Assembly: GCF_027627475.1 (NCBI RefSeq)
Contig: NZ_CP115484.1
Coordinates: forward strand, 1,177,501-1,241,500
Reading direction: 5' to 3'
Length of the DNA: 64,000 nucleotides
Source of the DNA: Paenibacillus sp. SYP-B4298
Lineage (GTDB): Bacteria > Bacillota > Bacilli > Paenibacillales > Paenibacillaceae
Within the stretch, counting starts at the first letter, position 1; every line of letters starts with the position of its first letter. The notes under the pieces were generated by a model, which saw nothing but the letters and a program-made list of their open reading frames with translations, ran no database searches and was not told the DNA's origin. Below are positions 1-64,000 of this stretch, one piece after another. The translations under genes were made by a program, and so were the position numbers.

Positions 1-2
1 GC

Positions 3-806
3 GATACGGTGGTCACATTTGTCCGCGGCCATTATTACCGTCCGACCAAAAGCCGCAACGACGAAGCCGAAGCGAGCGAGAAGGACGAGATGTTCTCGCA
101 TCCGTTCATCCTGTGCACTGTGAATTCGACAGAGCAGCAGCGCAAATCGCTCTTGTTTGATTATGTCGAGCGGGAGTTCAAATACAATGTGAACGTCGAT
201 CCGATCATCAAGCTGAGCACGCCGGAGCAAGGGTTCCTCTATCCGAGTGTGACGGATAACGTATCGGATGTGAACCGCGTGCTGTATTGCGCCGGCAAGA
301 TCAACGAACCGGACGCCCGATTTATCGCCCAGGTTCTGAATGCCGAGCGCACGGTGACGGCGCTGGAGGAGCGGGAAATTTTCGAGGAGATCGTAAGAGA
401 GGTAGCGGGCGAGCAGCTCGATGCCGCCACGCTGGCTTGTGTCTATGAGGAAATCCACCAGGTCATCGAGAATCATGAGGAGGAGGAGCCGCCCAAGCTG
501 GATTATCGGGATATGGAGCAGTTGTTGACCGCCAGCGGCGTGGAGAATGTGACGACAGAGAAAGTGGAGGAAGCGTTCCGCGCCGTCGCGGATGACAAAA
601 ACTACGAGCTGAAAGCGAGCAGCGTCATCCCCAAGTTCAACTCGAAATCGATCAAAATCCAGACGAAGGTCGCCTCGATCGCTGTCAGCCCGCAGGATCT
701 GAAGTATGTGAAGCAGGTCAACTATCGAGGCAAACGCTGCATCCTCATCGAGGTGGATGAGGATGTGATCATCGAAGGATTTACGTTGAATACCGAGACG
801 CTGTAG
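3..806 (+). CDS. DUF4317 family protein, 5' end cut by window
   Basis: The open frame runs from the left edge of the window to the stop at 806. The GTG at 9 is probably internal, because the frame stays open upstream of it and the family is normally longer at the N-terminus. The stretch GFLYPSVTDNVSDVNRVLYC and the following FIAQVLNAE resemble DUF4317 proteins of Firmicutes, a family of unknown function. The visible 265 residues are acidic, show no signal peptide or membrane segment, and are probably cytoplasmic. The gene faces the convergent GH43 gene, with a strong hairpin between them. The family call rests on remembered sequence similarity; no function can be assigned. Confidence 0.7.
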   Translation, partial: DTVVTFVRGHYYRPTKSRNDEAEASEKDEMFSHPFILCTVNSTEQQRKSLLFDYVEREFKYNVNVDPIIKLSTPEQGFLYPSVTDNVSDVNRVLYCAGKINEPDARFIAQVLNAERTVTALEEREIFEEIVREVAGEQLDAATLACVYEEIHQVIENHEEEEPPKLDYRDMEQLLTASGVENVTTEKVEEAFRAVADDKNYELKASSVIPKFNSKSIKIQTKVASIAVSPQDLKYVKQVNYRGKRCILIEVDEDVIIEGFTLNTETL

Positions 807-875
807 GACGAGACGCGGGCTTTAGACGTACTATACGTCACATGACCTACAATTCCCCCTCTACCACAAATGCCG

Positions 876-910
876 CGTCCCGTCCTCTCCTCTTGCGAGA
901 GGGCGGGACG
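876..910. terminator. Hairpin between convergent genes, possible bidirectional terminator
   Basis: A 14-bp stem is formed by CGTCCCGTCCTCTC (876-889) and GAGAGGGCGGGACG (897-910), with one G-T wobble and a 7-base loop. It lies between the stop codons of two convergent genes. Neither side carries a clear T-run, so the terminator role is inferred from position and stem strength. Confidence 0.45.
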
Positions 911-1024
911 ACCTGCTTCCCGGAGACAAGCGCCTCGCATTGGGGGGGGAGACTGTGCCGCGAAGGCGAGCCTTCATCTGTTCGCCACGGCGCTTCGCTA
1001 CCAGTTGGAGGCGACGCATATGTA

Positions 1025-2446
1025 CTACGTCTCCAGTGTAAATGAAGCCAGGCTGGCGTTGCCAATCCCCTTATACTGGAAGTATAAGGAATGAACCCCG
1101 TCCGGGATGGCGATGTCGGCGGCGTAGGTCGTCCAGACGTTGGTGAACTCGACAGGGATCGAGCCGAGCGAAGGGCCGTCCCATGCAGTCTTCACCTCGA
1201 AGGCGCCGCGGGCGTAGCCTCTGGCCTTGATCTTGACACGCCGCACGCCGCTGCACTGAAAATATTTGAACCCGGCCTGAGCGTTATTCTGCAGGTTCGC
1301 GATGTAGCCCGGCTCCTCGTCGCCGTCCCGGCCATCCTGCGTAATCTTGGGGAAACGACCATCCATCCAGGCGCCGTGCGTGCCTGAATAGGGCTCATCG
1401 TGGTCGGTGAACAGGTGGCAGGCGAGATGTGCAGGGTACTCGCCTTCTCCGATGAGCGGCGCGCCGTTGGGGCCGCTGGTGGTAATCTCTACCTGAGGGA
1501 TGCGCCCATCCTCCAGGATGACGATCGGCTCGATGCAGCCCTGTCGGCAGAAGCTCGTACCGTTCGTATGACGATGATAGAAGATGTACCATTGGCCACG
1601 GAGCTCGACCATGCCGCCATGGTTGTTGCCGCCGTAGTAGGCAGGCTTGTCCGCTGGCTTGTAGGTGTCGATATGGGTATCGTTGTTGCTGACGATGACG
1701 CCCCGATAGGTGAAGCCCTTCGTCGGATGCTTGCTGGTCGCATAGCATAGCTCATGCATCGCTACCGAGGAGTAGACGAAATAGTACGTATCGCCAACCT
1801 TGCGGATCGAAGGCGCTTCAAAAAACTCGAAGCCCTCGTAGCCGCTCCCTGCGCTATAGGGCTGGCTCGGCATAATAAAGACCGGCTCTTCGACAATCGT
1901 CAGCATATCCGCCCCAAGCACCGTAGCCATAGCACCCTTGCGCGAGCGATCGCCGATGGCGCAGAAGCCGGTATACAGGTAGGTGCGGTCGCCCTCTGTC
2001 AAGACGGCAGGGTCGAACTGCGGCTGATCGCCCTCACGTTCGCCCAGGCGCCGTCCGTCCGTATCATGCACGTAGCCGTAGAAGGTATATTTGCCAGCCG
2101 GCGTATCGCAGACCGCGACCGAGACGACAGACACCTTGTCGAGAACATAGTATAGATAATACCGCCCGTCGGGGCCAACGGTAACATCAGGCGCATAGAG
2201 GCACATGTGAGCATCGGGATTGAGCGGATCATCGGTCTTCTCATAGATGACGCCCTCGTAGCGCCAGTCGCTCAGATCGTCCACTGGAGCCGAGTAGCAC
2301 ACGTAGTCGTTCAGACAAAAGACATGCCCATTGAAACGATCATGGGAGCCATACACATAGACTCGGTCTCCGAACACATGCGGCTCGCCGTCCGGGACAT
2401 ATTCCCAGGAGGGCATGTACGGATTGACTGCTTGTTTCTTGCTCAT
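1025..2446 (-). CDS. Glycoside hydrolase family 43 protein
   Basis: 473 residues without a signal peptide, so probably cytoplasmic and acting on imported oligosaccharides. The N-terminal 310 residues look like a five-bladed GH43 beta-propeller. They show WEYVPDGEPHVFGDRVYVYG near residues 14-33 (D19 the likely general base), QFDPAVL (D145 the likely pKa modulator) and FFEAPSIRK (E210 the likely general acid). The C-terminal 150 residues look like a beta-sandwich accessory domain. Family members are arabinosidases, xylosidases or arabinanases; substrate cannot be fixed here. A GAAAGGAA site precedes the ATG. The neighbouring upstream esterase gene and the divergent LacI gene suggest a plant-polysaccharide (xylan or arabinan) locus. 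Confidence 0.9.
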   Translation of the reverse strand: MSKKQAVNPYMPSWEYVPDGEPHVFGDRVYVYGSHDRFNGHVFCLNDYVCYSAPVDDLSDWRYEGVIYEKTDDPLNPDAHMCLYAPDVTVGPDGRYYLYYVLDKVSVVSVAVCDTPAGKYTFYGYVHDTDGRRLGEREGDQPQFDPAVLTEGDRTYLYTGFCAIGDRSRKGAMATVLGADMLTIVEEPVFIMPSQPYSAGSGYEGFEFFEAPSIRKVGDTYYFVYSSVAMHELCYATSKHPTKGFTYRGVIVSNNDTHIDTYKPADKPAYYGGNNHGGMVELRGQWYIFYHRHTNGTSFCRQGCIEPIVILEDGRIPQVEITTSGPNGAPLIGEGEYPAHLACHLFTDHDEPYSGTHGAWMDGRFPKITQDGRDGDEEPGYIANLQNNAQAGFKYFQCSGVRRVKIKARGYARGAFEVKTAWDGPSLGSIPVEFTNVWTTYAADIAIPDGVHSLYFQYKGIGNASLASFTLET

Positions 2447-2531
2447 ATCGATTCACGATTCCTTTCGTTGCCGGATAATAGAGGAAGAGGGGGTCAACCG
2501 CCATATATCAGACCGTGCGTGTAGATTATAT

Positions 2532-2565
2532 CCAAGAGGCTCAGGCGATGGCCTGAGCCTCTTGG
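2532..2565 (-). terminator. Hairpin after the CE1 esterase gene
   Basis: A perfect 15-bp stem (CCAAGAGGCTCAGGC, 2532-2546, paired with 2551-2565) has a GATG loop and lies 12 bp past the esterase stop. The sequence after it on the minus strand is AT-rich but lacks a strong T-run. It may reduce rather than stop readthrough into the GH43 gene. Confidence 0.7.
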
Positions 2566-2577
2566 TCGAGTATGGAT

Positions 2578-4653
2578 TTATTTGTGAAAAAGGTCAGGCA
2601 GGATGTTGTAGATATACTGGTTCTGCCAGCCCCAAGCATGTGTTCCGCCTTCGGCTTCGAGGAAGTAGAAATTGCCTTTGCTCGGGTTCGACGAGTAGAT
2701 GAAGGCATCGGTCAGTTGCTTCATGGCATCAACCTGAGGCTTGAGATTGGCGTATGCGATATCCAAATCGCCTGTCGCGCTGAAGATATAGTAGTCAAGT
2801 GGCTTGTAGCCGGATTTTCGGGCTACGTTGGCCAGATATTCAGCCGTTTCCTTCGGCTTCAGCCCGCCTCCGCGCGGCTCGATGACCCAACTGTCGCCGC
2901 TGAGCGGGATGAAGTGCTTGAAGTAATCCAGAGCGTTAATATAGGCGAACCATGTGGTGACTGACCCTTGCGAGAAGCCGCCAATCGCCCGATGGGCGCG
3001 GGAAGCCTTCAAGTCCGCCAGGCTGCCAGATTTGGCATAGGTGTTGAACTGGGTCTCCACAGTCGGGATGATCTTCCCGAGCAGCTCCTCATGGAAGAGC
3101 GAGACATCCTTCTTACCCCCGTTAAAGGTCGGTGTGACGACAATCAGCGGTTCGATGTCGCCATTGGCGATCATATGGTCGAGGATGCGCTTCAGCTCTC
3201 TGTCCTGGCCCGGCCCGCCGAAGAGGAGGTCCTCGTTCTCGCCGCCGCCGTGCATCATATAGAGCACGTTGTATTTTTTGTCGGTCGCCTTGGCGTCGTA
3301 GCCGTAAGGAAGATAGACGTGCATTTTTTTGTCATCGAGGCCGTTCTCGGTGTTAGGCGTCTTGTAATGCAAGGTTTGGATGACACCTGGCTTATCGCTA
3401 GGCAATCGATAGCCGTCCGGGAGCGGCTGGAAGTATTTCTCGTTGGCGGCCTCCTCGGTCATGACCAGCTTGTCGATGGCAGCTTGGAGCGCGGCGTACT
3501 GCTGATCGAGCTGCTTCTGGGTGATGGTGCTTCCACCAAGCACATTTTCGGTCATGACGTTCGTGAGCGTATCCGAGACGATGCCGGCATTGGAATAACG
3601 CTTCAGATCGAGCTTGAGTGCACGCTTAATCAGGTTCAGCAGATCGTATGGATTTTTGCCGCTGACGTCATGGGCGGATTTGCCGGCGAGCACGATTGCT
3701 CCGAATGTGGATGGGTCATGCCATGCGGTGCCAGTGCCGTCGAATGCATTGATGCTGCCGATTCGCTCGGTGCCCTTCGCATCATTGACCTGCAGCTCGA
3801 TGCCGAATACGGTGCCATTTTCCGGCTTCGTCTTCAGTGCAATTCTCGACTCGACGAGATAGCCGTCCTTTGTTCGCTTGGCAGCACTATAATACATGTC
3901 GGGGTTCCCGTTATCGATCGTCATTTTGTTCTCGTAATTAATGCGGATATGCAGATCGTCGGGGCCGTATTCCTTCGTCTTGTCATTGCGCTCATCAAGG
4001 AAGATTTCTACAGAATCCTGCATATGCGGCGTGCTGGATTGAACGGACAGCTCCTTGTCCTTGACCTCGGCGAGGATATAGAGCGCCTGATCATCCCACA
4101 GTGCCCGGAAGGAGACGGAGGCATCCGTCTTCGGCGAGATATGCTGCGGCACGATCGGCTGCGCCGTCGCCCAGACCGGATCGACGGTGCCATCGATGAC
4201 TGGCGAGCCGAAGTAGGCGACCATTCGACCTTGAGCATCGACTCCGTTCTTATCTACCTTAATCTTGCCAGGTCCTGGATTCATGGTTTTCTCCTTTACG
4301 ATGACTTTGGCGGCGAGTGTATGCTTCTTGTTGTCCACCGTGATGACACAGCTAATGGTTGCCGTGCCAGCGCTGACAGCCTGCACCTGGCCGTTCTGAT
4401 CGACGGTAGCCACCGCCTTGTGGTCGCTGCTCCATACAGACGTAGCATTCTTCGGATACTTGGCAATCTCGAACGTGTGTGTGTCACCGATGGATAAGGT
4501 GATCGGACCCTTCTGCTTAAGGTGAGGGAGCGACGGGGCAGCGCTAGCAGAGGTGAGGCTGAATGGCCCCACAATCGTCATGAGCATCAGGGAAAAAATG
4601 GACATGAATACGGTTACATAACGTTGCAATGCGCGGCTTCCTTTTCTCAACAT
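2578..4653 (-). CDS. Secreted multidomain CE1-type esterase (Big2, CBM9-like and esterase domains)
   Basis: 691 residues with a signal peptide (about 1-38, ending ASA-A). Residues 40-122 are a bacterial Ig-like type 2 domain. About 140-320 resemble a CBM9-type sugar-binding domain (DGTVDPVWATAQP, then LWDDQALYILAEVKD). A helical linker follows, and residues 395-691 are an esterase D / feruloyl-esterase-like alpha/beta hydrolase. GGFSQGS gives a nucleophile near S561 and GGTHAW a histidine near 672. Such enzymes remove acetyl or feruloyl groups from xylan; the substrate is inferred. The start is ATG 4653, with GAGGAGG just upstream. It lies divergent to a LacI regulator, probably its controller. 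Confidence 0.88.
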   Translation of the reverse strand: MLRKGSRALQRYVTVFMSIFSLMLMTIVGPFSLTSASAAPSLPHLKQKGPITLSIGDTHTFEIAKYPKNATSVWSSDHKAVATVDQNGQVQAVSAGTATISCVITVDNKKHTLAAKVIVKEKTMNPGPGKIKVDKNGVDAQGRMVAYFGSPVIDGTVDPVWATAQPIVPQHISPKTDASVSFRALWDDQALYILAEVKDKELSVQSSTPHMQDSVEIFLDERNDKTKEYGPDDLHIRINYENKMTIDNGNPDMYYSAAKRTKDGYLVESRIALKTKPENGTVFGIELQVNDAKGTERIGSINAFDGTGTAWHDPSTFGAIVLAGKSAHDVSGKNPYDLLNLIKRALKLDLKRYSNAGIVSDTLTNVMTENVLGGSTITQKQLDQQYAALQAAIDKLVMTEEAANEKYFQPLPDGYRLPSDKPGVIQTLHYKTPNTENGLDDKKMHVYLPYGYDAKATDKKYNVLYMMHGGGENEDLLFGGPGQDRELKRILDHMIANGDIEPLIVVTPTFNGGKKDVSLFHEELLGKIIPTVETQFNTYAKSGSLADLKASRAHRAIGGFSQGSVTTWFAYINALDYFKHFIPLSGDSWVIEPRGGGLKPKETAEYLANVARKSGYKPLDYYIFSATGDLDIAYANLKPQVDAMKQLTDAFIYSSNPSKGNFYFLEAEGGTHAWGWQNQYIYNILPDLFHK

Positions 4654-4714
4654 GAATTCCTCCTCTGGATTAAAGGCTTATGGCATTTGCATTTTCGTTT
4701 TAGCTTTCGTATGA

Positions 4715-4743
4715 ATCGTAACGCGAGTTGAATAAAATGTCAA
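4715..4743 (-). promoter_or_regulatory. Sigma-A-type promoter of the esterase gene
   Basis: On the minus strand TTGACA (4743-4738) and TACGAT (4720-4715) are separated by exactly 17 bp. They lie 62 bp upstream of the esterase start, in the intergenic region shared with the divergent LacI gene. Confidence 0.75.
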
Positions 4744-4855
4744 TCCATATATTGGCTGGTCAGATAACCTGCTAGTGGTGTATTGTACAACATCCTTGCT
4801 TGACAAGGGGAGGTGTATTCCGTCTTAATAAAAGAAAATGGGGAGGCATGGACGG

Positions 4856-5893
4856 ATGAGTATGACAACAATTAAGGACATCGCTGAACGAACCAACCTC
4901 TCGGTCGGAACGGTATCGATCGTGCTTAACGGGCGCGGCGACGAGATGCGAATTTCGAAAAGAACACAGCAGCGGATCATGGAAGCTGCGCAAGGTCTAG
5001 GTTATCTGCCGAACGTATCGGCTCGACGGCTAAGGCAGACCCATGCCCGCAACATGCCGGTCATCGCGACCTTCTGGCCATCGGATCTCTCGGCAGATCT
5101 GCTGGGACGATTCATCATGGGGGCTCAGAGCTGTGTGTTGGCGCAGGAGGCCGAGTTCGAGATGACGATTCATCCTTACCATCGCAATGATATCGACAGA
5201 ATCCGTGCGATCTGCGGCAGCGGCAGCTATCACGGAGCGATATTAACGGGACTGTTGGCAGATGAGCAGCAGGAGCTGGAGGAGAACAGGCTCAGTGTAC
5301 CGACTGTACTGTTCAATCGGTTGAGCAGCGTCTACAGTTGTGCCTACGTCGATACATATGAGATCGGCCGCAAATCGGCGGAGCTGTTCGCCAGTCGCGG
5401 CCATAAGCGAGTCGGTACGATCGTCCCCGAATATCTCGTGGATACGATGAAGAATCTCCGCTTCAAGGGCTTCGTCGAGTCCTGCACGAAGTATGGACTC
5501 GAGCTGGAGCCGCATCATATCCAGGCTGCCACGATGACGATGGCTGGCGGGAATGCGGCAACGAAGCGGATTCTCGAAGGCGGAGAACCGCTGCCGACAG
5601 CGATGTACTTCCCGCTCGGACCGATGGCCGTCGCTGCGCTGCCGGTGTTCCATCGGGCAGGGATCGTGATTCCTGATCAGATGGAGATTCTGACCTACGG
5701 CGATCATGAGGCGGAGTTGTACAGCGTGCCGTCGCTCTCGACAGTCAAGCTGCCTGTCGAGGAGATGGCCGAGGAGTGCATTCGCCTGGTCATGGCGCGT
5801 ATTCTCGATGCTTCGGCCGAGCCGACTGCTGTCCAGTTCGAGACGCCGTTTGTCTTCCGTGAGTCCTGCGGGGGCTTCGGCAGCATGCGATAG
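4856..5893 (+). CDS. LacI family transcriptional regulator
   Basis: About 345 residues. The N-terminal helix-turn-helix reads TTIKDIAERTNLSVGTVSIVL and is followed by the hinge helix region (LPNVSARRLRQ). A periplasmic-binding-protein-like effector domain occupies residues 65-340. The in-frame ATG at 4838 overlaps the ribosome site GGGGAGG (4840-4846), so ATG 4856, 9 bp downstream of that site, is the better start. The gene is divergent from the esterase/GH43 genes, so repression of those genes and relief by a derived sugar is the natural inference. A possible -35 TTGACA (4800-4805) lies upstream. Confidence 0.9.
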   Translation: MSMTTIKDIAERTNLSVGTVSIVLNGRGDEMRISKRTQQRIMEAAQGLGYLPNVSARRLRQTHARNMPVIATFWPSDLSADLLGRFIMGAQSCVLAQEAEFEMTIHPYHRNDIDRIRAICGSGSYHGAILTGLLADEQQELEENRLSVPTVLFNRLSSVYSCAYVDTYEIGRKSAELFASRGHKRVGTIVPEYLVDTMKNLRFKGFVESCTKYGLELEPHHIQAATMTMAGGNAATKRILEGGEPLPTAMYFPLGPMAVAALPVFHRAGIVIPDQMEILTYGDHEAELYSVPSLSTVKLPVEEMAEECIRLVMARILDASAEPTAVQFETPFVFRESCGGFGSMR

Positions 5894-6068
5894 CGGGCGG
5901 GAGCCGATTAGTCGGTTAGACGTCCGTTCGGGTCACTCACTCGCCCCGTGTTATGACGGTCGTCACATCATGTTGGGACAGGCGCTGCATGGGAGTGGCG
6001 GGATGCAACTATTCCTGCTGCTGCAACGTTTATTGTTATGATGAACGAGAGAAAAGGAGCGTTGCCCA

Positions 6069-6509
6069 TTGTTAGTCGCAACACATATGGCCGCCGCTGC
6101 GGCTCTATATCGACTCAGCTCGGTTCGGTCGCTGCCGCGTCCGGCGAGATGGGGCGCGATGCCCGCAGTGCTTGCGCTATGCTTTGCGTCTCATTTTGCC
6201 CTGGATGCGATCCCGCATCGCGAGCTGCAGATGCCCGGCAATACGATGCTCGGCTTGCTGGTCATCGCTTACCTGCTCTACATCGCTTGGCGTGACGGGG
6301 ACATCCTGCTGCTGGCGGCCGGGTTTCTCGGCGCACTCCCGGATGTGATGTGGGTGCTTGATGTGAGCTCGTCATTTAATCAGTTCCACTCGTCGCTGCA
6401 TTTCAACGGTGTACGTGTACCGTTCTATATCCTGTTCGTGGAGCTGGCGGGACTGCTGGCGCTTACTGTGATCATCCACCTGAAGTCCGGGCTCCGACGA
6501 GAATGTTAG
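6069..6509 (+). CDS. Small membrane protein, metal-dependent-hydrolase-like
   Basis: 146 residues, with about four hydrophobic segments. The start is TTG, chosen because AAAGGAG lies 10 bp upstream and no other start fits. The motif SHFALDAIPH, an early THMAAA and a later LPDVMW resemble YdjM/DUF457-type integral membrane proteins. Those are often labelled metal-dependent hydrolases because of conserved His and Asp residues, but their function is not known. The gene is monocistronic between the LacI gene and tRNA-Ala. The family call is by motif only. Confidence 0.6.
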   Translation: MLVATHMAAAAALYRLSSVRSLPRPARWGAMPAVLALCFASHFALDAIPHRELQMPGNTMLGLLVIAYLLYIAWRDGDILLLAAGFLGALPDVMWVLDVSSSFNQFHSSLHFNGVRVPFYILFVELAGLLALTVIIHLKSGLRREC

Positions 6510-6856
6510 ATCAAGAGCATGATGTCGATAGCTGTGCTAGCGGGGTTCTGGCTGTAGGCAGAGCAGAATACTCTCCGGTTCGCTGAATCGCTATTCTACG
6601 TTCCTGCACCATAGCGATTCTTCGGCAGCCAGAGGCTGGCACTGCACGTTCAGTGGACCGGATCGGCCCGGCGATGGAGTCTGAAAGCCCTGGCCGGGCT
6701 TCCGGGGTTCCTCTCGCGCTTGTAGCGGAGAGCCTGAGAAAAAATATCCAAAGAAGTGTTGACAGGATGGACAGTATCATGATAATATCTATTTTGTGCC
6801 CAACAAACTTAGTAACTATGGAATACAAGCTCCTGTTACATAAGATGTAGGAATAC
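6510..6856. other. Intergenic region upstream of tRNA-Ala
   Basis: No convincing gene is seen. The region has a perfect 10-bp inverted repeat, GAATCGCTAT at 6585-6594 with ATAGCGATTC at 6611-6620. The tRNA promoter lies at its right end. GC-rich sequence at 6640-6730 has further weak dyads. Confidence 0.5.
6759..6786 (+). promoter_or_regulatory. Promoter of tRNA-Ala
   Basis: TTGACA (6759-6764) is followed after 16 bp by GATAAT (6781-6786), about 70 bp upstream of the mature tRNA. Confidence 0.65.
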
Positions 6857-6929
6857 GGGGCCTTAGCTCAGCTGGGAGAGCGCATCGCTGGCAGCGATGA
6901 GGTCAGGGGTTCGATCCCCCTAGGCTCCA
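6857..6929 (+). tRNA. tRNA-Ala(GGC)
   Basis: A full cloverleaf can be drawn. The acceptor GGGGCCU pairs with AGGCUCC (one G-U). The D arm is GCTCAGCTGGGAGAGC. The anticodon stem CATCG/CGATG carries the loop CTGGCAG with anticodon GGC. The T arm is AGGGG-TTCGATC-CCCCT. The discriminator is A, and CCA is not encoded. A Rho-independent terminator follows directly. Fragments of the same tRNA recur at 7124, 10054, 10133 and 10504, which marks this gene as an integration or recombination target. Confidence 0.95.
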
Positions 6930-6940
6930 TACTAAAAGGA

Positions 6941-6970
6941 ACGCCATCACATTACGTGATGGCGTTTTTT
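6941..6970 (+). terminator. Terminator of tRNA-Ala
   Basis: A 10-bp stem (ACGCCATCAC with GTGATGGCGT) has a 5-base loop and is followed by six T residues. Confidence 0.92.
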
Positions 6971-6994
6971 ATGGATGGCCTAGGGGGCAACCCC

Positions 6995-7144
6995 GGGGTT
7001 CAGTCCGCGCGGACGAGTGAATGTATAGACATCATTGAATCAGCTTCACGGAGGAGCACGGCGTCTGAATTTACCGCTAAAAGTTCTCGTGGAGTTATCT
7101 TCGTCAGCCTATAAGGGATTCGGACATCCCCCTAGGCTCCATAC
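6995..7144 (+). repeat. tRNA-Ala-associated repeat, copy A
   Basis: The segment starts with GGGGTTC, as in the tRNA T arm, and ends with CATCCCCCTAGGCTCCATAC, the 3' half of the T arm plus the acceptor. About 120 bp of unrelated sequence sits where the T loop should be. Shared stretches with copy B (10531-10655) include CGGCGT, CTGAAT, TACCGC, GTTCT and the tRNA-like tail. Copy A carries about 30 bp extra near 7024-7054. Two perfect 12-bp palindromes (AACCCCGGGGTT and GTCCGCGCGGAC) lie at its left end. No known element family was recognised. Confidence 0.6.
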
Positions 7145-7150
7145 TTAAAG

Positions 7151-7195
7151 AACCCGCTAAACAGAAGGATTTCCAAGTGTTTGGCGGGTTTTTGC
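7151..7195 (+). terminator. Terminator after the tRNA-like 3' end of copy A
   Basis: AACCCGC-TAAACA pairs with TGTTTGGCGGGTT and is followed by TTT. It sits just behind the tRNA-like 3' end, exactly as the functional terminator sits behind tRNA-Ala. This suggests that a second tRNA copy once stood here. Confidence 0.7.
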
Positions 7196-7463
7196 TATGC
7201 CTAGATAGGGATGAGTTGAGGGCGTGGTCACATGTTTGGTCACAGTGTTGATTTTTTAGAGTAAGACATTTACACTAATACAATGACATCCTAATATTTC
7301 CTTTAATACCTTATAATTGATATTGCGACTTAACATTAATGTGGCTCCACCATCATTAAACCTTCAAGCACGTCAATCCGGCGTGTTTTTTGATGTGGCA
7401 TTGTGGTTAGCTTCACAGCGACCCCCATAATGCTCGAGCATCATTTCCAATCACATCCAGGGT

Positions 7464-7492
7464 TTGACACGCAATTTATAGTACTGTATAGT
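7464..7492 (+). promoter_or_regulatory. Strong promoter of the tetR gene, with repeated motif
   Basis: TTGACA (7464-7469) and TATAGT (7487-7492) are 17 bp apart. The predicted start point falls on or next to the ATG at 7499, so the mRNA may be leaderless. TATAGTA occurs twice, 10 bp apart, across the -10 region. Its ATAGTACT half-site recurs inverted at 8129-8136 upstream of the next gene, which suggests TetR operators at both places. Confidence 0.65.
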
Positions 7493-7498
7493 AGTAAT

Positions 7499-8086
7499 AT
7501 GACAAGCAAAAGATCAAGCATTTCAAACAAAGATATCGTCCTGCAGACCGCATCGACCTTATTTCTTACCAAAGGGTATCAAGTGACAAGCATGGACGAA
7601 ATTGTTGCCCTCAGCAAAGTTTCAAAGACCAACATTTATTACCACTATAAAAGCAAGGAGGAGCTTTTGGTAGCAATTGTCGACCAATTGATCTCGCGGT
7701 ATGAAGAACGAATATCCCGTGTCTTGACGCAAGACATGTCCATTCCTGCAAAGCTGGAGCGATTATTTCGAATCCTCACGGAGGATAATGAACAAATCGA
7801 TTATGTTGGCGGATGTCCGTTCCTGACACTGTATACGCAGACCTCCCATTCCTCTTCGGAAGCGAGAGCTAAAATAAAAGCATTCTTCGATCAACAACTA
7901 CAGGTTGTTGAGAAGCTGCTGGAGGAAGGCGTGGCAAAGAACGAATTGAGCCGGAATCTGCCCATCCATGAGACAGCGGCATTGATTGTCACCTCCATCG
8001 AAGGAGCTCTATTCCTAGCCAAGGCCACCAACAATTCAATGCTAACTCAGAATCTTATTCAAGCTTTTGCTTTGATGCTTAAGTAA
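7499..8086 (+). CDS. TetR/AcrR family transcriptional regulator
   Basis: 195 residues from ATG 7499. The N-terminal helix-turn-helix is KDIVLQTASTLFLTKGYQVT with SKVSKTNIYYHYKSKEEL; the C-terminal domain is the usual ligand-binding helical bundle. The frame is open further upstream to 7403, but the -10 box lies inside that extension and no ribosome site precedes it, so 7499 is preferred. The next gene, an SDR/hydrolase fusion 78 bp downstream, is the likely target. A terminator overlaps the tetR stop, so the two genes are separate units that share a half-site motif. The pair lies inside the tRNA-Ala islet. Confidence 0.88.
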   Translation: MTSKRSSISNKDIVLQTASTLFLTKGYQVTSMDEIVALSKVSKTNIYYHYKSKEELLVAIVDQLISRYEERISRVLTQDMSIPAKLERLFRILTEDNEQIDYVGGCPFLTLYTQTSHSSSEARAKIKAFFDQQLQVVEKLLEEGVAKNELSRNLPIHETAALIVTSIEGALFLAKATNNSMLTQNLIQAFALMLK

Positions 8087-8109
8087 TTCGTTACTTAAGT
8101 CATTTTTTT
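8078..8109 (+). terminator. Terminator of the tetR gene
   Basis: A 9-bp stem, CTTAAGTAA with TTACTTAAG, has a TTCG loop. It overlaps the stop codon and is followed after three bases by seven T residues. Confidence 0.85.
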
Positions 8110-8128
8110 GCATCAATTAGCACTACTT

Positions 8129-8136
8129 AGTACTAT
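8129..8136 (-). promoter_or_regulatory. Candidate TetR half-site upstream of the SDR/hydrolase gene
   Basis: AGTACTAT here is the inverse of ATAGTACT found inside the tetR promoter at 7478-7485. Operator function is inferred from this sharing only. Confidence 0.4.
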
Positions 8137-8164
8137 TAAATGAATCGAAAGGCAGATGATTTAA

Positions 8165-9997
8165 TTGAACATATTCCTGACTGGCGGGACGGGTTATATC
8201 GGTAGTCATATTCTTGCGGAGTTAATATCCAAGCATCACGACATTATTGTACTCGTGCGAAGTCTGGATCGCTTTCAACATACCCTCCGGCAGTTACATT
8301 TGACTGAGGCGCAACACGTTACTGCAGTAATAGGAGATTTGTCGAAACCGAAATTAGGGCTATCCGCGAACGATTACAACCGAGTACAAAATTCCGACAT
8401 CATCATTCATGCGGGCGGTCCCATGAATATTGAGTTAAGCCAGACTGAGGCCGAGCAAGCTTTTCTTAATCCTGCCATCGAATTGGCCGAACTTTCCGAA
8501 AAAATCCATATGAACAAAGGATTGAAGCAATTCATTCATGTTGTTGGCTATATGAGTCCATATAACGAGCAAAATGCTATTGACAATCTGGATGCCGTTC
8601 TTGAGGAAGCTCCCCCGTATGAGAAGATGAAATTTCAAGCGGATTCCTATATACGAAAAGCACTAAAACCGTTAGGCATTCCGCTGTCCACGGTTAATCC
8701 CAGCACCGTCATCGGCCATTCCTACTCGGGAATTACGGAGCAGATTGGCGGTCTTAGTATACTGGTAGATGCTGTGAGAAGGAATCTGATGCCACTCGTT
8801 CCAGGAGGCAAGGACTACTGGCTGCCGATGGTGCATATTGATCATGTCGCATCATTCATTGTTAACTTAGTGCAGACCAAGGAGCTTGCGAGTAATACGT
8901 ATTATTTGTTGGACCCCAAGCAGGATAGTCCGTCGATCCGTTCATTGATCAGGCAAATTGCGATCGAGATGCGAGTGGCGCCGCCTTTGGGCACAGTTCC
9001 GCTTGCTTTGTTGAAGTTTTTATTAAGACTTGGCATCGGCAAGCGATTGGGAATTCCCGAAGAGTCGATGAGTTTTCTCGTGAAATCGGAATTCCCGGTT
9101 GCCTCGAAGCTTGAACTTGAGCGCAAGAACGGGGCACAGACATCCGTTGTTCCGACCACGCTTCCTTACGTCATCGCTGATCTTGATTTCCGGTTAAGCC
9201 ACCCCTCATCCGAGCACCACGAAGGGTTCGTGCAACGCAGAAGATCCCAACTGATCTCGTTGGAAAAAGAGAATCCCGGTACACCGGTTATTTTCCTGCA
9301 CGGAACATTCAGCGGGTCCGACTGTTTCGTTCCCATCGCGAAACAATTGGATGATGTCAATACTTGGCTGGTGGACCTTCCCGGATTCGGTCATTCGCCG
9401 CGTCATCATCATCCTTCTCTGATGGACGGCTATGTAGAGGCTGTGGTCGAAATGATTCACGAGCTGAATCGCCCTGTTATTTTGATTGGTCATTCGTTCG
9501 GCGGACTTATCGCTGCTAAGGTCATGGAAAGAATGGAGCCGCAGATCAGGCAACTCTTGCTATTGCAGCCCGTACTGCATCCCATTCATGCCAAATATAA
9601 ATATGCAGGTGTTACCAGGTCGATTACAAAGCGTATATCTCGCTCCGCGTTCAGAAAAACACTGCTGAAAGCCAATGACTTTATCGCGGACGGCGAACGA
9701 CTGGATCACTACTCGAGCTACGTCATTGATGATCTGAGGTCAGCCCGCATTCGTTCTACCAATGCAATGGTCATGTCAGCGTTGACGCAAGCACAGTCAT
9801 TCGAGCTAAAGCCTGAATTATGGAATGCCCAAAAAGTGCGAATCCATTGGGGTGACCGGGATGCAGCACATCATATTCCAGAACGATTCAAGCACATCGA
9901 TACAACCTTCATCCCCTACGGTCATCAATACCCTTTGGAGGCTCCGCATCAGGTGGCTGAGTGGCTTCGTCAAGTTTTGGATCTTGAGTTGTCATAG
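8165..9997 (+). CDS. Fusion of NAD(P)-dependent SDR epimerase/reductase and alpha/beta hydrolase
   Basis: 610 residues. The TTG start is preceded by GAAAGG. Residues 1-330 are an extended SDR. The glycine-rich TGGTGYIGS at 6-14 binds NAD(P), and PYEKMK supplies the YxxxK pair near residue 157. The layout resembles thioester-reductase-like and male-sterility-type reductases. Residues about 350-610 are an alpha/beta hydrolase with the oxyanion segment VIFLHGTFSG, nucleophile motif GHSFGG, and a terminal histidine in YGHQYP. The two activities may act in sequence on one small molecule or acyl ester; substrate is unknown. The gene is alone after tetR and lies in the tRNA-Ala islet. Confidence 0.85.
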   Translation: MNIFLTGGTGYIGSHILAELISKHHDIIVLVRSLDRFQHTLRQLHLTEAQHVTAVIGDLSKPKLGLSANDYNRVQNSDIIIHAGGPMNIELSQTEAEQAFLNPAIELAELSEKIHMNKGLKQFIHVVGYMSPYNEQNAIDNLDAVLEEAPPYEKMKFQADSYIRKALKPLGIPLSTVNPSTVIGHSYSGITEQIGGLSILVDAVRRNLMPLVPGGKDYWLPMVHIDHVASFIVNLVQTKELASNTYYLLDPKQDSPSIRSLIRQIAIEMRVAPPLGTVPLALLKFLLRLGIGKRLGIPEESMSFLVKSEFPVASKLELERKNGAQTSVVPTTLPYVIADLDFRLSHPSSEHHEGFVQRRRSQLISLEKENPGTPVIFLHGTFSGSDCFVPIAKQLDDVNTWLVDLPGFGHSPRHHHPSLMDGYVEAVVEMIHELNRPVILIGHSFGGLIAAKVMERMEPQIRQLLLLQPVLHPIHAKYKYAGVTRSITKRISRSAFRKTLLKANDFIADGERLDHYSSYVIDDLRSARIRSTNAMVMSALTQAQSFELKPELWNAQKVRIHWGDRDAAHHIPERFKHIDTTFIPYGHQYPLEAPHQVAEWLRQVLDLELS

Positions 9998-10053
9998 AAG
10001 CATATTCTTCGGATGGCCATTCAATATGTCAAGTATAAATTCGATTGAAATTT

Positions 10054-10171
10054 GGGGCAGTGAAACTCGACCAATGCGGGAGAGCGCATCGTTGGCAGAG
10101 CAGAAGTCAACTGAATAATGATTGTATAGCGTGGGGGAGTAGCTCAGGTAGGAGAGCGCTTGCATGGCATG
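10054..10171 (+). pseudogene. Two decayed tRNA-Ala fragments
   Basis: The first (10054-10110) has GGGGC, a degraded D arm, then GGGAGAGCGCATCG and TTGGCAG, as in the tRNA at 6857. The second (10133-10171) reads like the 5' half of another Ala(GGC) isoform: an intact D arm, then CTTGC with ATGGCAT as anticodon loop, where pairing stops. Neither has a T arm or acceptor 3' strand, so neither is functional. Confidence 0.65.
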
Positions 10172-10444
10172 TTCTAGAAGAGGGAAACACGTAAGCTAAT
10201 CTGTCACGTAGCTGAAGTAGCTGTGGTTATTACTCGGATTCTTGATATCAGTAATTCAAGATTTATTCGATCAATTGTCCCTAAGGTCATCAATTAAAGA
10301 ATCAGTTAATTCAACAAACTTCCAAAGCTCTTGAAGATTCAAGTATAATATAAACTACGTATAGCTTTGGGGATTATTACGGTAACAATCCGGTAACACG
10401 CTAATAATGCCCCATTAACACCGAATACCAGAGATGACAAAGAT

Positions 10445-10484
10445 ATCCCAAAAGCCATACAAGATGTGGCTTTTGGGATGTTTT
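10445..10484 (+). terminator. Orphan Rho-independent terminator
   Basis: A 13-bp stem (ATCCCAAAAGCCA with TGGCTTTTGGGAT) is followed by GTTTT. No gene lies directly upstream on the plus strand, so it may belong to a deleted gene. Confidence 0.8.
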
Positions 10485-10503
10485 AATAACCAGAAATAAC
10501 AAG

Positions 10504-10663
10504 CGGCGGATACTGGCAGCGATGAGGTCAGGGGTTCGCCCGCACGGACGGAGCAAAGCGGAGCGGCGTACTGAATCTACCGCCAGGTTCTGCTTCGTCG
10601 GGGAGGCTTCGATAGCCAATTAGATCGGAATTCATACATCCCCGAGGCTCCATACTAAAAGGA
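10504..10663 (+). repeat. tRNA-Ala segment plus tRNA-associated repeat, copy B
   Basis: Positions 10513-10538 are identical over 26 bp to 6888-6913 of tRNA-Ala (anticodon loop to T loop). GGGGTTC then passes into repeat B (10531-10655), which ends in CATCCCCGAGGCTCCATAC. GGCTCCATACTAAAAGGA is present exactly here (10646-10663) and at the end of tRNA-Ala (6923-6940). These are direct repeats flanking a 3.6-kb islet. Confidence 0.7.
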
Positions 10664-10707
10664 GGGGCGTTCAGCAGTCAGTCTACACTGACTTTCTGGA
10701 CGCCCCT
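10663..10707 (-). terminator. Terminator of the first Rpn gene
   Basis: AGGGGCGTTCAG pairs with CTGGACGCCCCT, with an inner TCAGT/ACTGA stem. On the minus strand it is followed by TCCTTTTAG. It lies just past the stop of the leftward Rpn gene. Confidence 0.75.
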
Positions 10708-10714
10708 AAAGCAT

Positions 10715-11563
10715 TCAATGTGTTCGTTTCAGTTTGCTCAGTTGCTCGGTGGGAAGTCCCGTTAGCTCTGCTATAGTTGTAACGTCCATGCCTTTATCCA
10801 GCATGTTCTTCGCAACTTCTAGCTTTTCTTTAGAGCGGCCAATGGACTCGCCTTCTGCTCTAGCACCTTCCAACATAGACGCTTCGTCATGCAGTGCTTT
10901 TTGTCTTATCTCATACATGCGACGTGCTTCTGCATCTTGGCTTAGATATTCCAATGCGGTCATTGCTTTGCCCAGGGTTGGTTCGTTCACCTTCAACACC
11001 TCCCAGTTGGTTGTATCTTCGCTTTTCAGGAACAGCAGCCAGTTGAGCAGGCCGCCTTCATTTGGTATTATTTGTTCATTCAGCTTTGATAGTTCAATGA
11101 TGTGTATTTCAATATCATCTATTAACATTATGCCGCTGTGATCTTCGCGTAAATGGAAGACGTTATGATAACGCTCATTAGGCAAGATTGTGAAGTTGAG
11201 AATATTGATCGTCACACATTTCTTGAGCTTCTTGTAGGACTGTCCTTCTTCCAAATGTCCCGAATATTGCTTGCTCCAGTAGTACAGTGTGCGCTTCTCA
11301 TTATCGTACTTGTTGAATAATTGCATCTCCACGTTGATGAGCTTGCCCTCAGCCGTCTTGGCCTGAATGTCAAAGATGGATTGCTTGTCACGCGGTGAAT
11401 CCTTGTCCGTGTATGGGTTCATCAGGACGATCTCGGTCAGAGGCGGCTCCCCAGCTTCCATAAAGGTTCTGTTAAGGAAAGCCAACAAAATATCTTTATT
11501 CTCTTCGCTGCCGAAGATGCGTTTGAATACGAAATCAATCTTGGGGTCAAGCAGATCATGCAT
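10715..11563 (-). CDS. Rpn family recombination-promoting nuclease / PD-(D/E)XK transposase-like protein (paralogue 1)
   Basis: 282 residues from ATG 11563. That start is preferred over TTG 11578 because TTGGAG lies 9 bp upstream and the paralogue at 38640 aligns from this point. The N-terminal PD-(D/E)XK domain has DFVFKRIFG, then IFDIQAKTAEGKLINVEMQ, where D and the E-x-Q pair are the expected metal ligands. YYWSKQYSGHLEEGQSYKKL is typical of the PDDEXK_2/RpnA group. The C-terminus is a charged helix ending in a MIAELTGLP-like segment. Family members are nucleases linked to recA-independent recombination, often in several copies per genome. An extended -10 (TGGTATAAT) lies upstream at 11593-11601. 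Confidence 0.87.
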   Translation of the reverse strand: MHDLLDPKIDFVFKRIFGSEENKDILLAFLNRTFMEAGEPPLTEIVLMNPYTDKDSPRDKQSIFDIQAKTAEGKLINVEMQLFNKYDNEKRTLYYWSKQYSGHLEEGQSYKKLKKCVTINILNFTILPNERYHNVFHLREDHSGIMLIDDIEIHIIELSKLNEQIIPNEGGLLNWLLFLKSEDTTNWEVLKVNEPTLGKAMTALEYLSQDAEARRMYEIRQKALHDEASMLEGARAEGESIGRSKEKLEVAKNMLDKGMDVTTIAELTGLPTEQLSKLKRTH

Positions 11564-11672
11564 CCCAATCAACTCCAATCCTTATCATTGTTATTATACC
11601 ATGATTTCCAGGTCTATTGCATAGTGATGTGCTGCGCCTCTCATGGTCGCGTCTTCAAAGGAATAGGAAAGA

Positions 11673-11709
11673 GACACTCCCGGCTGGATATTGCCCAGCC
11701 AGAAGTGTC
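11673..11709 (-). terminator. Terminator of the SLH-esterase gene
   Basis: GACACT-GGCTGG (11673-11687) pairs with CCAGCC-AGTGTC (11695-11709) around a 3x3 internal loop. TCTTTCC follows on the minus strand. Confidence 0.65.
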
Positions 11710-11731
11710 CGACATTCTTCTGTATACGCTT

Positions 11732-14700
11732 TTACTTAGCCAGATGTTCGACGAAGCGTACAAAGCTGCTGGCTGCCTCGCCGCGGGTGACGGTGGCCTT
11801 GGGAGCCAAGAAATTGTCCGGCTCCGGCTTGCCGAATCCAATGCCGATGCCTGGCAGCGCCTGAACGGCCTTCAACGCCCATGAGCTGATCTCACCCTCG
11901 TCCGCGAAGGACATAGGGTCGCTTTCAGCTATCTCATAGCCCTTGTGCTTCATGTAGTTGAACAGGATCACCAGCATCTGTTCGCGAGTCATCGGTGAAT
12001 GGGGGGCAAACAGGTCTGCGTTCATACCGTTGACGATGCCATGTTCAGCCGCCCATTCGATTGCCGCCGTGTACCATTGCCCGTCCGTCACATCGCTAAA
12101 GCGGGAGCTCGTGTAGCCGGAGAGGTCTACGTTCTCCAGATTGGCCAGTACCTGCACGAACATTGCGCGCGTCATGGAGGCGCCCGGTGAGAAGGTCGTG
12201 GATGTCGTGCCGTTGAACAGACCGTATGTGTAGGCGAGGTTTACGTGGTTGTACAACGAGCTGTCCTTGGTGACATCCCTAAAAGGAATGCCCGACTTCA
12301 CGAGGAAGCCCAGCGGGGTGTCGTTATCAACCGCAAGCTCCGTACCCTCATGGATGTTCAGCGACATGCCGTTGTCTAAGCGGGCTCTCGCGCCGCCAGA
12401 TCCTACCACAATCGCGCCGTTGCTCTGTATCTTCGATCCGCCGCGGATATCCACCTGGTTGCCGTTCGTCAGGCTCACATGTGCGTCTCCGCTGCCTACT
12501 GTGATCGTACCATCGCCCGCGATCGTCGAGCCGCCCGGGAGGGTCACTGTGCTGTTGCCGCCAGGTAGTGTCACCTTGGCGCTCTTGTTCGCCGGAAGGG
12601 TTATCGTATCATTGGAGTCTATCGTTGTACCTTCGGGCGCCTTAATCTTCATGCCGCCCTTGGTCTCAATCTCGCCGCCGCCGGGCAGGGTGGTGGTACC
12701 GCCGTTATCTGTGAGCGCAGGCTTATCCTTCGGTGTATTCACTGTGTAGGGCGACTTCGACGCTCCAGCGTCTGTCCCGGTGCCTGTACTGCCTGTATTT
12801 CCCGTACTGTCGGTGTTGCCTGTATTGCTGGTGTTGCTGCCAGAAGGATAATACATCGGCGGCGTCGTCGGTGTCGCCGTCGCACTCCTCTCCGCGCTGT
12901 CGCCCTTCGCATTCATCGCAACGATCTTGAAGGTATAGCCTTGGCCGTTTGTCAGGTTCTTGAAGGTATATCCGGTTGCCGTCGCACCCAGTGTGACGGG
13001 CGCCATGTCGCCATACGAGATCTTGTAGCCCAATATCGCGCTGCCACCGTCGTCAGTCGGAGCCGTCCAGCTCAATGTGACCTGTCTGTTGCCTGAGGTC
13101 GCCTTGAAGCCGACCGGAGCACCCGGCACGTCCGGTTTTCTCTGCGCGAACATCCAATCAAAGACGTCTGTGTAGTCATTATTCCAAGCCGGCAGGCTGG
13201 AGGATTGCGCCGTGGGAGCGATGCTCCAGGTTCCCATAGTTATCTGGTTGTAAAGAACCGCCGCTTCAACTTCGTGCGCGATATAATCCGCCAGGGCAGG
13301 TGTGTTGGCCGGATTCGGTCTCTGACTCGGCTGGTCAAATTGATTATAGGGCCACGTAAGCGCCTCATTGCTCTCAAAGCGCGAAGCCCTCGCGTTGGTC
13401 ATTTTCGGCATATTGGTGTTGATGAAGTTAGTGAGGTTCGTCTGGTATATGCCAACGTTATGAGCATTGATAAACATCCAGTAGGCCAGGTTGCTGTGAA
13501 GAGCGTTGGTGCTCGCATTCGGCGAGCCGCTCACCGGGGACATCGGCGCGGCGGCTGCGAAGAAGCCGGGGTAGGTGTTAACTAAGGTGTTCGTATACTG
13601 GCCGCCCCAAGAGAAGCCCGCTGCGTATATACGATTCGGGTTGACTGCGCCGCTGGCTACCAGTTCGTCTATAACTCTTTTAACATTGTCTGTGGAAGGC
13701 GTAGATGTGCCATTATAGGAAATATTCAATATATGGCTGGCATATTTGGCAGGGTTTTCTTCCATTTTCTTCATCAGCGCAACGGAGCCGTTGGCGGATT
13801 TCATGGCCGCTTTTTGGTCTGTCGCTGAGCTTGTGCCGCCCCGTGACATGCCATGGGTATAGACATAGAGCGGCAAGCCTTGCACCACTTCACCGTTGTT
13901 ATCCTTGTGAAGATAGAGCGAGCGATTGACCGAATGGCCTGTAGGTGTTGTAAACTTGTCCAGGATCGGATTCACAACCTTTTCCTGTTCAAACACAATG
14001 TTGCGAAGCGGGCTCCCTTCAGTCAGCTTGATCTCGTCGTTTTGGACGAGGGTGTAAACCTGCTTGGTCGAGTTACTGTTGCCATCCAGCGTTGTACTGC
14101 CGCCGCTTGCTGAATAAAACTCAGTCTCAACGACGATGTAACGGCCGCTTGCCAGTCCGTCCCGATAATCCGGTGAATGGTGTACCGTCCCCATATAGCC
14201 GCGTACCTTCGGTTCGTCATTGGCGTACACTCTTGTGATCTTGCGCGTCCCTTCCAAGGTGACTGCTTCGCCGTTCAGGGTCGTGTTCCTAGCGGACAAG
14301 GTAAACAAGCCCGGATGAAGCTCGGAGCCTACCGCCGCCTTTCCCTCGCCTAAGTCGATGATGACAGCCGTCGTGTACTCGCCTCTGGCGAAGTTATCAT
14401 TCCATACGATAAAGGGAAGCAGCCCGGCGTCCGGGTCGTTCTTGAATGTCGCGTGAATAGTATGGTCAGCCGTAATATTCGCAAGGGTATACGTGCCCGC
14501 AGATAGAGTCACACTCTCCCCGTCTACCGTTACCGTATCGACTATTTTGCCATGATCGGGAGTGAACGTAAATTCTCTGCTTGAGCCCTTATCTACTCTC
14601 AGAACATCGCCGGGCGGGTTCGGCGTTATCCGACCGCCCGGTCCTGCAGTGGCGGTAATTGAAAATCTGCTGTCCACTTCACTGGCTACAGTGAGCTGAA

Positions 14701-15343
14701 GACTGTCTGTAAATGAAGACGAGCTGCTATAACCCGCGTCCGGGTCTCCGAAGCAGGAAACGACTTCATAGCGGTCACCGCCCTTTTCCGTCGAGTTATT
14801 GATATAGACGTCAAAGGTAAGCTTGCCCTCCTCCAAGTTCAACGTTCTTTTGGGTATTCTCATCTCCACAATATATCCGCTCTCCGTGATCTGGGTCCAT
14901 GCTGCTCTGCCCGGAGCGGCCTGCCCTGAGAATACGCCCGTTGCGCTGACGCGCCATTGGTTGGAGCCTCCGCTTCCAGTGCCGACATAGAACTCCAGGC
15001 TGTCGTACTGGTGATTATCGCCAGCTCCCTGATACAGATTACTGTCATTGACAGCTACGCGGGCATACAGGTAGTCATGATCCCAGAGGATTCTGGCTGT
15101 TCCCGTGGCATGAGGTCTGGGGTCGGCGGGCACCGTGCTTTTGTTGATGAGATGCTCCATTGTCTGTTTCCAGAGTGGATCGTTTGAGCCGAGCTCGGGC
15201 GTTCCAAACATGGCGGTTGGTGTTTCATTCGCGTCTGCATTCTCGATGTTGTCCGTGCCTTGGGCATAGCTTGCAGGCATTGAATGCGCTACCATTACTA
15301 AGCAGCAGAGGAACGCGAGCATTCTGATCAATCGTTTTCGCAT
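11732..15343 (-). CDS. SLH-anchored modular esterase (CBM9-like, esterase, FN3, three SLH)
   Basis: 1203 residues from ATG 15343, chosen because AAGGAGG lies 11 bp upstream; a longer frame to 15427 has no ribosome site and would bury the signal peptide. Order: signal peptide (1-28, ending SYA-Q), CBM9-like domain (35-205), a bacterial repeat-like Ig domain (205-300), and an alpha/beta hydrolase (about 340-740) with AAGFSWGGQY (nucleophile near S577). An FN3 domain follows (740-830), then a Ser/Thr/Gly/Asn linker, a Gly/Thr-rich beta-repeat stretch with LPGG and GDG units (850-1000), and three SLH domains (1010-1203). The SLH domains tie it to wall polymers. The hydrolase resembles secreted polyhydroxybutyrate or feruloyl esterases; substrate unknown. 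Confidence 0.85.
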   Translation of the reverse strand: MRKRLIRMLAFLCCLVMVAHSMPASYAQGTDNIENADANETPTAMFGTPELGSNDPLWKQTMEHLINKSTVPADPRPHATGTARILWDHDYLYARVAVNDSNLYQGAGDNHQYDSLEFYVGTGSGGSNQWRVSATGVFSGQAAPGRAAWTQITESGYIVEMRIPKRTLNLEEGKLTFDVYINNSTEKGGDRYEVVSCFGDPDAGYSSSSSFTDSLQLTVASEVDSRFSITATAGPGGRITPNPPGDVLRVDKGSSREFTFTPDHGKIVDTVTVDGESVTLSAGTYTLANITADHTIHATFKNDPDAGLLPFIVWNDNFARGEYTTAVIIDLGEGKAAVGSELHPGLFTLSARNTTLNGEAVTLEGTRKITRVYANDEPKVRGYMGTVHHSPDYRDGLASGRYIVVETEFYSASGGSTTLDGNSNSTKQVYTLVQNDEIKLTEGSPLRNIVFEQEKVVNPILDKFTTPTGHSVNRSLYLHKDNNGEVVQGLPLYVYTHGMSRGGTSSATDQKAAMKSANGSVALMKKMEENPAKYASHILNISYNGTSTPSTDNVKRVIDELVASGAVNPNRIYAAGFSWGGQYTNTLVNTYPGFFAAAAPMSPVSGSPNASTNALHSNLAYWMFINAHNVGIYQTNLTNFINTNMPKMTNARASRFESNEALTWPYNQFDQPSQRPNPANTPALADYIAHEVEAAVLYNQITMGTWSIAPTAQSSSLPAWNNDYTDVFDWMFAQRKPDVPGAPVGFKATSGNRQVTLSWTAPTDDGGSAILGYKISYGDMAPVTLGATATGYTFKNLTNGQGYTFKIVAMNAKGDSAERSATATPTTPPMYYPSGSNTSNTGNTDSTGNTGSTGTGTDAGASKSPYTVNTPKDKPALTDNGGTTTLPGGGEIETKGGMKIKAPEGTTIDSNDTITLPANKSAKVTLPGGNSTVTLPGGSTIAGDGTITVGSGDAHVSLTNGNQVDIRGGSKIQSNGAIVVGSGGARARLDNGMSLNIHEGTELAVDNDTPLGFLVKSGIPFRDVTKDSSLYNHVNLAYTYGLFNGTTSTTFSPGASMTRAMFVQVLANLENVDLSGYTSSRFSDVTDGQWYTAAIEWAAEHGIVNGMNADLFAPHSPMTREQMLVILFNYMKHKGYEIAESDPMSFADEGEISSWALKAVQALPGIGIGFGKPEPDNFLAPKATVTRGEAASSFVRFVEHLAK

Positions 15344-15567
15344 AAAATGAAAAGCCTCCTTGTTTTTCGATCCGGTGCACCTGCGGCTTGACCGGCATCG
15401 TAGTTGGACAGCTTGACAATAGGACAAGCGTCCAACTATATATATTATGTGTGTCGGGGGCTCAATCCTTTAATTTGGAAATCAAATTTGAGAAATTTTT
15501 GAAAATGATCATGATTCAATTTAATTTAACTAAATGCTGTTATTCAAATGCTCAACAATAGTCGTTG

Positions 15568-16098
15568 TTATTCAGAGGCATGTGCTTCTTGCCGTTCCTT
15601 GATTAGCGTGAACACATCGTCCATGTCGAGGGAGAACATAACGCTGTCGCTCGTTATCGGCTGGAAGTGGAATTCTAGCTTTTCTTTGCCGAATTGCCTC
15701 TCCAGCTCCGCCCATTGCTCTGTTGACAATAATAGAAATGCTAACGTATCGCTGCCCAGAGACGCCATAAACCATCGAATCTCATAATGGGGAGCGATCA
15801 TCTCCTGCATAGACCGAATGGCGCTGTCCCGATCCGTCTTATCATCGGCGAACGGAATCGTCAGCTTTCGATCCGCCGAGCTTAACACGATATCGACGCC
15901 CCTCGGTTTGTCGATCTCGATCATTTCGCACTTGATCTGGTGAGCTTCCGGCAGTTGATTGTTAAAGTATTGGATGACGTCCTCTTCATCTTCTCTCCAA
16001 TCCACCCAGATTAACGACTCATGCTCGACAAACTCCTCCAGAACGGCTTCATCGGACGAATGCTGTAAGACATGAATAATCGGTTGAAGTGTGCTCAT
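15568..16098 (-). CDS. Uncharacterised 176-residue protein
   Basis: The product is acidic, without signal peptide or membrane segment, so probably cytoplasmic. It begins MSTLQPIIHVLQ and contains WVDWREDEEDVIQYFNNQLP and a C-terminal FSLDMDDVFTLI. I do not recognise the family; the mix of alpha and beta stretches would suit a small soluble protein such as an immunity-type or SUKH-like fold, but no motif proves that. The start is ATG 16098, with AGGGATGGGAG upstream. It is a single gene between the SLH-esterase and degraded mobile DNA. Confidence 0.6.
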   Translation of the reverse strand: MSTLQPIIHVLQHSSDEAVLEEFVEHESLIWVDWREDEEDVIQYFNNQLPEAHQIKCEMIEIDKPRGVDIVLSSADRKLTIPFADDKTDRDSAIRSMQEMIAPHYEIRWFMASLGSDTLAFLLLSTEQWAELERQFGKEKLEFHFQPITSDSVMFSLDMDDVFTLIKERQEAHASE

Positions 16099-16298
16099 AC
16101 TCCCATCCCTAATTCAAGTTGATCTATGTTCTATATTATCCTATAAGATCGGCATTCCCAAATAGGGCAGCGGATACACTTCCTCTGCGGGAATCGGGCT
16201 ATAAGCCTAGGACGATTCCCCTTAATTACGCATCAAGCTCTCATACGAATACCGCGGAAAGTGTTCAACATACGGAAATCGGGATGCATCGCAGCCCA

Positions 16299-16414
16299 TC
16301 ACACCTCAGGGAGATTTTCGCGCAGCAGCTTCTCGATCCCGCGGCAGGAGTAAACCTTTTGCGAGTAGCCATAGAGGATCGCCTTCAGCATGGCCATATA
16401 ATCCGTAGCTAGAG
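16299..16414 (-). pseudogene. Transposase fragment, IS1182-like
   Basis: The minus strand reads ALATDY followed by MAMLKAILYGYSQKVYSCRG, then IEKLLRENLPEV and a stop. This matches the conserved N-terminal block of IS1182-type transposases (LKAILYGYSQ-x-YSSRKIEKALRE). Only about 38 codons remain and no terminal repeats were found. Confidence 0.65.
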
Positions 16415-16455
16415 CTTGCTTTCAAATGATAGCTCTATTTTACAAGCCACTATTT

Positions 16456-16636
16456 TTTATTGTCCAACTAAGTGTAGCTTCCGTGACGGCGCTGCTTGAT
16501 TGGCTGGAGAAGCGAGGGTGGGCCTCACGCGAGCAGAACGACAAGGATCGCCGGATGATTCACACCTGAAGGCCGGCTGCAGCGGACGATAGAGGAGAGG
16601 GTAGGTAGGACGCTAAATTATATGGAAAAATATTAG
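16456..16636 (+). pseudogene. MarR family regulator remnant, frameshifted
   Basis: The plus strand reads LSVASVTALLDWLEKRGWAS then REQNDKDRRMIHT and stops at 16569. Stepping to the frame that starts at 16565 gives PEGRLQRTIEERVGRTLNYM. Together these are the recognition helix, wing and C-terminal helix of a MarR protein (expected DRR-x-x-x-LTPEGR). The N-terminal half is missing. Confidence 0.65.
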
Positions 16637-16781
16637 ATAGAAGGAATAATTGCTTACGGTGTCGAAATGTTCACGGAAATCTAGTAACGGCAAATGTAAG
16701 TATTCGGTATTGTTGGGCATGATCTGCAGGGAATAGATGATATATTAGTTGAAATAACGCTAAAGAATGGCTTTAAAAAAA

Positions 16782-16795
16782 TGAAAGCGTTTTAT
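16782..16795 (+). promoter_or_regulatory. cre-like site upstream of the YesM-type kinase
   Basis: TGAAAGCGTTTTAT matches the CcpA operator pattern TGNAANCGNWNNCA except at the last two bases. The same 13-base core, TGAAAGCGTTTTA, is found at 23715 and 56958. Confidence 0.55.
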
Positions 16796-16848
16796 ATTTG
16801 ACGCTGTATTCGCTGAGTCTATCGCAGTCTGGAAGAGAGGTATCGTGC

Positions 16849-18639
16849 ATGAATTATCAATCTTATTTCAAAAGCATCTCCATTAAAAATAAAATCTTCG
16901 CAACCATGATTATTATTGTTTTTGTGTTAATTACAGTGATTGCTTATTTTGCTAATACTATTTCTCAGAAAGCGATTATAGATAAAGCAGTGAATAATTC
17001 GTTACGGGAGCTAGTTCTCATTAATAATAATATTGCGACTTTGGTTACTTCTGTCGAGGATTACTCCAAAATGCTGGCGACGGATTATCGTCTACAGGAG
17101 GTTCTATACAATGATATGTCAATGAAAAAGCCGGAAGGCGGGCTTGAAAGTTTAATCACGAGTAAGAAAATATCGGAGATCATCAGCAACTTCGTGGAAC
17201 CCAATACGAAGGTTAAAGCCGCCAGTGTCTTATCTTCGCGGATGCAGTGGGCTGATGTCGGTTATGCGAATAATAACTACGCAACACATATATTCGGCTC
17301 TCAACCTGTAGCTATGGAACTTGCCAATAACAATAAACCGATCTGGACAGGACTGGTTCCCTTTAAGTTTCGGTATGATTCATCAGAAAGCAATGTCTTT
17401 GCAGTGTCCAAAGCGGTTGTGCATAAAGAATTGGGAAGCACGATTGGAATGGTCGCTCTCTATGTAAAAGAATCTGTGATTGCAGCGATTTATGAAAACA
17501 GTTTAAATTATCAAGGCGGTGAGTTCTATATCCTTGATGATTCGCAACGTATTATCTCATCTCGTAATAAGTCTCTCTTACATAAAGATTTTACAGATAA
17601 GACCTCGATCTCCCTCCCCAATCTGGATGAAGGTGAAATGAGTTTTATTCTCGGCAAGGAGGAGGAGAAGCTGCTCGTATCCACGCAGCGGTTTGAACCC
17701 CTGAATTGGACCATTATAAGTGTGATTCCACTTGAAGTCATAACGATGGAGAATAAGGAAATTTATCAGCTTATTATTCGTACAGGTATGCTGTGCCTCG
17801 TGTTTGCGCTGGGGATATCTTTTTTTCTGTCCCGTTCTATAACGAAACCGTTGCTCATCCTGGCCAGCACAATGAGGAAAATAAGAAACGGGCAGATGAA
17901 TGTTCGAAGCACTTACAAATCAACGGATGAAATTGGACATTTAAGTGATGGATTCAATAGTCTCATGGATCGCATCGAAGCGCTTGTTGCCAAAAATGCA
18001 GAAGAGGAAAGGACGAAGGGAGAAATTGAATTCAAGCTGCTTCAGTCTCAAGTCAAACCACATTTTTTATATAACACGGTTGAAACCATCATCTCGTTGA
18101 TTAAGCTTAATATGAAATCGGAAGCGATTGCAGCAGCAAAGTATATGGCGAATTTTTATAATATTTCATTGAGCCGAGGAAATGATGTGATCTCCATCCG
18201 GGAAGAAATGAAATTAACGGAAAGTTATCTGGAAATCCAGCAGCTTCGATATGTGGAGTATATGGACTATAAGATGGATATAGACGAAGACATTATGCGC
18301 TACGCAACCCCCAAGCTGATGCTTCAGCCGATTGTTGAGAACGCGATTTATCATGGACTAAAGCGGAAGAAGGAGAAGGGAAGCTTGCACATCGTTGGTT
18401 ACCAACAGAAGGGCCATATCATCATTGAAGTATTGGACAACGGTGTTGGGATGGACAAGCAGCAAATTGAGCAACTGTTGGAACCTACGGTGGAGGATAA
18501 AAGAAATGTAAGCTTCGGCGCTCGAAGTGTGAACCGTCGAATTAAAATGCTGTATGGCGACCGGTTTGGATTAGAAGTAGAAAGCGTCTTTGGTTCCTAT
18601 ACAAAAGTCATCATTCATCTTCCGCTCAAAGAGCTTTAG
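16849..18639 (+). CDS. YesM-type sensor histidine kinase
   Basis: 596 residues from ATG 16849 (GGAAGAGAGG 8 bp upstream; the in-frame TTG at 16798 overlaps the cre site). It has one membrane segment near 16-38, an extracellular sensor domain to about 290, a second segment, and HAMP (320-370). LLQSQVKPHFLYNT then carries the phosphorylated H near 404, with QPIVENAIYHGL (N box) and DNGVGM (G1) in the ATPase domain. These kinases sense sugars or binding-protein complexes and phosphorylate an AraC-type partner, which is the next gene 14 bp downstream. The nearby ABC transporter and beta-helix protein are likely targets. Confidence 0.93.
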   Translation: MNYQSYFKSISIKNKIFATMIIIVFVLITVIAYFANTISQKAIIDKAVNNSLRELVLINNNIATLVTSVEDYSKMLATDYRLQEVLYNDMSMKKPEGGLESLITSKKISEIISNFVEPNTKVKAASVLSSRMQWADVGYANNNYATHIFGSQPVAMELANNNKPIWTGLVPFKFRYDSSESNVFAVSKAVVHKELGSTIGMVALYVKESVIAAIYENSLNYQGGEFYILDDSQRIISSRNKSLLHKDFTDKTSISLPNLDEGEMSFILGKEEEKLLVSTQRFEPLNWTIISVIPLEVITMENKEIYQLIIRTGMLCLVFALGISFFLSRSITKPLLILASTMRKIRNGQMNVRSTYKSTDEIGHLSDGFNSLMDRIEALVAKNAEEERTKGEIEFKLLQSQVKPHFLYNTVETIISLIKLNMKSEAIAAAKYMANFYNISLSRGNDVISIREEMKLTESYLEIQQLRYVEYMDYKMDIDEDIMRYATPKLMLQPIVENAIYHGLKRKKEKGSLHIVGYQQKGHIIIEVLDNGVGMDKQQIEQLLEPTVEDKRNVSFGARSVNRRIKMLYGDRFGLEVESVFGSYTKVIIHLPLKEL

Positions 18640-18653
18640 AAAGGGGCCGTGTC

Positions 18654-20267
18654 ATGTATAAAGTGCTAATTGTTGATGATGAATATTACTTTAGACAAGC
18701 TATAAAAGTTTCATTGCCTTGGGAGGAATTGGATCTTCAACTGATAGGGGAAGCGAAGAATGGCGAGGATGCTCTTGAACAAATGAGAATTCTGCATCCA
18801 GATATCATCATGGTAGACATCAATATGCCGATCATGGACGGCTTAACATTCATTGCGGAGGCAAGGTCAGAAGGCTTCAACGCCAAATTTATTGTTCTTA
18901 CCGGCCATAGCGAATTTGCTTATGCGAAGCATGCGATTCAACTTGGCGTGCATAATTATGTGTTGAAACCTATTGACACAGAAGAAGTTCAAAACTCGTT
19001 ATGTGAAATGAAGAAATTGATCAAGGATGAGAGAAATGCAAAACTAGAGCTCGATGACTTGAAAAAGCAGGCAGTGGAGAAAGCATCGTTGCTGAGAACC
19101 CAGGTATTAAATGATTGGCTGCTTGGAAACATAGGGTCTGAGGATAAAGAAAACCGCTTGCTGAGGATGGGAATTGACATCGACTCAACGGATTATATGA
19201 CGGCGGTGATCGATATAGGGGCGGGTGATGGACACCCGTATTCCAGTGCGCAGGATAAAACCACCATCAGGAGTAACATTCCAACCCTTGTCGAACAGGC
19301 AGTGCATCATTCATTTTCGTATGAGGGTTTCTTTAATGAAAAAGGTCAATTTGTGCTCATTTTTGGTTCGAGAGACAACAATTTTGACGAAATTGAAGCG
19401 CTTTGTGAATCTATCCTCACCAAGATGGCGGCAAGCAACGAATTTACCTATACGATTGGGCTAGGAAATGGACATATAGGTTTTGAGGCAGTGTCTGCTT
19501 CATATAAGGAAGCGCTTTATGCACTGAAGCATCGATATCTTCTTGGTGGCAATCGTGTTATTTTATATTCCAAGGTGACTCAATCCGCAATGAAAGTCAG
19601 TTTGTATTCGATTAGTAAGCGAAGCCAATTTCTAATGAGTATGAGAACAGGAAATACCTCAGAGGTAGAGGAATGGCTGACCGAATTTTTTTACAATGCC
19701 CGTTTGAACAATGCCTCGTTAGAAATGCTCCTGGTTGCTGGCTTTGAAATCTTCTCCACATGCATGGAATTTTTGGAGGAAACATCTCAAGATATACATG
19801 AGATCGTCCAGAGTCAATCTGAGCCCGATTTGTTTGGGCTCATCGAACGAATGAATTCCTTCAATGAATTTGAAGATTGGATACGTGGTCTGATCCGAAA
19901 GATTATGGTTCATGTTCATGTGAAGAAGTCCAGTCGATCTGCAATCATTGTAGAGGAAGTCAAGTCATTTATTAAGGTGAACTATGTAAATGAAGCATTG
20001 AAAATTGAAGACATTGCCAGAGGTGTTCATATGAATTACAACCATCTATGCTATGTGTTTAAGAAGGAGACCTCAACCACAATTAATGATTTTTTAACCC
20101 AAATCAGAATGCAAAAGGCGAAGGAACTCTTTGACCAGGGCTGCCTCGTCGTTCAGGACGTTGCGAGCAGGGTCGGGTATTCAGATGCGAATTATTTTGG
20201 GAAATGCTTCAAAAAGTATTCAGGAATTACGCCTAGTAAATATATAAGCAACATCAGCAATGGATAG
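18654..20267 (+). CDS. YesN-type response regulator with AraC DNA-binding domain
   Basis: 537 residues. The receiver domain (1-120) has DDE at 8-10, phosphoacceptor D54 in IIMVDINMPIMDG, and K in YVLKPID. A middle region of about 300 residues resembles the YesN linker. The C-terminal 105 residues carry two AraC helix-turn-helix motifs (IEDIARGVHMNYNHLCYVFK and VASRVGYSDANYFGKCFKKY). AAAGGGG precedes the ATG. It is co-transcribed with the kinase and probably activates the SBP/permease operon that starts at 20501. Confidence 0.93.
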   Translation: MYKVLIVDDEYYFRQAIKVSLPWEELDLQLIGEAKNGEDALEQMRILHPDIIMVDINMPIMDGLTFIAEARSEGFNAKFIVLTGHSEFAYAKHAIQLGVHNYVLKPIDTEEVQNSLCEMKKLIKDERNAKLELDDLKKQAVEKASLLRTQVLNDWLLGNIGSEDKENRLLRMGIDIDSTDYMTAVIDIGAGDGHPYSSAQDKTTIRSNIPTLVEQAVHHSFSYEGFFNEKGQFVLIFGSRDNNFDEIEALCESILTKMAASNEFTYTIGLGNGHIGFEAVSASYKEALYALKHRYLLGGNRVILYSKVTQSAMKVSLYSISKRSQFLMSMRTGNTSEVEEWLTEFFYNARLNNASLEMLLVAGFEIFSTCMEFLEETSQDIHEIVQSQSEPDLFGLIERMNSFNEFEDWIRGLIRKIMVHVHVKKSSRSAIIVEEVKSFIKVNYVNEALKIEDIARGVHMNYNHLCYVFKKETSTTINDFLTQIRMQKAKELFDQGCLVVQDVASRVGYSDANYFGKCFKKYSGITPSKYISNISNG

Positions 20268-20286
20268 GGATCATAGAAAATATATC

Positions 20287-20328
20287 GCCGTCTGTTAGGT
20301 GGTCGAACCAGATCCTCTGACAGACGGC
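20287..20328 (+). terminator. Hairpin after the two-component system
   Basis: GCCGTCTGTTAGG pairs with CCTCTGACAGACGGC with one bulge. No T-run follows, so termination may be partial. Confidence 0.5.
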
Positions 20329-20445
20329 TACGGCTGATACATAATGACCAGCAGTTGATGGCGTAAGTTGCCAACAATATTCCTCCCCGACCTAGAATCG
20401 TCTCTGTTCAAGGCTAGGTCTGCTCGTTAAAATAAAACTTGTAAA

Positions 20446-20459
20446 TGAAAACGCTTTCT
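20446..20459 (+). promoter_or_regulatory. cre site upstream of the sugar-uptake operon
   Basis: TGAAAACGCTTTCT is nearly a perfect CcpA operator and lies 41 bp before the TTG start of the binding-protein gene. This indicates carbon catabolite repression of the transporter. Confidence 0.7.
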
Positions 20460-20500
20460 CGGGTTGGTAATCACCCTACAAAAAACAGGAGGTCAGAATA

Positions 20501-21850
20501 TTGAAACCAAATACCAGAATTCTTTTACCTGCTTTGCTTGCGTGCACCGTGATGGCTGCAACAGCTTGTTCGTCTACCAACACGCCTGCGCCCTCCCCGA
20601 CGCCTTCCTCGACTACTTCAGAGCAGAGCAATGGCGGGAAAACGAAAGAGGAAAAAATCAAACTTCGTGTCATGACCATTACGACGGATGAAAACCGCAA
20701 TAACATCATGGAGAAGTTTATTAAACCCAACATTTCAAAGGAGTTTCCTAACCTGGAAGTTGAATTCGAGCCAGGCGGTGGCGGCGAGGATATGGCCAAC
20801 AAGGTTAAAACCTATAATGCCTCCGGGGATATGCCGGATGTATTCTGGAATGATGCCGGTTTCTTTACTTCTTTGAATCAAGCAGGCAATATTATGGATT
20901 TAACCCCCTATATTACAAAAGACGGTTTTTTGAACAAATACAAAGTTCCTGAGGCACTAAAGCACTTTGATGGAAAGATTTACAGCTTGTCCTCAGGGGC
21001 TGATACGTATTTCACACCGGTTATTTTCTATCACAAGGACCTCTTCGAAAAAGCGGGAGCGAAAGTACCGCAAACCTTCGATGAGCTGATTGAGGTATCC
21101 AAGAAACTAAAGGATAGTGGCGTTGTTCCGGTAGCGACTCCAGGCAAAGACGGTTGGGCACCTAAATTATTTATGCTTCAGCAAATGGTTCAAATCGGAA
21201 ACCCGCAGGCGATGAACAGCCTGGTCCTCAACAAGACGGATTTCAATGATCCATCCGTCATTGCAGGGGTAGAACGAATTGAACGATTGGCTAAGGAAGG
21301 TGTCTTTGCAGAAGGTATCGCCAATCTGGATTATGGTCCGGCGATGGAAATGTTTACCTCGAAGCGGTCAGCCATGCTGTGGATGTTCACTTGGGAATTG
21401 CCGAATCTGGCGAAAATCGATAGCGTCGATTTCTTCCCATTCCCAAGCGCAGGCCCTGATTATGATCAGAACAAAGTCGTCCAATTCTGGGGTTCCCCAT
21501 TGAATGGATATGCCGTTAGCGCAAAAACAGCACATCCTGATGAGGCTGTGAAATTGGCAGAGTTCCTGGCTATGCAGGATGCTTTGTACTTTGAATCTGT
21601 CGGTTCTGCGATCGCGTTGGAGACAGGCAATCCTGCATCGGATCTGGAACCGTTAATGGAGAAGTTTTTGACTTGGTACAATGGCGCTGAAGTGATGATT
21701 CCTTCATTAGCGCTGAACTCAGTAGATGCACGGATGTCTTCAGAGCTGTCGACACAGGGTGCCAGACTTTTGACGGGCGAATATTCGGCAGCCGATTTTA
21801 TTAAAGTCATCAGCAAGGAGTGGCAAGATAATACGTGGTTCAATAATTAA
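20501..21850 (+). CDS. Sugar ABC transporter substrate-binding lipoprotein
   Basis: 449 residues. The TTG start is fixed by AGGAGGT 8 bp upstream. The signal peptide ends in a lipobox-like AATAC, so C23 should be lipidated. A Ser/Thr/Pro tether follows, then a family-1-type extracellular binding protein fold (GDMPDVFWND, IYSLSSGADTYFTPVIFYHK, AMLWMFTWELP). The two permease genes follow. No ATPase gene is in the operon, as is usual for such systems served by a shared MsmX-type ATPase. The substrate is probably an oligosaccharide made by the secreted beta-helix protein downstream; this is inferred from position. Confidence 0.92.
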   Translation: MKPNTRILLPALLACTVMAATACSSTNTPAPSPTPSSTTSEQSNGGKTKEEKIKLRVMTITTDENRNNIMEKFIKPNISKEFPNLEVEFEPGGGGEDMANKVKTYNASGDMPDVFWNDAGFFTSLNQAGNIMDLTPYITKDGFLNKYKVPEALKHFDGKIYSLSSGADTYFTPVIFYHKDLFEKAGAKVPQTFDELIEVSKKLKDSGVVPVATPGKDGWAPKLFMLQQMVQIGNPQAMNSLVLNKTDFNDPSVIAGVERIERLAKEGVFAEGIANLDYGPAMEMFTSKRSAMLWMFTWELPNLAKIDSVDFFPFPSAGPDYDQNKVVQFWGSPLNGYAVSAKTAHPDEAVKLAEFLAMQDALYFESVGSAIALETGNPASDLEPLMEKFLTWYNGAEVMIPSLALNSVDARMSSELSTQGARLLTGEYSAADFIKVISKEWQDNTWFNN

Positions 21851-21879
21851 TGGCTCAACATGGAATAGAGAAAAGGCAC

Positions 21880-21903
21880 CCCGCTGGACTCCAGTCTGGC
21901 GGG
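21880..21903 (+). terminator. Intercistronic hairpin after the binding-protein gene
   Basis: CCCGC-TGGACT pairs with AGTCTG-GCGGG in the 91-bp gap between the binding-protein and permease genes. No T-run follows. Such stem-loops commonly stabilise the binding-protein mRNA and lower permease expression. Confidence 0.55.
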
Positions 21904-21941
21904 TTCATGCCTGCGATATAACTATGGACGGTGGAGAGTGA

Positions 21942-22829
21942 ATGATGAACAAGTATTTTAGCACGAAGATGTCGATAACAGTTTTTGCTGCTCCCGCTTT
22001 AGTGCTTTTTACCCTTTTCTGTGTCTATCCCTTGCTGCCTCAATTATGGATGAGCTTTCATAATCATAACGGTTTTAAGAATTTGGGATTCGTTGGACTG
22101 GATAATTACTGGAGTGTCATCCAGCAATCCTCATTCTGGGTCGCTCACAAGAATACGTATTTAGTTGTTGGTATGTCAATTTTGATCGGTTTGCCGCTTT
22201 CCATGATATTGGCACTTTTTATTGATGCCCAGACACCGAAGCTGCGGAGGTTTTTCAAGACAGCTGCAATGTTCCCCGCGATCCTGTCCGTCATCGTCAT
22301 TTCCCAGATCTGGGTGGCCTTCTACGAACCAAGCTGGGGCTTGTTCAACACGATTTTAAGATCTGTGGGACTGGACAGTCTGACCCGTTCCTGGCTCACC
22401 AACTCGAACACGGTCATGGTCAGTATCGGCTTGACATTCCTTTGGCAATATATCGGCTTGAACGCGATCTTATTATATACGGGGATCAAAACCATTCCCA
22501 AAAATTATTATGAGGCTGCCTTGATTGATGGCGCTAATTTCTTTCAAGTCAGCACGCGCATTACGATTCCATTGCTGCAAGATGTGATTAAATATGTTCT
22601 CATCCTCTCGACTTTAGGCTCTATGGCTTTCTACGCTCATGTCCGAGTCATGACAGCCGGCGGCCCGGGCGATTTATCAAGAACCGTGATCTATCAAATG
22701 TACTACACGGCCTTCGATACCTCTCAATTTGGTAAGGGAACAGCCATTGCCGTCATTTTTGTCCTGCAATGTCTCCTGATTTCCTTCCTTATTCAGCGCT
22801 TCGTCGCCAGAGAAAAAGTAGAGTTTTAG
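21942..22829 (+). CDS. Sugar ABC transporter permease, MalF/UgpA type
   Basis: 295 residues with six predicted membrane segments. The EAA loop reads YEAALIDGANFFQVSTRITI, which contacts the ATPase. The N-terminus has the usual PALVLFTLFCVYPLLPQLWMS. GTGGAGAGTGA precedes two adjacent ATG codons (21942, 21945). Its stop overlaps the ribosome site of the next permease, so the two are translated together. Confidence 0.94.
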   Translation: MMNKYFSTKMSITVFAAPALVLFTLFCVYPLLPQLWMSFHNHNGFKNLGFVGLDNYWSVIQQSSFWVAHKNTYLVVGMSILIGLPLSMILALFIDAQTPKLRRFFKTAAMFPAILSVIVISQIWVAFYEPSWGLFNTILRSVGLDSLTRSWLTNSNTVMVSIGLTFLWQYIGLNAILLYTGIKTIPKNYYEAALIDGANFFQVSTRITIPLLQDVIKYVLILSTLGSMAFYAHVRVMTAGGPGDLSRTVIYQMYYTAFDTSQFGKGTAIAVIFVLQCLLISFLIQRFVAREKVEF

Positions 22830-22842
22830 GAGGCATGGGACA

Positions 22843-23655
22843 TTGAAGTATTTATTTCGCGTCTTTTGGATTGTTATCGGTTGCTCCTTTCTGTTCCCGT
22901 TGTACTGGATGATCACAACGTCGTTGAAGTCCAGGTCGGAAGCTTATGAGAATCAGTTCGGCTTGCCACAGTCCTGGGAATGGCAGAACTACAGCGATGT
23001 TTTATCAAAATATGATTTTCTGCTGTACTTTAAGAACAGCTTCATTTATACGGGCGGAACCATCGTGATTACGCTGTTGGCGGGGACGATGCTCGCTTAT
23101 TGCTTGAGCCGTATGGTGTGGAAGTGGAATGGCATGGCTCTATTCTATATCTCTCTAGGACTGATTGTTCCGATTGAGGTCGTTGTCATTCCGTTGTTTC
23201 AGTTGGTTAAATCGTTGAACATCAATGACACGTATTTTGCTCTTATCTTGCCTTATACCGGCTTCTCTCTGGCGGCCTGTGTACTTATGCTCTATGCCTT
23301 CCTTCGTTCCCTGCCCAAGGAGCTGGAAGAGGCGGCCTGTATCGATGGTACTAATGTGTACCAAGCGTTCTTTCGAATTATCCTGCCGATTGTCATGCCG
23401 GCGCTCATGACGCAGACCGTCCTGATCTTCATGCGGGTATGGAACGAATTCCCGTTAGCCTTCATTCTTGGAGCAAGGGATCAATTTCGACCACTCACAG
23501 TAGGCTTGCACAGCTTTTTTGTCAGTGTTGGCGTGTCCCACTGGGGTCTGATCGGAGCAGCGATGCTGATGACAAGCTTGCCTACGATGATCATCTATAT
23601 GATCGGCAATGAGAAGATCGAGAATGCCTTAACCGCTGGTGCAATCCTAAAATAA
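22843..23655 (+). CDS. Sugar ABC transporter permease, MalG/UgpE type
   Basis: 270 residues, six membrane segments. The TTG start at 22843 lies 9 bp after AGGAGG (22828-22833), which overlaps the previous stop. The EAA loop reads EEAACIDGTNVYQAFFRIIL. It completes the heterodimeric channel with the upstream permease. Confidence 0.94.
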   Translation: MKYLFRVFWIVIGCSFLFPLYWMITTSLKSRSEAYENQFGLPQSWEWQNYSDVLSKYDFLLYFKNSFIYTGGTIVITLLAGTMLAYCLSRMVWKWNGMALFYISLGLIVPIEVVVIPLFQLVKSLNINDTYFALILPYTGFSLAACVLMLYAFLRSLPKELEEAACIDGTNVYQAFFRIILPIVMPALMTQTVLIFMRVWNEFPLAFILGARDQFRPLTVGLHSFFVSVGVSHWGLIGAAMLMTSLPTMIIYMIGNEKIENALTAGAILK

Positions 23656-23702
23656 CGTCGAATATCATTCGATTGTGAGGGGGGTGATTGAGAATGTAGA
23701 AA

Positions 23703-23740
23703 ATAACGCGATGATGAAAGCGTTTTATACATCGCGTTAT
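23703..23740. promoter_or_regulatory. cre-like site centred in a perfect 11-bp inverted repeat
   Basis: The arms ATAACGCGATG (23703-23713) and CATCGCGTTAT (23730-23740) are perfect complements. The 16-bp centre is exactly TGAAAGCGTTTTAT (23715-23728) with one A on each side. The structure lies 67 bp before the GTG start of the beta-helix gene, so it probably regulates that gene. Confidence 0.7.
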
Positions 23741-23806
23741 AGATTTATACCGCTTGGGCGGCAATCAGTGTAGAAGTTCACTTAGATCCGGGGAGGTTTT
23801 TAGAAC

Positions 23807-26800
23807 GTGAGAAAAAAGGCATTCATTTGGATAATGACTTTGAGCATGATAGTTTCTATGCTACCCTTTTCATCATCGGCTGTTACGGCTGACAGCGTGA
23901 CAAGTGTGACAAGTAAAACGATCTATGTTGCTACAAATGGCAATGATAACACAGGTGACGGAACACAAGACAAGCCGTACAAAACGGTTGCCAAGGCGAA
24001 AGAAGTCGTAAAGACGCTGCCTAAGACCGGCGGTGATATCGTCGTTCAAATTGCGGATGGATTTTATTCGCTGGATGAAACGCTGGTTTTTAACAAGGAT
24101 GACTCCGGAAGTGCAAGCAGCACGGTTCGCTATGAGGCGGCACCAGGTGCAAAGCCTGTCATTAGCGCTGGTGAAATGCTGGAAAAAGGGGTATGGACAG
24201 AAGCGGTTGGTCTGACCCAGACGGGTGGCTTAAAGGCCTATAAAACGACCCTTAAACGGAACGATAAGCTGCGCGCCATCTATGTAAATGATAAAATCGC
24301 CAACATGACGCTGAGCTCGCCGATCGTTTCGGCCAACAGAACAGTCAACGGCACCCCCACAGTCAGCTTTACCGCTGCCGATAACGATTGGGCGTGGCGG
24401 GACGGCAACAATATCCGGGCGGGGATCGTATTCGATGCCAGCGTAGGTCTGAAGACGGGAACGAAAAATCCTCAAAACATCGAAGCCGAAAGCGTAGGCG
24501 GCTCCACTGCCAGATGGGCCAGGCCTTTTGTCACCTTCGCGTCGATCGAACCAGCGCCGGCTGCCAGCAACAAGCCTGATGGCGTCATGCTTCGGTTCCA
24601 GATGCCGTATGGAGCGATTTCACAGTCTCTGAGCAATAACACGCAATACAATCCAGGTAACAATCAAGTCATTCGTAATGCTTTCGAGTTCTTCAACAAA
24701 CGCGGAGATTTCTATTTTGACCAGGCGGAGAGCACGCTGTATTACATCCCGCTTGAAGGCGAGGATATTAATAAAGCCGACGTGGTCATTCCAAAGCTGG
24801 AGACGGTTCTGGACATCAGAGGCATTCCTGTAGGCGATCGGTTGAATCCTATTGCAGGCTCGGATGATGGACGTGTCAAACACATCACGTTCAAGGGGCT
24901 GAAGTTTGCTCATACCGACTACAAACTGTTTGAACTGACGGGAACCTATACACTTAGCGACGGTTCTGGCAAAGTAACGACTACCTCCCGCGGCTACGCG
25001 TCCGTTCAGGGCTCGATCGTGAACACGGTTTACTTTCCTAGCAGCATCAATTGGCATGAGACGTTCTACCGCGGGTATGACATCCCTCCGGCTGCGATCA
25101 TGATCAACGCAGCGAGGAATATCAAAGTGCTGAATGGCGAGATCATGCTGACCGGATTTAATGGCATCCATGTGGAGAACGATGTCAAGGATATCGAGGT
25201 CACAGGCAACTATATCGCAGATACGCTTGCTTCAGGCATTGTCATCGGACATCCGCACCATATCTATGAAAACGATGTGCCGATTAAGCATGAATCCAGC
25301 GTTCAGGTCTCTGGCACGCCAATCAGAAGCTGGGCTGGAGTGGATAAGGAAAAGTTCAAGGCGGGTACGGAAGCCGTGCCGGAGAATATTTATATCACGA
25401 ATAACTTTTTCTTCAGAAACTGCTACGGATTCCCGGGGGCCAATACATTAGCCTCTTTCTACACAACGAATATGCAGGTTCTGCACAATTACTTTTATGA
25501 CTCTACTTACGGCGCCTTGAGCATCGGCTGGGGCTGGGACGAGTACGATGGATTCGGCTTTACCGCCCAAGGCACCAACAAGACGGGCGGCCCTTACCAT
25601 GGTACGCATGAAACGAGTGTTGCGAGGTCTCCAGAGATCAGTACGACTTCCAGGAATAACAAAATCAACTATAACCGGGTAGAGGAAATTTGTACGATCG
25701 TTAACGACTCCGGAGCCATTTACTCTCTGGGACGGCAGGGAGATCCGGGTACGTTGCCGGGTGGAGGGACATGGGACACCGTCAGCACGTTGACCAACAA
25801 CCCTGTCACCGACAAGACTAGCAACTGGCATTCTGATAACTGGACGAATTACACCGAGATGAACTACAACTTCCTTGACCCGAATCCAACTGGAAAACCG
25901 ACGACCTCCAACAACTGGACGAACGGGTTCCATCCCGACGAAGGCAGTACGTTCATTAAGATGATCGGCAACGTTGTACAGTCCAAGCTCTCCCACGCCC
26001 CTGGACAGAGCCGACTGTTCGAATTCAACAACTGGAAGCGCAAAAGCGACATGATTGCCATCGAAGGTTATGTGGACGGAGATAACAACCAGAATGGCGG
26101 CCCTAGGATTACTTATGACAACTACAAAAGCGAAGCACGCATCTGGCCGGTTAAGGGCAACGAGATCGTTTTGAATTCGGGTCTTACCGACGAATACACG
26201 CATATGATCCCAAGGAGTCTCATTGCCGATACCGAATTTGAGCTGGCTTCCAACGTTATCGTGGGTGTAGGCGGTGAAAAGGTGAGCCGCAGAGGTCTGC
26301 TCAAAGCGGAAGACACCGTCTGGCTTGCGCCCGCGAACACGACTGTCTTTGAAGAAGGCCCTACGATGACAAAAGCAGCCGGCAACGCGAAGAGCATCAA
26401 CACGCCAGCTGCCGCGGGACAATACAAATTGTATATCGTCTATGGAGACGGCAGAGCAACCGCCACTTCCAAGTATACGGCTTATGTCGATGCGAGCGAG
26501 TCCACAGCCAATGTGGAAAATGGGAAAAGCTACGAGGTTTCAGCAGTACGGCCGCTGAAACTGACTTTGAGTAATGACTACATCTTTACGCTTAACGGCA
26601 CGCCTGTGGCGGATGGGCACGAAATCAATACCGCAGGAAGCTGGACCTTGGTAGGCAGCACTTCGACGCCTGCAATAACCATCCAATTCAGCACTACAGT
26701 ATCGGTGGCAAACAAGCTGCTCACGTCTGATGTGACAGTAGTTCCTGGCGGGACAGTCAGGTTCAAGCATGATTTGGACGACGCAACCCAAAAAATATGG

Positions 26801-28924
26801 ATTTCCTCGTCGAGCGGCGGACATTTTGATGGCGGCGACGATGAAACGGTAGCTTCTGGAGACGCGCTCGGGATGAAAGCACCTATGTTGCCTGGACCAT
26901 ACATTATTTATGTACTGGCGGCAGACGGCGAAGTACTCAGTCAATCGGACGCTCGTGTTATCGTGAGCGAGACGGCGTCTGTCGACACAGCGGCTGACAA
27001 AGCCCTGTTGAGCGTCTTGATCGAAGGCGCTACAGACAAGGACTCCAAGCTTTATACAAGATCAACATGGAAAGCATTTGAACGCGCATTAAGTGATGCC
27101 AAAACGGCTGCCTCTAATGCTGAGATCGGGCAGACAGCAGCAGACAATGCCTATTACGCGCTGCGTAACGCGATCAAAGAGCTTCAACTCGTTGGAAAAC
27201 AGCTCGTGGAAGTGTTCAAGGAAGATTTCGAATCAGGAACGTTGGACTCCGGAAAATGGAAAGGTCAAAACAATCAGGTTTCCGTAACCGATTCTAAAGT
27301 AATGCAGTTTGGTCCAACAGCAAACAGCAATGTTAGAGCCCAGACAGTCGAAGAATTTGGCGATATGGAAATGACCTTTGATTTCAACGTGAACTCGGGA
27401 ACAGGCGATCAAGGATTCTATATCTACTTCAGAACAACGGATCGTACCGTTCCTGCTAATCTGTCCAATCGCAATGGATTCGAACTGGCAATCGGGCCTG
27501 GATTCAACCCTAATCTGAGAATTTTTGAGCATGTAAACAACAACGCTACCTACCAATTGTCAGGCGGCAGCACGGCTATCCAGCGAGATAGCTGGTACAA
27601 AGCCAAGATCGTTATTGAGGAAGGCATGTTGTATACGAAGTTTTGGCCAAGAGACAGTGAAGAACCGACACAATGGACTATGTCCGGTGCCATAAGCAAC
27701 GGCGCTAAAGAAAGAGGAAAAGGACATGTCAGCTTCGAGTTTTACGGAAATCAGCGCTCAGGCATGATTGATAATGTTGTCATTAAAGAATTCCGTGAGC
27801 CTGTATTGACTGAAGAGTATGCAGAAATTAACGGTCCATCTGCGGTTATCGCCGGACATCCGGTTCAACTGTCCATTGGTATCGATAATCTGGTCAAGGG
27901 GATCGACGCATTCTCGGTCGAAGTGAATTATGATCCAGCGAAATTCGCGTTCGAAACCCTAACTGATGCAGACGGAGTGGTCAGTCTGGCCGACAGTGCA
28001 ATAACGAATGTGCATCCTGATTTGAATATTCTTGCTACAGCAGTCAAGCAACAAACAGGAAAGATCCTCATTATTGCTTCAACGAAAGGTAGCCTGTACC
28101 AAAATAGTGGTGAGCTGTTTGTGCTGAATGGCAGAGCTGCAAGTAGTGCATCTGCGGGCGGTACGAGCGTGTCCCTCTCTGACTTCGTTGTGACAGCACA
28201 AGCCGATGCTCGTAACATCAGCACGGAGGAAGCAGTTCTGGACATCCAAGTGAGAATAACGGATAACTCGGCGCTTGCAGCAGTTATTGAACAAGCTGAA
28301 GAATTGCTGAGCAGATCGAAAGAAGGTTCACAACCTGGGCAATATCCGGTTGGCTCCAAAGCCGTATTGCAAGGTGCGGTTCAATCTGCGATTCTTGTCC
28401 GGGATAACAATGCTGCAACGGAAAGTGACATCGCGCAAGCGATCACAGCGCTCAAGCAAGCCATCTCTGTGTTCAGAAACAGTGTGATGTCTTATCCTGA
28501 TGTAAGTAAAACAGAATTGACCAAAGCAATTGAAGCTGCGAAATTGAGGCTGGATACAGCAGAGAAGGGTAACAAAATTGGTCAATATACCTCCGCTGCG
28601 ATACGTGCGCTGGATGAAGCAATCCAGCAGGCAGTGGCAGTGAAGAATGATGGTTTAGCTTCACAGTCTACAGTTAACCAAGCCGTTACTGCTCTTCATG
28701 AAGCGGTAGGTGTCTTCGCTACTCGAATCGTTACATTTGTACCTGGTCAAACCGCAGTAACCATTCTTGACCTGTCGTACTTGGCGAAATACTACGGTAC
28801 GAAATCAAGCGATTCGGATTGGATCAAGGTTGAACCGGCCAACCTCTTTGATAGCGGAGAAATTACCATTCGTGAATTGTCAGCCGTTGCCAGAATGATT
28901 GTTGAAAACTGGTTGTCGGAGTAA
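23807..28924 (+). CDS. Giant secreted beta-helix protein (GH141-like) with cohesin, FIVAR and dockerin-like domains
   Basis: 1705 residues; GTG start after GGGGAGG. A signal peptide (about 1-29) is followed by a right-handed beta-helix (35-840) opening with IYVATNGNDNTGDGTQDKPY and later DSGSASSTVRYEAAPGAKPV, a pattern resembling GH141 and pectate-lyase-fold enzymes. Then come Ig-like parts (850-1060), a FIVAR-like helical domain (1063-1135), a LamG-like jelly roll (1139-1330), a cohesin domain (1340-1485), two FIVAR repeats (1487-1640), and a C-terminal dockerin-like segment (1643-1705: DLSYLAKYYG, then ELSAVARMIV). The first dockerin calcium loop lacks its Asp residues. Catalytic residues and substrate were not identified. 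The next gene encodes a cohesin-SLH protein. Confidence 0.82.
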   Translation: MRKKAFIWIMTLSMIVSMLPFSSSAVTADSVTSVTSKTIYVATNGNDNTGDGTQDKPYKTVAKAKEVVKTLPKTGGDIVVQIADGFYSLDETLVFNKDDSGSASSTVRYEAAPGAKPVISAGEMLEKGVWTEAVGLTQTGGLKAYKTTLKRNDKLRAIYVNDKIANMTLSSPIVSANRTVNGTPTVSFTAADNDWAWRDGNNIRAGIVFDASVGLKTGTKNPQNIEAESVGGSTARWARPFVTFASIEPAPAASNKPDGVMLRFQMPYGAISQSLSNNTQYNPGNNQVIRNAFEFFNKRGDFYFDQAESTLYYIPLEGEDINKADVVIPKLETVLDIRGIPVGDRLNPIAGSDDGRVKHITFKGLKFAHTDYKLFELTGTYTLSDGSGKVTTTSRGYASVQGSIVNTVYFPSSINWHETFYRGYDIPPAAIMINAARNIKVLNGEIMLTGFNGIHVENDVKDIEVTGNYIADTLASGIVIGHPHHIYENDVPIKHESSVQVSGTPIRSWAGVDKEKFKAGTEAVPENIYITNNFFFRNCYGFPGANTLASFYTTNMQVLHNYFYDSTYGALSIGWGWDEYDGFGFTAQGTNKTGGPYHGTHETSVARSPEISTTSRNNKINYNRVEEICTIVNDSGAIYSLGRQGDPGTLPGGGTWDTVSTLTNNPVTDKTSNWHSDNWTNYTEMNYNFLDPNPTGKPTTSNNWTNGFHPDEGSTFIKMIGNVVQSKLSHAPGQSRLFEFNNWKRKSDMIAIEGYVDGDNNQNGGPRITYDNYKSEARIWPVKGNEIVLNSGLTDEYTHMIPRSLIADTEFELASNVIVGVGGEKVSRRGLLKAEDTVWLAPANTTVFEEGPTMTKAAGNAKSINTPAAAGQYKLYIVYGDGRATATSKYTAYVDASESTANVENGKSYEVSAVRPLKLTLSNDYIFTLNGTPVADGHEINTAGSWTLVGSTSTPAITIQFSTTVSVANKLLTSDVTVVPGGTVRFKHDLDDATQKIWISSSSGGHFDGGDDETVASGDALGMKAPMLPGPYIIYVLAADGEVLSQSDARVIVSETASVDTAADKALLSVLIEGATDKDSKLYTRSTWKAFERALSDAKTAASNAEIGQTAADNAYYALRNAIKELQLVGKQLVEVFKEDFESGTLDSGKWKGQNNQVSVTDSKVMQFGPTANSNVRAQTVEEFGDMEMTFDFNVNSGTGDQGFYIYFRTTDRTVPANLSNRNGFELAIGPGFNPNLRIFEHVNNNATYQLSGGSTAIQRDSWYKAKIVIEEGMLYTKFWPRDSEEPTQWTMSGAISNGAKERGKGHVSFEFYGNQRSGMIDNVVIKEFREPVLTEEYAEINGPSAVIAGHPVQLSIGIDNLVKGIDAFSVEVNYDPAKFAFETLTDADGVVSLADSAITNVHPDLNILATAVKQQTGKILIIASTKGSLYQNSGELFVLNGRAASSASAGGTSVSLSDFVVTAQADARNISTEEAVLDIQVRITDNSALAAVIEQAEELLSRSKEGSQPGQYPVGSKAVLQGAVQSAILVRDNNAATESDIAQAITALKQAISVFRNSVMSYPDVSKTELTKAIEAAKLRLDTAEKGNKIGQYTSAAIRALDEAIQQAVAVKNDGLASQSTVNQAVTALHEAVGVFATRIVTFVPGQTAVTILDLSYLAKYYGTKSSDSDWIKVEPANLFDSGEITIRELSAVARMIVENWLSE

Positions 28925-28935
28925 TCTTAACCACT

Positions 28936-28966
28936 CGGAGGCCGGCATGATGCCGACCTCCGTTTT
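28936..28966 (+). terminator. Terminator after the beta-helix gene
   Basis: CGGAGG-CGGCAT pairs with ATGCCG-CCTCCG around one mismatch and is followed by TTTT. It lies 12 bp past the stop and 74 bp before the cohesin-SLH start. Confidence 0.85.
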
Positions 28967-29039
28967 CAAAATCATTAGGTTTCTCAAGGAACGAGGCATC
29001 CCTGCTCCTCTAAACTCACAGAAAAGGATGAATCCTGCT

Positions 29040-30068
29040 ATGAGACGTAAAGTCCTATTCCTATGTCTATCTCTGATGCTATCGTTATCTTTCATTTCAC
29101 ATACCGCGCTTGCTAAGGATGTTTTCTTTTCCTTGACTGTAGACAATGAACGCCCTGCAGTCGGACAGAAAATCCAGGTTATCGTGACTGGAGACAACTT
29201 GACCGATATGTATGGCTATGAAATAAACCTGACTTTTGATACACGTCTCTTGCGTTATGTTAAAGCAGAAAGTTCGTTGTCGGGCTTCTCCGTGCCGATG
29301 GCGCCAAAGGGCGGAAAACTTGTATTTGCCCATACGAAGGTTAGCAAAGTGGCCGGTGAAAACGGAAAGGCAGTTCTGGCTACGATTACGTTTGAGGTTA
29401 TAGGGGCAAGCAATGAGCCAACCGCAATCGGTCTTACCGGGGTGGAGCTTGTGAAGAGCGATTTGACCACTACGAATCATGTAACGAACGTAAAGCTGAA
29501 CGTGATACCGACCGGTAATCCACTGGTGATTTTTAGTGATCTTGCCGACCACTGGGCAAAACAGGAGATCGAGAGGGCTGCCGGACTCGGTTTCGTTAAC
29601 GGTTATCCCGACGGCACCTTCCGCCCGCAGAACCAAGTAACGCGAGCGGAGTTTATCGTGATGATCGCCCGGGCAATGGAGCTTACGTCCAAAGGCGGCG
29701 CAGCGTTCGAATTCACCGATCAGGAGGCGATTCTGGACTGGGCTAGGCCGTTTATCGCTGAAGCTCAATTAGCCGGCGTTATTAGTGGTTACGAGGATGG
29801 AAGCTTGCGCCCGAACAGTCTGATTAACCGTAGTGAAATGGCTGGCATGGTTATGCGGGCATTAGATATTGCGCCTGACCAAGGATTGAAGCCGACATTC
29901 GCCGATACCGACAGCATTGCAGCTTGGGCTCAGCCCTACGTTGCGGCGGCTGCTGAAGCGGGCCTGATCAACGGTAGAGGCAATAACCGGTTTGTGCCTG
30001 CGGCTAACGCAACACGTGCGGAGGCGGTAGTCTTAATTCTGAGAATGCTTGACCTTGATCCGGTCTAA
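29040..30068 (+). CDS. Cell-surface anchor protein: cohesin domain plus three SLH domains
   Basis: 342 residues from ATG 29040 (AAAGGA 11 bp upstream; the open frame extends left through the terminator, so a longer start is unlikely). Signal peptide 1-25 (ending ALA-K). Residues 28-155 are a cohesin: FSLTVDNERPAVGQKIQVIV, then YGYEINLTFDTRLLRYV and GENGKAVLATITFEVIG. Residues 160-342 are three SLH domains (FSDLADHWAKQEIERAAGLG, GYPDGTFRPQNQVTRAEF and similar). The layout is that of a monovalent anchoring scaffoldin: the SLH part binds wall polymer and the cohesin may hold a dockerin partner. The preceding gene supplies a dockerin-like tail. Binding is inferred, not shown. Confidence 0.88.
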   Translation: MRRKVLFLCLSLMLSLSFISHTALAKDVFFSLTVDNERPAVGQKIQVIVTGDNLTDMYGYEINLTFDTRLLRYVKAESSLSGFSVPMAPKGGKLVFAHTKVSKVAGENGKAVLATITFEVIGASNEPTAIGLTGVELVKSDLTTTNHVTNVKLNVIPTGNPLVIFSDLADHWAKQEIERAAGLGFVNGYPDGTFRPQNQVTRAEFIVMIARAMELTSKGGAAFEFTDQEAILDWARPFIAEAQLAGVISGYEDGSLRPNSLINRSEMAGMVMRALDIAPDQGLKPTFADTDSIAAWAQPYVAAAAEAGLINGRGNNRFVPAANATRAEAVVLILRMLDLDPV

Positions 30069-30208
30069 CACGATATCAAACACCCTAATCGAATTAGACA
30101 TATAGGGCCCCACCGGCCGATGCAGGAAACCTTACAACGAGTAGAAGCCCCCGGCGATTGGCCGGATGGCCTGGGGTTGCCTTTGCTATGAAAGGGGCAA
30201 CACAAAGC

Positions 30209-30238
30209 AGAGCCTTCGCCAACATGCAGGCTCTTTTT
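30209..30238 (+). terminator. Terminator downstream of the cohesin-SLH gene
   Basis: AGAGCCT pairs with AGGCTCT and is followed by TTTTT. A weaker GTTGCC/GGCAAC hairpin lies just before it at 30176-30201. Nothing else was recognised between 30069 and 30360. Confidence 0.7.
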
Positions 30239-30360
30239 CACATCCCAAGAGGAATAAGCAACAAAAGGTCAAAAGAAGATTGGGGTGCTGCCCCAAACCA
30301 CGTCCTCGCCGGAGACAGGCAGTCTTTAGCAAGACCACCGTATCGGGAGGATTTGGGATT

Positions 30361-31047
30361 TCAAGCTTTGATAAGTTCATTTCCATTGATGTCGAGAATT
30401 GAGTATGCTTTATCGATCATATCTTTCTCAAAAAGATGGGTCGCTTTTTCATAAATGCCACTAGCTTTAGCCACATGATTTAAGTTTTGAACCATGAATG
30501 ATGAATTACAAAGGCAAACGACTTTTTTACTATATGTAGTCAATTCTCTCTGAAATTCTACCGCTTGCGCTGCAACTTCAGGAGAATAAACCACAGGCTG
30601 ACCATCTGAAGCCATCATATCCCGATGATCTACCAGTATGTTTAATTCATCTTTCCCATAAGCAGAACAAACACCTAATATGATGGAAGATAAGTATTCC
30701 ACATCTCTTTTTCCTGAAAATAAACCATTCACTTGAAACGCTAGCACTTTCATTTCACTATCAAGTGAATAATTGAATCTCTTTTTAAATGGTATTGTAA
30801 AGTCCTTAGGCTGATACGCAGGGGTTAAAGAGAAACGCTCTCCTGAGAACATATATTCCATTGATACTTGAAGCGCGGCTGCAATTTTTTCAATATTTAC
30901 AATACTTACATTGCGTTCTCCTCGTTCTACTCCACTTATATATGTTCGATCAAGCCCTGCCATGTAAGCCAGAAATTCCTGAGACATCCCACTTCGAGCA
31001 CGTAGCTCCTTAACCCGTTGTCCGAACTCAGACCGTATATCCACCAA
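30361..31047 (-). CDS. XRE family regulator with unknown C-terminal domain
   Basis: 228 residues. Residues 8-66 are a Cro/C1-type helix-turn-helix (VKELRARSGMSQEFLAYMAG, DRTYISGVERGERN). This resembles control proteins of restriction-modification systems and similar stand-alone regulators. The C-terminal 150 residues (VDHRDMMASDGQPVVYSPE, AVEFQRELTTYSKKVVCLCN) form a mixed alpha/beta domain I do not recognise; it may bind an effector. The start is TTG 31047 or GTG 31044, both behind AAAGGGG. No methylase or nuclease gene is adjacent. It is divergent from the AT-rich secreted-protein gene and may control it. Confidence 0.8.
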   Translation of the reverse strand: MVDIRSEFGQRVKELRARSGMSQEFLAYMAGLDRTYISGVERGERNVSIVNIEKIAAALQVSMEYMFSGERFSLTPAYQPKDFTIPFKKRFNYSLDSEMKVLAFQVNGLFSGKRDVEYLSSIILGVCSAYGKDELNILVDHRDMMASDGQPVVYSPEVAAQAVEFQRELTTYSKKVVCLCNSSFMVQNLNHVAKASGIYEKATHLFEKDMIDKAYSILDINGNELIKA

Positions 31048-31184
31048 TATATCCCCTTTAAATTCTTTCCATTATTTAATTTGAGATTATATTTGATGTG
31101 ACTTAAAGTCAACAGACAAATCGAATGTTTCCAATTAATCTTACATTGTGTTTAACTCGATAATTGACTAAAGGAGAATTGAAA

Positions 31185-32639
31185 GTGAAAAGTATTTTTG
31201 TTAAAAAAATGATTTTAGTCGTAATGTCGCTTGTCCTCATTTTTCCAGGTCTACTTTTTAATAATCCAAATGTTACAGTCAATGCAGCAGAAAAAAAAGC
31301 AATACCTAACGATTTTAATAGTCTAACACTTACAGATAGATCAGTGGCAATGTTTCAAACGTATAATGCTAAGCTCACATTTCTAGGTGAAGCCTACACT
31401 GATAAGCAGGTTCAATTAGCTTTTGCTGTAACTGGTGCAACAACTAGGCTTGGTTTTGCATATAAGGCTGTCCTTACGGACGGATCGCATCAAGCTAACG
31501 TTTCATCATCCTACTTTATTTTTGATCCTGATGAAGTAAGATACTATCCTAATAGGACGGTTTATATTTTTAATATCCCTAATCCCAAAAATGCGAAGTT
31601 ATATAGACTTCAATATTCAAATATTCTAGATGCAGATAGAGAAGATGATCCTAAAGATAAATATAAATCGATCCCTTTAAACACGACAACTAAAACTATC
31701 TTCTTACCAGCAATTAAAGGCACTGCTCCATACAGCATCCCAACCAATTATGCTAAAACGGATACAGAAAAGACGGTAAAAATAAATAAAGTAACATTGC
31801 AAAAAACTAACCAGCCTCTTTCTATCACTCAAGAGTTTTCCATTTGGAATACTGAGAGAAGTTACGTATCCTACATACTGGAAGTTGATGCCACAACGAC
31901 TCTTAAAGAAGACAATTTGAAATATAATGCTTACGGTAGTTTGGAAATTGCGAGTATGTGGAAATATGATTATAGTGGAGATAAAGAAAGTTTGTTCCGT
32001 TCTGATTATCCTAAAGAAGTGTTCTCTGGTTTACCAATAAAGGACACTTACAAATTTAATGTGCCTAAATCTATAGTTAATATGGCTTCTCCAGCCGTTG
32101 TTACGATTCAAGGTATTAGTTTCCTTATAGATTTGAAAACTGGCAAGCAGATGGCGCAACCTGCTCCGGTTTATCCATTCTTAACAAGAATATATACAAA
32201 CAAAACGTTTACATACAATGATGGGGTTGCACGTGTGAATGCACGTCCTTTAACTATAACTTCACGTGATGATGAGGGATTTACGTTTACAGACCTAGGA
32301 TATAATAACGACTTTGATATAATCCCACTGAATGGTTTGTATAAAACGCTCACTTTCAATTTATCTCATGATAGTGTTGATTCTACATTACACGATGCGG
32401 TTCTTAATATTTACAGTGACCGCCCTGAAACCTATTATGGACAGGTTAACTATTGGACTACGCCAAAAATTCCAACTCAGAATTTAATACAGTCGATTGT
32501 TATTACAAAGAACATGAAGCCACAGAATATCACCGTAAACTTAAAAGGTGCTAAAAATTTATACATTGGTTACTTTGGCAAGCTGGACAAATCTAATGAG
32601 GAAGATACCATTATTCTTAATGATCTTCAATTGAAATAA
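31185..32639 (+). CDS. AT-rich secreted protein of unknown function
   Basis: 484 residues from GTG 31185. AAAGGAG lies 8 bp upstream; the in-frame TTG at 31164 precedes that site and is rejected. The signal peptide is clear (VKKMILVVMSLVLIFPGLLF, ending VNA-A). The rest is rich in Thr, Tyr, Asn and Lys and looks like stacked beta-sandwich domains. The last 40 residues (QNITVNLKGAKNLYIGYFGK with a final EDTIILNDLQL) faintly resemble an NPCBM-type sugar-binding domain. Base composition is clearly more AT-rich than the flanking enzyme genes, and a degraded IS lies just downstream, so recent acquisition is likely. I do not recognise the family. Confidence 0.75.
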   Translation: MKSIFVKKMILVVMSLVLIFPGLLFNNPNVTVNAAEKKAIPNDFNSLTLTDRSVAMFQTYNAKLTFLGEAYTDKQVQLAFAVTGATTRLGFAYKAVLTDGSHQANVSSSYFIFDPDEVRYYPNRTVYIFNIPNPKNAKLYRLQYSNILDADREDDPKDKYKSIPLNTTTKTIFLPAIKGTAPYSIPTNYAKTDTEKTVKINKVTLQKTNQPLSITQEFSIWNTERSYVSYILEVDATTTLKEDNLKYNAYGSLEIASMWKYDYSGDKESLFRSDYPKEVFSGLPIKDTYKFNVPKSIVNMASPAVVTIQGISFLIDLKTGKQMAQPAPVYPFLTRIYTNKTFTYNDGVARVNARPLTITSRDDEGFTFTDLGYNNDFDIIPLNGLYKTLTFNLSHDSVDSTLHDAVLNIYSDRPETYYGQVNYWTTPKIPTQNLIQSIVITKNMKPQNITVNLKGAKNLYIGYFGKLDKSNEEDTIILNDLQLK

Positions 32640-32689
32640 TAATTTCTACCATTCTTTTTTACCTCTAGGGCCTGTACGCAAACCTACTT

Positions 32690-32985
32690 GAGTCATAACC
32701 GAATCGAAAGCAGCGTCAAAAAAGCCATGAACATATTCGCTGTTTTTTCATAGCGGCGCGCGAACGCCCGATGGCCTGGTGATGCTGCCCCCTTTTGCGC
32801 CCGCTCCATGTTGATGGACGCGGACAATGGTAGCATCAACCATGACTTGTTCCCCATCCGGTTCGATGGCCACATGCTTCAGGATTCATCCCAGATATTC
32901 GCTTTTTGCAGCCGCCAGAAAAAGCTAAAGCGGAAGACCAGGGGCCATAGTGACTCGGTAAATCTCGCCACGGCGCTCCCTAGTG
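32690..32985 (-). pseudogene. IS5 family transposase remnant, frameshifted and internally deleted
   Basis: Translating the minus strand across frames gives YGPW, WRLQKANIWDES, then EQVMVDATIVRVHQHGAGAK and GHRAFARRYEKTANMFMAFL with a stop. The first three blocks match the N-terminal half of IS5-group transposases, including the first catalytic Asp (VDATIVR). The last block matches their extreme C-terminus (ARRYEKTA). The middle, with the other two acidic residues, is gone. No terminal inverted repeats or target duplication were found. Confidence 0.75.
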
Positions 32986-33004
32986 TATGTTCCCGATCAT
33001 TAAG

Positions 33005-33035
33005 AAGGGCTCGCCCGAGATACGGGCGAGCCCTT
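33005..33035 (-). terminator. Terminator of the GH5 gene
   Basis: A perfect 13-bp stem, AAGGGCTCGCCCG with CGGGCGAGCCCTT, has a 5-base loop. CTTAATG follows on the minus strand. It lies 45 bp past the GH5 stop and could work in both directions. Confidence 0.75.
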
Positions 33036-33079
33036 CCGGGATCATATGAGCTTACCAAGCCAACTCAATAGAGCCTGCC

Positions 33080-35044
33080 TTACGGTTCGATGCCCCATTG
33101 CAGTACGCCGTTGATATAGGCAGTGACTTTGTTCCAATCGACATACGTTGTATCCGTTGCGTCGAAGGAGTAGTCATTGGTCTGGGTATACGAGCTCCAG
33201 TCGTTTTTGGATATACGCAGTTGAATTTCAATAGATTGACCAGCGCCAAGCGAGCCGGCTCCGCTTGTAAATGCGAGCTCTGAATAATAATCTGCGCCCG
33301 TTTGTGCAGTCGGGAGCTTCGTGAAGGTGTTCGTAATGTTAGCGCAGCCTGCACTGGACCAGTCGCAGAAGAAGCTTTGCGGAAGCTCGCCGTCAATGGT
33401 GTAGTAGTATCTCGTTTTGATGCTGGACAAAGGAATAGCAGTAGTGCCCGTGTTGACGATTTTGATGCGCGGATTGAGCGTGCTTGTTACGGCTGTCGTA
33501 TTGCCATTGAACATCTGTACTTTGATCGTACCGCTACCGGATGAAGTCGAATCTATAACCGAAATCGCAAGCGTGGCAGCGCTTCCAGCACTGAAGTTGA
33601 ACGTAAGCGTCGTCGTGCCAACGGGCCGCGCAGCCAGATAGGCTTTTTTGATGGTTAATGTGGAGCCCGCGACGGTATAATCGGTGCCGGGAACAAGTGT
33701 AGCCGTTCCATTTTTGATGCTGGATAACGTATTGCCGTTCAAGGTCATCGTAACTTGAATGTCGGCCTGATTCGCCGTTTTCTTATCAAATGCAGACGTC
33801 GTTGGGGTAAGGGTGGAGTTGTTCGTTGTCGAGCCGCCCATGCCGCTCATAATCGCATTAATAATGCCTTGCTGGGTGATCGTATTCGTGTACCTGTCGA
33901 ACAATCCGAAGCCGAACTGTCCGTTATAGCCGTTATCCCAATACACCGGCACAGAGCCATATTTCTTGGACGTTGCAGTTAATGCCTTGGCATAGATTGC
34001 GCGATACGTATTATTCGTTGCATCGAAGTTGCTTTTATCAATGGAGCCAAATTCGCCGATCACAGCAGGATACCCTTGCACGACGAATTTATCGTAGACG
34101 GACTTCAATTGCGATTCCATGTAATCCTCTTGGCCCCAGGTTGATTTTTTGGAGGGGTTGGTGGCAGTTGCGCCCCATTGCGTAATCGTGCCAGATTCCT
34201 CGCCGGCGTAGTCCCAGGGAGAATAATAATGGACGGAGATCATAATTCTTTTCTCAGAGCTCGGAATCGTAGACGAACGGTATGAATCCGTTGGCATGAC
34301 GAATCCATAATTGCCGACCGTATAATCAATGGTCGTATTCCAGCCGGGAACGAGGAGCCATCTCGCGCTGTTATTGCTGCCGGTCTGTCTCACCGTATCC
34401 ACGAAAATCTGGTTATAGGCATTCAGGTTAGAATAATAAGACAGGTTGGGCGAATTGTAATTGCCGTCGAACACCTCGTTCATGGATTCAAAGATCAAGC
34501 GCTCATCATAATTGGCAAATGTATTGGCGATTTGCTCCCACACCTTTTGATATTTGGCCCGAATGGTGGCTTGATTGCTTGAATTGACGAGCAGCCAGGC
34601 GCCATTGACGGAATTAAAGCCGTCTCCATGAATGTTGATAATGACATACAAGCCTTCGTTGTGGGCATAGTCGACAACCGTTTTTATTCTGTTCAACCAG
34701 GCAGCGTTGATGGTGTAATTGGGTGCGCTTCCAATTAGATTCAGATACGATACCGGGATACGAATGGTTTTGAAGCCGGCTGCCTTGACCGCTTGGATGA
34801 GTGCTGGCGTAATCGTCGGGTTATTCCATGCGGTTTCACTGGGAATGCCATTGACGCTGGCTTCGAGCTGGTTGCCGAGATTCCAGCCTGCACCCATCTC
34901 GGCTACGATCTGGGAAGCGTTCAACTGTCTGAAATCGGCTGTCGGCGCGGCCGACGCTGTCGAACTCCAGCCGGAAGCGGCTGCTGAAATGGCTAGAACT
35001 GCAGCTAACATATACAATTGGATTACTTTCACTTTTGACCTCAT
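33080..35044 (-). CDS. Secreted GH5 endoglucanase with CBM_X2 and CBM3 domains
   Basis: 654 residues from ATG 35044, set by GAGGAGG 8 bp upstream. Signal peptide about 1-32 (ending ASA-A). The GH5 barrel occupies about 38-395: GAGWNLGNQLE, IRIPVSYLN, INIHGDGFN, FESMNEVFDG (acid/base E near 188), HYYSPWDYAG, and VIGEFGSID (nucleophile E near 330). A CBM_X2 Ig-like module follows (about 405-490, LTPTTSAFDKK), then a CBM3 cellulose-binding module (about 505-654, KVQMFNGNTTAVTSTLNPRI). It should cleave cellulose or mixed-linkage glucan outside the cell. The gene is monocistronic, with its own promoter and terminator. Confidence 0.95.
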   Translation of the reverse strand: MRSKVKVIQLYMLAAVLAISAAASGWSSTASAAPTADFRQLNASQIVAEMGAGWNLGNQLEASVNGIPSETAWNNPTITPALIQAVKAAGFKTIRIPVSYLNLIGSAPNYTINAAWLNRIKTVVDYAHNEGLYVIINIHGDGFNSVNGAWLLVNSSNQATIRAKYQKVWEQIANTFANYDERLIFESMNEVFDGNYNSPNLSYYSNLNAYNQIFVDTVRQTGSNNSARWLLVPGWNTTIDYTVGNYGFVMPTDSYRSSTIPSSEKRIMISVHYYSPWDYAGEESGTITQWGATATNPSKKSTWGQEDYMESQLKSVYDKFVVQGYPAVIGEFGSIDKSNFDATNNTYRAIYAKALTATSKKYGSVPVYWDNGYNGQFGFGLFDRYTNTITQQGIINAIMSGMGGSTTNNSTLTPTTSAFDKKTANQADIQVTMTLNGNTLSSIKNGTATLVPGTDYTVAGSTLTIKKAYLAARPVGTTTLTFNFSAGSAATLAISVIDSTSSGSGTIKVQMFNGNTTAVTSTLNPRIKIVNTGTTAIPLSSIKTRYYYTIDGELPQSFFCDWSSAGCANITNTFTKLPTAQTGADYYSELAFTSGAGSLGAGQSIEIQLRISKNDWSSYTQTNDYSFDATDTTYVDWNKVTAYINGVLQWGIEP

Positions 35045-35163
35045 CGGATATACCTCCTCATTTTCTACAACTGAGCACAACGAATACCGGAAACGATGCT
35101 CCAACTCCTTTCTATTTGTTTGAATTTTTCTGCATGAAGTAGGAGAGCTATAATGTATCTTAA

Positions 35164-35191
35164 TTATATATAAATTTACATATTCTTCAAA
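35164..35191 (-). promoter_or_regulatory. Promoter of the GH5 gene
   Basis: On the minus strand TTGAAG (35191-35186) and TATAAT (35169-35164) are 16 bp apart. They predict a leader of about 110 bases before the GH5 start. Confidence 0.7.
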
Positions 35192-35428
35192 CTATTATTT
35201 TATTTAGCTTTCAAAGAAGTGCATACCTATAGAAATGCTGCGGACCAATCCGCTCAAGGGCAACCTTCACCGCCTTTTCGCCCCGTGCTGCATTACTTTC
35301 TCTTGACGTACCCCGGTACGCCTGAGAGCAAGCGCCTTGCCCGGAACGAAAATTCGGCAACATCTGCTCCCGTCGGAGCTGAAGACGCATCTTAGTAACT
35401 CTATCCTAATTTCGCCCGCCCATCACCT
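35192..35428. other. Intergenic region with hairpin
   Basis: No gene recognised. A hairpin at 35300-35328 (CTCT-CGTACC with GGTACG-GAGAG) lies about 100 bp past the leftward zinc-ribbon gene and may end its transcript, although no T-run follows. Confidence 0.4.
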
Positions 35429-35908
35429 TTACTTCTTCTTAGCAGGTCTCCATTTAAAGCCGCAATTCATGCAGCCGTTTACAATATCGTTTCTTCCAGC
35501 AAACCCAACTATAATCCCTAATGGCAGCGATAGAAAAAGGGATAACATCCCCAATGAGCTGAATACTTGGAGCAGTGCGTATAAACGGTCGCTTGTACTG
35601 GAGACAAAGGCGAAGCCGGTCAAGACAATAGGCAAAATACCGAGCAGAATCATAATCGCAAGCGTCTTGAACATATTGGCGAAGCTGTACCCCCGTTTAT
35701 TCGCTACGACCTGCTGTGACTTGCATTTGCGGCACAGAACGGCATGAACATGATGGGCAGGCTGAGGCTGACCGGCCGCTCTCCCTGCTTGGCTGACGGC
35801 TTGTGGATTAGCCACTCTTGCTTGCCCGCTAGCCGTTCTGTTAGCCTGTTGGGCCGGCATTGACCTATTGGGCGGATTGAGAGTCGTTCTTTTGGTATCG
35901 CGTTGCAT
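35429..35908 (-). CDS. Membrane protein with split zinc ribbon
   Basis: 159 residues. An N-terminal Gln/Ala/Pro-rich tail (1-55) is followed by CRKC (about 59-62), two strongly hydrophobic segments (about 80-102 and 112-135), and CMNC near residue 148. The two CxxC knuckles on either side of the membrane hairpin would meet on the same side and could bind one zinc ion. I do not recognise a named family or function. Single gene between GH5 and the lipase-like hydrolase. Confidence 0.6.
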   Translation of the reverse strand: MQRDTKRTTLNPPNRSMPAQQANRTASGQARVANPQAVSQAGRAAGQPQPAHHVHAVLCRKCKSQQVVANKRGYSFANMFKTLAIMILLGILPIVLTGFAFVSSTSDRLYALLQVFSSLGMLSLFLSLPLGIIVGFAGRNDIVNGCMNCGFKWRPAKKK

Positions 35909-36282
35909 TTCTTTTGTACCCTCCTAATGGATGTTTGTAGGCAAATAGTACGATTCGACAAATCCTTCCAAAATCCTCCTTGATGCCTTTATAAGGCTAG
36001 CCGCATTCTCATTCACAGTAGATAACAAGGCTGCTGCTATGGATAGCGTAGTCGTGCAAGCTCAGCAGAGCACGTACCCTATATTTTTATGTAAACGCTT
36101 CAAATTCATCGTGGACAAATCGCAAAACGGATGTTATATTATTTCTACAGGAAACAATATTATTTTCAGTGAATACGAAATTCATTGAGAATAAGGTGTA
36201 GCGCCAAACATACTACATGCGCTCAACGCAACAGGCTTCGCGCCTGATGGACGCTTGGGCATAGCGAAAGGGATGGTAACCT
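35909..36282. other. Regulatory region upstream of the lipase-like hydrolase
   Basis: No gene seen. TGTAAACGCTTCAA (36090-36103) is a cre-like site. TGGACA (36112-36117) and TATATT (36135-36140), 17 bp apart, form a good promoter just downstream. The predicted leader is about 135 bases. Confidence 0.55.
36112..36140 (+). promoter_or_regulatory. Promoter of the hydrolase-marR pair
   Basis: TGGACA-N17-TATATT, with a cre-like TGTAAACGCTTCAA immediately upstream (36090-36103). The position upstream of -35 would suit CcpA activation as well as repression. Confidence 0.6.
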
Positions 36283-37092
36283 ATGAATTTCATCGAGACT
36301 ACGCTTGAATCCTTTGATGGCACCAAGCTTTATTACAGCAAAAATATTGTCCAGGAAGCGAAGGGGGCAGTGGTCATTGTTCATGGCCTGTGTGAGCATG
36401 CCGGGCGTTATGATTATGTGACGGATAAGCTGAATGCGCGTGGACTCAACGTATTCCGCTTCGATCATCGCGGTCATGGAAGATCGGAAGGGAAGAAGGT
36501 ATATTACAGTGATTTCCATCAGATGATTGATGATGTCAATGCGGTTGTCGAGTCGGCTCTGCAAGAGAGCGGCGAGCTCCCGTTGTTTGTCATCGGGCAC
36601 AGTATGGGTGGGTTCGCGACGACTTCCTTCGCGACCAAATATCCAGGCAAGGTCAGAGGGATTGTCCTGTCTGGAGCATTGACCCGCTACAATACCAAGG
36701 TGGCTGGCGAATTGCCGATGGATCTTCCTCCGGGTACCTACTTCCCGAATGAACTGGGCGACGGTGTATGCAGTGTTCCTGAGGTTGTGACCGCTTACGC
36801 CAATGATCCGCTGGTGGAGAAGGAAATTTCTGTAGACTTGTTTAATTGCCTGGGCTACGGCGTGGAGTGGTTGAAGGAGCATGCCCAGCAATTTGTAGAG
36901 CCGGTTCTTGTCCTGCATGGAGCGAACGATGGGCTGGTAAGTGAACTCGACTCACGTGAATTCTACGGTGACATTGCTACCACAGATAAGACGCTGAAGA
37001 TTTACGCGCATCTCATGCATGAGATTTTCAATGAAACGGCTCGTGATGAGGTCATTGAAGATGCCATTACCTGGATTGAAAAACATCTCTAA
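36283..37092 (+). CDS. Alpha/beta hydrolase, monoacylglycerol lipase-like
   Basis: 269 residues without signal peptide. Features in order: VVIVHGLCEHAGRY (oxyanion HG), FRFDHRGHGRSEG, IGHSMGG (nucleophile S near 108), VLVLHGANDGLV (Asp), and a late histidine in YAHLMHEIFNE. This is the serine aminopeptidase S33 / lysophospholipase arrangement. It likely hydrolyses monoacylglycerols or lysolipids in the cytoplasm or at the inner membrane face. AAAGGGA precedes the ATG. A marR gene follows 46 bp downstream and is probably co-transcribed. Confidence 0.9.
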   Translation: MNFIETTLESFDGTKLYYSKNIVQEAKGAVVIVHGLCEHAGRYDYVTDKLNARGLNVFRFDHRGHGRSEGKKVYYSDFHQMIDDVNAVVESALQESGELPLFVIGHSMGGFATTSFATKYPGKVRGIVLSGALTRYNTKVAGELPMDLPPGTYFPNELGDGVCSVPEVVTAYANDPLVEKEISVDLFNCLGYGVEWLKEHAQQFVEPVLVLHGANDGLVSELDSREFYGDIATTDKTLKIYAHLMHEIFNETARDEVIEDAITWIEKHL

Positions 37093-37138
37093 TTTCGGTA
37101 CATTAGAATAGAGATTATGAGGATGAAAGGGATTACCG

Positions 37139-37654
37139 ATGAAATTGGATTGGATGGGCAACCATCGGGCTTTAATTGAGAAAATTATCAAGTATGGCAA
37201 CGCCTATTCCAACACGTACAAGCTGCAGCGCAGCTACGGCACGGACGTTATGTTCTCCGCCGCGCAGATTCAGACGCTGGAATATATTCTGGAAGCTGAG
37301 GATCAGGACGAGAAGATGTCGGAGATGGCGGCTCGTCTTGGGGTCAGTCGCAGCACCTTCTCCAAGAATGTAAAAAATCTAATGGAGAAGGGATTGCTTG
37401 AGAAATATCATCTAAGCGGCAACCGCAAGGACATTTACGTTAAGCCTTCGGCAAAAGGGCGCGAGGTGTATGTCAACTACACGGCATTTGTACGTGAGCT
37501 TTGCTTTGATGAAGTTTTCAAGTATGCGGACACCATCTCCGAGGCGGACAAGGAAAGCTTTACTCGTATTATGGATGTTCTAGCAGATGCGCTCGTCTGG
37601 TACGGTGAGAAGGAGCAAGGCCCGCGCAAGCTGATCAAGATCAACGAAGACTAG
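37139..37654 (+). CDS. MarR family transcriptional regulator
   Basis: 171 residues. The winged helix-turn-helix spans about 58-125: MSEMAARLGVSRSTFSKNVK, then LMEKGLLEKYHLSGNRKDIY and the wing. Flanking helices would form the dimer. It lies downstream of the lipase-like hydrolase in the same direction and ends at a terminator, so it may autoregulate the pair. Ligand unknown. Confidence 0.88.
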   Translation: MKLDWMGNHRALIEKIIKYGNAYSNTYKLQRSYGTDVMFSAAQIQTLEYILEAEDQDEKMSEMAARLGVSRSTFSKNVKNLMEKGLLEKYHLSGNRKDIYVKPSAKGREVYVNYTAFVRELCFDEVFKYADTISEADKESFTRIMDVLADALVWYGEKEQGPRKLIKINED

Positions 37655-37671
37655 CTCTTCGATACAGTAAT

Positions 37672-37713
37672 AGCCGCTAATCACAAGGGGTTCCCCAGTG
37701 TTTAGCGGCTTTG
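37672..37713 (+). terminator. Terminator of the hydrolase-marR unit
   Basis: AGCCGCTAA pairs with TTAGCGGCT across a 21-base loop that itself contains GGGG/CCCC. TTTGCT follows. Confidence 0.75.
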
Positions 37714-37755
37714 CTATGTCTTCCATGGGAGCTATTCAGGTGGGAGGACAGACAA

Positions 37756-38640
37756 CTATTCAACGGACTTCAACGATCTGACTTCAGACTCAGATAACCC
37801 ACTTGCCTTAACGATAACCTCGATCTCCACGCCCATGGCAAGCAGGCTCCTCGCCATCTCAATGGCCTTGTTTCGCTCCCCCTTGGCTAAGCCTTCGGAT
37901 AGCCCTCTCTCCAACCCTTTCTTCATCCCACGTTCTGTTGCCCATTCAATCATGGAGGCTTCGTCATGCAAATATTTTTGCCGCTCTTCATACAGACGGC
38001 GGGCTTCCTGATCCTGACTTAAAAACTCCAGCGTATCCATTGCTTTCTTTAATGTAGGTTCGTTCATTTGAAGCACCTCCCAATTTGACTTGTCGGCTCC
38101 TTTCAAGAACATTAACCAGTTGATCAACCCGCCTTCCATCGGCAGTGCATGATTATCCAGCTTGGTTAACTCCAAGAAATGGATTTCAATATCGTCGCTC
38201 AATTCGATTCCCGTATGGTCTTCCCTCAGATGAAACACATTATGATAACGGTCGTTCGTAATAAAAGAATAGTTCAGAATATTGATTGTGACGCACTTTT
38301 TCAATTGCTTGTAGGTTTGGCCTTCCTGCAATTGACTGGAATAACGTTTGCTCCAGTAATACAGCGTGCGCTTTTCGATGTCATATTTGTTGAAAAGCTG
38401 CATTTCGATATTGATAAGCTGTCCTTCAATGGTCTTGGCCCATATATCGAATATGGATTGTTTGTCGAGCGGAGCGTCTTTGTCTGTGTACGGGTTTAAC
38501 AGGACGATTTCTGTCAGAGGCGGTTCCCCTGATTCCGCAAACGTGCGATTAAGGAAGGCTAGCAAGACATCCTTGTTGTCTTCACTGCCAAAAATACGTT
38601 TGAAGACAAAATCGTTTCGCGGATTAAGTAATTCAGTCAT
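37756..38640 (-). CDS. Rpn family recombination-promoting nuclease / PD-(D/E)XK transposase-like protein (paralogue 2)
   Basis: 294 residues, closely similar to the gene at 10715-11563 along the whole N-terminal domain. Shared blocks include NDFVFKRIFGSED, PPLTEIVLLNPYTDKDAP, IFDIWAKTIEGQLINIEMQL (catalytic D and E-x-Q) and YYWSKRYSSQLQEGQTYKQL. It differs in its C-terminal tail, a Gly/Glu/Lys repeat region (KGLERGLSEGLAKGERNK). GGAG lies 11 bp before the ATG, and an extended -10 (TGATATAAT) is upstream near 38665. Probably a nuclease promoting recombination; no associated system is visible. Divergent from the HNH gene. Confidence 0.87.
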   Translation of the reverse strand: MTELLNPRNDFVFKRIFGSEDNKDVLLAFLNRTFAESGEPPLTEIVLLNPYTDKDAPLDKQSIFDIWAKTIEGQLINIEMQLFNKYDIEKRTLYYWSKRYSSQLQEGQTYKQLKKCVTINILNYSFITNDRYHNVFHLREDHTGIELSDDIEIHFLELTKLDNHALPMEGGLINWLMFLKGADKSNWEVLQMNEPTLKKAMDTLEFLSQDQEARRLYEERQKYLHDEASMIEWATERGMKKGLERGLSEGLAKGERNKAIEMARSLLAMGVEIEVIVKASGLSESEVRSLKSVE

Positions 38641-38761
38641 AGGGCGGTCAGCTCCATTTCTTTTTATTATATCATGCTTTTCATCTCAAGTTGTATCTAG
38701 ACGTCTTTTTCCGACTAACGCTAAGGAAGTCAAATTCCTGACGGCGTGGTATACTATAGGT

Positions 38762-39568
38762 ATGATGCGTAAACCAACAACAGGGGAGCCTGGCGCAGGT
38801 CACAAGATTTGTATTGCATGCGGGCAGGCCAAACCTATACCTCATTTTCTCAGACGAAGCGGCGGCAAGCGTCGCGGCACATGCCGGGACTGCCGCCGCC
38901 TGAACTCAATAGAAGCATCGCTGCAGAGCGTCCATGTGGAGCCGCCCTTGAGCAGAGGGGATGAAGCTGCGCCATCGGAGCAATCTTCCGAGCGGCTCTC
39001 CGTATCAAGCTTAGAGCAGGGCGGTACAGCCGTATCTGAGCCTCAGCGCAAGCGCAAGCGGAAACGTAAGCGGAGAAGCAAGCGAGCCACCCCATCCGAC
39101 AAGGCCAAGCCACAGCAGCCGCTAGCGACACGCAGCGTGCGCAGAGCTGGACAGCACAGCCAGGCGCTGCCGCCGTTAGCGGAGCACAAGGAGGCGGATG
39201 CGTCTGGCCTTAGACCAACTCGCGGCGGTTTTATTCGCATGCGCGGCAAGACGGATAACGGTCGCAGTTGGTATCAGGAGATCGAGCTGGAGCTGGCCGT
39301 TATTCTTGTCCGAGAGCGTGCCGCGGTCATGGTCAATCCCCATACGATCAGGAGAATCTATGCGAACAAGGAGTTCCGGCGGCTGATTCTGGAGCGAGAT
39401 GCTTACACCTGCTACTTCTGCGGTCAATATGGCGATACGATCGACCACCTGGTTCCCCGCGCCAAGGGCGGACATACCACACCGCTTAACATTGTCTGTG
39501 CCTGCAATGAATGCAATCAATCGAAGGCGGATCAGGATCTGGATGTATTCACCAGCAAGAACGAATGA
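38762..39568 (+). CDS. HNH endonuclease with zinc-finger-like N-terminus and basic linker
   Basis: 268 residues from ATG 38762 (or 38765). CIACGQAKPIPHFLRRSGGK with CRDC (18-45) looks like a small zinc finger. Residues 50-150 are a disordered linker with a run of alternating Lys and Arg (about 97-110). The C-terminal 75 residues are an HNH nuclease: YTCYFCGQYGDTIDHLVPRA (IDH gives the catalytic His), then GGHTTPLNIVCACNECNQSK, with two CxxC pairs for structural zinc. An extended -10 box TGGTATACT (38747-38755) lies only 6 bp before the ATG and no ribosome site is present, so the mRNA is probably leaderless. The longer upstream reading frame overlaps the Rpn gene antisense and is rejected. Confidence 0.85.
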   Translation: MMRKPTTGEPGAGHKICIACGQAKPIPHFLRRSGGKRRGTCRDCRRLNSIEASLQSVHVEPPLSRGDEAAPSEQSSERLSVSSLEQGGTAVSEPQRKRKRKRKRRSKRATPSDKAKPQQPLATRSVRRAGQHSQALPPLAEHKEADASGLRPTRGGFIRMRGKTDNGRSWYQEIELELAVILVRERAAVMVNPHTIRRIYANKEFRRLILERDAYTCYFCGQYGDTIDHLVPRAKGGHTTPLNIVCACNECNQSKADQDLDVFTSKNE

Positions 39569-39601
39569 GTGGCGTGTAGCCACAGTAAATCCAACAATTG
39601 A

Positions 39602-39624
39602 AGCAGCCGGAGGGCTGCTTTTTT
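39602..39624 (+). terminator. Terminator of the HNH gene
   Basis: AGCAGCC pairs with GGCTGCT around a 4-base loop and is followed by six T residues. Confidence 0.88.
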
Positions 39625-39694
39625 GACTCCATACGAGATGCTCCGATGTGGATGACAGCAGGGCGGAATGCCGCTTGCGACATCCCGTCCTATG

Positions 39695-39901
39695 TTACTT
39701 CAGAATAAATAATTCCTCGATCGAAACTCCCAAAACCTTTGCCATCTTAATGGCTAACACTGTACTTGGTATGAATTTGCCATTCTCAATCGTGTTCACC
39801 GTCTTGCGGGTCACCCCGATTAATTCTGCGAGCTGTTCCTGCGTCAGCTTCAGCCTGGCTCGCTGCACCTTGATGGTATTCTCCAGAATCTCTTCACTCA
39901 T
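39695..39901 (-). CDS. Small XRE-type regulator
   Basis: 68 residues, almost only a Cro/C1-type helix-turn-helix: VQRARLKLTQEQLAELIGVT then RKTVNTIENGKFIPSTVLAI and VLGVSIEELF. ATG 39901 is preferred because GAGG lies 10 bp upstream and its ATGAGTGA overlaps the stop of the preceding membrane gene. The two genes are therefore translationally coupled. Small regulators of this kind commonly pair with a membrane protein of unknown role. Confidence 0.85.
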   Translation of the reverse strand: MSEEILENTIKVQRARLKLTQEQLAELIGVTRKTVNTIENGKFIPSTVLAIKMAKVLGVSIEELFILK

Positions 39902-40388
39902 CGTCGAGAACCTCATCCTTGTCCAGGATCAAGTAACTGGCTAGCGTACCGATGACCCCAATGACGAGCAATACATGCAGCACAAGCCGGGGATTCAATT
40001 CAACGTATAAGCCGAGTACAAGGGAAACTCCGATCGCCACGAGCAATATCCAAAAGCCTGCTGCAAAGCTCTTCAATCGGAGCAATTGAAAGTACTCATT
40101 GTTCAATGACATGGCCAGTTGCCGCTGCTTTTGCATCCGTACAGATAACAGGACAATTTTCACAAGGTAGTATGCCCAGACAATCACCCCAATAAGTGAA
40201 ATCGTGGTCACGATGATGGTGATGAACTCAAGGGTGAATACATGCAGATAGTGGAACAAATAGGCTAGCTGCCATACTGCAAAACCGATCAGACTTCTTT
40301 TGATGAATTGTCCCCTGTTCTTTTCCAACTGTGTAACTTCAGATGCCAACTTCATCTCCTCCTTAATAACGTAACCTATACTACTCAT
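39894..40388 (-). CDS. Four-segment membrane protein paired with the XRE regulator
   Basis: 164 residues with hydrophobic stretches near 33-50, 55-80, 108-130 and 135-155, and an N-terminal amphipathic stretch. AAGGTGA precedes ATG 40388. The gene ends inside the start of the XRE gene, and both lie divergent to the NRPS operon. Family not recognised; the coupling suggests that the membrane protein and the regulator work together, for example in signal reception. Confidence 0.7.
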   Translation of the reverse strand: MSSIGYVIKEEMKLASEVTQLEKNRGQFIKRSLIGFAVWQLAYLFHYLHVFTLEFITIIVTTISLIGVIVWAYYLVKIVLLSVRMQKQRQLAMSLNNEYFQLLRLKSFAAGFWILLVAIGVSLVLGLYVELNPRLVLHVLLVIGVIGTLASYLILDKDEVLDDE

Positions 40389-40554
40389 ATTATCACCTTA
40401 GAGTTACATATTCAAGAGGGATTTACGAAGCGCGGTCGGTATTGGATGAGGATAGCTTCGCCTCACATCATAGCTTGCTCTCTCAATATCTTAGATCGTA
40501 TATGGAATAAGCAGTGTTCGAACGAAAGTTCTGATAGGCTTATGTTCTCTATAA

Positions 40555-40563
40555 TGGTATAAT
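40555..40563 (+). promoter_or_regulatory. Extended -10 promoter of the NRPS operon
   Basis: TGGTATAAT is an extended -10 box 47 bp upstream of the NRPS start; a second TATAAT lies at 40550-40555. No convincing -35 box is visible. AAGGGGG (40597-40603) is the ribosome site for GTG 40611. Confidence 0.6.
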
Positions 40564-40610
40564 TTTCTTTAATACTTATTTTTTTCATATTAACAGAAGG
40601 GGGTTGAATA

Positions 40611-43600
40611 GTGACTGTACCTGCAAAAAACAGTCGGCATGGTCTGTCTGAAGCTGTCGAAGTTAGTAGGAGAGGCTTGCCGCCATCGTCCATGAATGAG
40701 GAACCAGATCAATGTCAGAGTGAGCGTGCCGAATTGAGCTTTCGTTTGGAGGCAAGCACGGTCTCGGCTATGACGCTACTTATCCGCCAACATGAGCTGT
40801 GTATAGCTTCATTCCTGACGACGATGTGGTCTGTCCTGCATGCTCATTATGTTCATGATGATGAGATAGCCGTCTGGCATTGTATGTTACCAAATGTAGC
40901 AGAGGCGGCCTGTACTCAACGTGATCCGATTCTACTATCCATACACCGTGAAGATCAGTGCTATGAGTTGGTTCATCGAGTGAAGACGCAGATGGATGAT
41001 AGAAATAGAGCTGAAGCATGTTCCGTAGACACGCTAGACACACTAAGCACGATGAGCAAGATAGACACAACAGAGGCGATCGACACGATGCTGTCAGAGG
41101 GAGGCCGCCTCTCGGGTCTCGTACAAGCGCGCTGGAGTCCATTCAGCAGCCACGCCGGGGGCGAGCTGAGCCAGCCGATGATCCAATTCGTGTATGAGTA
41201 CCGCCAGGGCGAGCTGGGGTATACGATTCTGTATGAGCGAAGAAATGTCAATGAAGCGCAGATCGCTGCGCTCGGGGGACAATTCCGAGTTCTGTTGAGC
41301 GGTATAGTACGCGATCCAGATAAGCCAGTGCTGTCGCATCCGTTCCTGACGGCAAGTGAAGGTGAGCAGCTCCTGAGATGGCTGGAGACGGACAAGGCCT
41401 ACGCCAGGCACAAGACCGTTCATCAATTCATCGAGGAACAGGCGGCCCGAACGCCGGAGGCCATCGCCGTGGAGTTCCGTGAGCAGAAGCTTAGTTACGC
41501 GGAGCTGAACCGTAGGGCGAACCGTGTTGCCCGTATAATCAGGGATACGCTCCTGGCGGTTGGGGGGCTGAAGCAACTGCAAGCAATCCCGGTAACCCTG
41601 ATTATGGACCGAAGCGCAGATGTGCTGCCCGCCATACTCGGCGTGATGAAGGCCGGGGGCGCTTATCTGCCAGTGGACCCCGCCTACCCGGAGGAACGGA
41701 TTCGGTTCATTCTGGAGGATGCACAATCGCAAGTAATTCTGACCACTCGTCGATTAGCAGCGATGCTGCTGCCGATGTTCCATCAGATCGGACTGACGCA
41801 GTCGCAGATGATATGTGTTGACGAGTGTCTTGCGCAGTATGGAGGATTAGATGAGAATGTGGGCGTTCAGGTTCAGCCAAGCGATCTGGCCTATGTCATC
41901 TATACGTCCGGCTCCACAGGGAAGCCAAAGGGAGTGTTGATTGAACATCAGGGGCTTGTTGCATTAATACCCTATTTGATTGACAGGCTTAGTCTGACTC
42001 CGAATACAAGGATGACGCAATTTGCTTCGATGAGCTTCGACGCCTCGGTTTTTGAGTGGCTCGGAACGTTAGCGAGCGGCGCAACAGTCGTGGCGCTAGC
42101 GGATGACGAGCTTCCGCCTTATGCCGATATGACGGAAATACTGGCGCACAAAAATATCCATGTCACGTTTTTGCTGCCCTCCATCATCAAGACGATGACC
42201 AAGCGGGACCTGCCTGCCCTGCGACTGATCATCTCAGGAGGAGAGGCTTGCTCGCCTGATCTTGTGATGGCGTGGGGCCGGGAGCGGTTGTTCATGAATG
42301 CATATGGCCCGACGGAAGCGACCATTATTAGTGCGGTTGCGACTTGCAAGCCAGGCGTAGAGGTGACGATCGGCAAGCCTGTATCCAACCGACATCTGTT
42401 CGTACTGAATGCTGCCGGGAATCCTGTTCCGGTCGGCGTTCCCGGCGAGTTATGGGTGGGCGGCGCCGGACTGGCCCGAGGCTACTTGAACCGGGAAGAG
42501 CTGACGAAGGAGCGCTTCGTACATAAGGAGCTTGTGATGGGGGATGGTCTTGTTCCCCGGAGTCAGAGGCTGTACAGAACCGGGGACATCGTGAGATGGA
42601 CGTCGGACGGGGAGCTCATCTATCTGGGTCGCAGTGATGATCAGGTCAAGATTCGAGGCTATCGCATAGAGCTTGGAGAGATCGAGAATCAGCTTCGGAG
42701 CTATCCGGGAATCGGGCAATGCCTGGTCAAGGCGTGGCACGACGGACAGCATCATAAGCTTGCGGCTTACTACACATCCGTTGCCGAGCTCAAGGAGAGC
42801 GCATTGATCCAGCATCTGACCACCGTCCTGCCAGCTTATATGGTTCCTGCTTCCTTTTGCCGGCTTGAGGTTTTCCCCTTGAATACCCATGGCAAAATAG
42901 ACCGGCTCGCGCTTCCGCATCCGATGGCGATGGAGGAAATGGCAGCGCAGACGGAGATCGAAGAGGGGGCAGACGAGCTGGAGCAGCGGCTGCTGGAGAT
43001 TTGGCGGCAGTTACTTAAACGGAAAAACATCGGCGTCCGCGAACACTTTTATGCGGTCGGGGGAGATTCGATCCTTGCTATTCAGTTGGTGTCTATGGCG
43101 AGAGAGCAGGGCATCCTCATCACCCCCAGACAACTGGCGGAGCATCCGAGCGTCAGGAAGCTGGCGGCTGTAGCCGTCTGGCAGAGCGATCATGAGCCGA
43201 AGGAGCAGGATGATGATCGGGAGGGTGAATTCGGGCTGACGCCGATCCAGCATTGGTTCTTCGAGCAGCGGCTTGAAGAGCCGCATTATTTCAATCAGTC
43301 CCATATGCTGGTGCTCCGCCATTGTGACGCTGCAAGACTGGAGTCTGTTGTAAATCAGTTGATCCGGCGGCACCCGGAGCTGGCGATACAATTCCTGAGA
43401 TGCGGGGATACGTATGTGCAGCGATACCGGACGGATGTCAGTGTGGAGGTAGCCTCCTACACGATTCGCGAGGCTGAGGAAGCGGATACAGAGATTGCCG
43501 CCATCTGCGCACGGTGGCACAGGGAGCTGGACTACGAGTCGGGTACGATGATACGTGTCGGAAGAATCGAGGGACATCCTGACGGTCGGCTCCGTCTGTT

Positions 43601-46600
43601 TCTGACGGTTCATCATCTCGTCATCGACGGGGTGTCCTGGCGCATCCTGCTGCAAGACCTGGCTCAGCTCTATTATGGCGCCGGGCTGCCTCCGGTTCCA
43701 GGCTCCTTCAAGCAGTGGCAGGCAGCCATCATGGAGTATGCATCCAGGGAAGCAACGACCCGCCATGTGGCGTACTGGATGGAGGTGCTGAGGCAAGCGG
43801 ACGCCTTCTCGTTGCCGGTCGATCATAGGGCAGACCGCAGCAGTTGCTCGGAATCGGCGGAGCTCGTGGCAACGCTGTCCGCAAGCGATACCCACCGTCT
43901 GCTGCATCAGTGCGCTCATGCTTACCATACCCGAATCAACGACCTGCTGCTTACAGCATGGACGCTCATGCTGTCCGCCTGGTCGGGGCTGGATACGGTT
44001 GCCTTTCGGCTGGAGGGGCATGGACGGGAGCACTGTGTATCGGATAGGGACATCACGAGAACGGTGGGCTGGTTTACGTCGATGTTTCCCGTCTGTATCC
44101 AGATGCCGACAGACCGTTCGTTAGGCAATATGATCCGATCCGTCAAGGAGCAGCTACGCCGAATCCCTGACCATGGCATCTCTTATGGTGCTCTGCGGTA
44201 TTGCCATTCCTCGGAGCAGGTGCGAGCCTCGCTGACAGGTGCCGAGCCGCAAGCGTTATTCAACTATCTCGGTCAGTTCGATTCTGCGGAATCAGGGGGA
44301 GATGAGGAAGCTGGCCAGTGGCTCCGCTTCACAAGAGATGCCGCACAGGATCATAGCTCTCCCGAAAATCACGGCACCAGTCTGTTGGAGCTGAACTGCT
44401 CCATCATTCAGGGCAAGCTGAATCTGTATGTGAAATATGCTAAGCGCCATTACGAGGAAGCGACGATTGCCCGCCTGACCGAAAGCTTCATCTCTTATCT
44501 GCTGCTGGTCACCGAGCACTGTGCGAGTCAAGAGATGGCAGGGTATACGCCAAGCGATTTCCCGTTCGTGTCGCTGAATCAACAATCGCTGGATCAGATC
44601 GTACACGATCACGGGCTCCATGGTCTGAATCAGGTGCTGCCGTTAAGTCCGATGCAGCAAGGGCTCTTGTTCCATTATCTCGATCATGTGTCCTCTGACC
44701 AATATGTCGTGCAATGCAGTTGGAAATACAAGGGGCAGCTCGATGCCGATCGTTACCTGGAAGCGTGGCAGCGCGTCATGGATGAGAATGATTGCTTGCG
44801 TACTTGCTTTGTCTGGGAAGGGCTGGATGAGCCGGTTCAGTGTATCGTTCAGCACGCCAAGCTGAGCTGGACAGTGGAGGACATCGGCTCGCTCACGCAG
44901 GAGCAGCAGCATGTCTGCTGCGAGCGGTGGATGACGCAGGATCGTGCTCGCCGCTTCGATCTGCGGCAGCCTGCGCACCGCCTCGCGCTCCTGCGGAATA
45001 GTTCGGAGGAGTGGACGGTGGTCTGGAGCTACCATCATATCGTGCTGGACGGATGGAGTCTTCCGCTGCTGCTGAACCGTGTTCATGACCTGTATGCCTG
45101 CTCCGGGCAGGGGATAGCGCCTCAGCGCAATCCCGCACTCTCCTTCGAGCCCTATATACAGTGGCTGATCTCGAAGGATCGAACAGAGGCCGAAGAGTTC
45201 TGGCGAACCTACCTGGCCGAGCTCACCGAGCCGACACCGCTGCCGATGGACAGCAGCGGTCAGAGCTTCGATGCGCACCAGCCGATCCGCACACAGCAGG
45301 TGGAGACGCTGCAACTGGACGCAGACTTTACCGGACGCCTCGCGGCGTATGTGCGTCAAGCGCAAATATCGCTCAATACATTGGTGCAGTTCGCCTGGGG
45401 AAAGGTGCTGCAGGTGCTTCATGATGTGGAGGTGACGGTATTCGGCATGGTCGTGTCCGGTCGTGGCTCGGACCTGCCTGCAGCGGATCGAATCACCGGA
45501 CTGCTCATTAACACGCTCCCGCTGGTCATGAAGTGGGATACTGAGCTCTCTGTCACTCGCTATGTCCAGGAGCTTCATCATACGATTCACAAGCTGAACG
45601 ATTACTGCTATGTGAATCTGACCGAATTGAAGAGCTGGAGTGCCCTGCAGGGCTCCGCGCTGTTTCACAGTATTGTAGCCTTCGAGAATTATGTGAACGA
45701 CTATCGCCAGCCTGCAGGTGAACTTCGCATGATGGGGATGGAGGAGCGTGAGAAAACGAATTATCCGCTCACCATCACCATTGCCAGCGATGGAGAGCAA
45801 GTAACGATCAAGCTGATCTATGATGCAGAGCGAATGGAGCAAGACGCGGTTCGCAGGCTGACAGCCTATCTGCATCACGTGTTGTATGCTGCGGTCGAGC
45901 ATCCTGATGGCGCGGTTGGCGACATCTCGCTACTGTCTGAGGACGACCTCAAGCGTATCGTCTACGATTGGAACCGTACCTTTACCGAATATCCGCGCGA
46001 GAGCTCCGTAGCCGAGCTGTTCGAGGAGCAGGCTCAGCTACGCTCGAACCAACCTGCCGTCATCGCTTATGATCAGACGCTCACGTATGAGAGCTTGAGC
46101 CGATTATCCCGGCATGCGGCACGCCTCCTTGCGGAGGCGGGAGTGGATCACGGTCAATATGTTGGTGTCTATCTGCCGCGTTCTCTCGAATTTATCGTTG
46201 CCATTCTCGGTATCCTGAAGTCCGGCTGTGCTTATGTGCCGATAGACCCCGATGTCCCGATAGAACGTACTCGTGATCTGATCCGGGATGCTGGGCTGGA
46301 GACGATCATCACCCTGCGCAGCGGGACGGAACGTGCGATCGAGGCGGGACAAGGTCATCGCTTGAAGCTGATCTATGCGGAGGCTTTCGCCGTTGATGCT
46401 CCTGTGGAGCAAGATCAGGAGGACAACAGCGCTGCACGAGCGACTGCCGCTGATCTGGCCTATCTGATGTACACATCGGGTTCAACAGGCAGACCGAAGG
46501 GGGTGATGGTGGAACATCGCAGTATTATCCGTCTGGTGAAGAATACGAACTATTACCCGTTTGCCGAGGATATGAGGCTGCTCTATACCGGTTCGCCCGT

Positions 46601-49355
46601 ATTTGATGCTTCAACCTTCGAGATATGGGGCACGCTGCTGAACGGGGGGCGCTTGTTTGTTGTATCCAAGGATGATCTATTGAATCTCCGTCTGTTGAAG
46701 CAGCGGATGAGGACATGGGACATCAACACGTTATGGCTCAGCACGGCCTTATGCCATCAGTGGATCGAGGAGGATGTCACGATGTTTGCCGGGCTTCGCT
46801 CACTGCTCGTAGGCGGAGAGACGCTGTCGGTCAAGCTGATCTGGCGTCTGCGGCTCGCACACCCTGCGCTGCGCATTCTGCATGTCTATGGCCCGACGGA
46901 GAACACGACCTTCTCGACCAGCTATCTGCTTGAGTATCCTGACAATGGGGCTCAAGGCAAGGAGCAACAAGGCAGTGAGCAACAAGACAATGAGCAACAA
47001 GGCAGTGAGCAACAAGGCAGTGAGCATCCCGAGATGGTGCAGCGTGGCAATGAGCATCGCGGGTTCGAGCTCCCTGCAGAGCGTCATATCCCGATCGGCA
47101 GGCCGATCAGCAATACGACCTGCTATATTCTAAATGCCAGGGGGGATGCGCTGCCTATCGGGGCTGTCGGTGAAATCTGCGTAGGAGGAGATGGCGTCGC
47201 ACGTGGCTACTGGAGACAGGAGGAGCTGACGCGCGAGGTATTTGTTCCGAATAAGTATGCCTCTGCTGAGGATCGGGACAAGGGGAGGAATCTGGTGCTG
47301 TACCGGACAGGTGACCGCGGTAGATGGCTGCCGGACGGTAATATCGAATATATCGGGCGGAGAGATGGCCAGTTGAAGCTTCGGGGCAACCGGATCGAGC
47401 TTGGGGAGATCGAGTACCGGCTTAACAACTCGCCTGCAGTCAAGCAAGGGGTTGTACTCGCCCGAGAGCTGCTGGGCGAGCTACGCTTGATTGCCTACTA
47501 TACATCTGATGCGAAGGAGCAGGGGGACGCCATCTCGGCCTATATGGCCAGACATCTCCCGGCCTATATGCTGCCTTACCGCTATGTGGAGCTGGCTTCC
47601 CTCCCGCTGACGGTCAATGGCAAGGTAGATCGGAGGCAACTTCCGCTGCCGGAGGCGCAACAACTCCGCGATGGAGCTGACCCTGCTCCTGAAGTCATGA
47701 CAGACCTGGAGCAAGAGCTGGAGCTGATCTTGCGCCATGTATTGAAGCTTGCTTCCATACGCAAGGATGAGGAATTTTATGCGCTTGGCGGGCACTCGCT
47801 CCATGCGCTGCGCATCGTCAGCATGCTGCACAAGAACGGGCATGCGGTGACGGTCAATCAGATTCTGCGGGAGCAGACGATCGAACGGCTGGCTCGCTCC
47901 TTGAGCGAGGCGCGAGCGGAGTCGCCGGGAGCCGGCGTTATCGTTATAGATGCCCAACGAGGGTCATCGGCGCTGAGGACGTACCCCCATAATGGATTCC
48001 CGCTATCGGCCGTGCAAAGACGGTTCTTCACCCGAGACTTGAAGGAGCGCAACCTCTTCAATTTCCCTTACATGGGGCTGCTCAAGCGACCCGCGACCCG
48101 CGAAGAGCTGAGCCGGGCCTTGCAGCTTCTGGTGCAGCGACATGCGGCCTTGCGGCTGACCTTCGCCCGCTCGGAGCAGGGGGAGTGGTACCAATACGAA
48201 CAGGAGCTTGACAGCGATCAGTTGTTGACCTGCATCGATCTGCGGGAGGAGACTTCTCATGATACAGTGATCTCCAATTGCTGTGTCCGTCTTCAGCAAG
48301 AACTCAACCTGGAGAGCGGTCCATTGTGGAGAGCAGTATTGTTTGACCATTACAGGAGCGGATGCGGACAAGTATTGCTGCTCCTGTTCCATCATTCGAT
48401 CTGTGACGGCATGTCGTTGAAGATTATTCTGGAGGATCTGGCACTATTCAATGGATCGGGATGGGAGCATGAGGGAGCACAGCATGAGGCAGCACAGCAT
48501 GGGGAAGCAGATGCAGGCAGCAGCTACCGCGATTGGTGCGAGGCGCTGACGCACTATGCAGCTAGTGGCATTCCAGGCGAGGTGGAGGCCTACTGGAGAG
48601 AGGTCGTTGCGGGCGGAGAACTGCTGCGGACCGACCGGGATACAGAGGAATGGCCGCTTCACAGTCAGATGGCCACGGTCACCGTGGAGCTGCTGGAGGG
48701 CAGCGAGCAAGTCAGAGCCTTGAAGGAATATGCGGCTGAACAGCAGACGAGTCCTCTTGGGGTGCTGCTCGCGGTATGGGCACAGACCTGCTATGACCTG
48801 ACAGGGCAATCGGATCTGCTGCTGCATCTGATGTCCTACCAGCGCGAATCCTTCCTGCCGAATCTATCGCTATACCGCACAGTCGGATTTTTTGCCGGTG
48901 CATACCCGGTGCGCCTCCGCATCGGAGAGCGGGAGCTTGCAGGTGACGGGGCGGCGGTGCTGGAGCAGGTCAGAGCGATGCTGCAACAGATTCCGCATGA
49001 AGGAATGGACTACCTGGCCTTGCGGTATATCGTACCGCAGCTTCACCCGGAGGCGGAGCCGCTCGCCGATAGCAGCCGCATGCTGTTCCATTATCAATCC
49101 GAGGAAATCGCGTGGCAAGCCGATGACTTCCATGAGCCGTTAAGCTTGCCTTATGGCCATACCAATGCGCCCGATAATCCCTCAGCCTATTGGTTGAATA
49201 TGACGGCTTGCTTGAGGAGGGACAGCCTGAGTCTGACCTGTTATTACAGCACGCTGCACTACGAGGAGGCAACGGCGGCGGAGCTGATGCGCCGATACGC
49301 GGCACATTTGCGCCAGTGCATCCATGCCTCAAGGTTCATTCACTCACAACGATAA
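40611..49355 (+). CDS. Nonribosomal peptide synthetase, half C-A-T-E-C-A-T-C
   Basis: 2914 residues. 1-265 is only the C-terminal half of a condensation domain, without HHxxxDG. A1 spans 268-770 (YTSGSTGKPKG near 430); T1 has GGDSI near 817. An E domain (880-1300) has HHLVIDGVSWRIL and EGHGRE. C2 (1341-1780) has HHIVLDGWS and should accept a D-residue. A2 spans 1798-2345, T2 has LGGHSL near 2394, and a last C/E-type domain (2462-2914) has HHSICDGMS. My reading of the specificity residues is DAFFIGAII-K for A1 and DAFWLGVTF-K for A2; A2 is Val-like, A1 probably hydrophobic. There is no thioesterase. It continues into the GT17 and second NRPS genes 18 bp downstream. Confidence 0.95.
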   Translation: MTVPAKNSRHGLSEAVEVSRRGLPPSSMNEEPDQCQSERAELSFRLEASTVSAMTLLIRQHELCIASFLTTMWSVLHAHYVHDDEIAVWHCMLPNVAEAACTQRDPILLSIHREDQCYELVHRVKTQMDDRNRAEACSVDTLDTLSTMSKIDTTEAIDTMLSEGGRLSGLVQARWSPFSSHAGGELSQPMIQFVYEYRQGELGYTILYERRNVNEAQIAALGGQFRVLLSGIVRDPDKPVLSHPFLTASEGEQLLRWLETDKAYARHKTVHQFIEEQAARTPEAIAVEFREQKLSYAELNRRANRVARIIRDTLLAVGGLKQLQAIPVTLIMDRSADVLPAILGVMKAGGAYLPVDPAYPEERIRFILEDAQSQVILTTRRLAAMLLPMFHQIGLTQSQMICVDECLAQYGGLDENVGVQVQPSDLAYVIYTSGSTGKPKGVLIEHQGLVALIPYLIDRLSLTPNTRMTQFASMSFDASVFEWLGTLASGATVVALADDELPPYADMTEILAHKNIHVTFLLPSIIKTMTKRDLPALRLIISGGEACSPDLVMAWGRERLFMNAYGPTEATIISAVATCKPGVEVTIGKPVSNRHLFVLNAAGNPVPVGVPGELWVGGAGLARGYLNREELTKERFVHKELVMGDGLVPRSQRLYRTGDIVRWTSDGELIYLGRSDDQVKIRGYRIELGEIENQLRSYPGIGQCLVKAWHDGQHHKLAAYYTSVAELKESALIQHLTTVLPAYMVPASFCRLEVFPLNTHGKIDRLALPHPMAMEEMAAQTEIEEGADELEQRLLEIWRQLLKRKNIGVREHFYAVGGDSILAIQLVSMAREQGILITPRQLAEHPSVRKLAAVAVWQSDHEPKEQDDDREGEFGLTPIQHWFFEQRLEEPHYFNQSHMLVLRHCDAARLESVVNQLIRRHPELAIQFLRCGDTYVQRYRTDVSVEVASYTIREAEEADTEIAAICARWHRELDYESGTMIRVGRIEGHPDGRLRLFLTVHHLVIDGVSWRILLQDLAQLYYGAGLPPVPGSFKQWQAAIMEYASREATTRHVAYWMEVLRQADAFSLPVDHRADRSSCSESAELVATLSASDTHRLLHQCAHAYHTRINDLLLTAWTLMLSAWSGLDTVAFRLEGHGREHCVSDRDITRTVGWFTSMFPVCIQMPTDRSLGNMIRSVKEQLRRIPDHGISYGALRYCHSSEQVRASLTGAEPQALFNYLGQFDSAESGGDEEAGQWLRFTRDAAQDHSSPENHGTSLLELNCSIIQGKLNLYVKYAKRHYEEATIARLTESFISYLLLVTEHCASQEMAGYTPSDFPFVSLNQQSLDQIVHDHGLHGLNQVLPLSPMQQGLLFHYLDHVSSDQYVVQCSWKYKGQLDADRYLEAWQRVMDENDCLRTCFVWEGLDEPVQCIVQHAKLSWTVEDIGSLTQEQQHVCCERWMTQDRARRFDLRQPAHRLALLRNSSEEWTVVWSYHHIVLDGWSLPLLLNRVHDLYACSGQGIAPQRNPALSFEPYIQWLISKDRTEAEEFWRTYLAELTEPTPLPMDSSGQSFDAHQPIRTQQVETLQLDADFTGRLAAYVRQAQISLNTLVQFAWGKVLQVLHDVEVTVFGMVVSGRGSDLPAADRITGLLINTLPLVMKWDTELSVTRYVQELHHTIHKLNDYCYVNLTELKSWSALQGSALFHSIVAFENYVNDYRQPAGELRMMGMEEREKTNYPLTITIASDGEQVTIKLIYDAERMEQDAVRRLTAYLHHVLYAAVEHPDGAVGDISLLSEDDLKRIVYDWNRTFTEYPRESSVAELFEEQAQLRSNQPAVIAYDQTLTYESLSRLSRHAARLLAEAGVDHGQYVGVYLPRSLEFIVAILGILKSGCAYVPIDPDVPIERTRDLIRDAGLETIITLRSGTERAIEAGQGHRLKLIYAEAFAVDAPVEQDQEDNSAARATAADLAYLMYTSGSTGRPKGVMVEHRSIIRLVKNTNYYPFAEDMRLLYTGSPVFDASTFEIWGTLLNGGRLFVVSKDDLLNLRLLKQRMRTWDINTLWLSTALCHQWIEEDVTMFAGLRSLLVGGETLSVKLIWRLRLAHPALRILHVYGPTENTTFSTSYLLEYPDNGAQGKEQQGSEQQDNEQQGSEQQGSEHPEMVQRGNEHRGFELPAERHIPIGRPISNTTCYILNARGDALPIGAVGEICVGGDGVARGYWRQEELTREVFVPNKYASAEDRDKGRNLVLYRTGDRGRWLPDGNIEYIGRRDGQLKLRGNRIELGEIEYRLNNSPAVKQGVVLARELLGELRLIAYYTSDAKEQGDAISAYMARHLPAYMLPYRYVELASLPLTVNGKVDRRQLPLPEAQQLRDGADPAPEVMTDLEQELELILRHVLKLASIRKDEEFYALGGHSLHALRIVSMLHKNGHAVTVNQILREQTIERLARSLSEARAESPGAGVIVIDAQRGSSALRTYPHNGFPLSAVQRRFFTRDLKERNLFNFPYMGLLKRPATREELSRALQLLVQRHAALRLTFARSEQGEWYQYEQELDSDQLLTCIDLREETSHDTVISNCCVRLQQELNLESGPLWRAVLFDHYRSGCGQVLLLLFHHSICDGMSLKIILEDLALFNGSGWEHEGAQHEAAQHGEADAGSSYRDWCEALTHYAASGIPGEVEAYWREVVAGGELLRTDRDTEEWPLHSQMATVTVELLEGSEQVRALKEYAAEQQTSPLGVLLAVWAQTCYDLTGQSDLLLHLMSYQRESFLPNLSLYRTVGFFAGAYPVRLRIGERELAGDGAAVLEQVRAMLQQIPHEGMDYLALRYIVPQLHPEAEPLADSSRMLFHYQSEEIAWQADDFHEPLSLPYGHTNAPDNPSAYWLNMTACLRRDSLSLTCYYSTLHYEEATAAELMRRYAAHLRQCIHASRFIHSQR
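46962..47036 (+). repeat. 15-bp tandem repeat inside the NRPS A2 domain
   Basis: Four copies of GAGCAACAAGGCAGT (one with two changes) and a degenerate fifth encode a run of EQQGS/EQQDN units. The run lies between core motifs A5 (YGPTENTTFS) and A6 (IPIGRPISN), where most A domains have a short loop. A related repeat (GCACAGCATGAGG-like) encodes a Gln/His/Ala-rich loop at 48474-48505 in the terminal C domain. Confidence 0.85.
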
Positions 49356-49373
49356 GAGAAGGGAGCTTCGAGC

Positions 49374-50264
49374 ATGAAAATCTATGAATATTGCCCGTTC
49401 TTCAACGAGAATCGGGTGGCGGAGATCAAATTGAGGGAGAATGCAAGGTGGATCGACGAGCTGCATGTCATGGAAGCGAATAAAACCTACAGCTATGCGG
49501 ACAAGCCGTGGAACTTCGACCCGGCGAATGTCGGTTCGAAGGTGGTGTACCATACGCTTCATGCCGACCCTGTGTTTCGCCAGCCGGAACGGCATGCCTT
49601 GTATTTCAACCGGGAGACATGCCAGGCGGCGAACTTTGATCGCTGGTACTGGCGCTTGCTGAGCTACAACAGCGCATTTTATAACGAGGCGTACCAGCGG
49701 AGCCGGTGCTCGGAGGTTTTGCGCGAGCAGATTGAGGATGACGATGTCATTATTTTGGCAGATTTTGATGAGATCATCGACAGCCGGATGGCAGACCGGA
49801 TCGTCTCGGAGGTGAAGCGGCGTCAGATCATTACGATCAAAATGCACTATTCTGTCTTTTTTCTGAATCTGTTCTGCCGTTCCAATCACGGTGCGCCGCA
49901 TTGGAGCTATCGGGTGTTTGCGATGACCGGACGATTCTTCCGCAGCATGCCCTTCTCGGGAGACTATCTCAGGAAGAAGGGAATTGCGGAGGGGCTCTAT
50001 CACGACATCTATTGTCTGGAGGAGCCAGCCGGGTTCCACCATTCCTGGCTCGACTATCAACAGACCGCACTCCCCAAGCTCCAGGCGTTCGCTGCTAATG
50101 TCAAGGACAAGAGCATCGTGAATGAGTCGTACATCCAGCAGTGTCTGGAGCATAAGAAGCTGTACTATCTGGATACGGAGCTGTATGTGGACAATGACAA
50201 GCCATTCCTGCCCGCGCTGCAAGATATTCCATCAGCGGAGCTGTTGTACTGGAGGTCTTCCTAA
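49374..50264 (+). CDS. GT17-like glycosyltransferase inside the NRPS operon
   Basis: 296 residues without signal peptide. MKIYEYCPFFNENRVAEIKL, then WIDELHVMEANKTYSYADKP, DDDVIILADFDEIIDS (the D-x-D nucleotide-sugar region) and AGFHHSWL near 220 match the glycosyltransferase family 17 pattern (eukaryotic members add bisecting GlcNAc). GAAGGGAG precedes the ATG. The stop overlaps the ATG of the second NRPS (TAATG), so translation is coupled. A sugar-transfer step on the peptide or on its carrier-bound intermediate is the simplest reading. Donor and acceptor are unknown. Confidence 0.82.
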   Translation: MKIYEYCPFFNENRVAEIKLRENARWIDELHVMEANKTYSYADKPWNFDPANVGSKVVYHTLHADPVFRQPERHALYFNRETCQAANFDRWYWRLLSYNSAFYNEAYQRSRCSEVLREQIEDDDVIILADFDEIIDSRMADRIVSEVKRRQIITIKMHYSVFFLNLFCRSNHGAPHWSYRVFAMTGRFFRSMPFSGDYLRKKGIAEGLYHDIYCLEEPAGFHHSWLDYQQTALPKLQAFAANVKDKSIVNESYIQQCLEHKKLYYLDTELYVDNDKPFLPALQDIPSAELLYWRSS

Positions 50265-53200
50265 TGGAGATCAATGCTCATGTGTCGAATCCGCTTGGCA
50301 TCCAGCAGCGGAACTCATCCATCTGTCACCTGTTCGAGGAGCAGGTGGAACGCCGATCAGGTCATCTGGCCGTCGTGCTCGGGGAACAGCAGTTGACCTA
50401 TGGCGAGCTGAATGAGCGCGCTAACAAGCTGGCGCGGACTCTCCGGGCGGAGGGCGTCCAGCCGGATCAACCGGTCGGCATTATGGCAGACCGTTCGCTG
50501 GCTATGATCGTGGGCCTCCTGGCGATCCTGAAGGCCGGGGGGGCATACATGCCGATTGATCCTGGCTATCCCGAGGCACGCATTCACTATATGCTGGAGG
50601 ATTCCGGAGCGAAGCTATTGCTCACCCAGGACCATCTGGGGTACCCGGCCTTCCTCGGGAATACGCTGAATCTGAATGACAGCCAGGTCTACCACAGGGA
50701 TGGCTCGAATCTAGAGCCAGTCGCGGGTACGCATGATTTGGCCTATGTCATCTATACCTCAGGCTCGACCGGCATGCCTAAGGGTGTGATGGTTGAGCAC
50801 CGGAATGTGATTGGACTGGTGAAAAATTGTAACTATATTGCCCTGGATGAAACGACGCGCATATTACAGACAGGAGCTGTCGTGTTCGATGCCTCCACCT
50901 TCGAGATATGGGGAGCGCTGCTCAATGGTGGGCGGCTGTATCTGGTGAACCACGAGGTTCTATTGAACCCGGAGCAGTTGAAGGAGACGATCGACGCTTG
51001 CGGCATTACAACGATGTTCCTTACGACACCGCTCTTCAATCAATTGACCCAGCAGGACAGCAGGCTGTTCAGCGGCTTGAAGACGCTGCTAGTCGGGGGA
51101 GAGACGCTATCGGTCAAGCTGATCAATCGCGTGCTGCGCAATCTTCCTGACCTGGAGCTGATGAGCGTATATGGCCCGACAGAGAATACGACATTCTCGA
51201 CTGCCTATCGGATCGAAGGCGAGCAGAGCGGCTCCATTCCGATCGGGCGTCCGATCAACGGTTCCGCGGTGTATGTGGTTGACCCAGGAATGAACATTGT
51301 CCACGCCGGGGGATGGGGTGAATTGCTCCTTGGCGGAGAAGGAGTAGCGCGCGGGTACCTGAATCAGCCGGAACTGACTGCCGAGCGGTTTATTGCGAGT
51401 CCGTTCCGCTCAGGAGAGCGCTGCTACAGGACAGGAGACTGGGGGCGCTGGCGGACTGATGGCACGCTGGAATTCAAGGGGCGAATCGACAGGCAAGTGA
51501 AAATGAACGGCTATCGAATCGAGCTTGAGGAGATTGAGGCGCAGCTTGCGGCAGTGGAGAGTGTGCGAGAGGCGGTAGCGCTCGTCAGGGAGGAGCGCGG
51601 AGAGAAGCAGCTATGCGCCTACTACGTGGCGGATCGCGAATTGACAGCTAGCGAGCTGCGGGCTGCACTGGAGCATCAGATGCCCGCTTATATGATGCCC
51701 TCTTATCTTGTGCAACTGGAGAAGTTCCCCCTCACGATTAATGGCAAGGTGGATCGCGAGGCGCTGCCGCTACCAGAGGAGAGCTGGCAGACCGCGGCAG
51801 AGCCAGACACGCCCGCGACGGAGCTGGAGGCCAGGCTGGTGAACATATGGCAGGAGGTATTGGCTGTCCCCAGCCTGAGTGTTCTGGACCGATTCTTGGA
51901 CCTTGGCGGTCACTCTCTCAAGGCGTTGACACTGATGTCGAGGATGAAACGGGCAGGCTGCCCGGTGACCTTATCCGAGATTTATCACTATCAGTCGATT
52001 CGGGCGCTTGCCGCTCATCTTCAATCCGTGCAGCAGGAGGAAGAGGCGGGGCTCATAGAATCGAAGGAAGCGCTCCTGTCCTGGCTGCGGCGGGAAACGA
52101 AGGGCAAGTACGAGCTATCCTCCTATCCGGTCCGTGATGTATTCGGAGAGATGAATCATTGGCATGTCCTGTACAGTGATGATGTGGAGCGCGATCGCGT
52201 GGACCGTCTCGTTCAGATGATGAGAGGGAGGGTGGCCAGGCATCTGCTGCCTCACTATATCGTGTCGCTGCAACGGCAATTCGAGGCTGATCCGGGTGAA
52301 ACGATGGATGAGGATGCCTTTTGTCGGCGTCTAGGTGTGGAGGAGGTCGATGCAGAAGAGGTCAACGCGATTCGCGCGCGGCTAGAGGCAGACTATGAAC
52401 AAGTCGACCGACAGATTCGATCAGGAGAGGTAACGCAGGAATATCCGCTAGGGGCGATCCAGCAGATGCAGATCCGGTTCCATACGCAGCCCTCCATCGT
52501 ATCCTTCAAGCTGGATGAGTATGTGGATGTCGAGCTGCTCGACCAGTCCTATGCGCGGCTGGTGGAGCAGCAAGGGCTGTTGAGAAGCGTTGCTGTCCAA
52601 GGGGAGGTATGCCTGAATTGGCGGGAGTACGCCTTCCCTGCCGCCTCTATGCCGAGGCTTTGTCTGATCGATGTATCGGAGTCCGGCTCCTGCGGTCTAT
52701 TCATGGGCATGCTGCGGGATGTTCTTCAACATACGCGTTACCATCCTGAGCGCATCTTGCATCAGATGTTTGTCATCAAGCGTAACCTGCGCGAGCATGT
52801 GGTGATCGGACTGCTGCATCATGCGATCTGTGACCGGGTGACCACCGAGATCGTCGAGCGGCAACTGGTCTCCTGCTACAGACATCTGCTGCTTCATCAA
52901 GCCCGGCCTTCTGAAGAGGTGAAGCCCTTTGCTGACTATGTGAAGCAGGTGCAGCGAGGCCCGCAGCGTATTAGCGAGCAGGAATTAATATCGACCTATG
53001 AACTGGGAGCCTTTCACCGGAGCAAGCGGGATGCCCTGCAGCGGCTGGAACATCGGACGAGTGATGAATCCCTCTCGTTCAGTGTGGCGCTTCCGACCAG
53101 AGAGCAATCTATGGGTCATGCGCTATCGATCTATACGAAGGGATTGCAGACCTACCTGGGGATGGAGCATTTCCCGTTGCTGTTCTTATACGATGGGCGG

Positions 53201-53659
53201 AGATATGAACAATACACGTACTATAATACCGTTGGAGAATGTATTGATTTTGTACCGCTCTTTATGGACGCAGGGTGGCAGCCGGATCAGATTATGCGCT
53301 CTGCCAATGCTCGGCTGGAGCTGTTGAAGGAGCGCAACCTTAATTTCATGCATCTGCTCATTGATCCGACTTGTCGATATGACTGGTCTGGGGTCAAGCG
53401 GTATGTTCAGTTCGGGGAGCAGTTTGAGCATCTGGACATGTTCATGTTTAATTATATGGGCAATCGTGTGAAGGGGGCGGTGCAGGACAACTACGACGAT
53501 ACCGTCGTGCAGCAGCCGAATCCGCTGCCGCTCCAATCGTTGTTTAACTGTATTGCAGCGTCTTATGAGGACGGGTTTATATTCTCCTTCAGATGCAGCT
53601 ACACGATTGATGTCGGGGAAGTCAGGGAGGCTTTCCTCAAGGCGGCGTGTGAGATATAA
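50264..53659 (+). CDS. Nonribosomal peptide synthetase, A-T-degenerate C
   Basis: 1131 residues, starting directly with an A domain (about 22-505; YTSGSTGMPKG near 164, INGKVDR near 491). A T domain follows (LGGHSL near 548), then a linker (590-720) and a C-type domain (726-1131). That domain's active-site motif reads HHAICDR instead of HHxxxDG. The specificity residues read DAFFLGVTF-K, close to A2 of the first NRPS and to Ile/Val-type codes. Because the upstream NRPS ends in a free C domain, the pair together make one C-A-T module split over two proteins. No thioesterase or reductase terminates the line, so release by the terminal C domain is inferred. The ATG overlaps the GT17 stop; a terminator follows. 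Confidence 0.94.
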   Translation: MEINAHVSNPLGIQQRNSSICHLFEEQVERRSGHLAVVLGEQQLTYGELNERANKLARTLRAEGVQPDQPVGIMADRSLAMIVGLLAILKAGGAYMPIDPGYPEARIHYMLEDSGAKLLLTQDHLGYPAFLGNTLNLNDSQVYHRDGSNLEPVAGTHDLAYVIYTSGSTGMPKGVMVEHRNVIGLVKNCNYIALDETTRILQTGAVVFDASTFEIWGALLNGGRLYLVNHEVLLNPEQLKETIDACGITTMFLTTPLFNQLTQQDSRLFSGLKTLLVGGETLSVKLINRVLRNLPDLELMSVYGPTENTTFSTAYRIEGEQSGSIPIGRPINGSAVYVVDPGMNIVHAGGWGELLLGGEGVARGYLNQPELTAERFIASPFRSGERCYRTGDWGRWRTDGTLEFKGRIDRQVKMNGYRIELEEIEAQLAAVESVREAVALVREERGEKQLCAYYVADRELTASELRAALEHQMPAYMMPSYLVQLEKFPLTINGKVDREALPLPEESWQTAAEPDTPATELEARLVNIWQEVLAVPSLSVLDRFLDLGGHSLKALTLMSRMKRAGCPVTLSEIYHYQSIRALAAHLQSVQQEEEAGLIESKEALLSWLRRETKGKYELSSYPVRDVFGEMNHWHVLYSDDVERDRVDRLVQMMRGRVARHLLPHYIVSLQRQFEADPGETMDEDAFCRRLGVEEVDAEEVNAIRARLEADYEQVDRQIRSGEVTQEYPLGAIQQMQIRFHTQPSIVSFKLDEYVDVELLDQSYARLVEQQGLLRSVAVQGEVCLNWREYAFPAASMPRLCLIDVSESGSCGLFMGMLRDVLQHTRYHPERILHQMFVIKRNLREHVVIGLLHHAICDRVTTEIVERQLVSCYRHLLLHQARPSEEVKPFADYVKQVQRGPQRISEQELISTYELGAFHRSKRDALQRLEHRTSDESLSFSVALPTREQSMGHALSIYTKGLQTYLGMEHFPLLFLYDGRRYEQYTYYNTVGECIDFVPLFMDAGWQPDQIMRSANARLELLKERNLNFMHLLIDPTCRYDWSGVKRYVQFGEQFEHLDMFMFNYMGNRVKGAVQDNYDDTVVQQPNPLPLQSLFNCIAASYEDGFIFSFRCSYTIDVGEVREAFLKAACEI

Positions 53660-53683
53660 GATGGAAGGATTGCTTGAAGGAAC

Positions 53684-53718
53684 AGCCCAGGAATGTTGTC
53701 ACAGCATTCTTGGGCTTT
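53684..53718 (+). terminator. Terminator of the NRPS operon
   Basis: AGCCCA-GAATG pairs with CATTC-TGGGCT around one mismatch and is followed by TTG. It lies 25 bp past the stop of the second NRPS. Confidence 0.75.
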
Positions 53719-53845
53719 GTCAGTTGAGGCTGTCATACTTAAAAATCGCTGGTCGGACAGTTTTTTTAACATGTAGATGCTGCGCTATACGGATGAATCA
53801 CTTTTTCAACAATAATGTTGACAAAGTTGGAATCGGAGAGTACCC

Positions 53846-53861
53846 TTACTTTATAAAGTAA
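53846..53861. promoter_or_regulatory. 16-bp perfect palindrome upstream of the HesB-type gene
   Basis: TTACTTTATAAAGTAA is fully symmetrical and lies 70 bp before the start, just after a TTGACA (53817-53822). It could be an operator; the regulator is unknown. Confidence 0.5.
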
Positions 53862-53930
53862 AATGTTTAATAAGTAAGCCGATGCGAGGATCGTCTTGCC
53901 TATGCGCACTGTAAAATGGAGGGATGAGCT

Positions 53931-54287
53931 ATGATTCAGGTTACCGAAGCAGCAGCAAGGAAAATAACAGAGATTATCGAGGAGGCTGACCTGCCCGGAG
54001 GATTCTTGAGAGTAGGCATCGATGAAGGGGGCTGCAGCGGATTATCCTACTCGCTGACGGTGGATGAGCAGCTAAATACGGAAGACATCATACTGGATCA
54101 AGGTGAATTCAGCATCCGTGTGCATGAGGATCGAATGCGATTTGTGGAAGGGCTAGTGATCGATTATGCGGATATGGGGATGACAGGCGGCTTCATCATG
54201 AATAATCCCAATGCGAAGGTGTCCTGTGGATGCGGAGCCAGCTTCCGTATAGCCGGCTATCGCGGCGAAGTGAAGAAGTGTGATTAG
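53931..54287 (+). CDS. HesB/IscA family iron-sulfur cluster carrier protein
   Basis: 118 residues, usual family length. The three conserved cysteines are present: GGCSGLSY near 35, and CGCG near 100-102 in SCGCGASF. A-type carriers hold an Fe-S cluster and pass it to apo-enzymes in the cytoplasm. GGAGGGATGAG precedes the ATG. The gene stands apart from a suf operon. The TAG stop lies inside a repeat (54285-54330). A second HesB-fold gene without cysteines follows, probably in a separate or attenuated transcript. Confidence 0.93.
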   Translation: MIQVTEAAARKITEIIEEADLPGGFLRVGIDEGGCSGLSYSLTVDEQLNTEDIILDQGEFSIRVHEDRMRFVEGLVIDYADMGMTGGFIMNNPNAKVSCGCGASFRIAGYRGEVKKCD

Positions 54288-54330
54288 GTCGTGTCTGAAC
54301 ACCCGTTCAGAGTTTTCAGACACGCCCTAG
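54285..54330 (+). repeat. Palindromic repeat, copy 1, also terminator-like
   Basis: TAGGTCGTGTCTGAA at the left pairs with TTTCAGACACGCCCTAG at the right as a stem-loop. The same element occurs inverted at 57725-57793 with about 22 bp more in its loop. The first TAG is the stop codon of the HesB-type gene. Confidence 0.75.
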
Positions 54331-54357
54331 ATTGAGAAACAAGGAGGAGGATTGGCA

Positions 54358-54642
54358 ATGAAATCATTGGTCGTCTCCGATAAAGCGATTCATTCGTTCA
54401 AGCGGGACTGGGATCTGGAGAGTGGGCAGGTCAGAATCTACGGCAAATATGCCGGAGGGGCGCCCGACGCCTTCACCGTTGGCTTAAATGCTCACGCGAT
54501 CCCGATCGACCCCGTGTGGGAGCATTCCATTGCAGGCATTCGCTTCTTTGTTGAGCGCACGGATGCCTGGATTTTGGAGAATGCCCTCCTACAGATCGAT
54601 TGTAATGAGGATGGAATCACGCTGCATAAAACAGCACAGTGA
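54358..54642 (+). CDS. HesB-fold protein without cluster cysteines
   Basis: 94 residues from ATG 54358 (AGGAGG ends 7 bp upstream; TTG 54352 is too close). VSDKAIHSFKRDWDLESGQV, RIYGKYAGGAPDAFTVGLNA and GIRFFVERTDAWIL follow the HesB-like fold of YneR/YqkB-type proteins. Cys occurs only once (IDCNEDG), near the C-terminus, so cluster binding in the IscA manner is not possible. Function of the subgroup is unknown. It follows the true IscA-type gene in the same direction across a repeat. Confidence 0.78.
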   Translation: MKSLVVSDKAIHSFKRDWDLESGQVRIYGKYAGGAPDAFTVGLNAHAIPIDPVWEHSIAGIRFFVERTDAWILENALLQIDCNEDGITLHKTAQ

Positions 54643-54797
54643 ATCGCCGAATCGTATCCCCCGAATATGCAGACGGCCAGCCGCTTCGAGCACACGCACA
54701 CGAACGGTCACGGCGTCTTACGACCCTCCTTGCTCCTTGGGCCAGCCAAGCCCTAGTAGAGCAGAGAGGGTCTTTCTATCTTCATCAGGCGCTTGCC

Positions 54798-56075
54798 CTA
54801 ATGCCTTGCTTCCATAGCACCCGCCTGCTTGGCCTTGGCACCCGCCGCACCCCGGACAAGCGGAGGGAGAAAGGTCAAGTATAAGAAGCTAACCATCATA
54901 TTACAGAGCGCCAGCGCAATGTGAAGCCAGGTAACGCTAATCCATGCTGGGAAGGCGATCGCGATCGCTCCTAGCGCCATAGAGTGGCCGAGCATCATGA
55001 CAGGCTCGATGAGCGAGTTCACTCGTCCCATCTGCTGTGGAGGCACTAGCTCCGGCAGCCAGCTTCCCAGCGCAATATTAATCGGGGCGATCACAATCCC
55101 TGCTACAAGGACTAGGGTGAAGTAGATCTCCACCTGGCTTGCAGCACCTAGCCCCCCGATAAGCAGGCTAGACAGGAATAGACCGATGAGCAGGATTGGC
55201 GTTCGCGTGAAGCGCCGGATGAGCAGCGGCCCCATGATGCTGCCAGCCAGAAAGCCGATACCCAGAAAGACCGTAATGAGCGAGGAATGGACGACGTACT
55301 GGTCAGGGCTGAGCTTATATTTCATAGCGAAGATCGGAAGGACAGAGAAGACGCCGTTCACGATGCCGAAGAACAGGAAGCCGCTGATCAGCACCAGCAG
55401 CAGTCGATTGTGGGCAATATAGCGAATCCCCTCCCAGAAGTCGCCAAGCACCAGCGAGAAGCGGAGATCGCGAGCCAGGTGCCTCCCATTCGGGGTGCGG
55501 GCATGGTCCGGGAAGTCTGCCCAGGAGAGCAGCAGGCCGGATAACACGAAGCTGAACATATCAATGAGGATCGCTCCCTCAATGCCGATGAAATGATAGG
55601 CCGTAGCCCCAAGGCTCATGCCAAACAGCATAAAAATGCTCGTGATGATCTGGTTCAGCCCGGAGGCTTGCACGTATTGCTCGGAGCCAATACTGCCCTG
55701 CAGCAGCCCCATCTCGGCCGGACCAAAAAACTTCGAGATCGCGCTGCGCAAAAACAGGATAAGAAAGCAGACGAACAACAGATCATAATGAATCACAAGC
55801 AGTAGCAGCAGCGTCAGAAAGGCGCGAATCCAGTCGCTGTAGGCGGCAATATGCTTGCGGTCGAATCGGTCAGCGATGACACCTACAAGCCAGAATACGG
55901 CCAGAGTGGGCAGCGAGTACATCAGCTCCGCTAGCGTTGCATACGATGGCTGTTCACTGAACCGATCGACCATGTAATAGGCGAATGCCATCGTGCCGAC
56001 TACACTTCCAAGCTGTGAGGTAAAGGTGGCGAAGAACAGCTTGCGAAACGTTGGATTGCGAAACAATGCGTTCAT
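54798..56075 (-). CDS. MFS transporter (drug efflux-type)
   Basis: 425 residues with about twelve membrane segments. The loop after segment 2 reads GVIADRFDRKHIAAYSDWIR, the standard MFS motif A (G-x-x-x-D-R-x-x-R). The central cytoplasmic loop and duplicate motif (GSIMGPLLIRRF) are also present. It resembles the MFS_3 (enterobactin-exporter-like) efflux group. The start overlaps the tetR stop by 4 bp (ATGA), so both are on one transcript. It stands 1.1 kb from the NRPS operon and might export the peptide, but the linked TetR makes a general efflux role equally likely. Confidence 0.92.
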   Translation of the reverse strand: MNALFRNPTFRKLFFATFTSQLGSVVGTMAFAYYMVDRFSEQPSYATLAELMYSLPTLAVFWLVGVIADRFDRKHIAAYSDWIRAFLTLLLLLVIHYDLLFVCFLILFLRSAISKFFGPAEMGLLQGSIGSEQYVQASGLNQIITSIFMLFGMSLGATAYHFIGIEGAILIDMFSFVLSGLLLSWADFPDHARTPNGRHLARDLRFSLVLGDFWEGIRYIAHNRLLLVLISGFLFFGIVNGVFSVLPIFAMKYKLSPDQYVVHSSLITVFLGIGFLAGSIMGPLLIRRFTRTPILLIGLFLSSLLIGGLGAASQVEIYFTLVLVAGIVIAPINIALGSWLPELVPPQQMGRVNSLIEPVMMLGHSMALGAIAIAFPAWISVTWLHIALALCNMMVSFLYLTFLPPLVRGAAGAKAKQAGAMEARH

Positions 56076-56773
56076 TTCGTGCTCTCCTCATCTGTGGGGA
56101 TATGCAATGGTGCAGATGCTTGTACAGGTGCAGATGCTTGTACAGGCGCAGGTGCGGGTACAGGCCGCAGCAGAACGTTCAGATATGCCGTTAACGCATC
56201 GAACTGCATTGCGGTCTTGGCGTTGTGCGCCCCGACCGTGATGGCATGCGTCGTGATCCCCTCCTGATAGGAGGCTGCGAGCCTGGAGATGTCCATGACA
56301 TCCCTATTCGGAGTGAATTCTCCACGTTCTACTCCCATTTGCAGCAGTCTTGCGAATCGGGCGATTCCCGTCTCATAGCGCTTCATCAGCAATGCACGGC
56401 GCCCCTCGTCCCGTGAACGAACCAGGAAATACTCGTAGAAGGCGGGGTGAAGTCCGGTAAGGGGGTCGCGAAGCAGCTCCTCAAGCTGCTGTGAGTAGAG
56501 GGTGGTTATGACCTCCCATATCGATAACGAGGAGTGAATGAGCTCTTCAAGATACTGTTCATACTGCTCATCTTGCAGATCAAGCAGTGCTTCGAAGATT
56601 TCCTCCTTGGTATGGTAATACAGGTAAATCCAGCCCCGGCTCATTCCGGCTTCCTCGACGATGTCCTTCAACGTTGCCGCTCCATAGCCCTTCTCTGCGA
56701 ACACTCGCTTGGCTGCCTGAAGAATCTGCACATTTCGCTGCTCCTTCTGATGATCCGATAGCTTGGGTGACAT
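56072..56773 (-). CDS. TetR family regulator, YfiR-like, with repeat tail
   Basis: 233 residues from ATG 56773; AAAGGAG lies 8 bp upstream, and the longer frame to 56812 overlaps the likely operator. The N-terminal helix-turn-helix is ILQAAKRVFAEKGYGAATLK with AGMSRGWIYLYYHTKEEI. The effector domain follows. The C-terminus carries an Ala/Pro/Val/Gln-rich tail encoded by 18-bp repeats (56111-56164). The gene is translationally coupled to the MFS transporter and most likely represses it. Confidence 0.9.
   Translation of the reverse strand: MSPKLSDHQKEQRNVQILQAAKRVFAEKGYGAATLKDIVEEAGMSRGWIYLYYHTKEEIFEALLDLQDEQYEQYLEELIHSSLSIWEVITTLYSQQLEELLRDPLTGLHPAFYEYFLVRSRDEGRRALLMKRYETGIARFARLLQMGVERGEFTPNRDVMDISRLAASYQEGITTHAITVGAHNAKTAMQFDALTAYLNVLLRPVPAPAPVQASAPVQASAPLHIPTDEESTK
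56111..56164 (-). repeat. 18-bp tandem repeat in the tetR 3' end
   Basis: Two identical units, TGCAGATGCTTGTACAGG, and a third with four changes run head to tail. On the coding strand they give repeated PVQASA-like residues. The copy number may vary between strains. Confidence 0.85.
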
Positions 56774-56797
56774 CCGATCTACTCCTTTGATGTAAAA

Positions 56798-56836
56798 TGA
56801 ACTGCGATTCATTTAATATAAATGACACTCGGTTCA
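56798..56836. promoter_or_regulatory. Twin operator candidate of the TetR-MFS operon
   Basis: TGAACTGCGATTCA (56798-56811) and TGACACTCGGTTCA (56823-56836) are two TGA-N8-TCA dyads, 25 bp centre to centre. Together they form a larger inverted repeat with ATTTA/TAAAT between them. They lie directly upstream of the tetR ribosome site. Confidence 0.65.
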
Positions 56837-56957
56837 TTTTGCAATCTTTTTTTGAGAGAAGCGCTAAATTGTCGTTTTTGCTTAAAAATTGAATATCCTT
56901 CCTTTTAAATTTGCTATAGTGAAACCCCTCTCTTATAGCTACAATAGAAGAGTGAAA

Positions 56958-56971
56958 TGAAAGCGTTTTAC
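56958..56971 (+). promoter_or_regulatory. cre-like site upstream of the GH16 gene
   Basis: TGAAAGCGTTTTAC shares 13 bases with the sites at 16782 and 23715. It lies 47 bp before the start, so CcpA control of lichenase is likely. Confidence 0.6.
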
Positions 56972-57017
56972 CGCGGGAGCTCTTTCAGGTTCACTCAATT
57001 CTATGTGGAGGTGTAGC

Positions 57018-57728
57018 ATGAAAAAGAAAACATGGGTAACACTGGTAACCACCGGTATGCTCTCCTTGCTGCTGGCTGTGAGCGCATCTGCGGCTTACGT
57101 GTTCTGGGAGCCACTGACTTACTTTAATTCCGGCACGTGGCATAAGGCCGACGGCTGGTCGAATGGGGGCATGTTTAATTGTACGTGGCGTGCAAACAAT
57201 GTTAACTTTTCCAATGGCACCATGAAGCTCGGGTTGACGAGCTCCGCCTACAATAAATTTGATTGCGGGGAATACCGCTCCAACAATACGTATGGGTATG
57301 GACTCTATGAGGTGTCGATGAAGCCAGCGAAAAATACAGGCATTGTCTCCTCCTTCTTCACCTACACAGGCCCTTCCCATGGCACGCAATGGGATGAGAT
57401 TGATATTGAGTTTCTCGGCAAGGATACGACCAAGGTGCAATTCAACTACTTCACCAATGGGGCAGGAGGCAATGAGAAGATCGTTGACCTTGGTTTTGAT
57501 GCCTCGCAGGGCTTCCACACCTATGCCTTTGACTGGCAGCCAGGATATATCAAATGGTATGTTGACGGGGTGCTGAAGCATACTGCAACGAGGAATATTC
57601 CTACGACACCAGGCCACATTATGATGAACATCTGGAATGGAGTAGGCGTGGACAGTTGGCTCGGTTCGTATAACGGAGCGAACCCGCTGTATGCCGAATA
57701 CGATTGGGTGAAATATACGAGCAACTAG
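57018..57728 (+). CDS. bglS: Secreted GH16 beta-1,3-1,4-glucanase (lichenase)
   Basis: 236 residues from ATG 57018, set by GGAGG 6 bp upstream. Signal peptide 1-26 (ending ASA-A). The compact jelly-roll carries [11 protein letters not shown] near 125-135; the two Glu are nucleophile and acid/base and the middle Asp assists. [33 protein letters not shown] and [14 protein letters not shown] are typical of Bacillus and Paenibacillus lichenases. It cuts mixed-linkage beta-glucan outside the cell. A cre-like site lies upstream. The stop codon is the first TAG of repeat copy 2. Confidence 0.95.
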
Positions 57729-57793
57729 GGGCGTGTCTGATCACTCTGAACGGATCAGATCTGGTCGAAGACGGGTTTTCAGACACGACCTAG
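57725..57793 (-). repeat. Palindromic repeat, copy 2 (inverse of copy 1)
   Basis: CTAGGGGCGTGTCTGA at the left pairs with TCAGACACGACCTAG at the right. Read on the minus strand it matches copy 1 at 54285-54330, including CGTTCAGAGT in the loop, with an extra segment of about 22 bp. It begins at the GH16 stop codon. Confidence 0.75.
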
Positions 57794-57819
57794 TCATGAG
57801 ATGTCGTACAAAGCCGTGC

Positions 57820-57846
57820 AAAAGCAGCCCCTGGAGGCTGCTTTTG
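57820..57846 (+). terminator. Terminator downstream of the GH16 gene
   Basis: AAAAGCAGCC pairs with GGCTGCTTTT around a 6-base loop, followed by GTG. The A/T flanks would let it work on both strands. Confidence 0.8.
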
Positions 57847-58016
57847 TGTTCCTATACGCATGGAATTAAAGCGATTGCACAAATTAAAGGTAGATATTCA
57901 ATATCCAACATCCTAAATAAATGCAATAAATGTTGCAATGTTAGTATGGGCAGTTATAGGATGAATTCATTATGATTGTTGTTGTAATCATATTACACGG
58001 ACTGGGGGAAATGCAG

Positions 58017-59717
58017 TTGAACGTAACGAAAAAAAGACGGATGGGCGGCATGTTGCTGGCGTGTGTGTTGACCGTATCCGCTGTATTGAGCGGGTGTGGC
58101 ACTAGCGGTTCGGGAAATGACAAGCCGAACCAGGCGACAAATACAGAGAGCGCCGGCTCGCAAGCGACGATGAAGGATGGCAAGTATGATCCGCCCATTA
58201 CACTCACGTATCTGAGACCATGGGGGCCGGATGTAAAGTTCAAGTCCGGTGAGGACCAGAACAATAACGTTCATGTGCAATGGGCGAAGGACAAGCTGGG
58301 TATTGAGCTGAAGAATCAGTGGATTTCTCCATCCACGAACAATGCATTTGAGAACAAGCTGCGCTTGTCGCTGGCGTCCAATGCGGAGATGCCTGACGTT
58401 ATCGCTTATCGTGGCGATTTCAATCTGGTACGCGAGCTGATCGAGTCCGGCAAGTTTGTAGACGGGGGCGAGCTGTTCGACAAATATGCTAGCGATACAT
58501 GGAAAGCGGCTATGAATGAGGATCCTACAGTATGGTATCCGAATATGCAGGATGGCAAGCGGATCGGAATTCCGATTCTCGACTATTCCTACAACGGCGA
58601 CCCTGTCATGTGGATTCGCGAGGACTGGATGAAGAAGTTCAACTTCGAAGCGCCGAAGACACTCGAGGATCTGGAGAAGATTATGGAGGCCTTCACGAAT
58701 GAGGACCCGGACGGCAACGGCAAGAAGGATACATTTGGTCTGGCGATTGGCTTCAAGAACTTCATCAACACCTGGATGTCCGATACCGGCTGGGTATTCG
58801 GCGCTTATGGCACGATGCCGAACCAGTGGAACAAAACTGCTGATGGGCAGCTTGAGTACGGCTCGGTAACCGAGGGTGCGAAGCAGGCACTGGGCACACT
58901 GCAGAACTGGATGAGCAAGGGCTATATCTCTGCAGAAGCAGGCGTATATGACGAAGCGAAAGCGTCAGAGGACTTCACCGCTGGCCGTGCGGGAATTGTC
59001 GTAGGACCGTACTGGATGCCGGCATGGCCTCTGGAGGATGTAAAGAAGAATAACCCGGAAGCGGAGTACAAGGCGTATCCGATCCCTGCCGGTCCGAATG
59101 GACAAGCAGGCCGTCGCGGCACACCTAACGGTAACGGCGTAATTCTGATCAACAAGGATATGAAAAACCCGGAAGCCTTCTTTAAATACCAGAACTACCT
59201 GTTCGACAATTTTGCCAATCCGCAGGCAGGCGGCGAGTTCGAGCACGGCCTGGCTGAAGGCTACGACTGGGTGATGGTTGATGGCAAGCCGACAACAGAT
59301 GCAGCGCATACGGGCGGCTTCGCACCTGAGAAGTACACGATTACCTTTGACGGCGCACGTATTCCGAGCTTGAATATGACATCGCTGGAGAAGCTTGCCC
59401 GTGGCGAAGAGCCTACGACTCCATTCGAGATCAAGCTGGCGAACAGTGTGCCGAAGCCGATGGTTGAGGCGTCACAGATCGTTATGGCTCAGAAGGATAT
59501 TGTCATTGCAAGCATGTTCACCGGTACTCCGACAGCAACGATGCAGATGAATAACGATATTTTGGACAAGATGGAGAAGGACACCTTCTCACAGATTATT
59601 TACGGCAAAGCACCGCTTGATTCGTTCGATGCCTTTGTAGAGAAATGGAAATCCGCAGGCGGAGACCAGATCACGAAGGAAGTTAACGAGTGGTATCAAT
59701 CGGTAAGCGGCAAATAA
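58017..59717 (+). CDS. Extracellular solute-binding lipoprotein, LplA-like
   Basis: 566 residues from TTG 58017, 7 bp after GGGGGA. ATG 58011 is only 2 bp from the same site and is less likely. The lipobox LSGC follows a clear signal peptide. The mature part has the long LplA/YtcQ-type fold: ITLTYLRPWGPDVKF, AEMPDVIAYRGDFNLVRELI, TFGLAIGF, YWMPAWPLEDVKKN. Such proteins deliver oligosaccharides to LplB/LplC-type permeases. The matching permease begins at 63307, beyond an inverted two-component pair, so the system is split around its regulator. Confidence 0.92.
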   Translation: MNVTKKRRMGGMLLACVLTVSAVLSGCGTSGSGNDKPNQATNTESAGSQATMKDGKYDPPITLTYLRPWGPDVKFKSGEDQNNNVHVQWAKDKLGIELKNQWISPSTNNAFENKLRLSLASNAEMPDVIAYRGDFNLVRELIESGKFVDGGELFDKYASDTWKAAMNEDPTVWYPNMQDGKRIGIPILDYSYNGDPVMWIREDWMKKFNFEAPKTLEDLEKIMEAFTNEDPDGNGKKDTFGLAIGFKNFINTWMSDTGWVFGAYGTMPNQWNKTADGQLEYGSVTEGAKQALGTLQNWMSKGYISAEAGVYDEAKASEDFTAGRAGIVVGPYWMPAWPLEDVKKNNPEAEYKAYPIPAGPNGQAGRRGTPNGNGVILINKDMKNPEAFFKYQNYLFDNFANPQAGGEFEHGLAEGYDWVMVDGKPTTDAAHTGGFAPEKYTITFDGARIPSLNMTSLEKLARGEEPTTPFEIKLANSVPKPMVEASQIVMAQKDIVIASMFTGTPTATMQMNNDILDKMEKDTFSQIIYGKAPLDSFDAFVEKWKSAGGDQITKEVNEWYQSVSGK

Positions 59718-59733
59718 ACCGTGCACACACCAT

Positions 59734-59784
59734 AACAGCAGGCGCTTCTAGAGACATCATGTCCTTGAAGCGCCTGCTGTTTGG
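59734..59784. terminator. Bidirectional terminator between binding-protein and regulator genes
   Basis: A perfect 15-bp stem, AACAGCAGGCGCTTC with GAAGCGCCTGCTGTT, closes an 18-base loop. TTTGG follows on the plus strand. It lies between two convergent genes. Confidence 0.85.
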
Positions 59785-59818
59785 TTTGGGAGCGAAGTAT
59801 GCGTGGCATCACCTGAGC

Positions 59819-61438
59819 CTACACGGGCAAGCTGTCGCGATATTCCTGCGGCGTCATGTCATAGAACTTCTTGAATACGCGAATGAAGTAGGCCGTGTTG
59901 TTGTAGCCGATCAACTCGGCGATCTCGAATACCTTCGCAGCAGAGGTTCGCAGGAAGAAGGCAGCCTTCTCCATCCGCAAGCGATACACATAAGCGGTTA
60001 GCGCCTCGCCTGTCTCGGCCTTATACACCTTGGACAGATAGACCGGATGCAGATGCACATGATCGGCGATGGCAGGCAACGAGACATCGCCAGCGAGATT
60101 GCGGTCGACGAAGCTCTTGACACTGCGGACGATCGTGCTATGGTTGTCCTTCAGCTCTTGCTCGGCGTCTTGCTGGATATGGTGGAGGGTGCGGATCGAC
60201 CAGTCCAGCAGTTGCTGTGCCGTTGTGTAGCTGGGCGTCTGGAAGTAGCGGTAGGACTCGCCTGGGAGCACTGCGGACAATTGCTTGCCGTTTTTATGAA
60301 TGATGTAGGCGAACACGCCAGCCAGCACATGGTAGACTTCAATCATCTGCTCGGCAATATCATGATGCTCGTTCGAATGCAGCAATTCCTCGAAGATGTG
60401 CCGGATTTTTTTCTCCACATCGTCAAAGCGGCCCGCATCGAGCAGGCTCAGCAGCGTTGGCGGCTCATAGAGCGAGCGAATGGTATGTGTCGGCTCGTCC
60501 TCCGGCTCATCGGAGGCTGTCACGAACAAGCCTTGCCCCTGTCCCATTTTTTTGCGCATCGACCAGACCGCACGATCGTAGACCTCCCGAATCTGATGGG
60601 GGAATCGCCCCCAGCTCCCCACCATCACCGAGATGGCTCCCTTCAGATAGAGCTGGACATTGGTCTGGATCTGGGCAGCATATTGCTCCAGCAGCGTCTT
60701 CGTAGGATTGCCCTTGCCAGTAGGTCGCGCCAGCACGATGATGTAATCATGAGCATCCCGCGTGTGCCAGGTATGGAAATGCGGCTGCATCACCTCGCAT
60801 ACAATATTGCAGATGGCATATTCCATCAGCGCCATGTCCTTGTCAGCCATCTCGGATAGATGCTCCTCCATACGGATCATGAGCATGCCGAATGAATCGC
60901 CTTCGGCATAAGGCAGCTCCAGCAGCCTCAGCTTGTCCGCGAGGGCGGACTCGGAATAGGTTTTGCCCGTTAGCAGCTTGTTCAACATCGTAGAGCGAAG
61001 CAACGGCAGGTTTTCCTGCAGCGTGTACATCGCCTTCTGATAGGAGGCCGCCGTCTCCCACTTCTCCTGAATGCGCCTGACGAGGCGTGTAATCGAATCG
61101 ATCACATCCTCATCGCGAACCGGCTTGAGCAGATACTCAAAGGTCCCCTGGGTGATGGCCTGCTTCGCATACTCGAAGTCTGCATAGCCCGAGAGCAGGA
61201 TCGTCTGCACATGCGGCCATCGCTCGCGAATCGCGGTAATCAGGTTAATCCCGGACATGCCGGGCATTCGTATATCTGTCATGACGATGTCGATCGCATG
61301 GTTCTCCATCACCTGCAGCGCCATCGTCCCGGACAGCGCCTCATGGACAGCGCCGATCCCGCATTCCTCCCACGGAATCGTCTCGGCCAGTGTCTCCACG
61401 ACAGAGCGTTCATCGTCAACGATTAATAATTGCAGCAT
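59819..61438 (-). CDS. YesN-type response regulator with AraC domain
   Basis: 539 residues from ATG 61438; AGGTGA lies 5 bp upstream. The GTG at 61447 is only 3 bp from AAGGAG. The receiver domain has DDE at 8-10, phosphoacceptor D55 in IVMTDIRMPGMSG, and K in YLLKPVR. The C-terminal AraC domain ends LPAIADHVHLHPVYLSKVYK ... IAELIGYNNTAYFIRVFKKF. It is placed directly after its kinase gene and probably activates the flanking binding-protein and permease genes. Confidence 0.93.
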   Translation of the reverse strand: MLQLLIVDDERSVVETLAETIPWEECGIGAVHEALSGTMALQVMENHAIDIVMTDIRMPGMSGINLITAIRERWPHVQTILLSGYADFEYAKQAITQGTFEYLLKPVRDEDVIDSITRLVRRIQEKWETAASYQKAMYTLQENLPLLRSTMLNKLLTGKTYSESALADKLRLLELPYAEGDSFGMLMIRMEEHLSEMADKDMALMEYAICNIVCEVMQPHFHTWHTRDAHDYIIVLARPTGKGNPTKTLLEQYAAQIQTNVQLYLKGAISVMVGSWGRFPHQIREVYDRAVWSMRKKMGQGQGLFVTASDEPEDEPTHTIRSLYEPPTLLSLLDAGRFDDVEKKIRHIFEELLHSNEHHDIAEQMIEVYHVLAGVFAYIIHKNGKQLSAVLPGESYRYFQTPSYTTAQQLLDWSIRTLHHIQQDAEQELKDNHSTIVRSVKSFVDRNLAGDVSLPAIADHVHLHPVYLSKVYKAETGEALTAYVYRLRMEKAAFFLRTSAAKVFEIAELIGYNNTAYFIRVFKKFYDMTPQEYRDSLPV

Positions 61439-61447
61439 TTCATTCAC

Positions 61448-63160
61448 CTACTCCTTGGTATTGTCTTGCCATGTGACGGCGACTTTGACGCCGCCCAGCG
61501 AGGACTGGCTATACACAAGACCCGATTCCTCGCCAAACAGATAGCTCATCCGTTGATGGACATTCCAGGTTCCGCAGCCCATATTCTCATCCAGAGGCTT
61601 GCGCAGATTGAACCTCATCTGCTCCAGTTGCTCCCGGGACATGCCGACACCGCTATCCTCGATATAGATCGTATAGCTGTTGTCCTGGCACTCCGCATAG
61701 ATTCGGAGCTGGCCGTCCTCCTCCTTCGGCTCCAGGCCATGCAGGATCGCATTCTCTACGATCGGCTGCAGGGTGAGCCGTGGAATCGTCTTATCCAATA
61801 GCTCATCGGGAACCTCAATCGAGAAATTCAACCGCTCCAGGCGAAGCGACTGAATCTCCAGATAATTCGTGATCAGCTTCAGCTCCTCGCGCACCGTCGC
61901 ACAATCATTCTCCGATCGCGTAATATAGCGGAAATATTCGCCCAGATTCAGTGCCATGGCGACGACCGCCTGCTCATTTTTCAAGCGGGCCATATTTTTA
62001 ATATAGAACAGACAGTTATAGAGAAAATGCGGATTAATCTGCGATTGCAACTGCTTCAGCGTCGCCTCGCGTCGCCTTAGCTTCTCCTCGTATACATTCT
62101 CGATCAGCTCCTGGATGCGCTGAGCCATGATGTTGAAGCGGACGAACACCAGATTGAACTCCTTGCTCGCCGAATAGTTCAGGCGCACGGAGAAATCTCC
62201 TGTAGACAGGCGGTTGGTTCCCCGTACAAGCTGCAGCAGCGGAAGCTGGACGCTGCGATACAGCGCGAACAGCACAATCGCACTCATGACGACGAGAACA
62301 GCGACAGACGCATAGAACAGATTGCGACTGCTCGTAATCGGCTTGAGTATCTGCTGCATCGGCACATAGTCCACATAATACCAATCCAGGCTGCCTGACT
62401 TGATATAGGATACGAAGTATTCCGTCGAGCCCACCTTGGCGCGGAAGCCGCCCTTGTCGTCCAACCGCTCCAGCTGCAGTTGCTCGGTTAACCGGGTGGT
62501 CAACGCCGCATCGGCCGTGCTGTTGCTGATTAACCCAAGCTTCGGATGAAATAGAAAAGGGTCGCCGTTATTGTTCAGCTTGTTCTGATCAAGCAGCGTC
62601 GTCAGATGCTTCACCGGAAAGCTGATGCGAGTAATGAGACGAGCCTTGGTCGGGTCGCTCATCGCTGTTGTTGGCTCAGTAGTGTACCAGACGAAGCTGT
62701 CATCGTCATAGAACCATGACTTGGAGAACGGCTGGATGAACTCGTCGTCCCGGTAGGGGATAGACGTGTAATAATCGTTGGAGAGCACTTTATTCATCCG
62801 CGGAAAAAACAACGTGATTGTAGAATGCCACTTGCTGGCTGCATTGTACAGGTTCATCTTTTCCAATATGGCGCTGCTTAACCGGGCACGCTCATACGCA
62901 CTATCCTTGTAATCAGGGCGTTGATATTCCTGAATGCTGGAATCCTGCCCGATCGTCATGCCATAGAGCGACAGTTGATACAGATTCGACTCCACCGACT
63001 CAGAGAAGGTCAGGAGGCGATTCGTCGTATTGGTCTGAATCTCCTGCTCGATGACACGGACACTCTCCAGGTTGGAGTAGGTGTACAGAGACAGCACGAA
63101 CAGAAGCAGCAGCACGAACAACAGCGAAATTTTCGTAAACACATTGAGGCGGGTAAGCAC
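61448..63160 (-). CDS. YesM-type sensor histidine kinase
   Basis: 570 residues. Membrane segment 1 lies at about 9-28, the extracellular sensor at 30-275, segment 2 at about 283-305, HAMP at 305-360. LKQLQSQINPHFLYNC carries the phosphorylated H near 378. LTLQPIVENAILHGL is the N box and EDSGVGMS the G box. The stop lies 9 bp before the regulator start, so the pair is one operon. It is divergent from the permease gene at 63307 and shares its 146-bp promoter region. Confidence 0.93.
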   Translation of the reverse strand: MLTRLNVFTKISLLFVLLLLFVLSLYTYSNLESVRVIEQEIQTNTTNRLLTFSESVESNLYQLSLYGMTIGQDSSIQEYQRPDYKDSAYERARLSSAILEKMNLYNAASKWHSTITLFFPRMNKVLSNDYYTSIPYRDDEFIQPFSKSWFYDDDSFVWYTTEPTTAMSDPTKARLITRISFPVKHLTTLLDQNKLNNNGDPFLFHPKLGLISNSTADAALTTRLTEQLQLERLDDKGGFRAKVGSTEYFVSYIKSGSLDWYYVDYVPMQQILKPITSSRNLFYASVAVLVVMSAIVLFALYRSVQLPLLQLVRGTNRLSTGDFSVRLNYSASKEFNLVFVRFNIMAQRIQELIENVYEEKLRRREATLKQLQSQINPHFLYNCLFYIKNMARLKNEQAVVAMALNLGEYFRYITRSENDCATVREELKLITNYLEIQSLRLERLNFSIEVPDELLDKTIPRLTLQPIVENAILHGLEPKEEDGQLRIYAECQDNSYTIYIEDSGVGMSREQLEQMRFNLRKPLDENMGCGTWNVHQRMSYLFGEESGLVYSQSSLGGVKVAVTWQDNTKE

Positions 63161-63306
63161 AGTGAAACCTCCGAATCTCGTTAAAATATCAATATCGTTG
63201 TTGCAATATTAGGATATAGATCGCTAATCGCCGTTGATATAATCATACTATACAAGGTCTGAACGGCCTAGAAAAGACAAAATTCAAGGACATGGAGGAT
63301 GTTGGG

Positions 63307-64000
63307 GTGAAAGGTCATAGTGTAGAACAAAAGAGCAACCCTAGACGATCTCTTGCTGCCAAACAGCGCTGGAACATTCGTCGCAACTGGCCGTTGCACA
63401 TGATGCTTATTCCGGCAGTCGTACTGGCGATTGTGTTTCAGTATGTGCCGATGGCTGGTATCGTCATTGCTTTTCAGGATTTCAAGCCGTATCTAGGCTT
63501 CACGGGGTCCAAATGGGTGGGACTGGACAACTTCCGTTTCTTGTTTCTGTACCCGGATGTAGGTCAGGTGATCTGGAATACACTCGTCATTGCAGGCTTC
63601 AAAATTGTAGCCGGGCTGGTCGCGCCATTAACCTTTGCCGTGCTGCTCAATGAGGTGCGTCTGATGGTATTCAAGCGTGTAACCCAGACGCTGGTGTACC
63701 TGCCTCACTTTATGTCATGGGTTATTCTCGGGGGCATCCTGCTCGATATTCTCTCTCCGCAGGGCGGCCTGGTCAATCAGCTCATCGTGGCGTTTGGCGG
63801 ACAACCGATCTTCTTCCTCGGTGACGGAACCTGGTTCCGGGTGACGCTGATTGTCAGCGACGTGTGGAAGGAATTCGGCTTCGGAACGATCGTGTTCCTG
63901 GCTTCCCTGTCTGCCATCAATCCGGCGCTGTATGAAGCGGCTGAGGTGGACGGCGCTAATCGCTTGAAGCAGACACTGCACATCACACTGCCGGCGCTCA
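63307..64000 (+). CDS. Sugar ABC transporter permease, LplB-like, 3' end cut by window
   Basis: The open frame runs from GTG 63307 past the window end; GGAGG (63294-63298) lies 8 bp upstream. About 231 residues are visible. A charged N-terminal tail is followed by MLIPAVVLAIVFQYVPMAGI, VIAFQDFKPYLGF, TLVYLPHFMSWVILGGILLD and the EAA loop LYEAAEVDGANRLKQTLHIT. This is the LplB/YtcP-type first permease; a second permease should follow outside the window. Its partner binding protein is probably that at 58017. Confidence 0.92.
   Translation, partial: MKGHSVEQKSNPRRSLAAKQRWNIRRNWPLHMMLIPAVVLAIVFQYVPMAGIVIAFQDFKPYLGFTGSKWVGLDNFRFLFLYPDVGQVIWNTLVIAGFKIVAGLVAPLTFAVLLNEVRLMVFKRVTQTLVYLPHFMSWVILGGILLDILSPQGGLVNQLIVAFGGQPIFFLGDGTWFRVTLIVSDVWKEFGFGTIVFLASLSAINPALYEAAEVDGANRLKQTLHITLPAL

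Follow-up and report, generated by a model that had tools for sequence, protein, structure and literature searches.

The adjacent genes A and B of Paenibacillus sp. SYP-B4298, located in a window of 64,000 nucleotides (the whole stretch of DNA analysed), probably form a dedicated enzyme-anchor pair (probability roughly 0.7), in which the dockerin of A would sit on the cohesin of B and the cohesin of A would be free for chains. According to the proposed mechanism, secreted B would be held on a cell-wall polymer through its SLH domains, which are established modules for this kind of attachment. The calcium-poor C-terminal dockerin of secreted A would bind the cohesin of B, and probably those of sister anchors, and the carbohydrate-active β-helix domain of A would be displayed at the cell surface near the importer encoded just upstream; its substrate is presumably a polysaccharide. 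The cohesin of A, which belongs to another class than that of B, would be open to a further dockerin protein, either another molecule of A or a different enzyme with cohesin and dockerin, and short enzyme chains may extend from one anchor.

Table 1. Features of the A-B locus and its upstream region (positions within the window).
Feature	Position	Strand	Evidence
Upstream two-component system: sensor kinase and AraC-type response regulator	16798..20267	+	Pfam
Upstream ABC importer: extracellular binding protein and two permeases	20501..23655	+	Pfam
Gene A, secreted β-helix GH141-like protein, 1705 aa, tail Cohesin-FIVAR-FIVAR-dockerin	23807..28924	+	ORF list, Pfam, phmmer
A β-helix/GH141-like region, about residues 30-1060	23894..26986	+	phmmer
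A internal cohesin, residues 1341-1473	27827..28225	+	Pfam Cohesin E 9.8e-7, model
A first FIVAR-type helical module, residues 1490-1559 (DUF4972 match)	28274..28483	+	Pfam, model helices
A second FIVAR module, residues 1568-1633	28508..28705	+	Pfam; model vs 2ozn_B Z 14.2, 77 residues
A dockerin-like module, residues 1641-1705, most calcium-ligand residues missing	28727..28921	+	HMM, profile, model
Hairpin followed by TTTTC, terminator- or attenuator-like, between A and B	28936..28962	+	sequence
Gene B, secreted anchor, one cohesin and three SLH domains	29040..30068	+	ORF list, Pfam
B cohesin	29133..29444	+	Pfam Cohesin E 8.7e-10
B three SLH domains	29511..30065	+	Pfam SLH E 9.1e-43, three stretches; custom HMM 205-389

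Gene A starts with a GTG codon. In its enzyme part, phmmer matched residues 30-172 to 9rx2, a parallel β-helix protein (E 6e-12), and residues 284-579 to 5mqp (BT_1002; E 2.3e-9, that stretch only). Pfam detected DUF1565 at residues 44-90 and GH141_M at E 0.036, below the family cut-off. Identity of the β-helix region was 83-89% across five orthologues. The internal cohesin scored 29.5 bits with PF00963, above the curated cut-off of 24.1, and its predicted fold is that of solved cohesins, the best match of the model being the C. perfringens cohesin 2vo8 (Z 17.3, 132 residues, 2.2 Å). FIVAR was found in two stretches, with 22.9 bits in the whole protein (cut-off 29.2) and 35.3 bits when the tail was searched alone.

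Pfam Dockerin_1 (PF00404, type I) gave no match to A at E≤1, and at E≤0.01 it recognized 7 of 54 homologous tails (best 3.3e-4) and missed 47; the 54-row alignment leaves out L094, whose tail is broken by a contig end. A small dockerin HMM built on the genome's own dockerins gave 17 bits for the tail of A, and a profile of A-type tails matched the solved C. perfringens FIVAR-dockerin (2ozn) at E 6e-16. The model of the tail (mean pLDDT 86) aligned to this FIVAR-dockerin over model residues 234-367 (2ozn_B: Z 14.8, 120 residues, 27% identity, rmsd 9.9 Å). Its dockerin helices (320-328, 339-345 and 355-371; pLDDT 86-91) align with 2ozn_B. When the piece comprising the second FIVAR and the dockerin was modelled alone, the pLDDT of the dockerin was 48-81 and the 2ozn_B match was confined to the FIVAR. 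As in the C. perfringens-type complexes, a FIVAR sits directly before the dockerin on a carbohydrate-active protein. Judged by profile match and model alignment, the tail of A appears to be a divergent dockerin. The original prediction of a secreted 1705-residue protein with a cohesin and a C-terminal dockerin-like segment thus agrees with the open reading frame, the Pfam cohesin, the tail profile and the model alignment.

The open reading frame of B spans 28899-30068 on the forward strand and encodes 389 aa counted from TTG. The start is probably the ATG at 29040, because a signal peptide, judged by eye, begins there; the resulting 342 aa and the Pfam matches correspond to the protein of one cohesin and three SLH domains that had been anticipated. 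The cohesin (PF00963, residues 79-182 of the 389-aa frame) scored 39.4 bits against a cut-off of 24.1. With at least one cohesin, SLH domains and a signal peptide (by eye), B has the composition of an SLH-anchoring scaffoldin. Anchor cohesins resemble most closely, if weakly, the cohesins of adaptor scaffoldins, e.g. 3l8q (E 1.1e-6), and C. perfringens NagJ. The hairpin between A and B, which the terminator scan does not list, occurs in exact form at a single genomic site, and two further sites differ from it by two mismatches, ruling out a dispersed repeat.

The pairing of such genes recurs widely. Within the genus loci (GTDB), 24 of 25 Coh+SLH proteins detected with custom HMMs adjoin or are fused to a dockerin gene, as do all 17 shorter than 450 aa. 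This set was derived from Pfam cohesin matches, without a fragment of 109 aa, and does not include at least one further small genus anchor indicated by the A8 profile (G002:C1:692594, by a dockerin match at 693147). Also absent from the 25 is L020 of the own genome, a 1250-aa SLH protein without dockerin neighbour, whose weak cohesin was missed by the HMM. Among 39 further anchors, a dockerin gene on the same strand lies no more than 400 bp away in 28 (upstream in 24, downstream in 3, on both sides in 1), compared with about 0.02 expected when Pfam dockerins only are counted, and 11 have no dockerin partner within this distance. These anchors were hand-picked from the upper part of the listed matches to the anchor-cohesin profile (A8) regardless of dockerins, excluding those already retrieved or known to adjoin an A-type tail; a fortieth (G151), chosen for its 1627-aa frame, turned out to be a fusion (L187). 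Chance neighbourhood is ruled out by these numbers and by the 24 of 25 in the genus.

Starting from the enzyme side, an anchor-type cohesin gene lies directly downstream of 37 and directly upstream of 8 of the 55 A-type genes, and for the remaining 10 no partner was present in the adjoining 400 bp. Three of the 37 downstream anchors (L084, L123, L124) have their SLH part in a different frame or lack it. The A-B pair is kept in orthologous loci, the pairing spans 8 genera, and natural fusions of the order enzyme-Coh-Doc-Coh-SLH occur in two genera (L083, 3020 aa; L187, 1613 aa). Among the matches listed, at least 37 genomes carry A-type tails (33 with retrieved loci and four, G060, G083, G134 and G141, called from two-piece profile matches only; G022, G094, G110 and G118, with shorter two-piece matches, were excluded), and 6 of the 37 have anchor-type cohesins and no Pfam dockerin among these matches. 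In G010, an assembly of one contig, the set found consists of two A-type genes flanking one anchor gene (L096). For G021 and G034, both under 90% complete, the matches listed comprise two Pfam cohesins and a single Pfam dockerin per genome, and the Pfam dockerin gene adjoins the anchor. Profile A1 matched in 140 and A8 in 122 of 290 genomes, tallies that take in partial matches and do not give the number of complete systems; the searches of about 290 genomes scored part of the candidates in each, so that per-genome numbers are lower bounds. Owing to the recurrent pairing and the genomes with anchors but no Pfam dockerin, docking of A to B-type anchors on the cell surface is the most likely arrangement. 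The conserved gene pair, the two fusions and the genomes whose sole detected dockerins are A-type strengthen the surface-docking logic originally proposed.

The locus had been taken for a minimal system of one or two parts in a group mostly devoid of such modules, and neither view held. The genome contains 10 cohesin matches, 6 Pfam dockerin matches in five genes other than A and two small anchors besides B. Across Paenibacillaceae, a cohesin match was found in 190 of 295 genomes and a dockerin match in 160 of 290. By Pfam, no protein of this genome has more than two cohesins, a number reached by a 963-aa SLH protein that has no CBM match in Pfam; within the reach of Pfam, the genome lacks the multi-cohesin CBM primary scaffoldin of a classical cellulosome.

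Co-variation of the modules was analyzed in 46 pairs, which leave out anchors of at least 720 aa, anchors without in-frame SLH and upstream anchors. In a mirror-tree comparison of the 33 A-type pairs, dockerin and anchor cohesin distances correlated with r 0.61, which fell to 0.23 (p 0.002) after controlling for SLH and FIVAR distances and to 0.09 (p 0.10) once the internal cohesin was controlled for as well. Since FIVAR control domains retained a partial r of 0.26-0.34, linkage accounts for much of this correlation. The partial r was 0.15 (p 0.07) in 20 non-redundant A-type pairs and 0.19 (p 0.16, SLH held) in the 13 canonical pairs. Being weak and confounded by linkage, the signal was rejected as proof of partner choice. 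Internal and anchor cohesins fell into two clean groups (support 0.99); no clean separation was seen between anchors beside calcium-poor and canonical dockerins, and two anchors adjoining canonical dockerins (L054, L073) are close kin of B.

It is conceivable, and compatible with the enzyme-anchor pair, that the tail chiefly links A to A or to other enzymes with cohesin and dockerin, B being the last link to the wall, an emphasis that we consider less likely than not. In the genus loci 37 of 43 dockerin proteins also have a cohesin, and in P. guangzhouensis, according to the available part of the published account, dockerins likewise occur nearly all in cohesin-bearing proteins (PMC11557425). 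Moreover, internal and anchor cohesin distances show the highest correlation (r 0.80; 0.43 with dockerin, SLH and FIVARs held), as expected if a single dockerin must fit both. However, linkage accounts for part of this value, and the two clean cohesin groups argue for two specificities, whereas only a single dockerin is present in A. The predicted recruitment of a further dockerin protein by the cohesin of A, making a chain, is retained as a possibility.

An unlikely arrangement is docking in cis, in which the dockerin of A would fold over the two FIVAR modules onto its own cohesin to give a closed, possibly regulated tail, and B would anchor other dockerin proteins of the cell, those of the calcium type. 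The gain in dockerin pLDDT upon inclusion of the cohesin in the modelled chain would fit, as would the correlation between dockerin and internal cohesin distances (r 0.64; 0.35 with FIVARs held) and the kinship of B with L054 and L073. In contrast, the anchors of the six genomes without Pfam dockerin would be left with no detected partner, and in 8 of the 13 canonical pairs cohesin and dockerin are spaced by only 17-20 residues, which would make fold-back difficult there.

The calcium loops of the A-type dockerins were compared in 55 tails from 33 genomes. Canonical dockerins carry two calcium loops with D/N at positions 1, 3, 5 and 12, a pattern absent from A-type tails. In loop 1, position 1 is L/F/M and position 5 Q/A/E/T, with D/N at neither position in any of the 55 tails; position 3 is mostly P (D in one, E in eight), and position 12 is D in 53. 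In loop 2, D is found at position 1 in 52 tails, position 3 is mostly F/L (D in two), position 5 is variable and position 12 is never D. Most A-type dockerins have five of the eight canonical ligand positions replaced and a sixth variable; canonical dockerins from the same loci (n=37) kept D/N nearly throughout. As the loop-1 change is common to all 55 tails retrieved, a decay peculiar to this genome is ruled out. Eight columns are invariant in all 55 tails. Between A and four orthologues, dockerin identity was 80-86% and that of the second FIVAR 55-68%; dN of the dockerin (0.08-0.10) is well below dS (0.6-1.3), which indicates purifying selection on this module. The replaced ligands and the failure of Pfam to match A would also suit a decayed, partnerless dockerin kept as a structural cap in an old gene neighbourhood, but the shared loop-1 change, the invariant columns, the low dN and the pairing in 8 genera make this very improbable. 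The dockerin of A may be calcium-independent. Pairs of cohesin and dockerin belong to the strong couplings between proteins that are exploited as tools, and a conserved dockerin that lacks most of the calcium ligands would couple by a new chemistry.

In type II cellulosome anchoring, a scaffoldin dockerin binds cohesin-SLH proteins such as SdbA, and A and B share this logic of a dockerin meeting a cohesin-SLH protein at the wall. Unlike in the cellulosome, the A-B locus has no multi-cohesin CBM primary scaffoldin; here the dockerin is borne by the enzyme itself, which has an anchor gene of its own. Dockerins of C. perfringens bind calcium, and C. perfringens structures are near to both ends of the A tail (2vo8 cohesin, 2ozn FIVAR-dockerin). 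As in A, C. perfringens cohesins and dockerins (2ozn, 2jnk) reside on the glycoside hydrolases themselves with a FIVAR before the dockerin, and one GH31 has both Coh and Doc (PMC12997984, available part). A differs in carrying cohesin, two FIVARs and dockerin within one tail. For the X82 cohesin/FIVAR-dockerin complexes, the available part of this paper describes no cohesin-SLH anchor, and the term SLH is absent from its main text (PMC12997984).

A system of this kind is already in print for P. guangzhouensis (PMC11557425). The available part reports five SLH-anchoring scaffoldins and 28 proteins with a single dockerin-cohesin pair, many of which have a GH enzyme at the N-terminus; it leaves gene pairing and a calcium-poor dockerin class unreported (PMC11557425). 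Its counts were based on InterProScan, and 47 of 54 A-type tails escape the Pfam dockerin model at E 0.01. Our literature search, which covered subscription literature thinly, found no description of enzyme-anchor gene pairing or of a calcium-poor dockerin class, and nothing related to a calcium-independent dockerin. As a tentative generalization, Paenibacillaceae may have a second, calcium-independent dockerin class, borne as Cohesin-FIVAR-FIVAR-dockerin on polysaccharide enzymes and usually accompanied by its own cohesin-SLH anchor gene, from which scaffoldin-free surface chains could grow on private anchors. The pairs suggest how soil Paenibacillaceae may keep large extracellular enzymes on the surface when no classical scaffoldin is present. 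The same question is raised by P. curdlanolyticus B-6 and its multienzyme complex; according to the available part of the description, neither cohesin nor dockerin modules occur in the S1 protein of that complex (PMC6823336).

In a phylum-wide sample of 398 genomes, the full-length A tail was found in the own genome only; seven other genomes matched the FIVAR part, one of them slightly into the cohesin end. As few Paenibacillaceae are visible in this draw, the result says little on frequency. A scan of named genomes yielded 22 loci, including a canonical Coh-Doc and Coh-SLH pair in a Thermoanaerobacterium bin (L147; the bin is possibly misplaced).

The window covers bases 1177501–1241500 of a single 6.26-Mb contig. 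A and B lie in it at the end of a series of genes in one direction that starts with a sensor kinase, an AraC-type regulator, a binding protein and two permeases. The 1705 residues of A comprise a start resembling a signal peptide, a beta-helix part akin to the solved structure 9rx2, a middle part, a cohesin, a pair of FIVAR-type helical modules and, at the end, a dockerin-like segment; residues 284–579 are related, over that stretch, to the GH141 enzyme BT_1002. B consists of one cohesin and three SLH domains. With its signal peptide (read by eye) starting at the listed ATG, A and B need not overlap and are separated by 115 bp. A hairpin similar to the one in this gap follows the enzyme gene in five other pairs, namely the A orthologues L059, L063, L071 and L087 and the pair L054. 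The hairpin, which may set the enzyme:anchor ratio, was not among the terminators listed by a terminator scan, and the shuffle z-score of the whole 119-nt gap in the window was only -1.3.

Features of the window and of related loci (coordinates refer to the window or to the locus named)
Feature	Location	Position	Strand	Description
A	window	23807-28924	+	secreted beta-helix protein
Hairpin	window	28936-28962		GC-rich, with short T run; lies between A and B
B, start	window	29040	+	ATG of the signal peptide
GH5 cellulase	window	33080-35104	-	CBM_X2 and CBM3; 3 kb from B; no dockerin match
SLH protein	window	11732-15427	-	1231 aa; CBM9-like, fn3, esterase Ig-like and prolyl-oligopeptidase-type stretches
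Transposase-type gene	window	37756-38640	-	PD-(D/E)XK nuclease family (PDDEXK_2)
Three-gene locus	L019, own genome	3533-8788		Coh-SLH anchor, then 308-aa protein, then GH9-CBM3 protein
Two-gene locus	L017, own genome	2473-8614		protein with different-looking dockerin adjoining two-cohesin SLH protein
549-aa protein	L080	4461-6110		read as Coh-Doc-Coh-Doc; adjoins anchor

Pfam gave no dockerin call for A. Four results argue that its C-terminal end is a dockerin. An HMM built from the dockerins of the own genome scored the tail of A with 17 bits and those of three orthologues with 26–29 bits, and Dockerin_1 was matched by 7 of 54 homologous tails at E≤0.01. The tail profile hit the C. perfringens FIVAR-dockerin 2jnk/2ozn (6e-16), the alignment extending beyond FIVAR into the first dockerin helix. 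Finally, residues 234–367 of the tail model (mean pLDDT 86) aligned with 2ozn_B over 120 residues (Z 14.8) at an rmsd of 9.9 Å, indicating that both domains match while their mutual angle does not; Foldseek placed 2ozn_B twelfth, after cohesins and antibody domains. Against a dockerin stands the FIVAR2-dockerin piece modelled alone, in which dockerin confidence was low (48–81) and only FIVAR matched 2ozn_B. The original observation of a dockerin-like beta-helix protein next to a cohesin-SLH anchor is confirmed.

Tails like that of A (A-type) form a class poor in calcium ligands, represented by 55 dockerins from 33 genomes and, by handle, 8 GTDB genera. In loop 1, all 55 have L, F or M at position 1 and Q, A, E or T at position 5; position 3 was mostly P (D in one, E in eight), while 53 retained D at position 12. 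In loop 2, D was retained at position 1 in 52 tails, F or L predominated at position 3 (D in two), position 5 was variable and position 12 was never D (E in 13). The 37 canonical dockerins that came from these loci have D or N at nearly all of these positions. Eight columns were invariant throughout the A-type set, including a tryptophan near the C-terminus; five of the 37 canonical dockerins carry a tryptophan one column off. Between A and L059, L063, L071 and L087 the dockerin module was 80–86% identical (dN 0.08–0.10), comparable to the catalytic part and clearly more conserved than FIVAR2; L088, a fifth orthologue, reached 72%. Judged from a domain scan of 20 proteins (among the first 25 of 64 families), the A-type tail is carried by varied enzymes: rhamnosidase, polysaccharide lyase 8, GH53 and GH3 domains occurred in one protein each, alginate lyase in two and F5/8-type domains in nine.

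Pfam cohesins were present in six of the seven genomes of the GTDB genus. In the neighbourhoods of these matches (one 109-aa fragment left out), 24 of 25 Coh+SLH proteins found with our own HMMs had a dockerin gene less than 400 bp away or fused, as did all 17 below 450 aa. The exception was L067 (1232 aa); L020 (1250 aa) is a further one, outside the 25 because its cohesin was missed by the HMM. A family-wide search with 29 anchor cohesins gave matches, partial ones included, in 122 of 290 genomes. We hand-picked 39 anchors from other genomes among the matches listed, without prior inspection for dockerins. A dockerin gene lay upstream of 24, downstream of three and on both sides of one, compared to approximately 0.02 expected by chance (Pfam dockerins counted). 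No dockerin gene was found within 400 bp of the other 11, five of which have a Coh-Doc gene on the same strand 682–744 bp away. Of the 55 A-type genes, 37 have an anchor-type cohesin gene directly downstream (in three of these, L084, L123 and L124, it lacks SLH in frame), eight have one upstream and ten have none. In a Thermoanaerobacterium metagenome bin (L147), a canonical Coh-Doc gene precedes a Coh-SLH gene.

The favoured reading, with a probability of about 0.7, is that A docks on B-type anchors. A tree built from the 92 cohesins of 46 pairs split internal from anchor cohesins (support 0.99), and the internal cohesins of A-type and canonical proteins formed separate clades (0.97 and 0.67). 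Anchor cohesins of the two pair types were largely but not fully separate. B grouped with the anchors of the canonical pairs L054 and L073, so that one dockerin type may not be bound to one anchor type. Across 33 A-type pairs, distances correlated between dockerin and anchor cohesin (r 0.61) and between internal and anchor cohesin (r 0.80); SLH added nothing for the dockerin with the anchor cohesin held (0.05). FIVAR controls retained a partial correlation with the anchor (0.26–0.34), and with these controls held the dockerin-anchor value was 0.23 or below. In 13 canonical pairs it was 0.19 with SLH held (p 0.16). Co-variation of these sequences argues weakly for a dockerin-anchor partnership.

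Two frames each unite an enzyme part with a cohesin, a dockerin, an anchor cohesin and SLH: L083 (3020 aa) was encountered among the loci of the genus, and L187 (1613 aa) was chosen because of its long frame. Both dockerins have a damaged calcium loop 1 and an intact loop 2; two cases can do no more than hint that docking matters less once the parts are covalently joined. Among the matches listed, 37 genomes contain A-type tails (33 fetched, four by profile match only). A Pfam dockerin, found in 160 of the 290 genomes, was absent from six of them (G010, G028, G060, G141, G174 and G190), each with one to four anchor-cohesin matches among those listed. In G010, a single contig, the set found was two A-type genes flanking one anchor gene (L096); this anchor would either be served by a calcium-poor dockerin or have no detected partner. 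Alternatively, these genomes may have a dockerin so divergent that neither model detects it.

According to PMC11557425, P. guangzhouensis has 35 cohesin proteins, including 28 single Doc-Coh adaptors, as well as five SLH anchors; an enzyme-rich surface differing from conventional cellulosomes was proposed. As described there, it is a system of the same kind as A/B. C. perfringens hydrolases bear cohesins and dockerins, both on one GH31 (PMC12997984). Beyond these descriptions, the present analysis adds the paired gene order and how widely it occurs, the two fusions and a class of calcium-poor dockerins. The label 'minimal' is wrong for this genome, and growth of a chain is possible but less likely than not.

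By its domains, two dockerins and a weak cohesin-like region, the 308-aa protein of L019 looks like an adaptor. The L080 protein is a possible chain extender. A gene order like that of L017 also occurs in L057 and L082. The 1231-aa SLH protein of the window is perhaps a directly anchored enzyme without cohesin.
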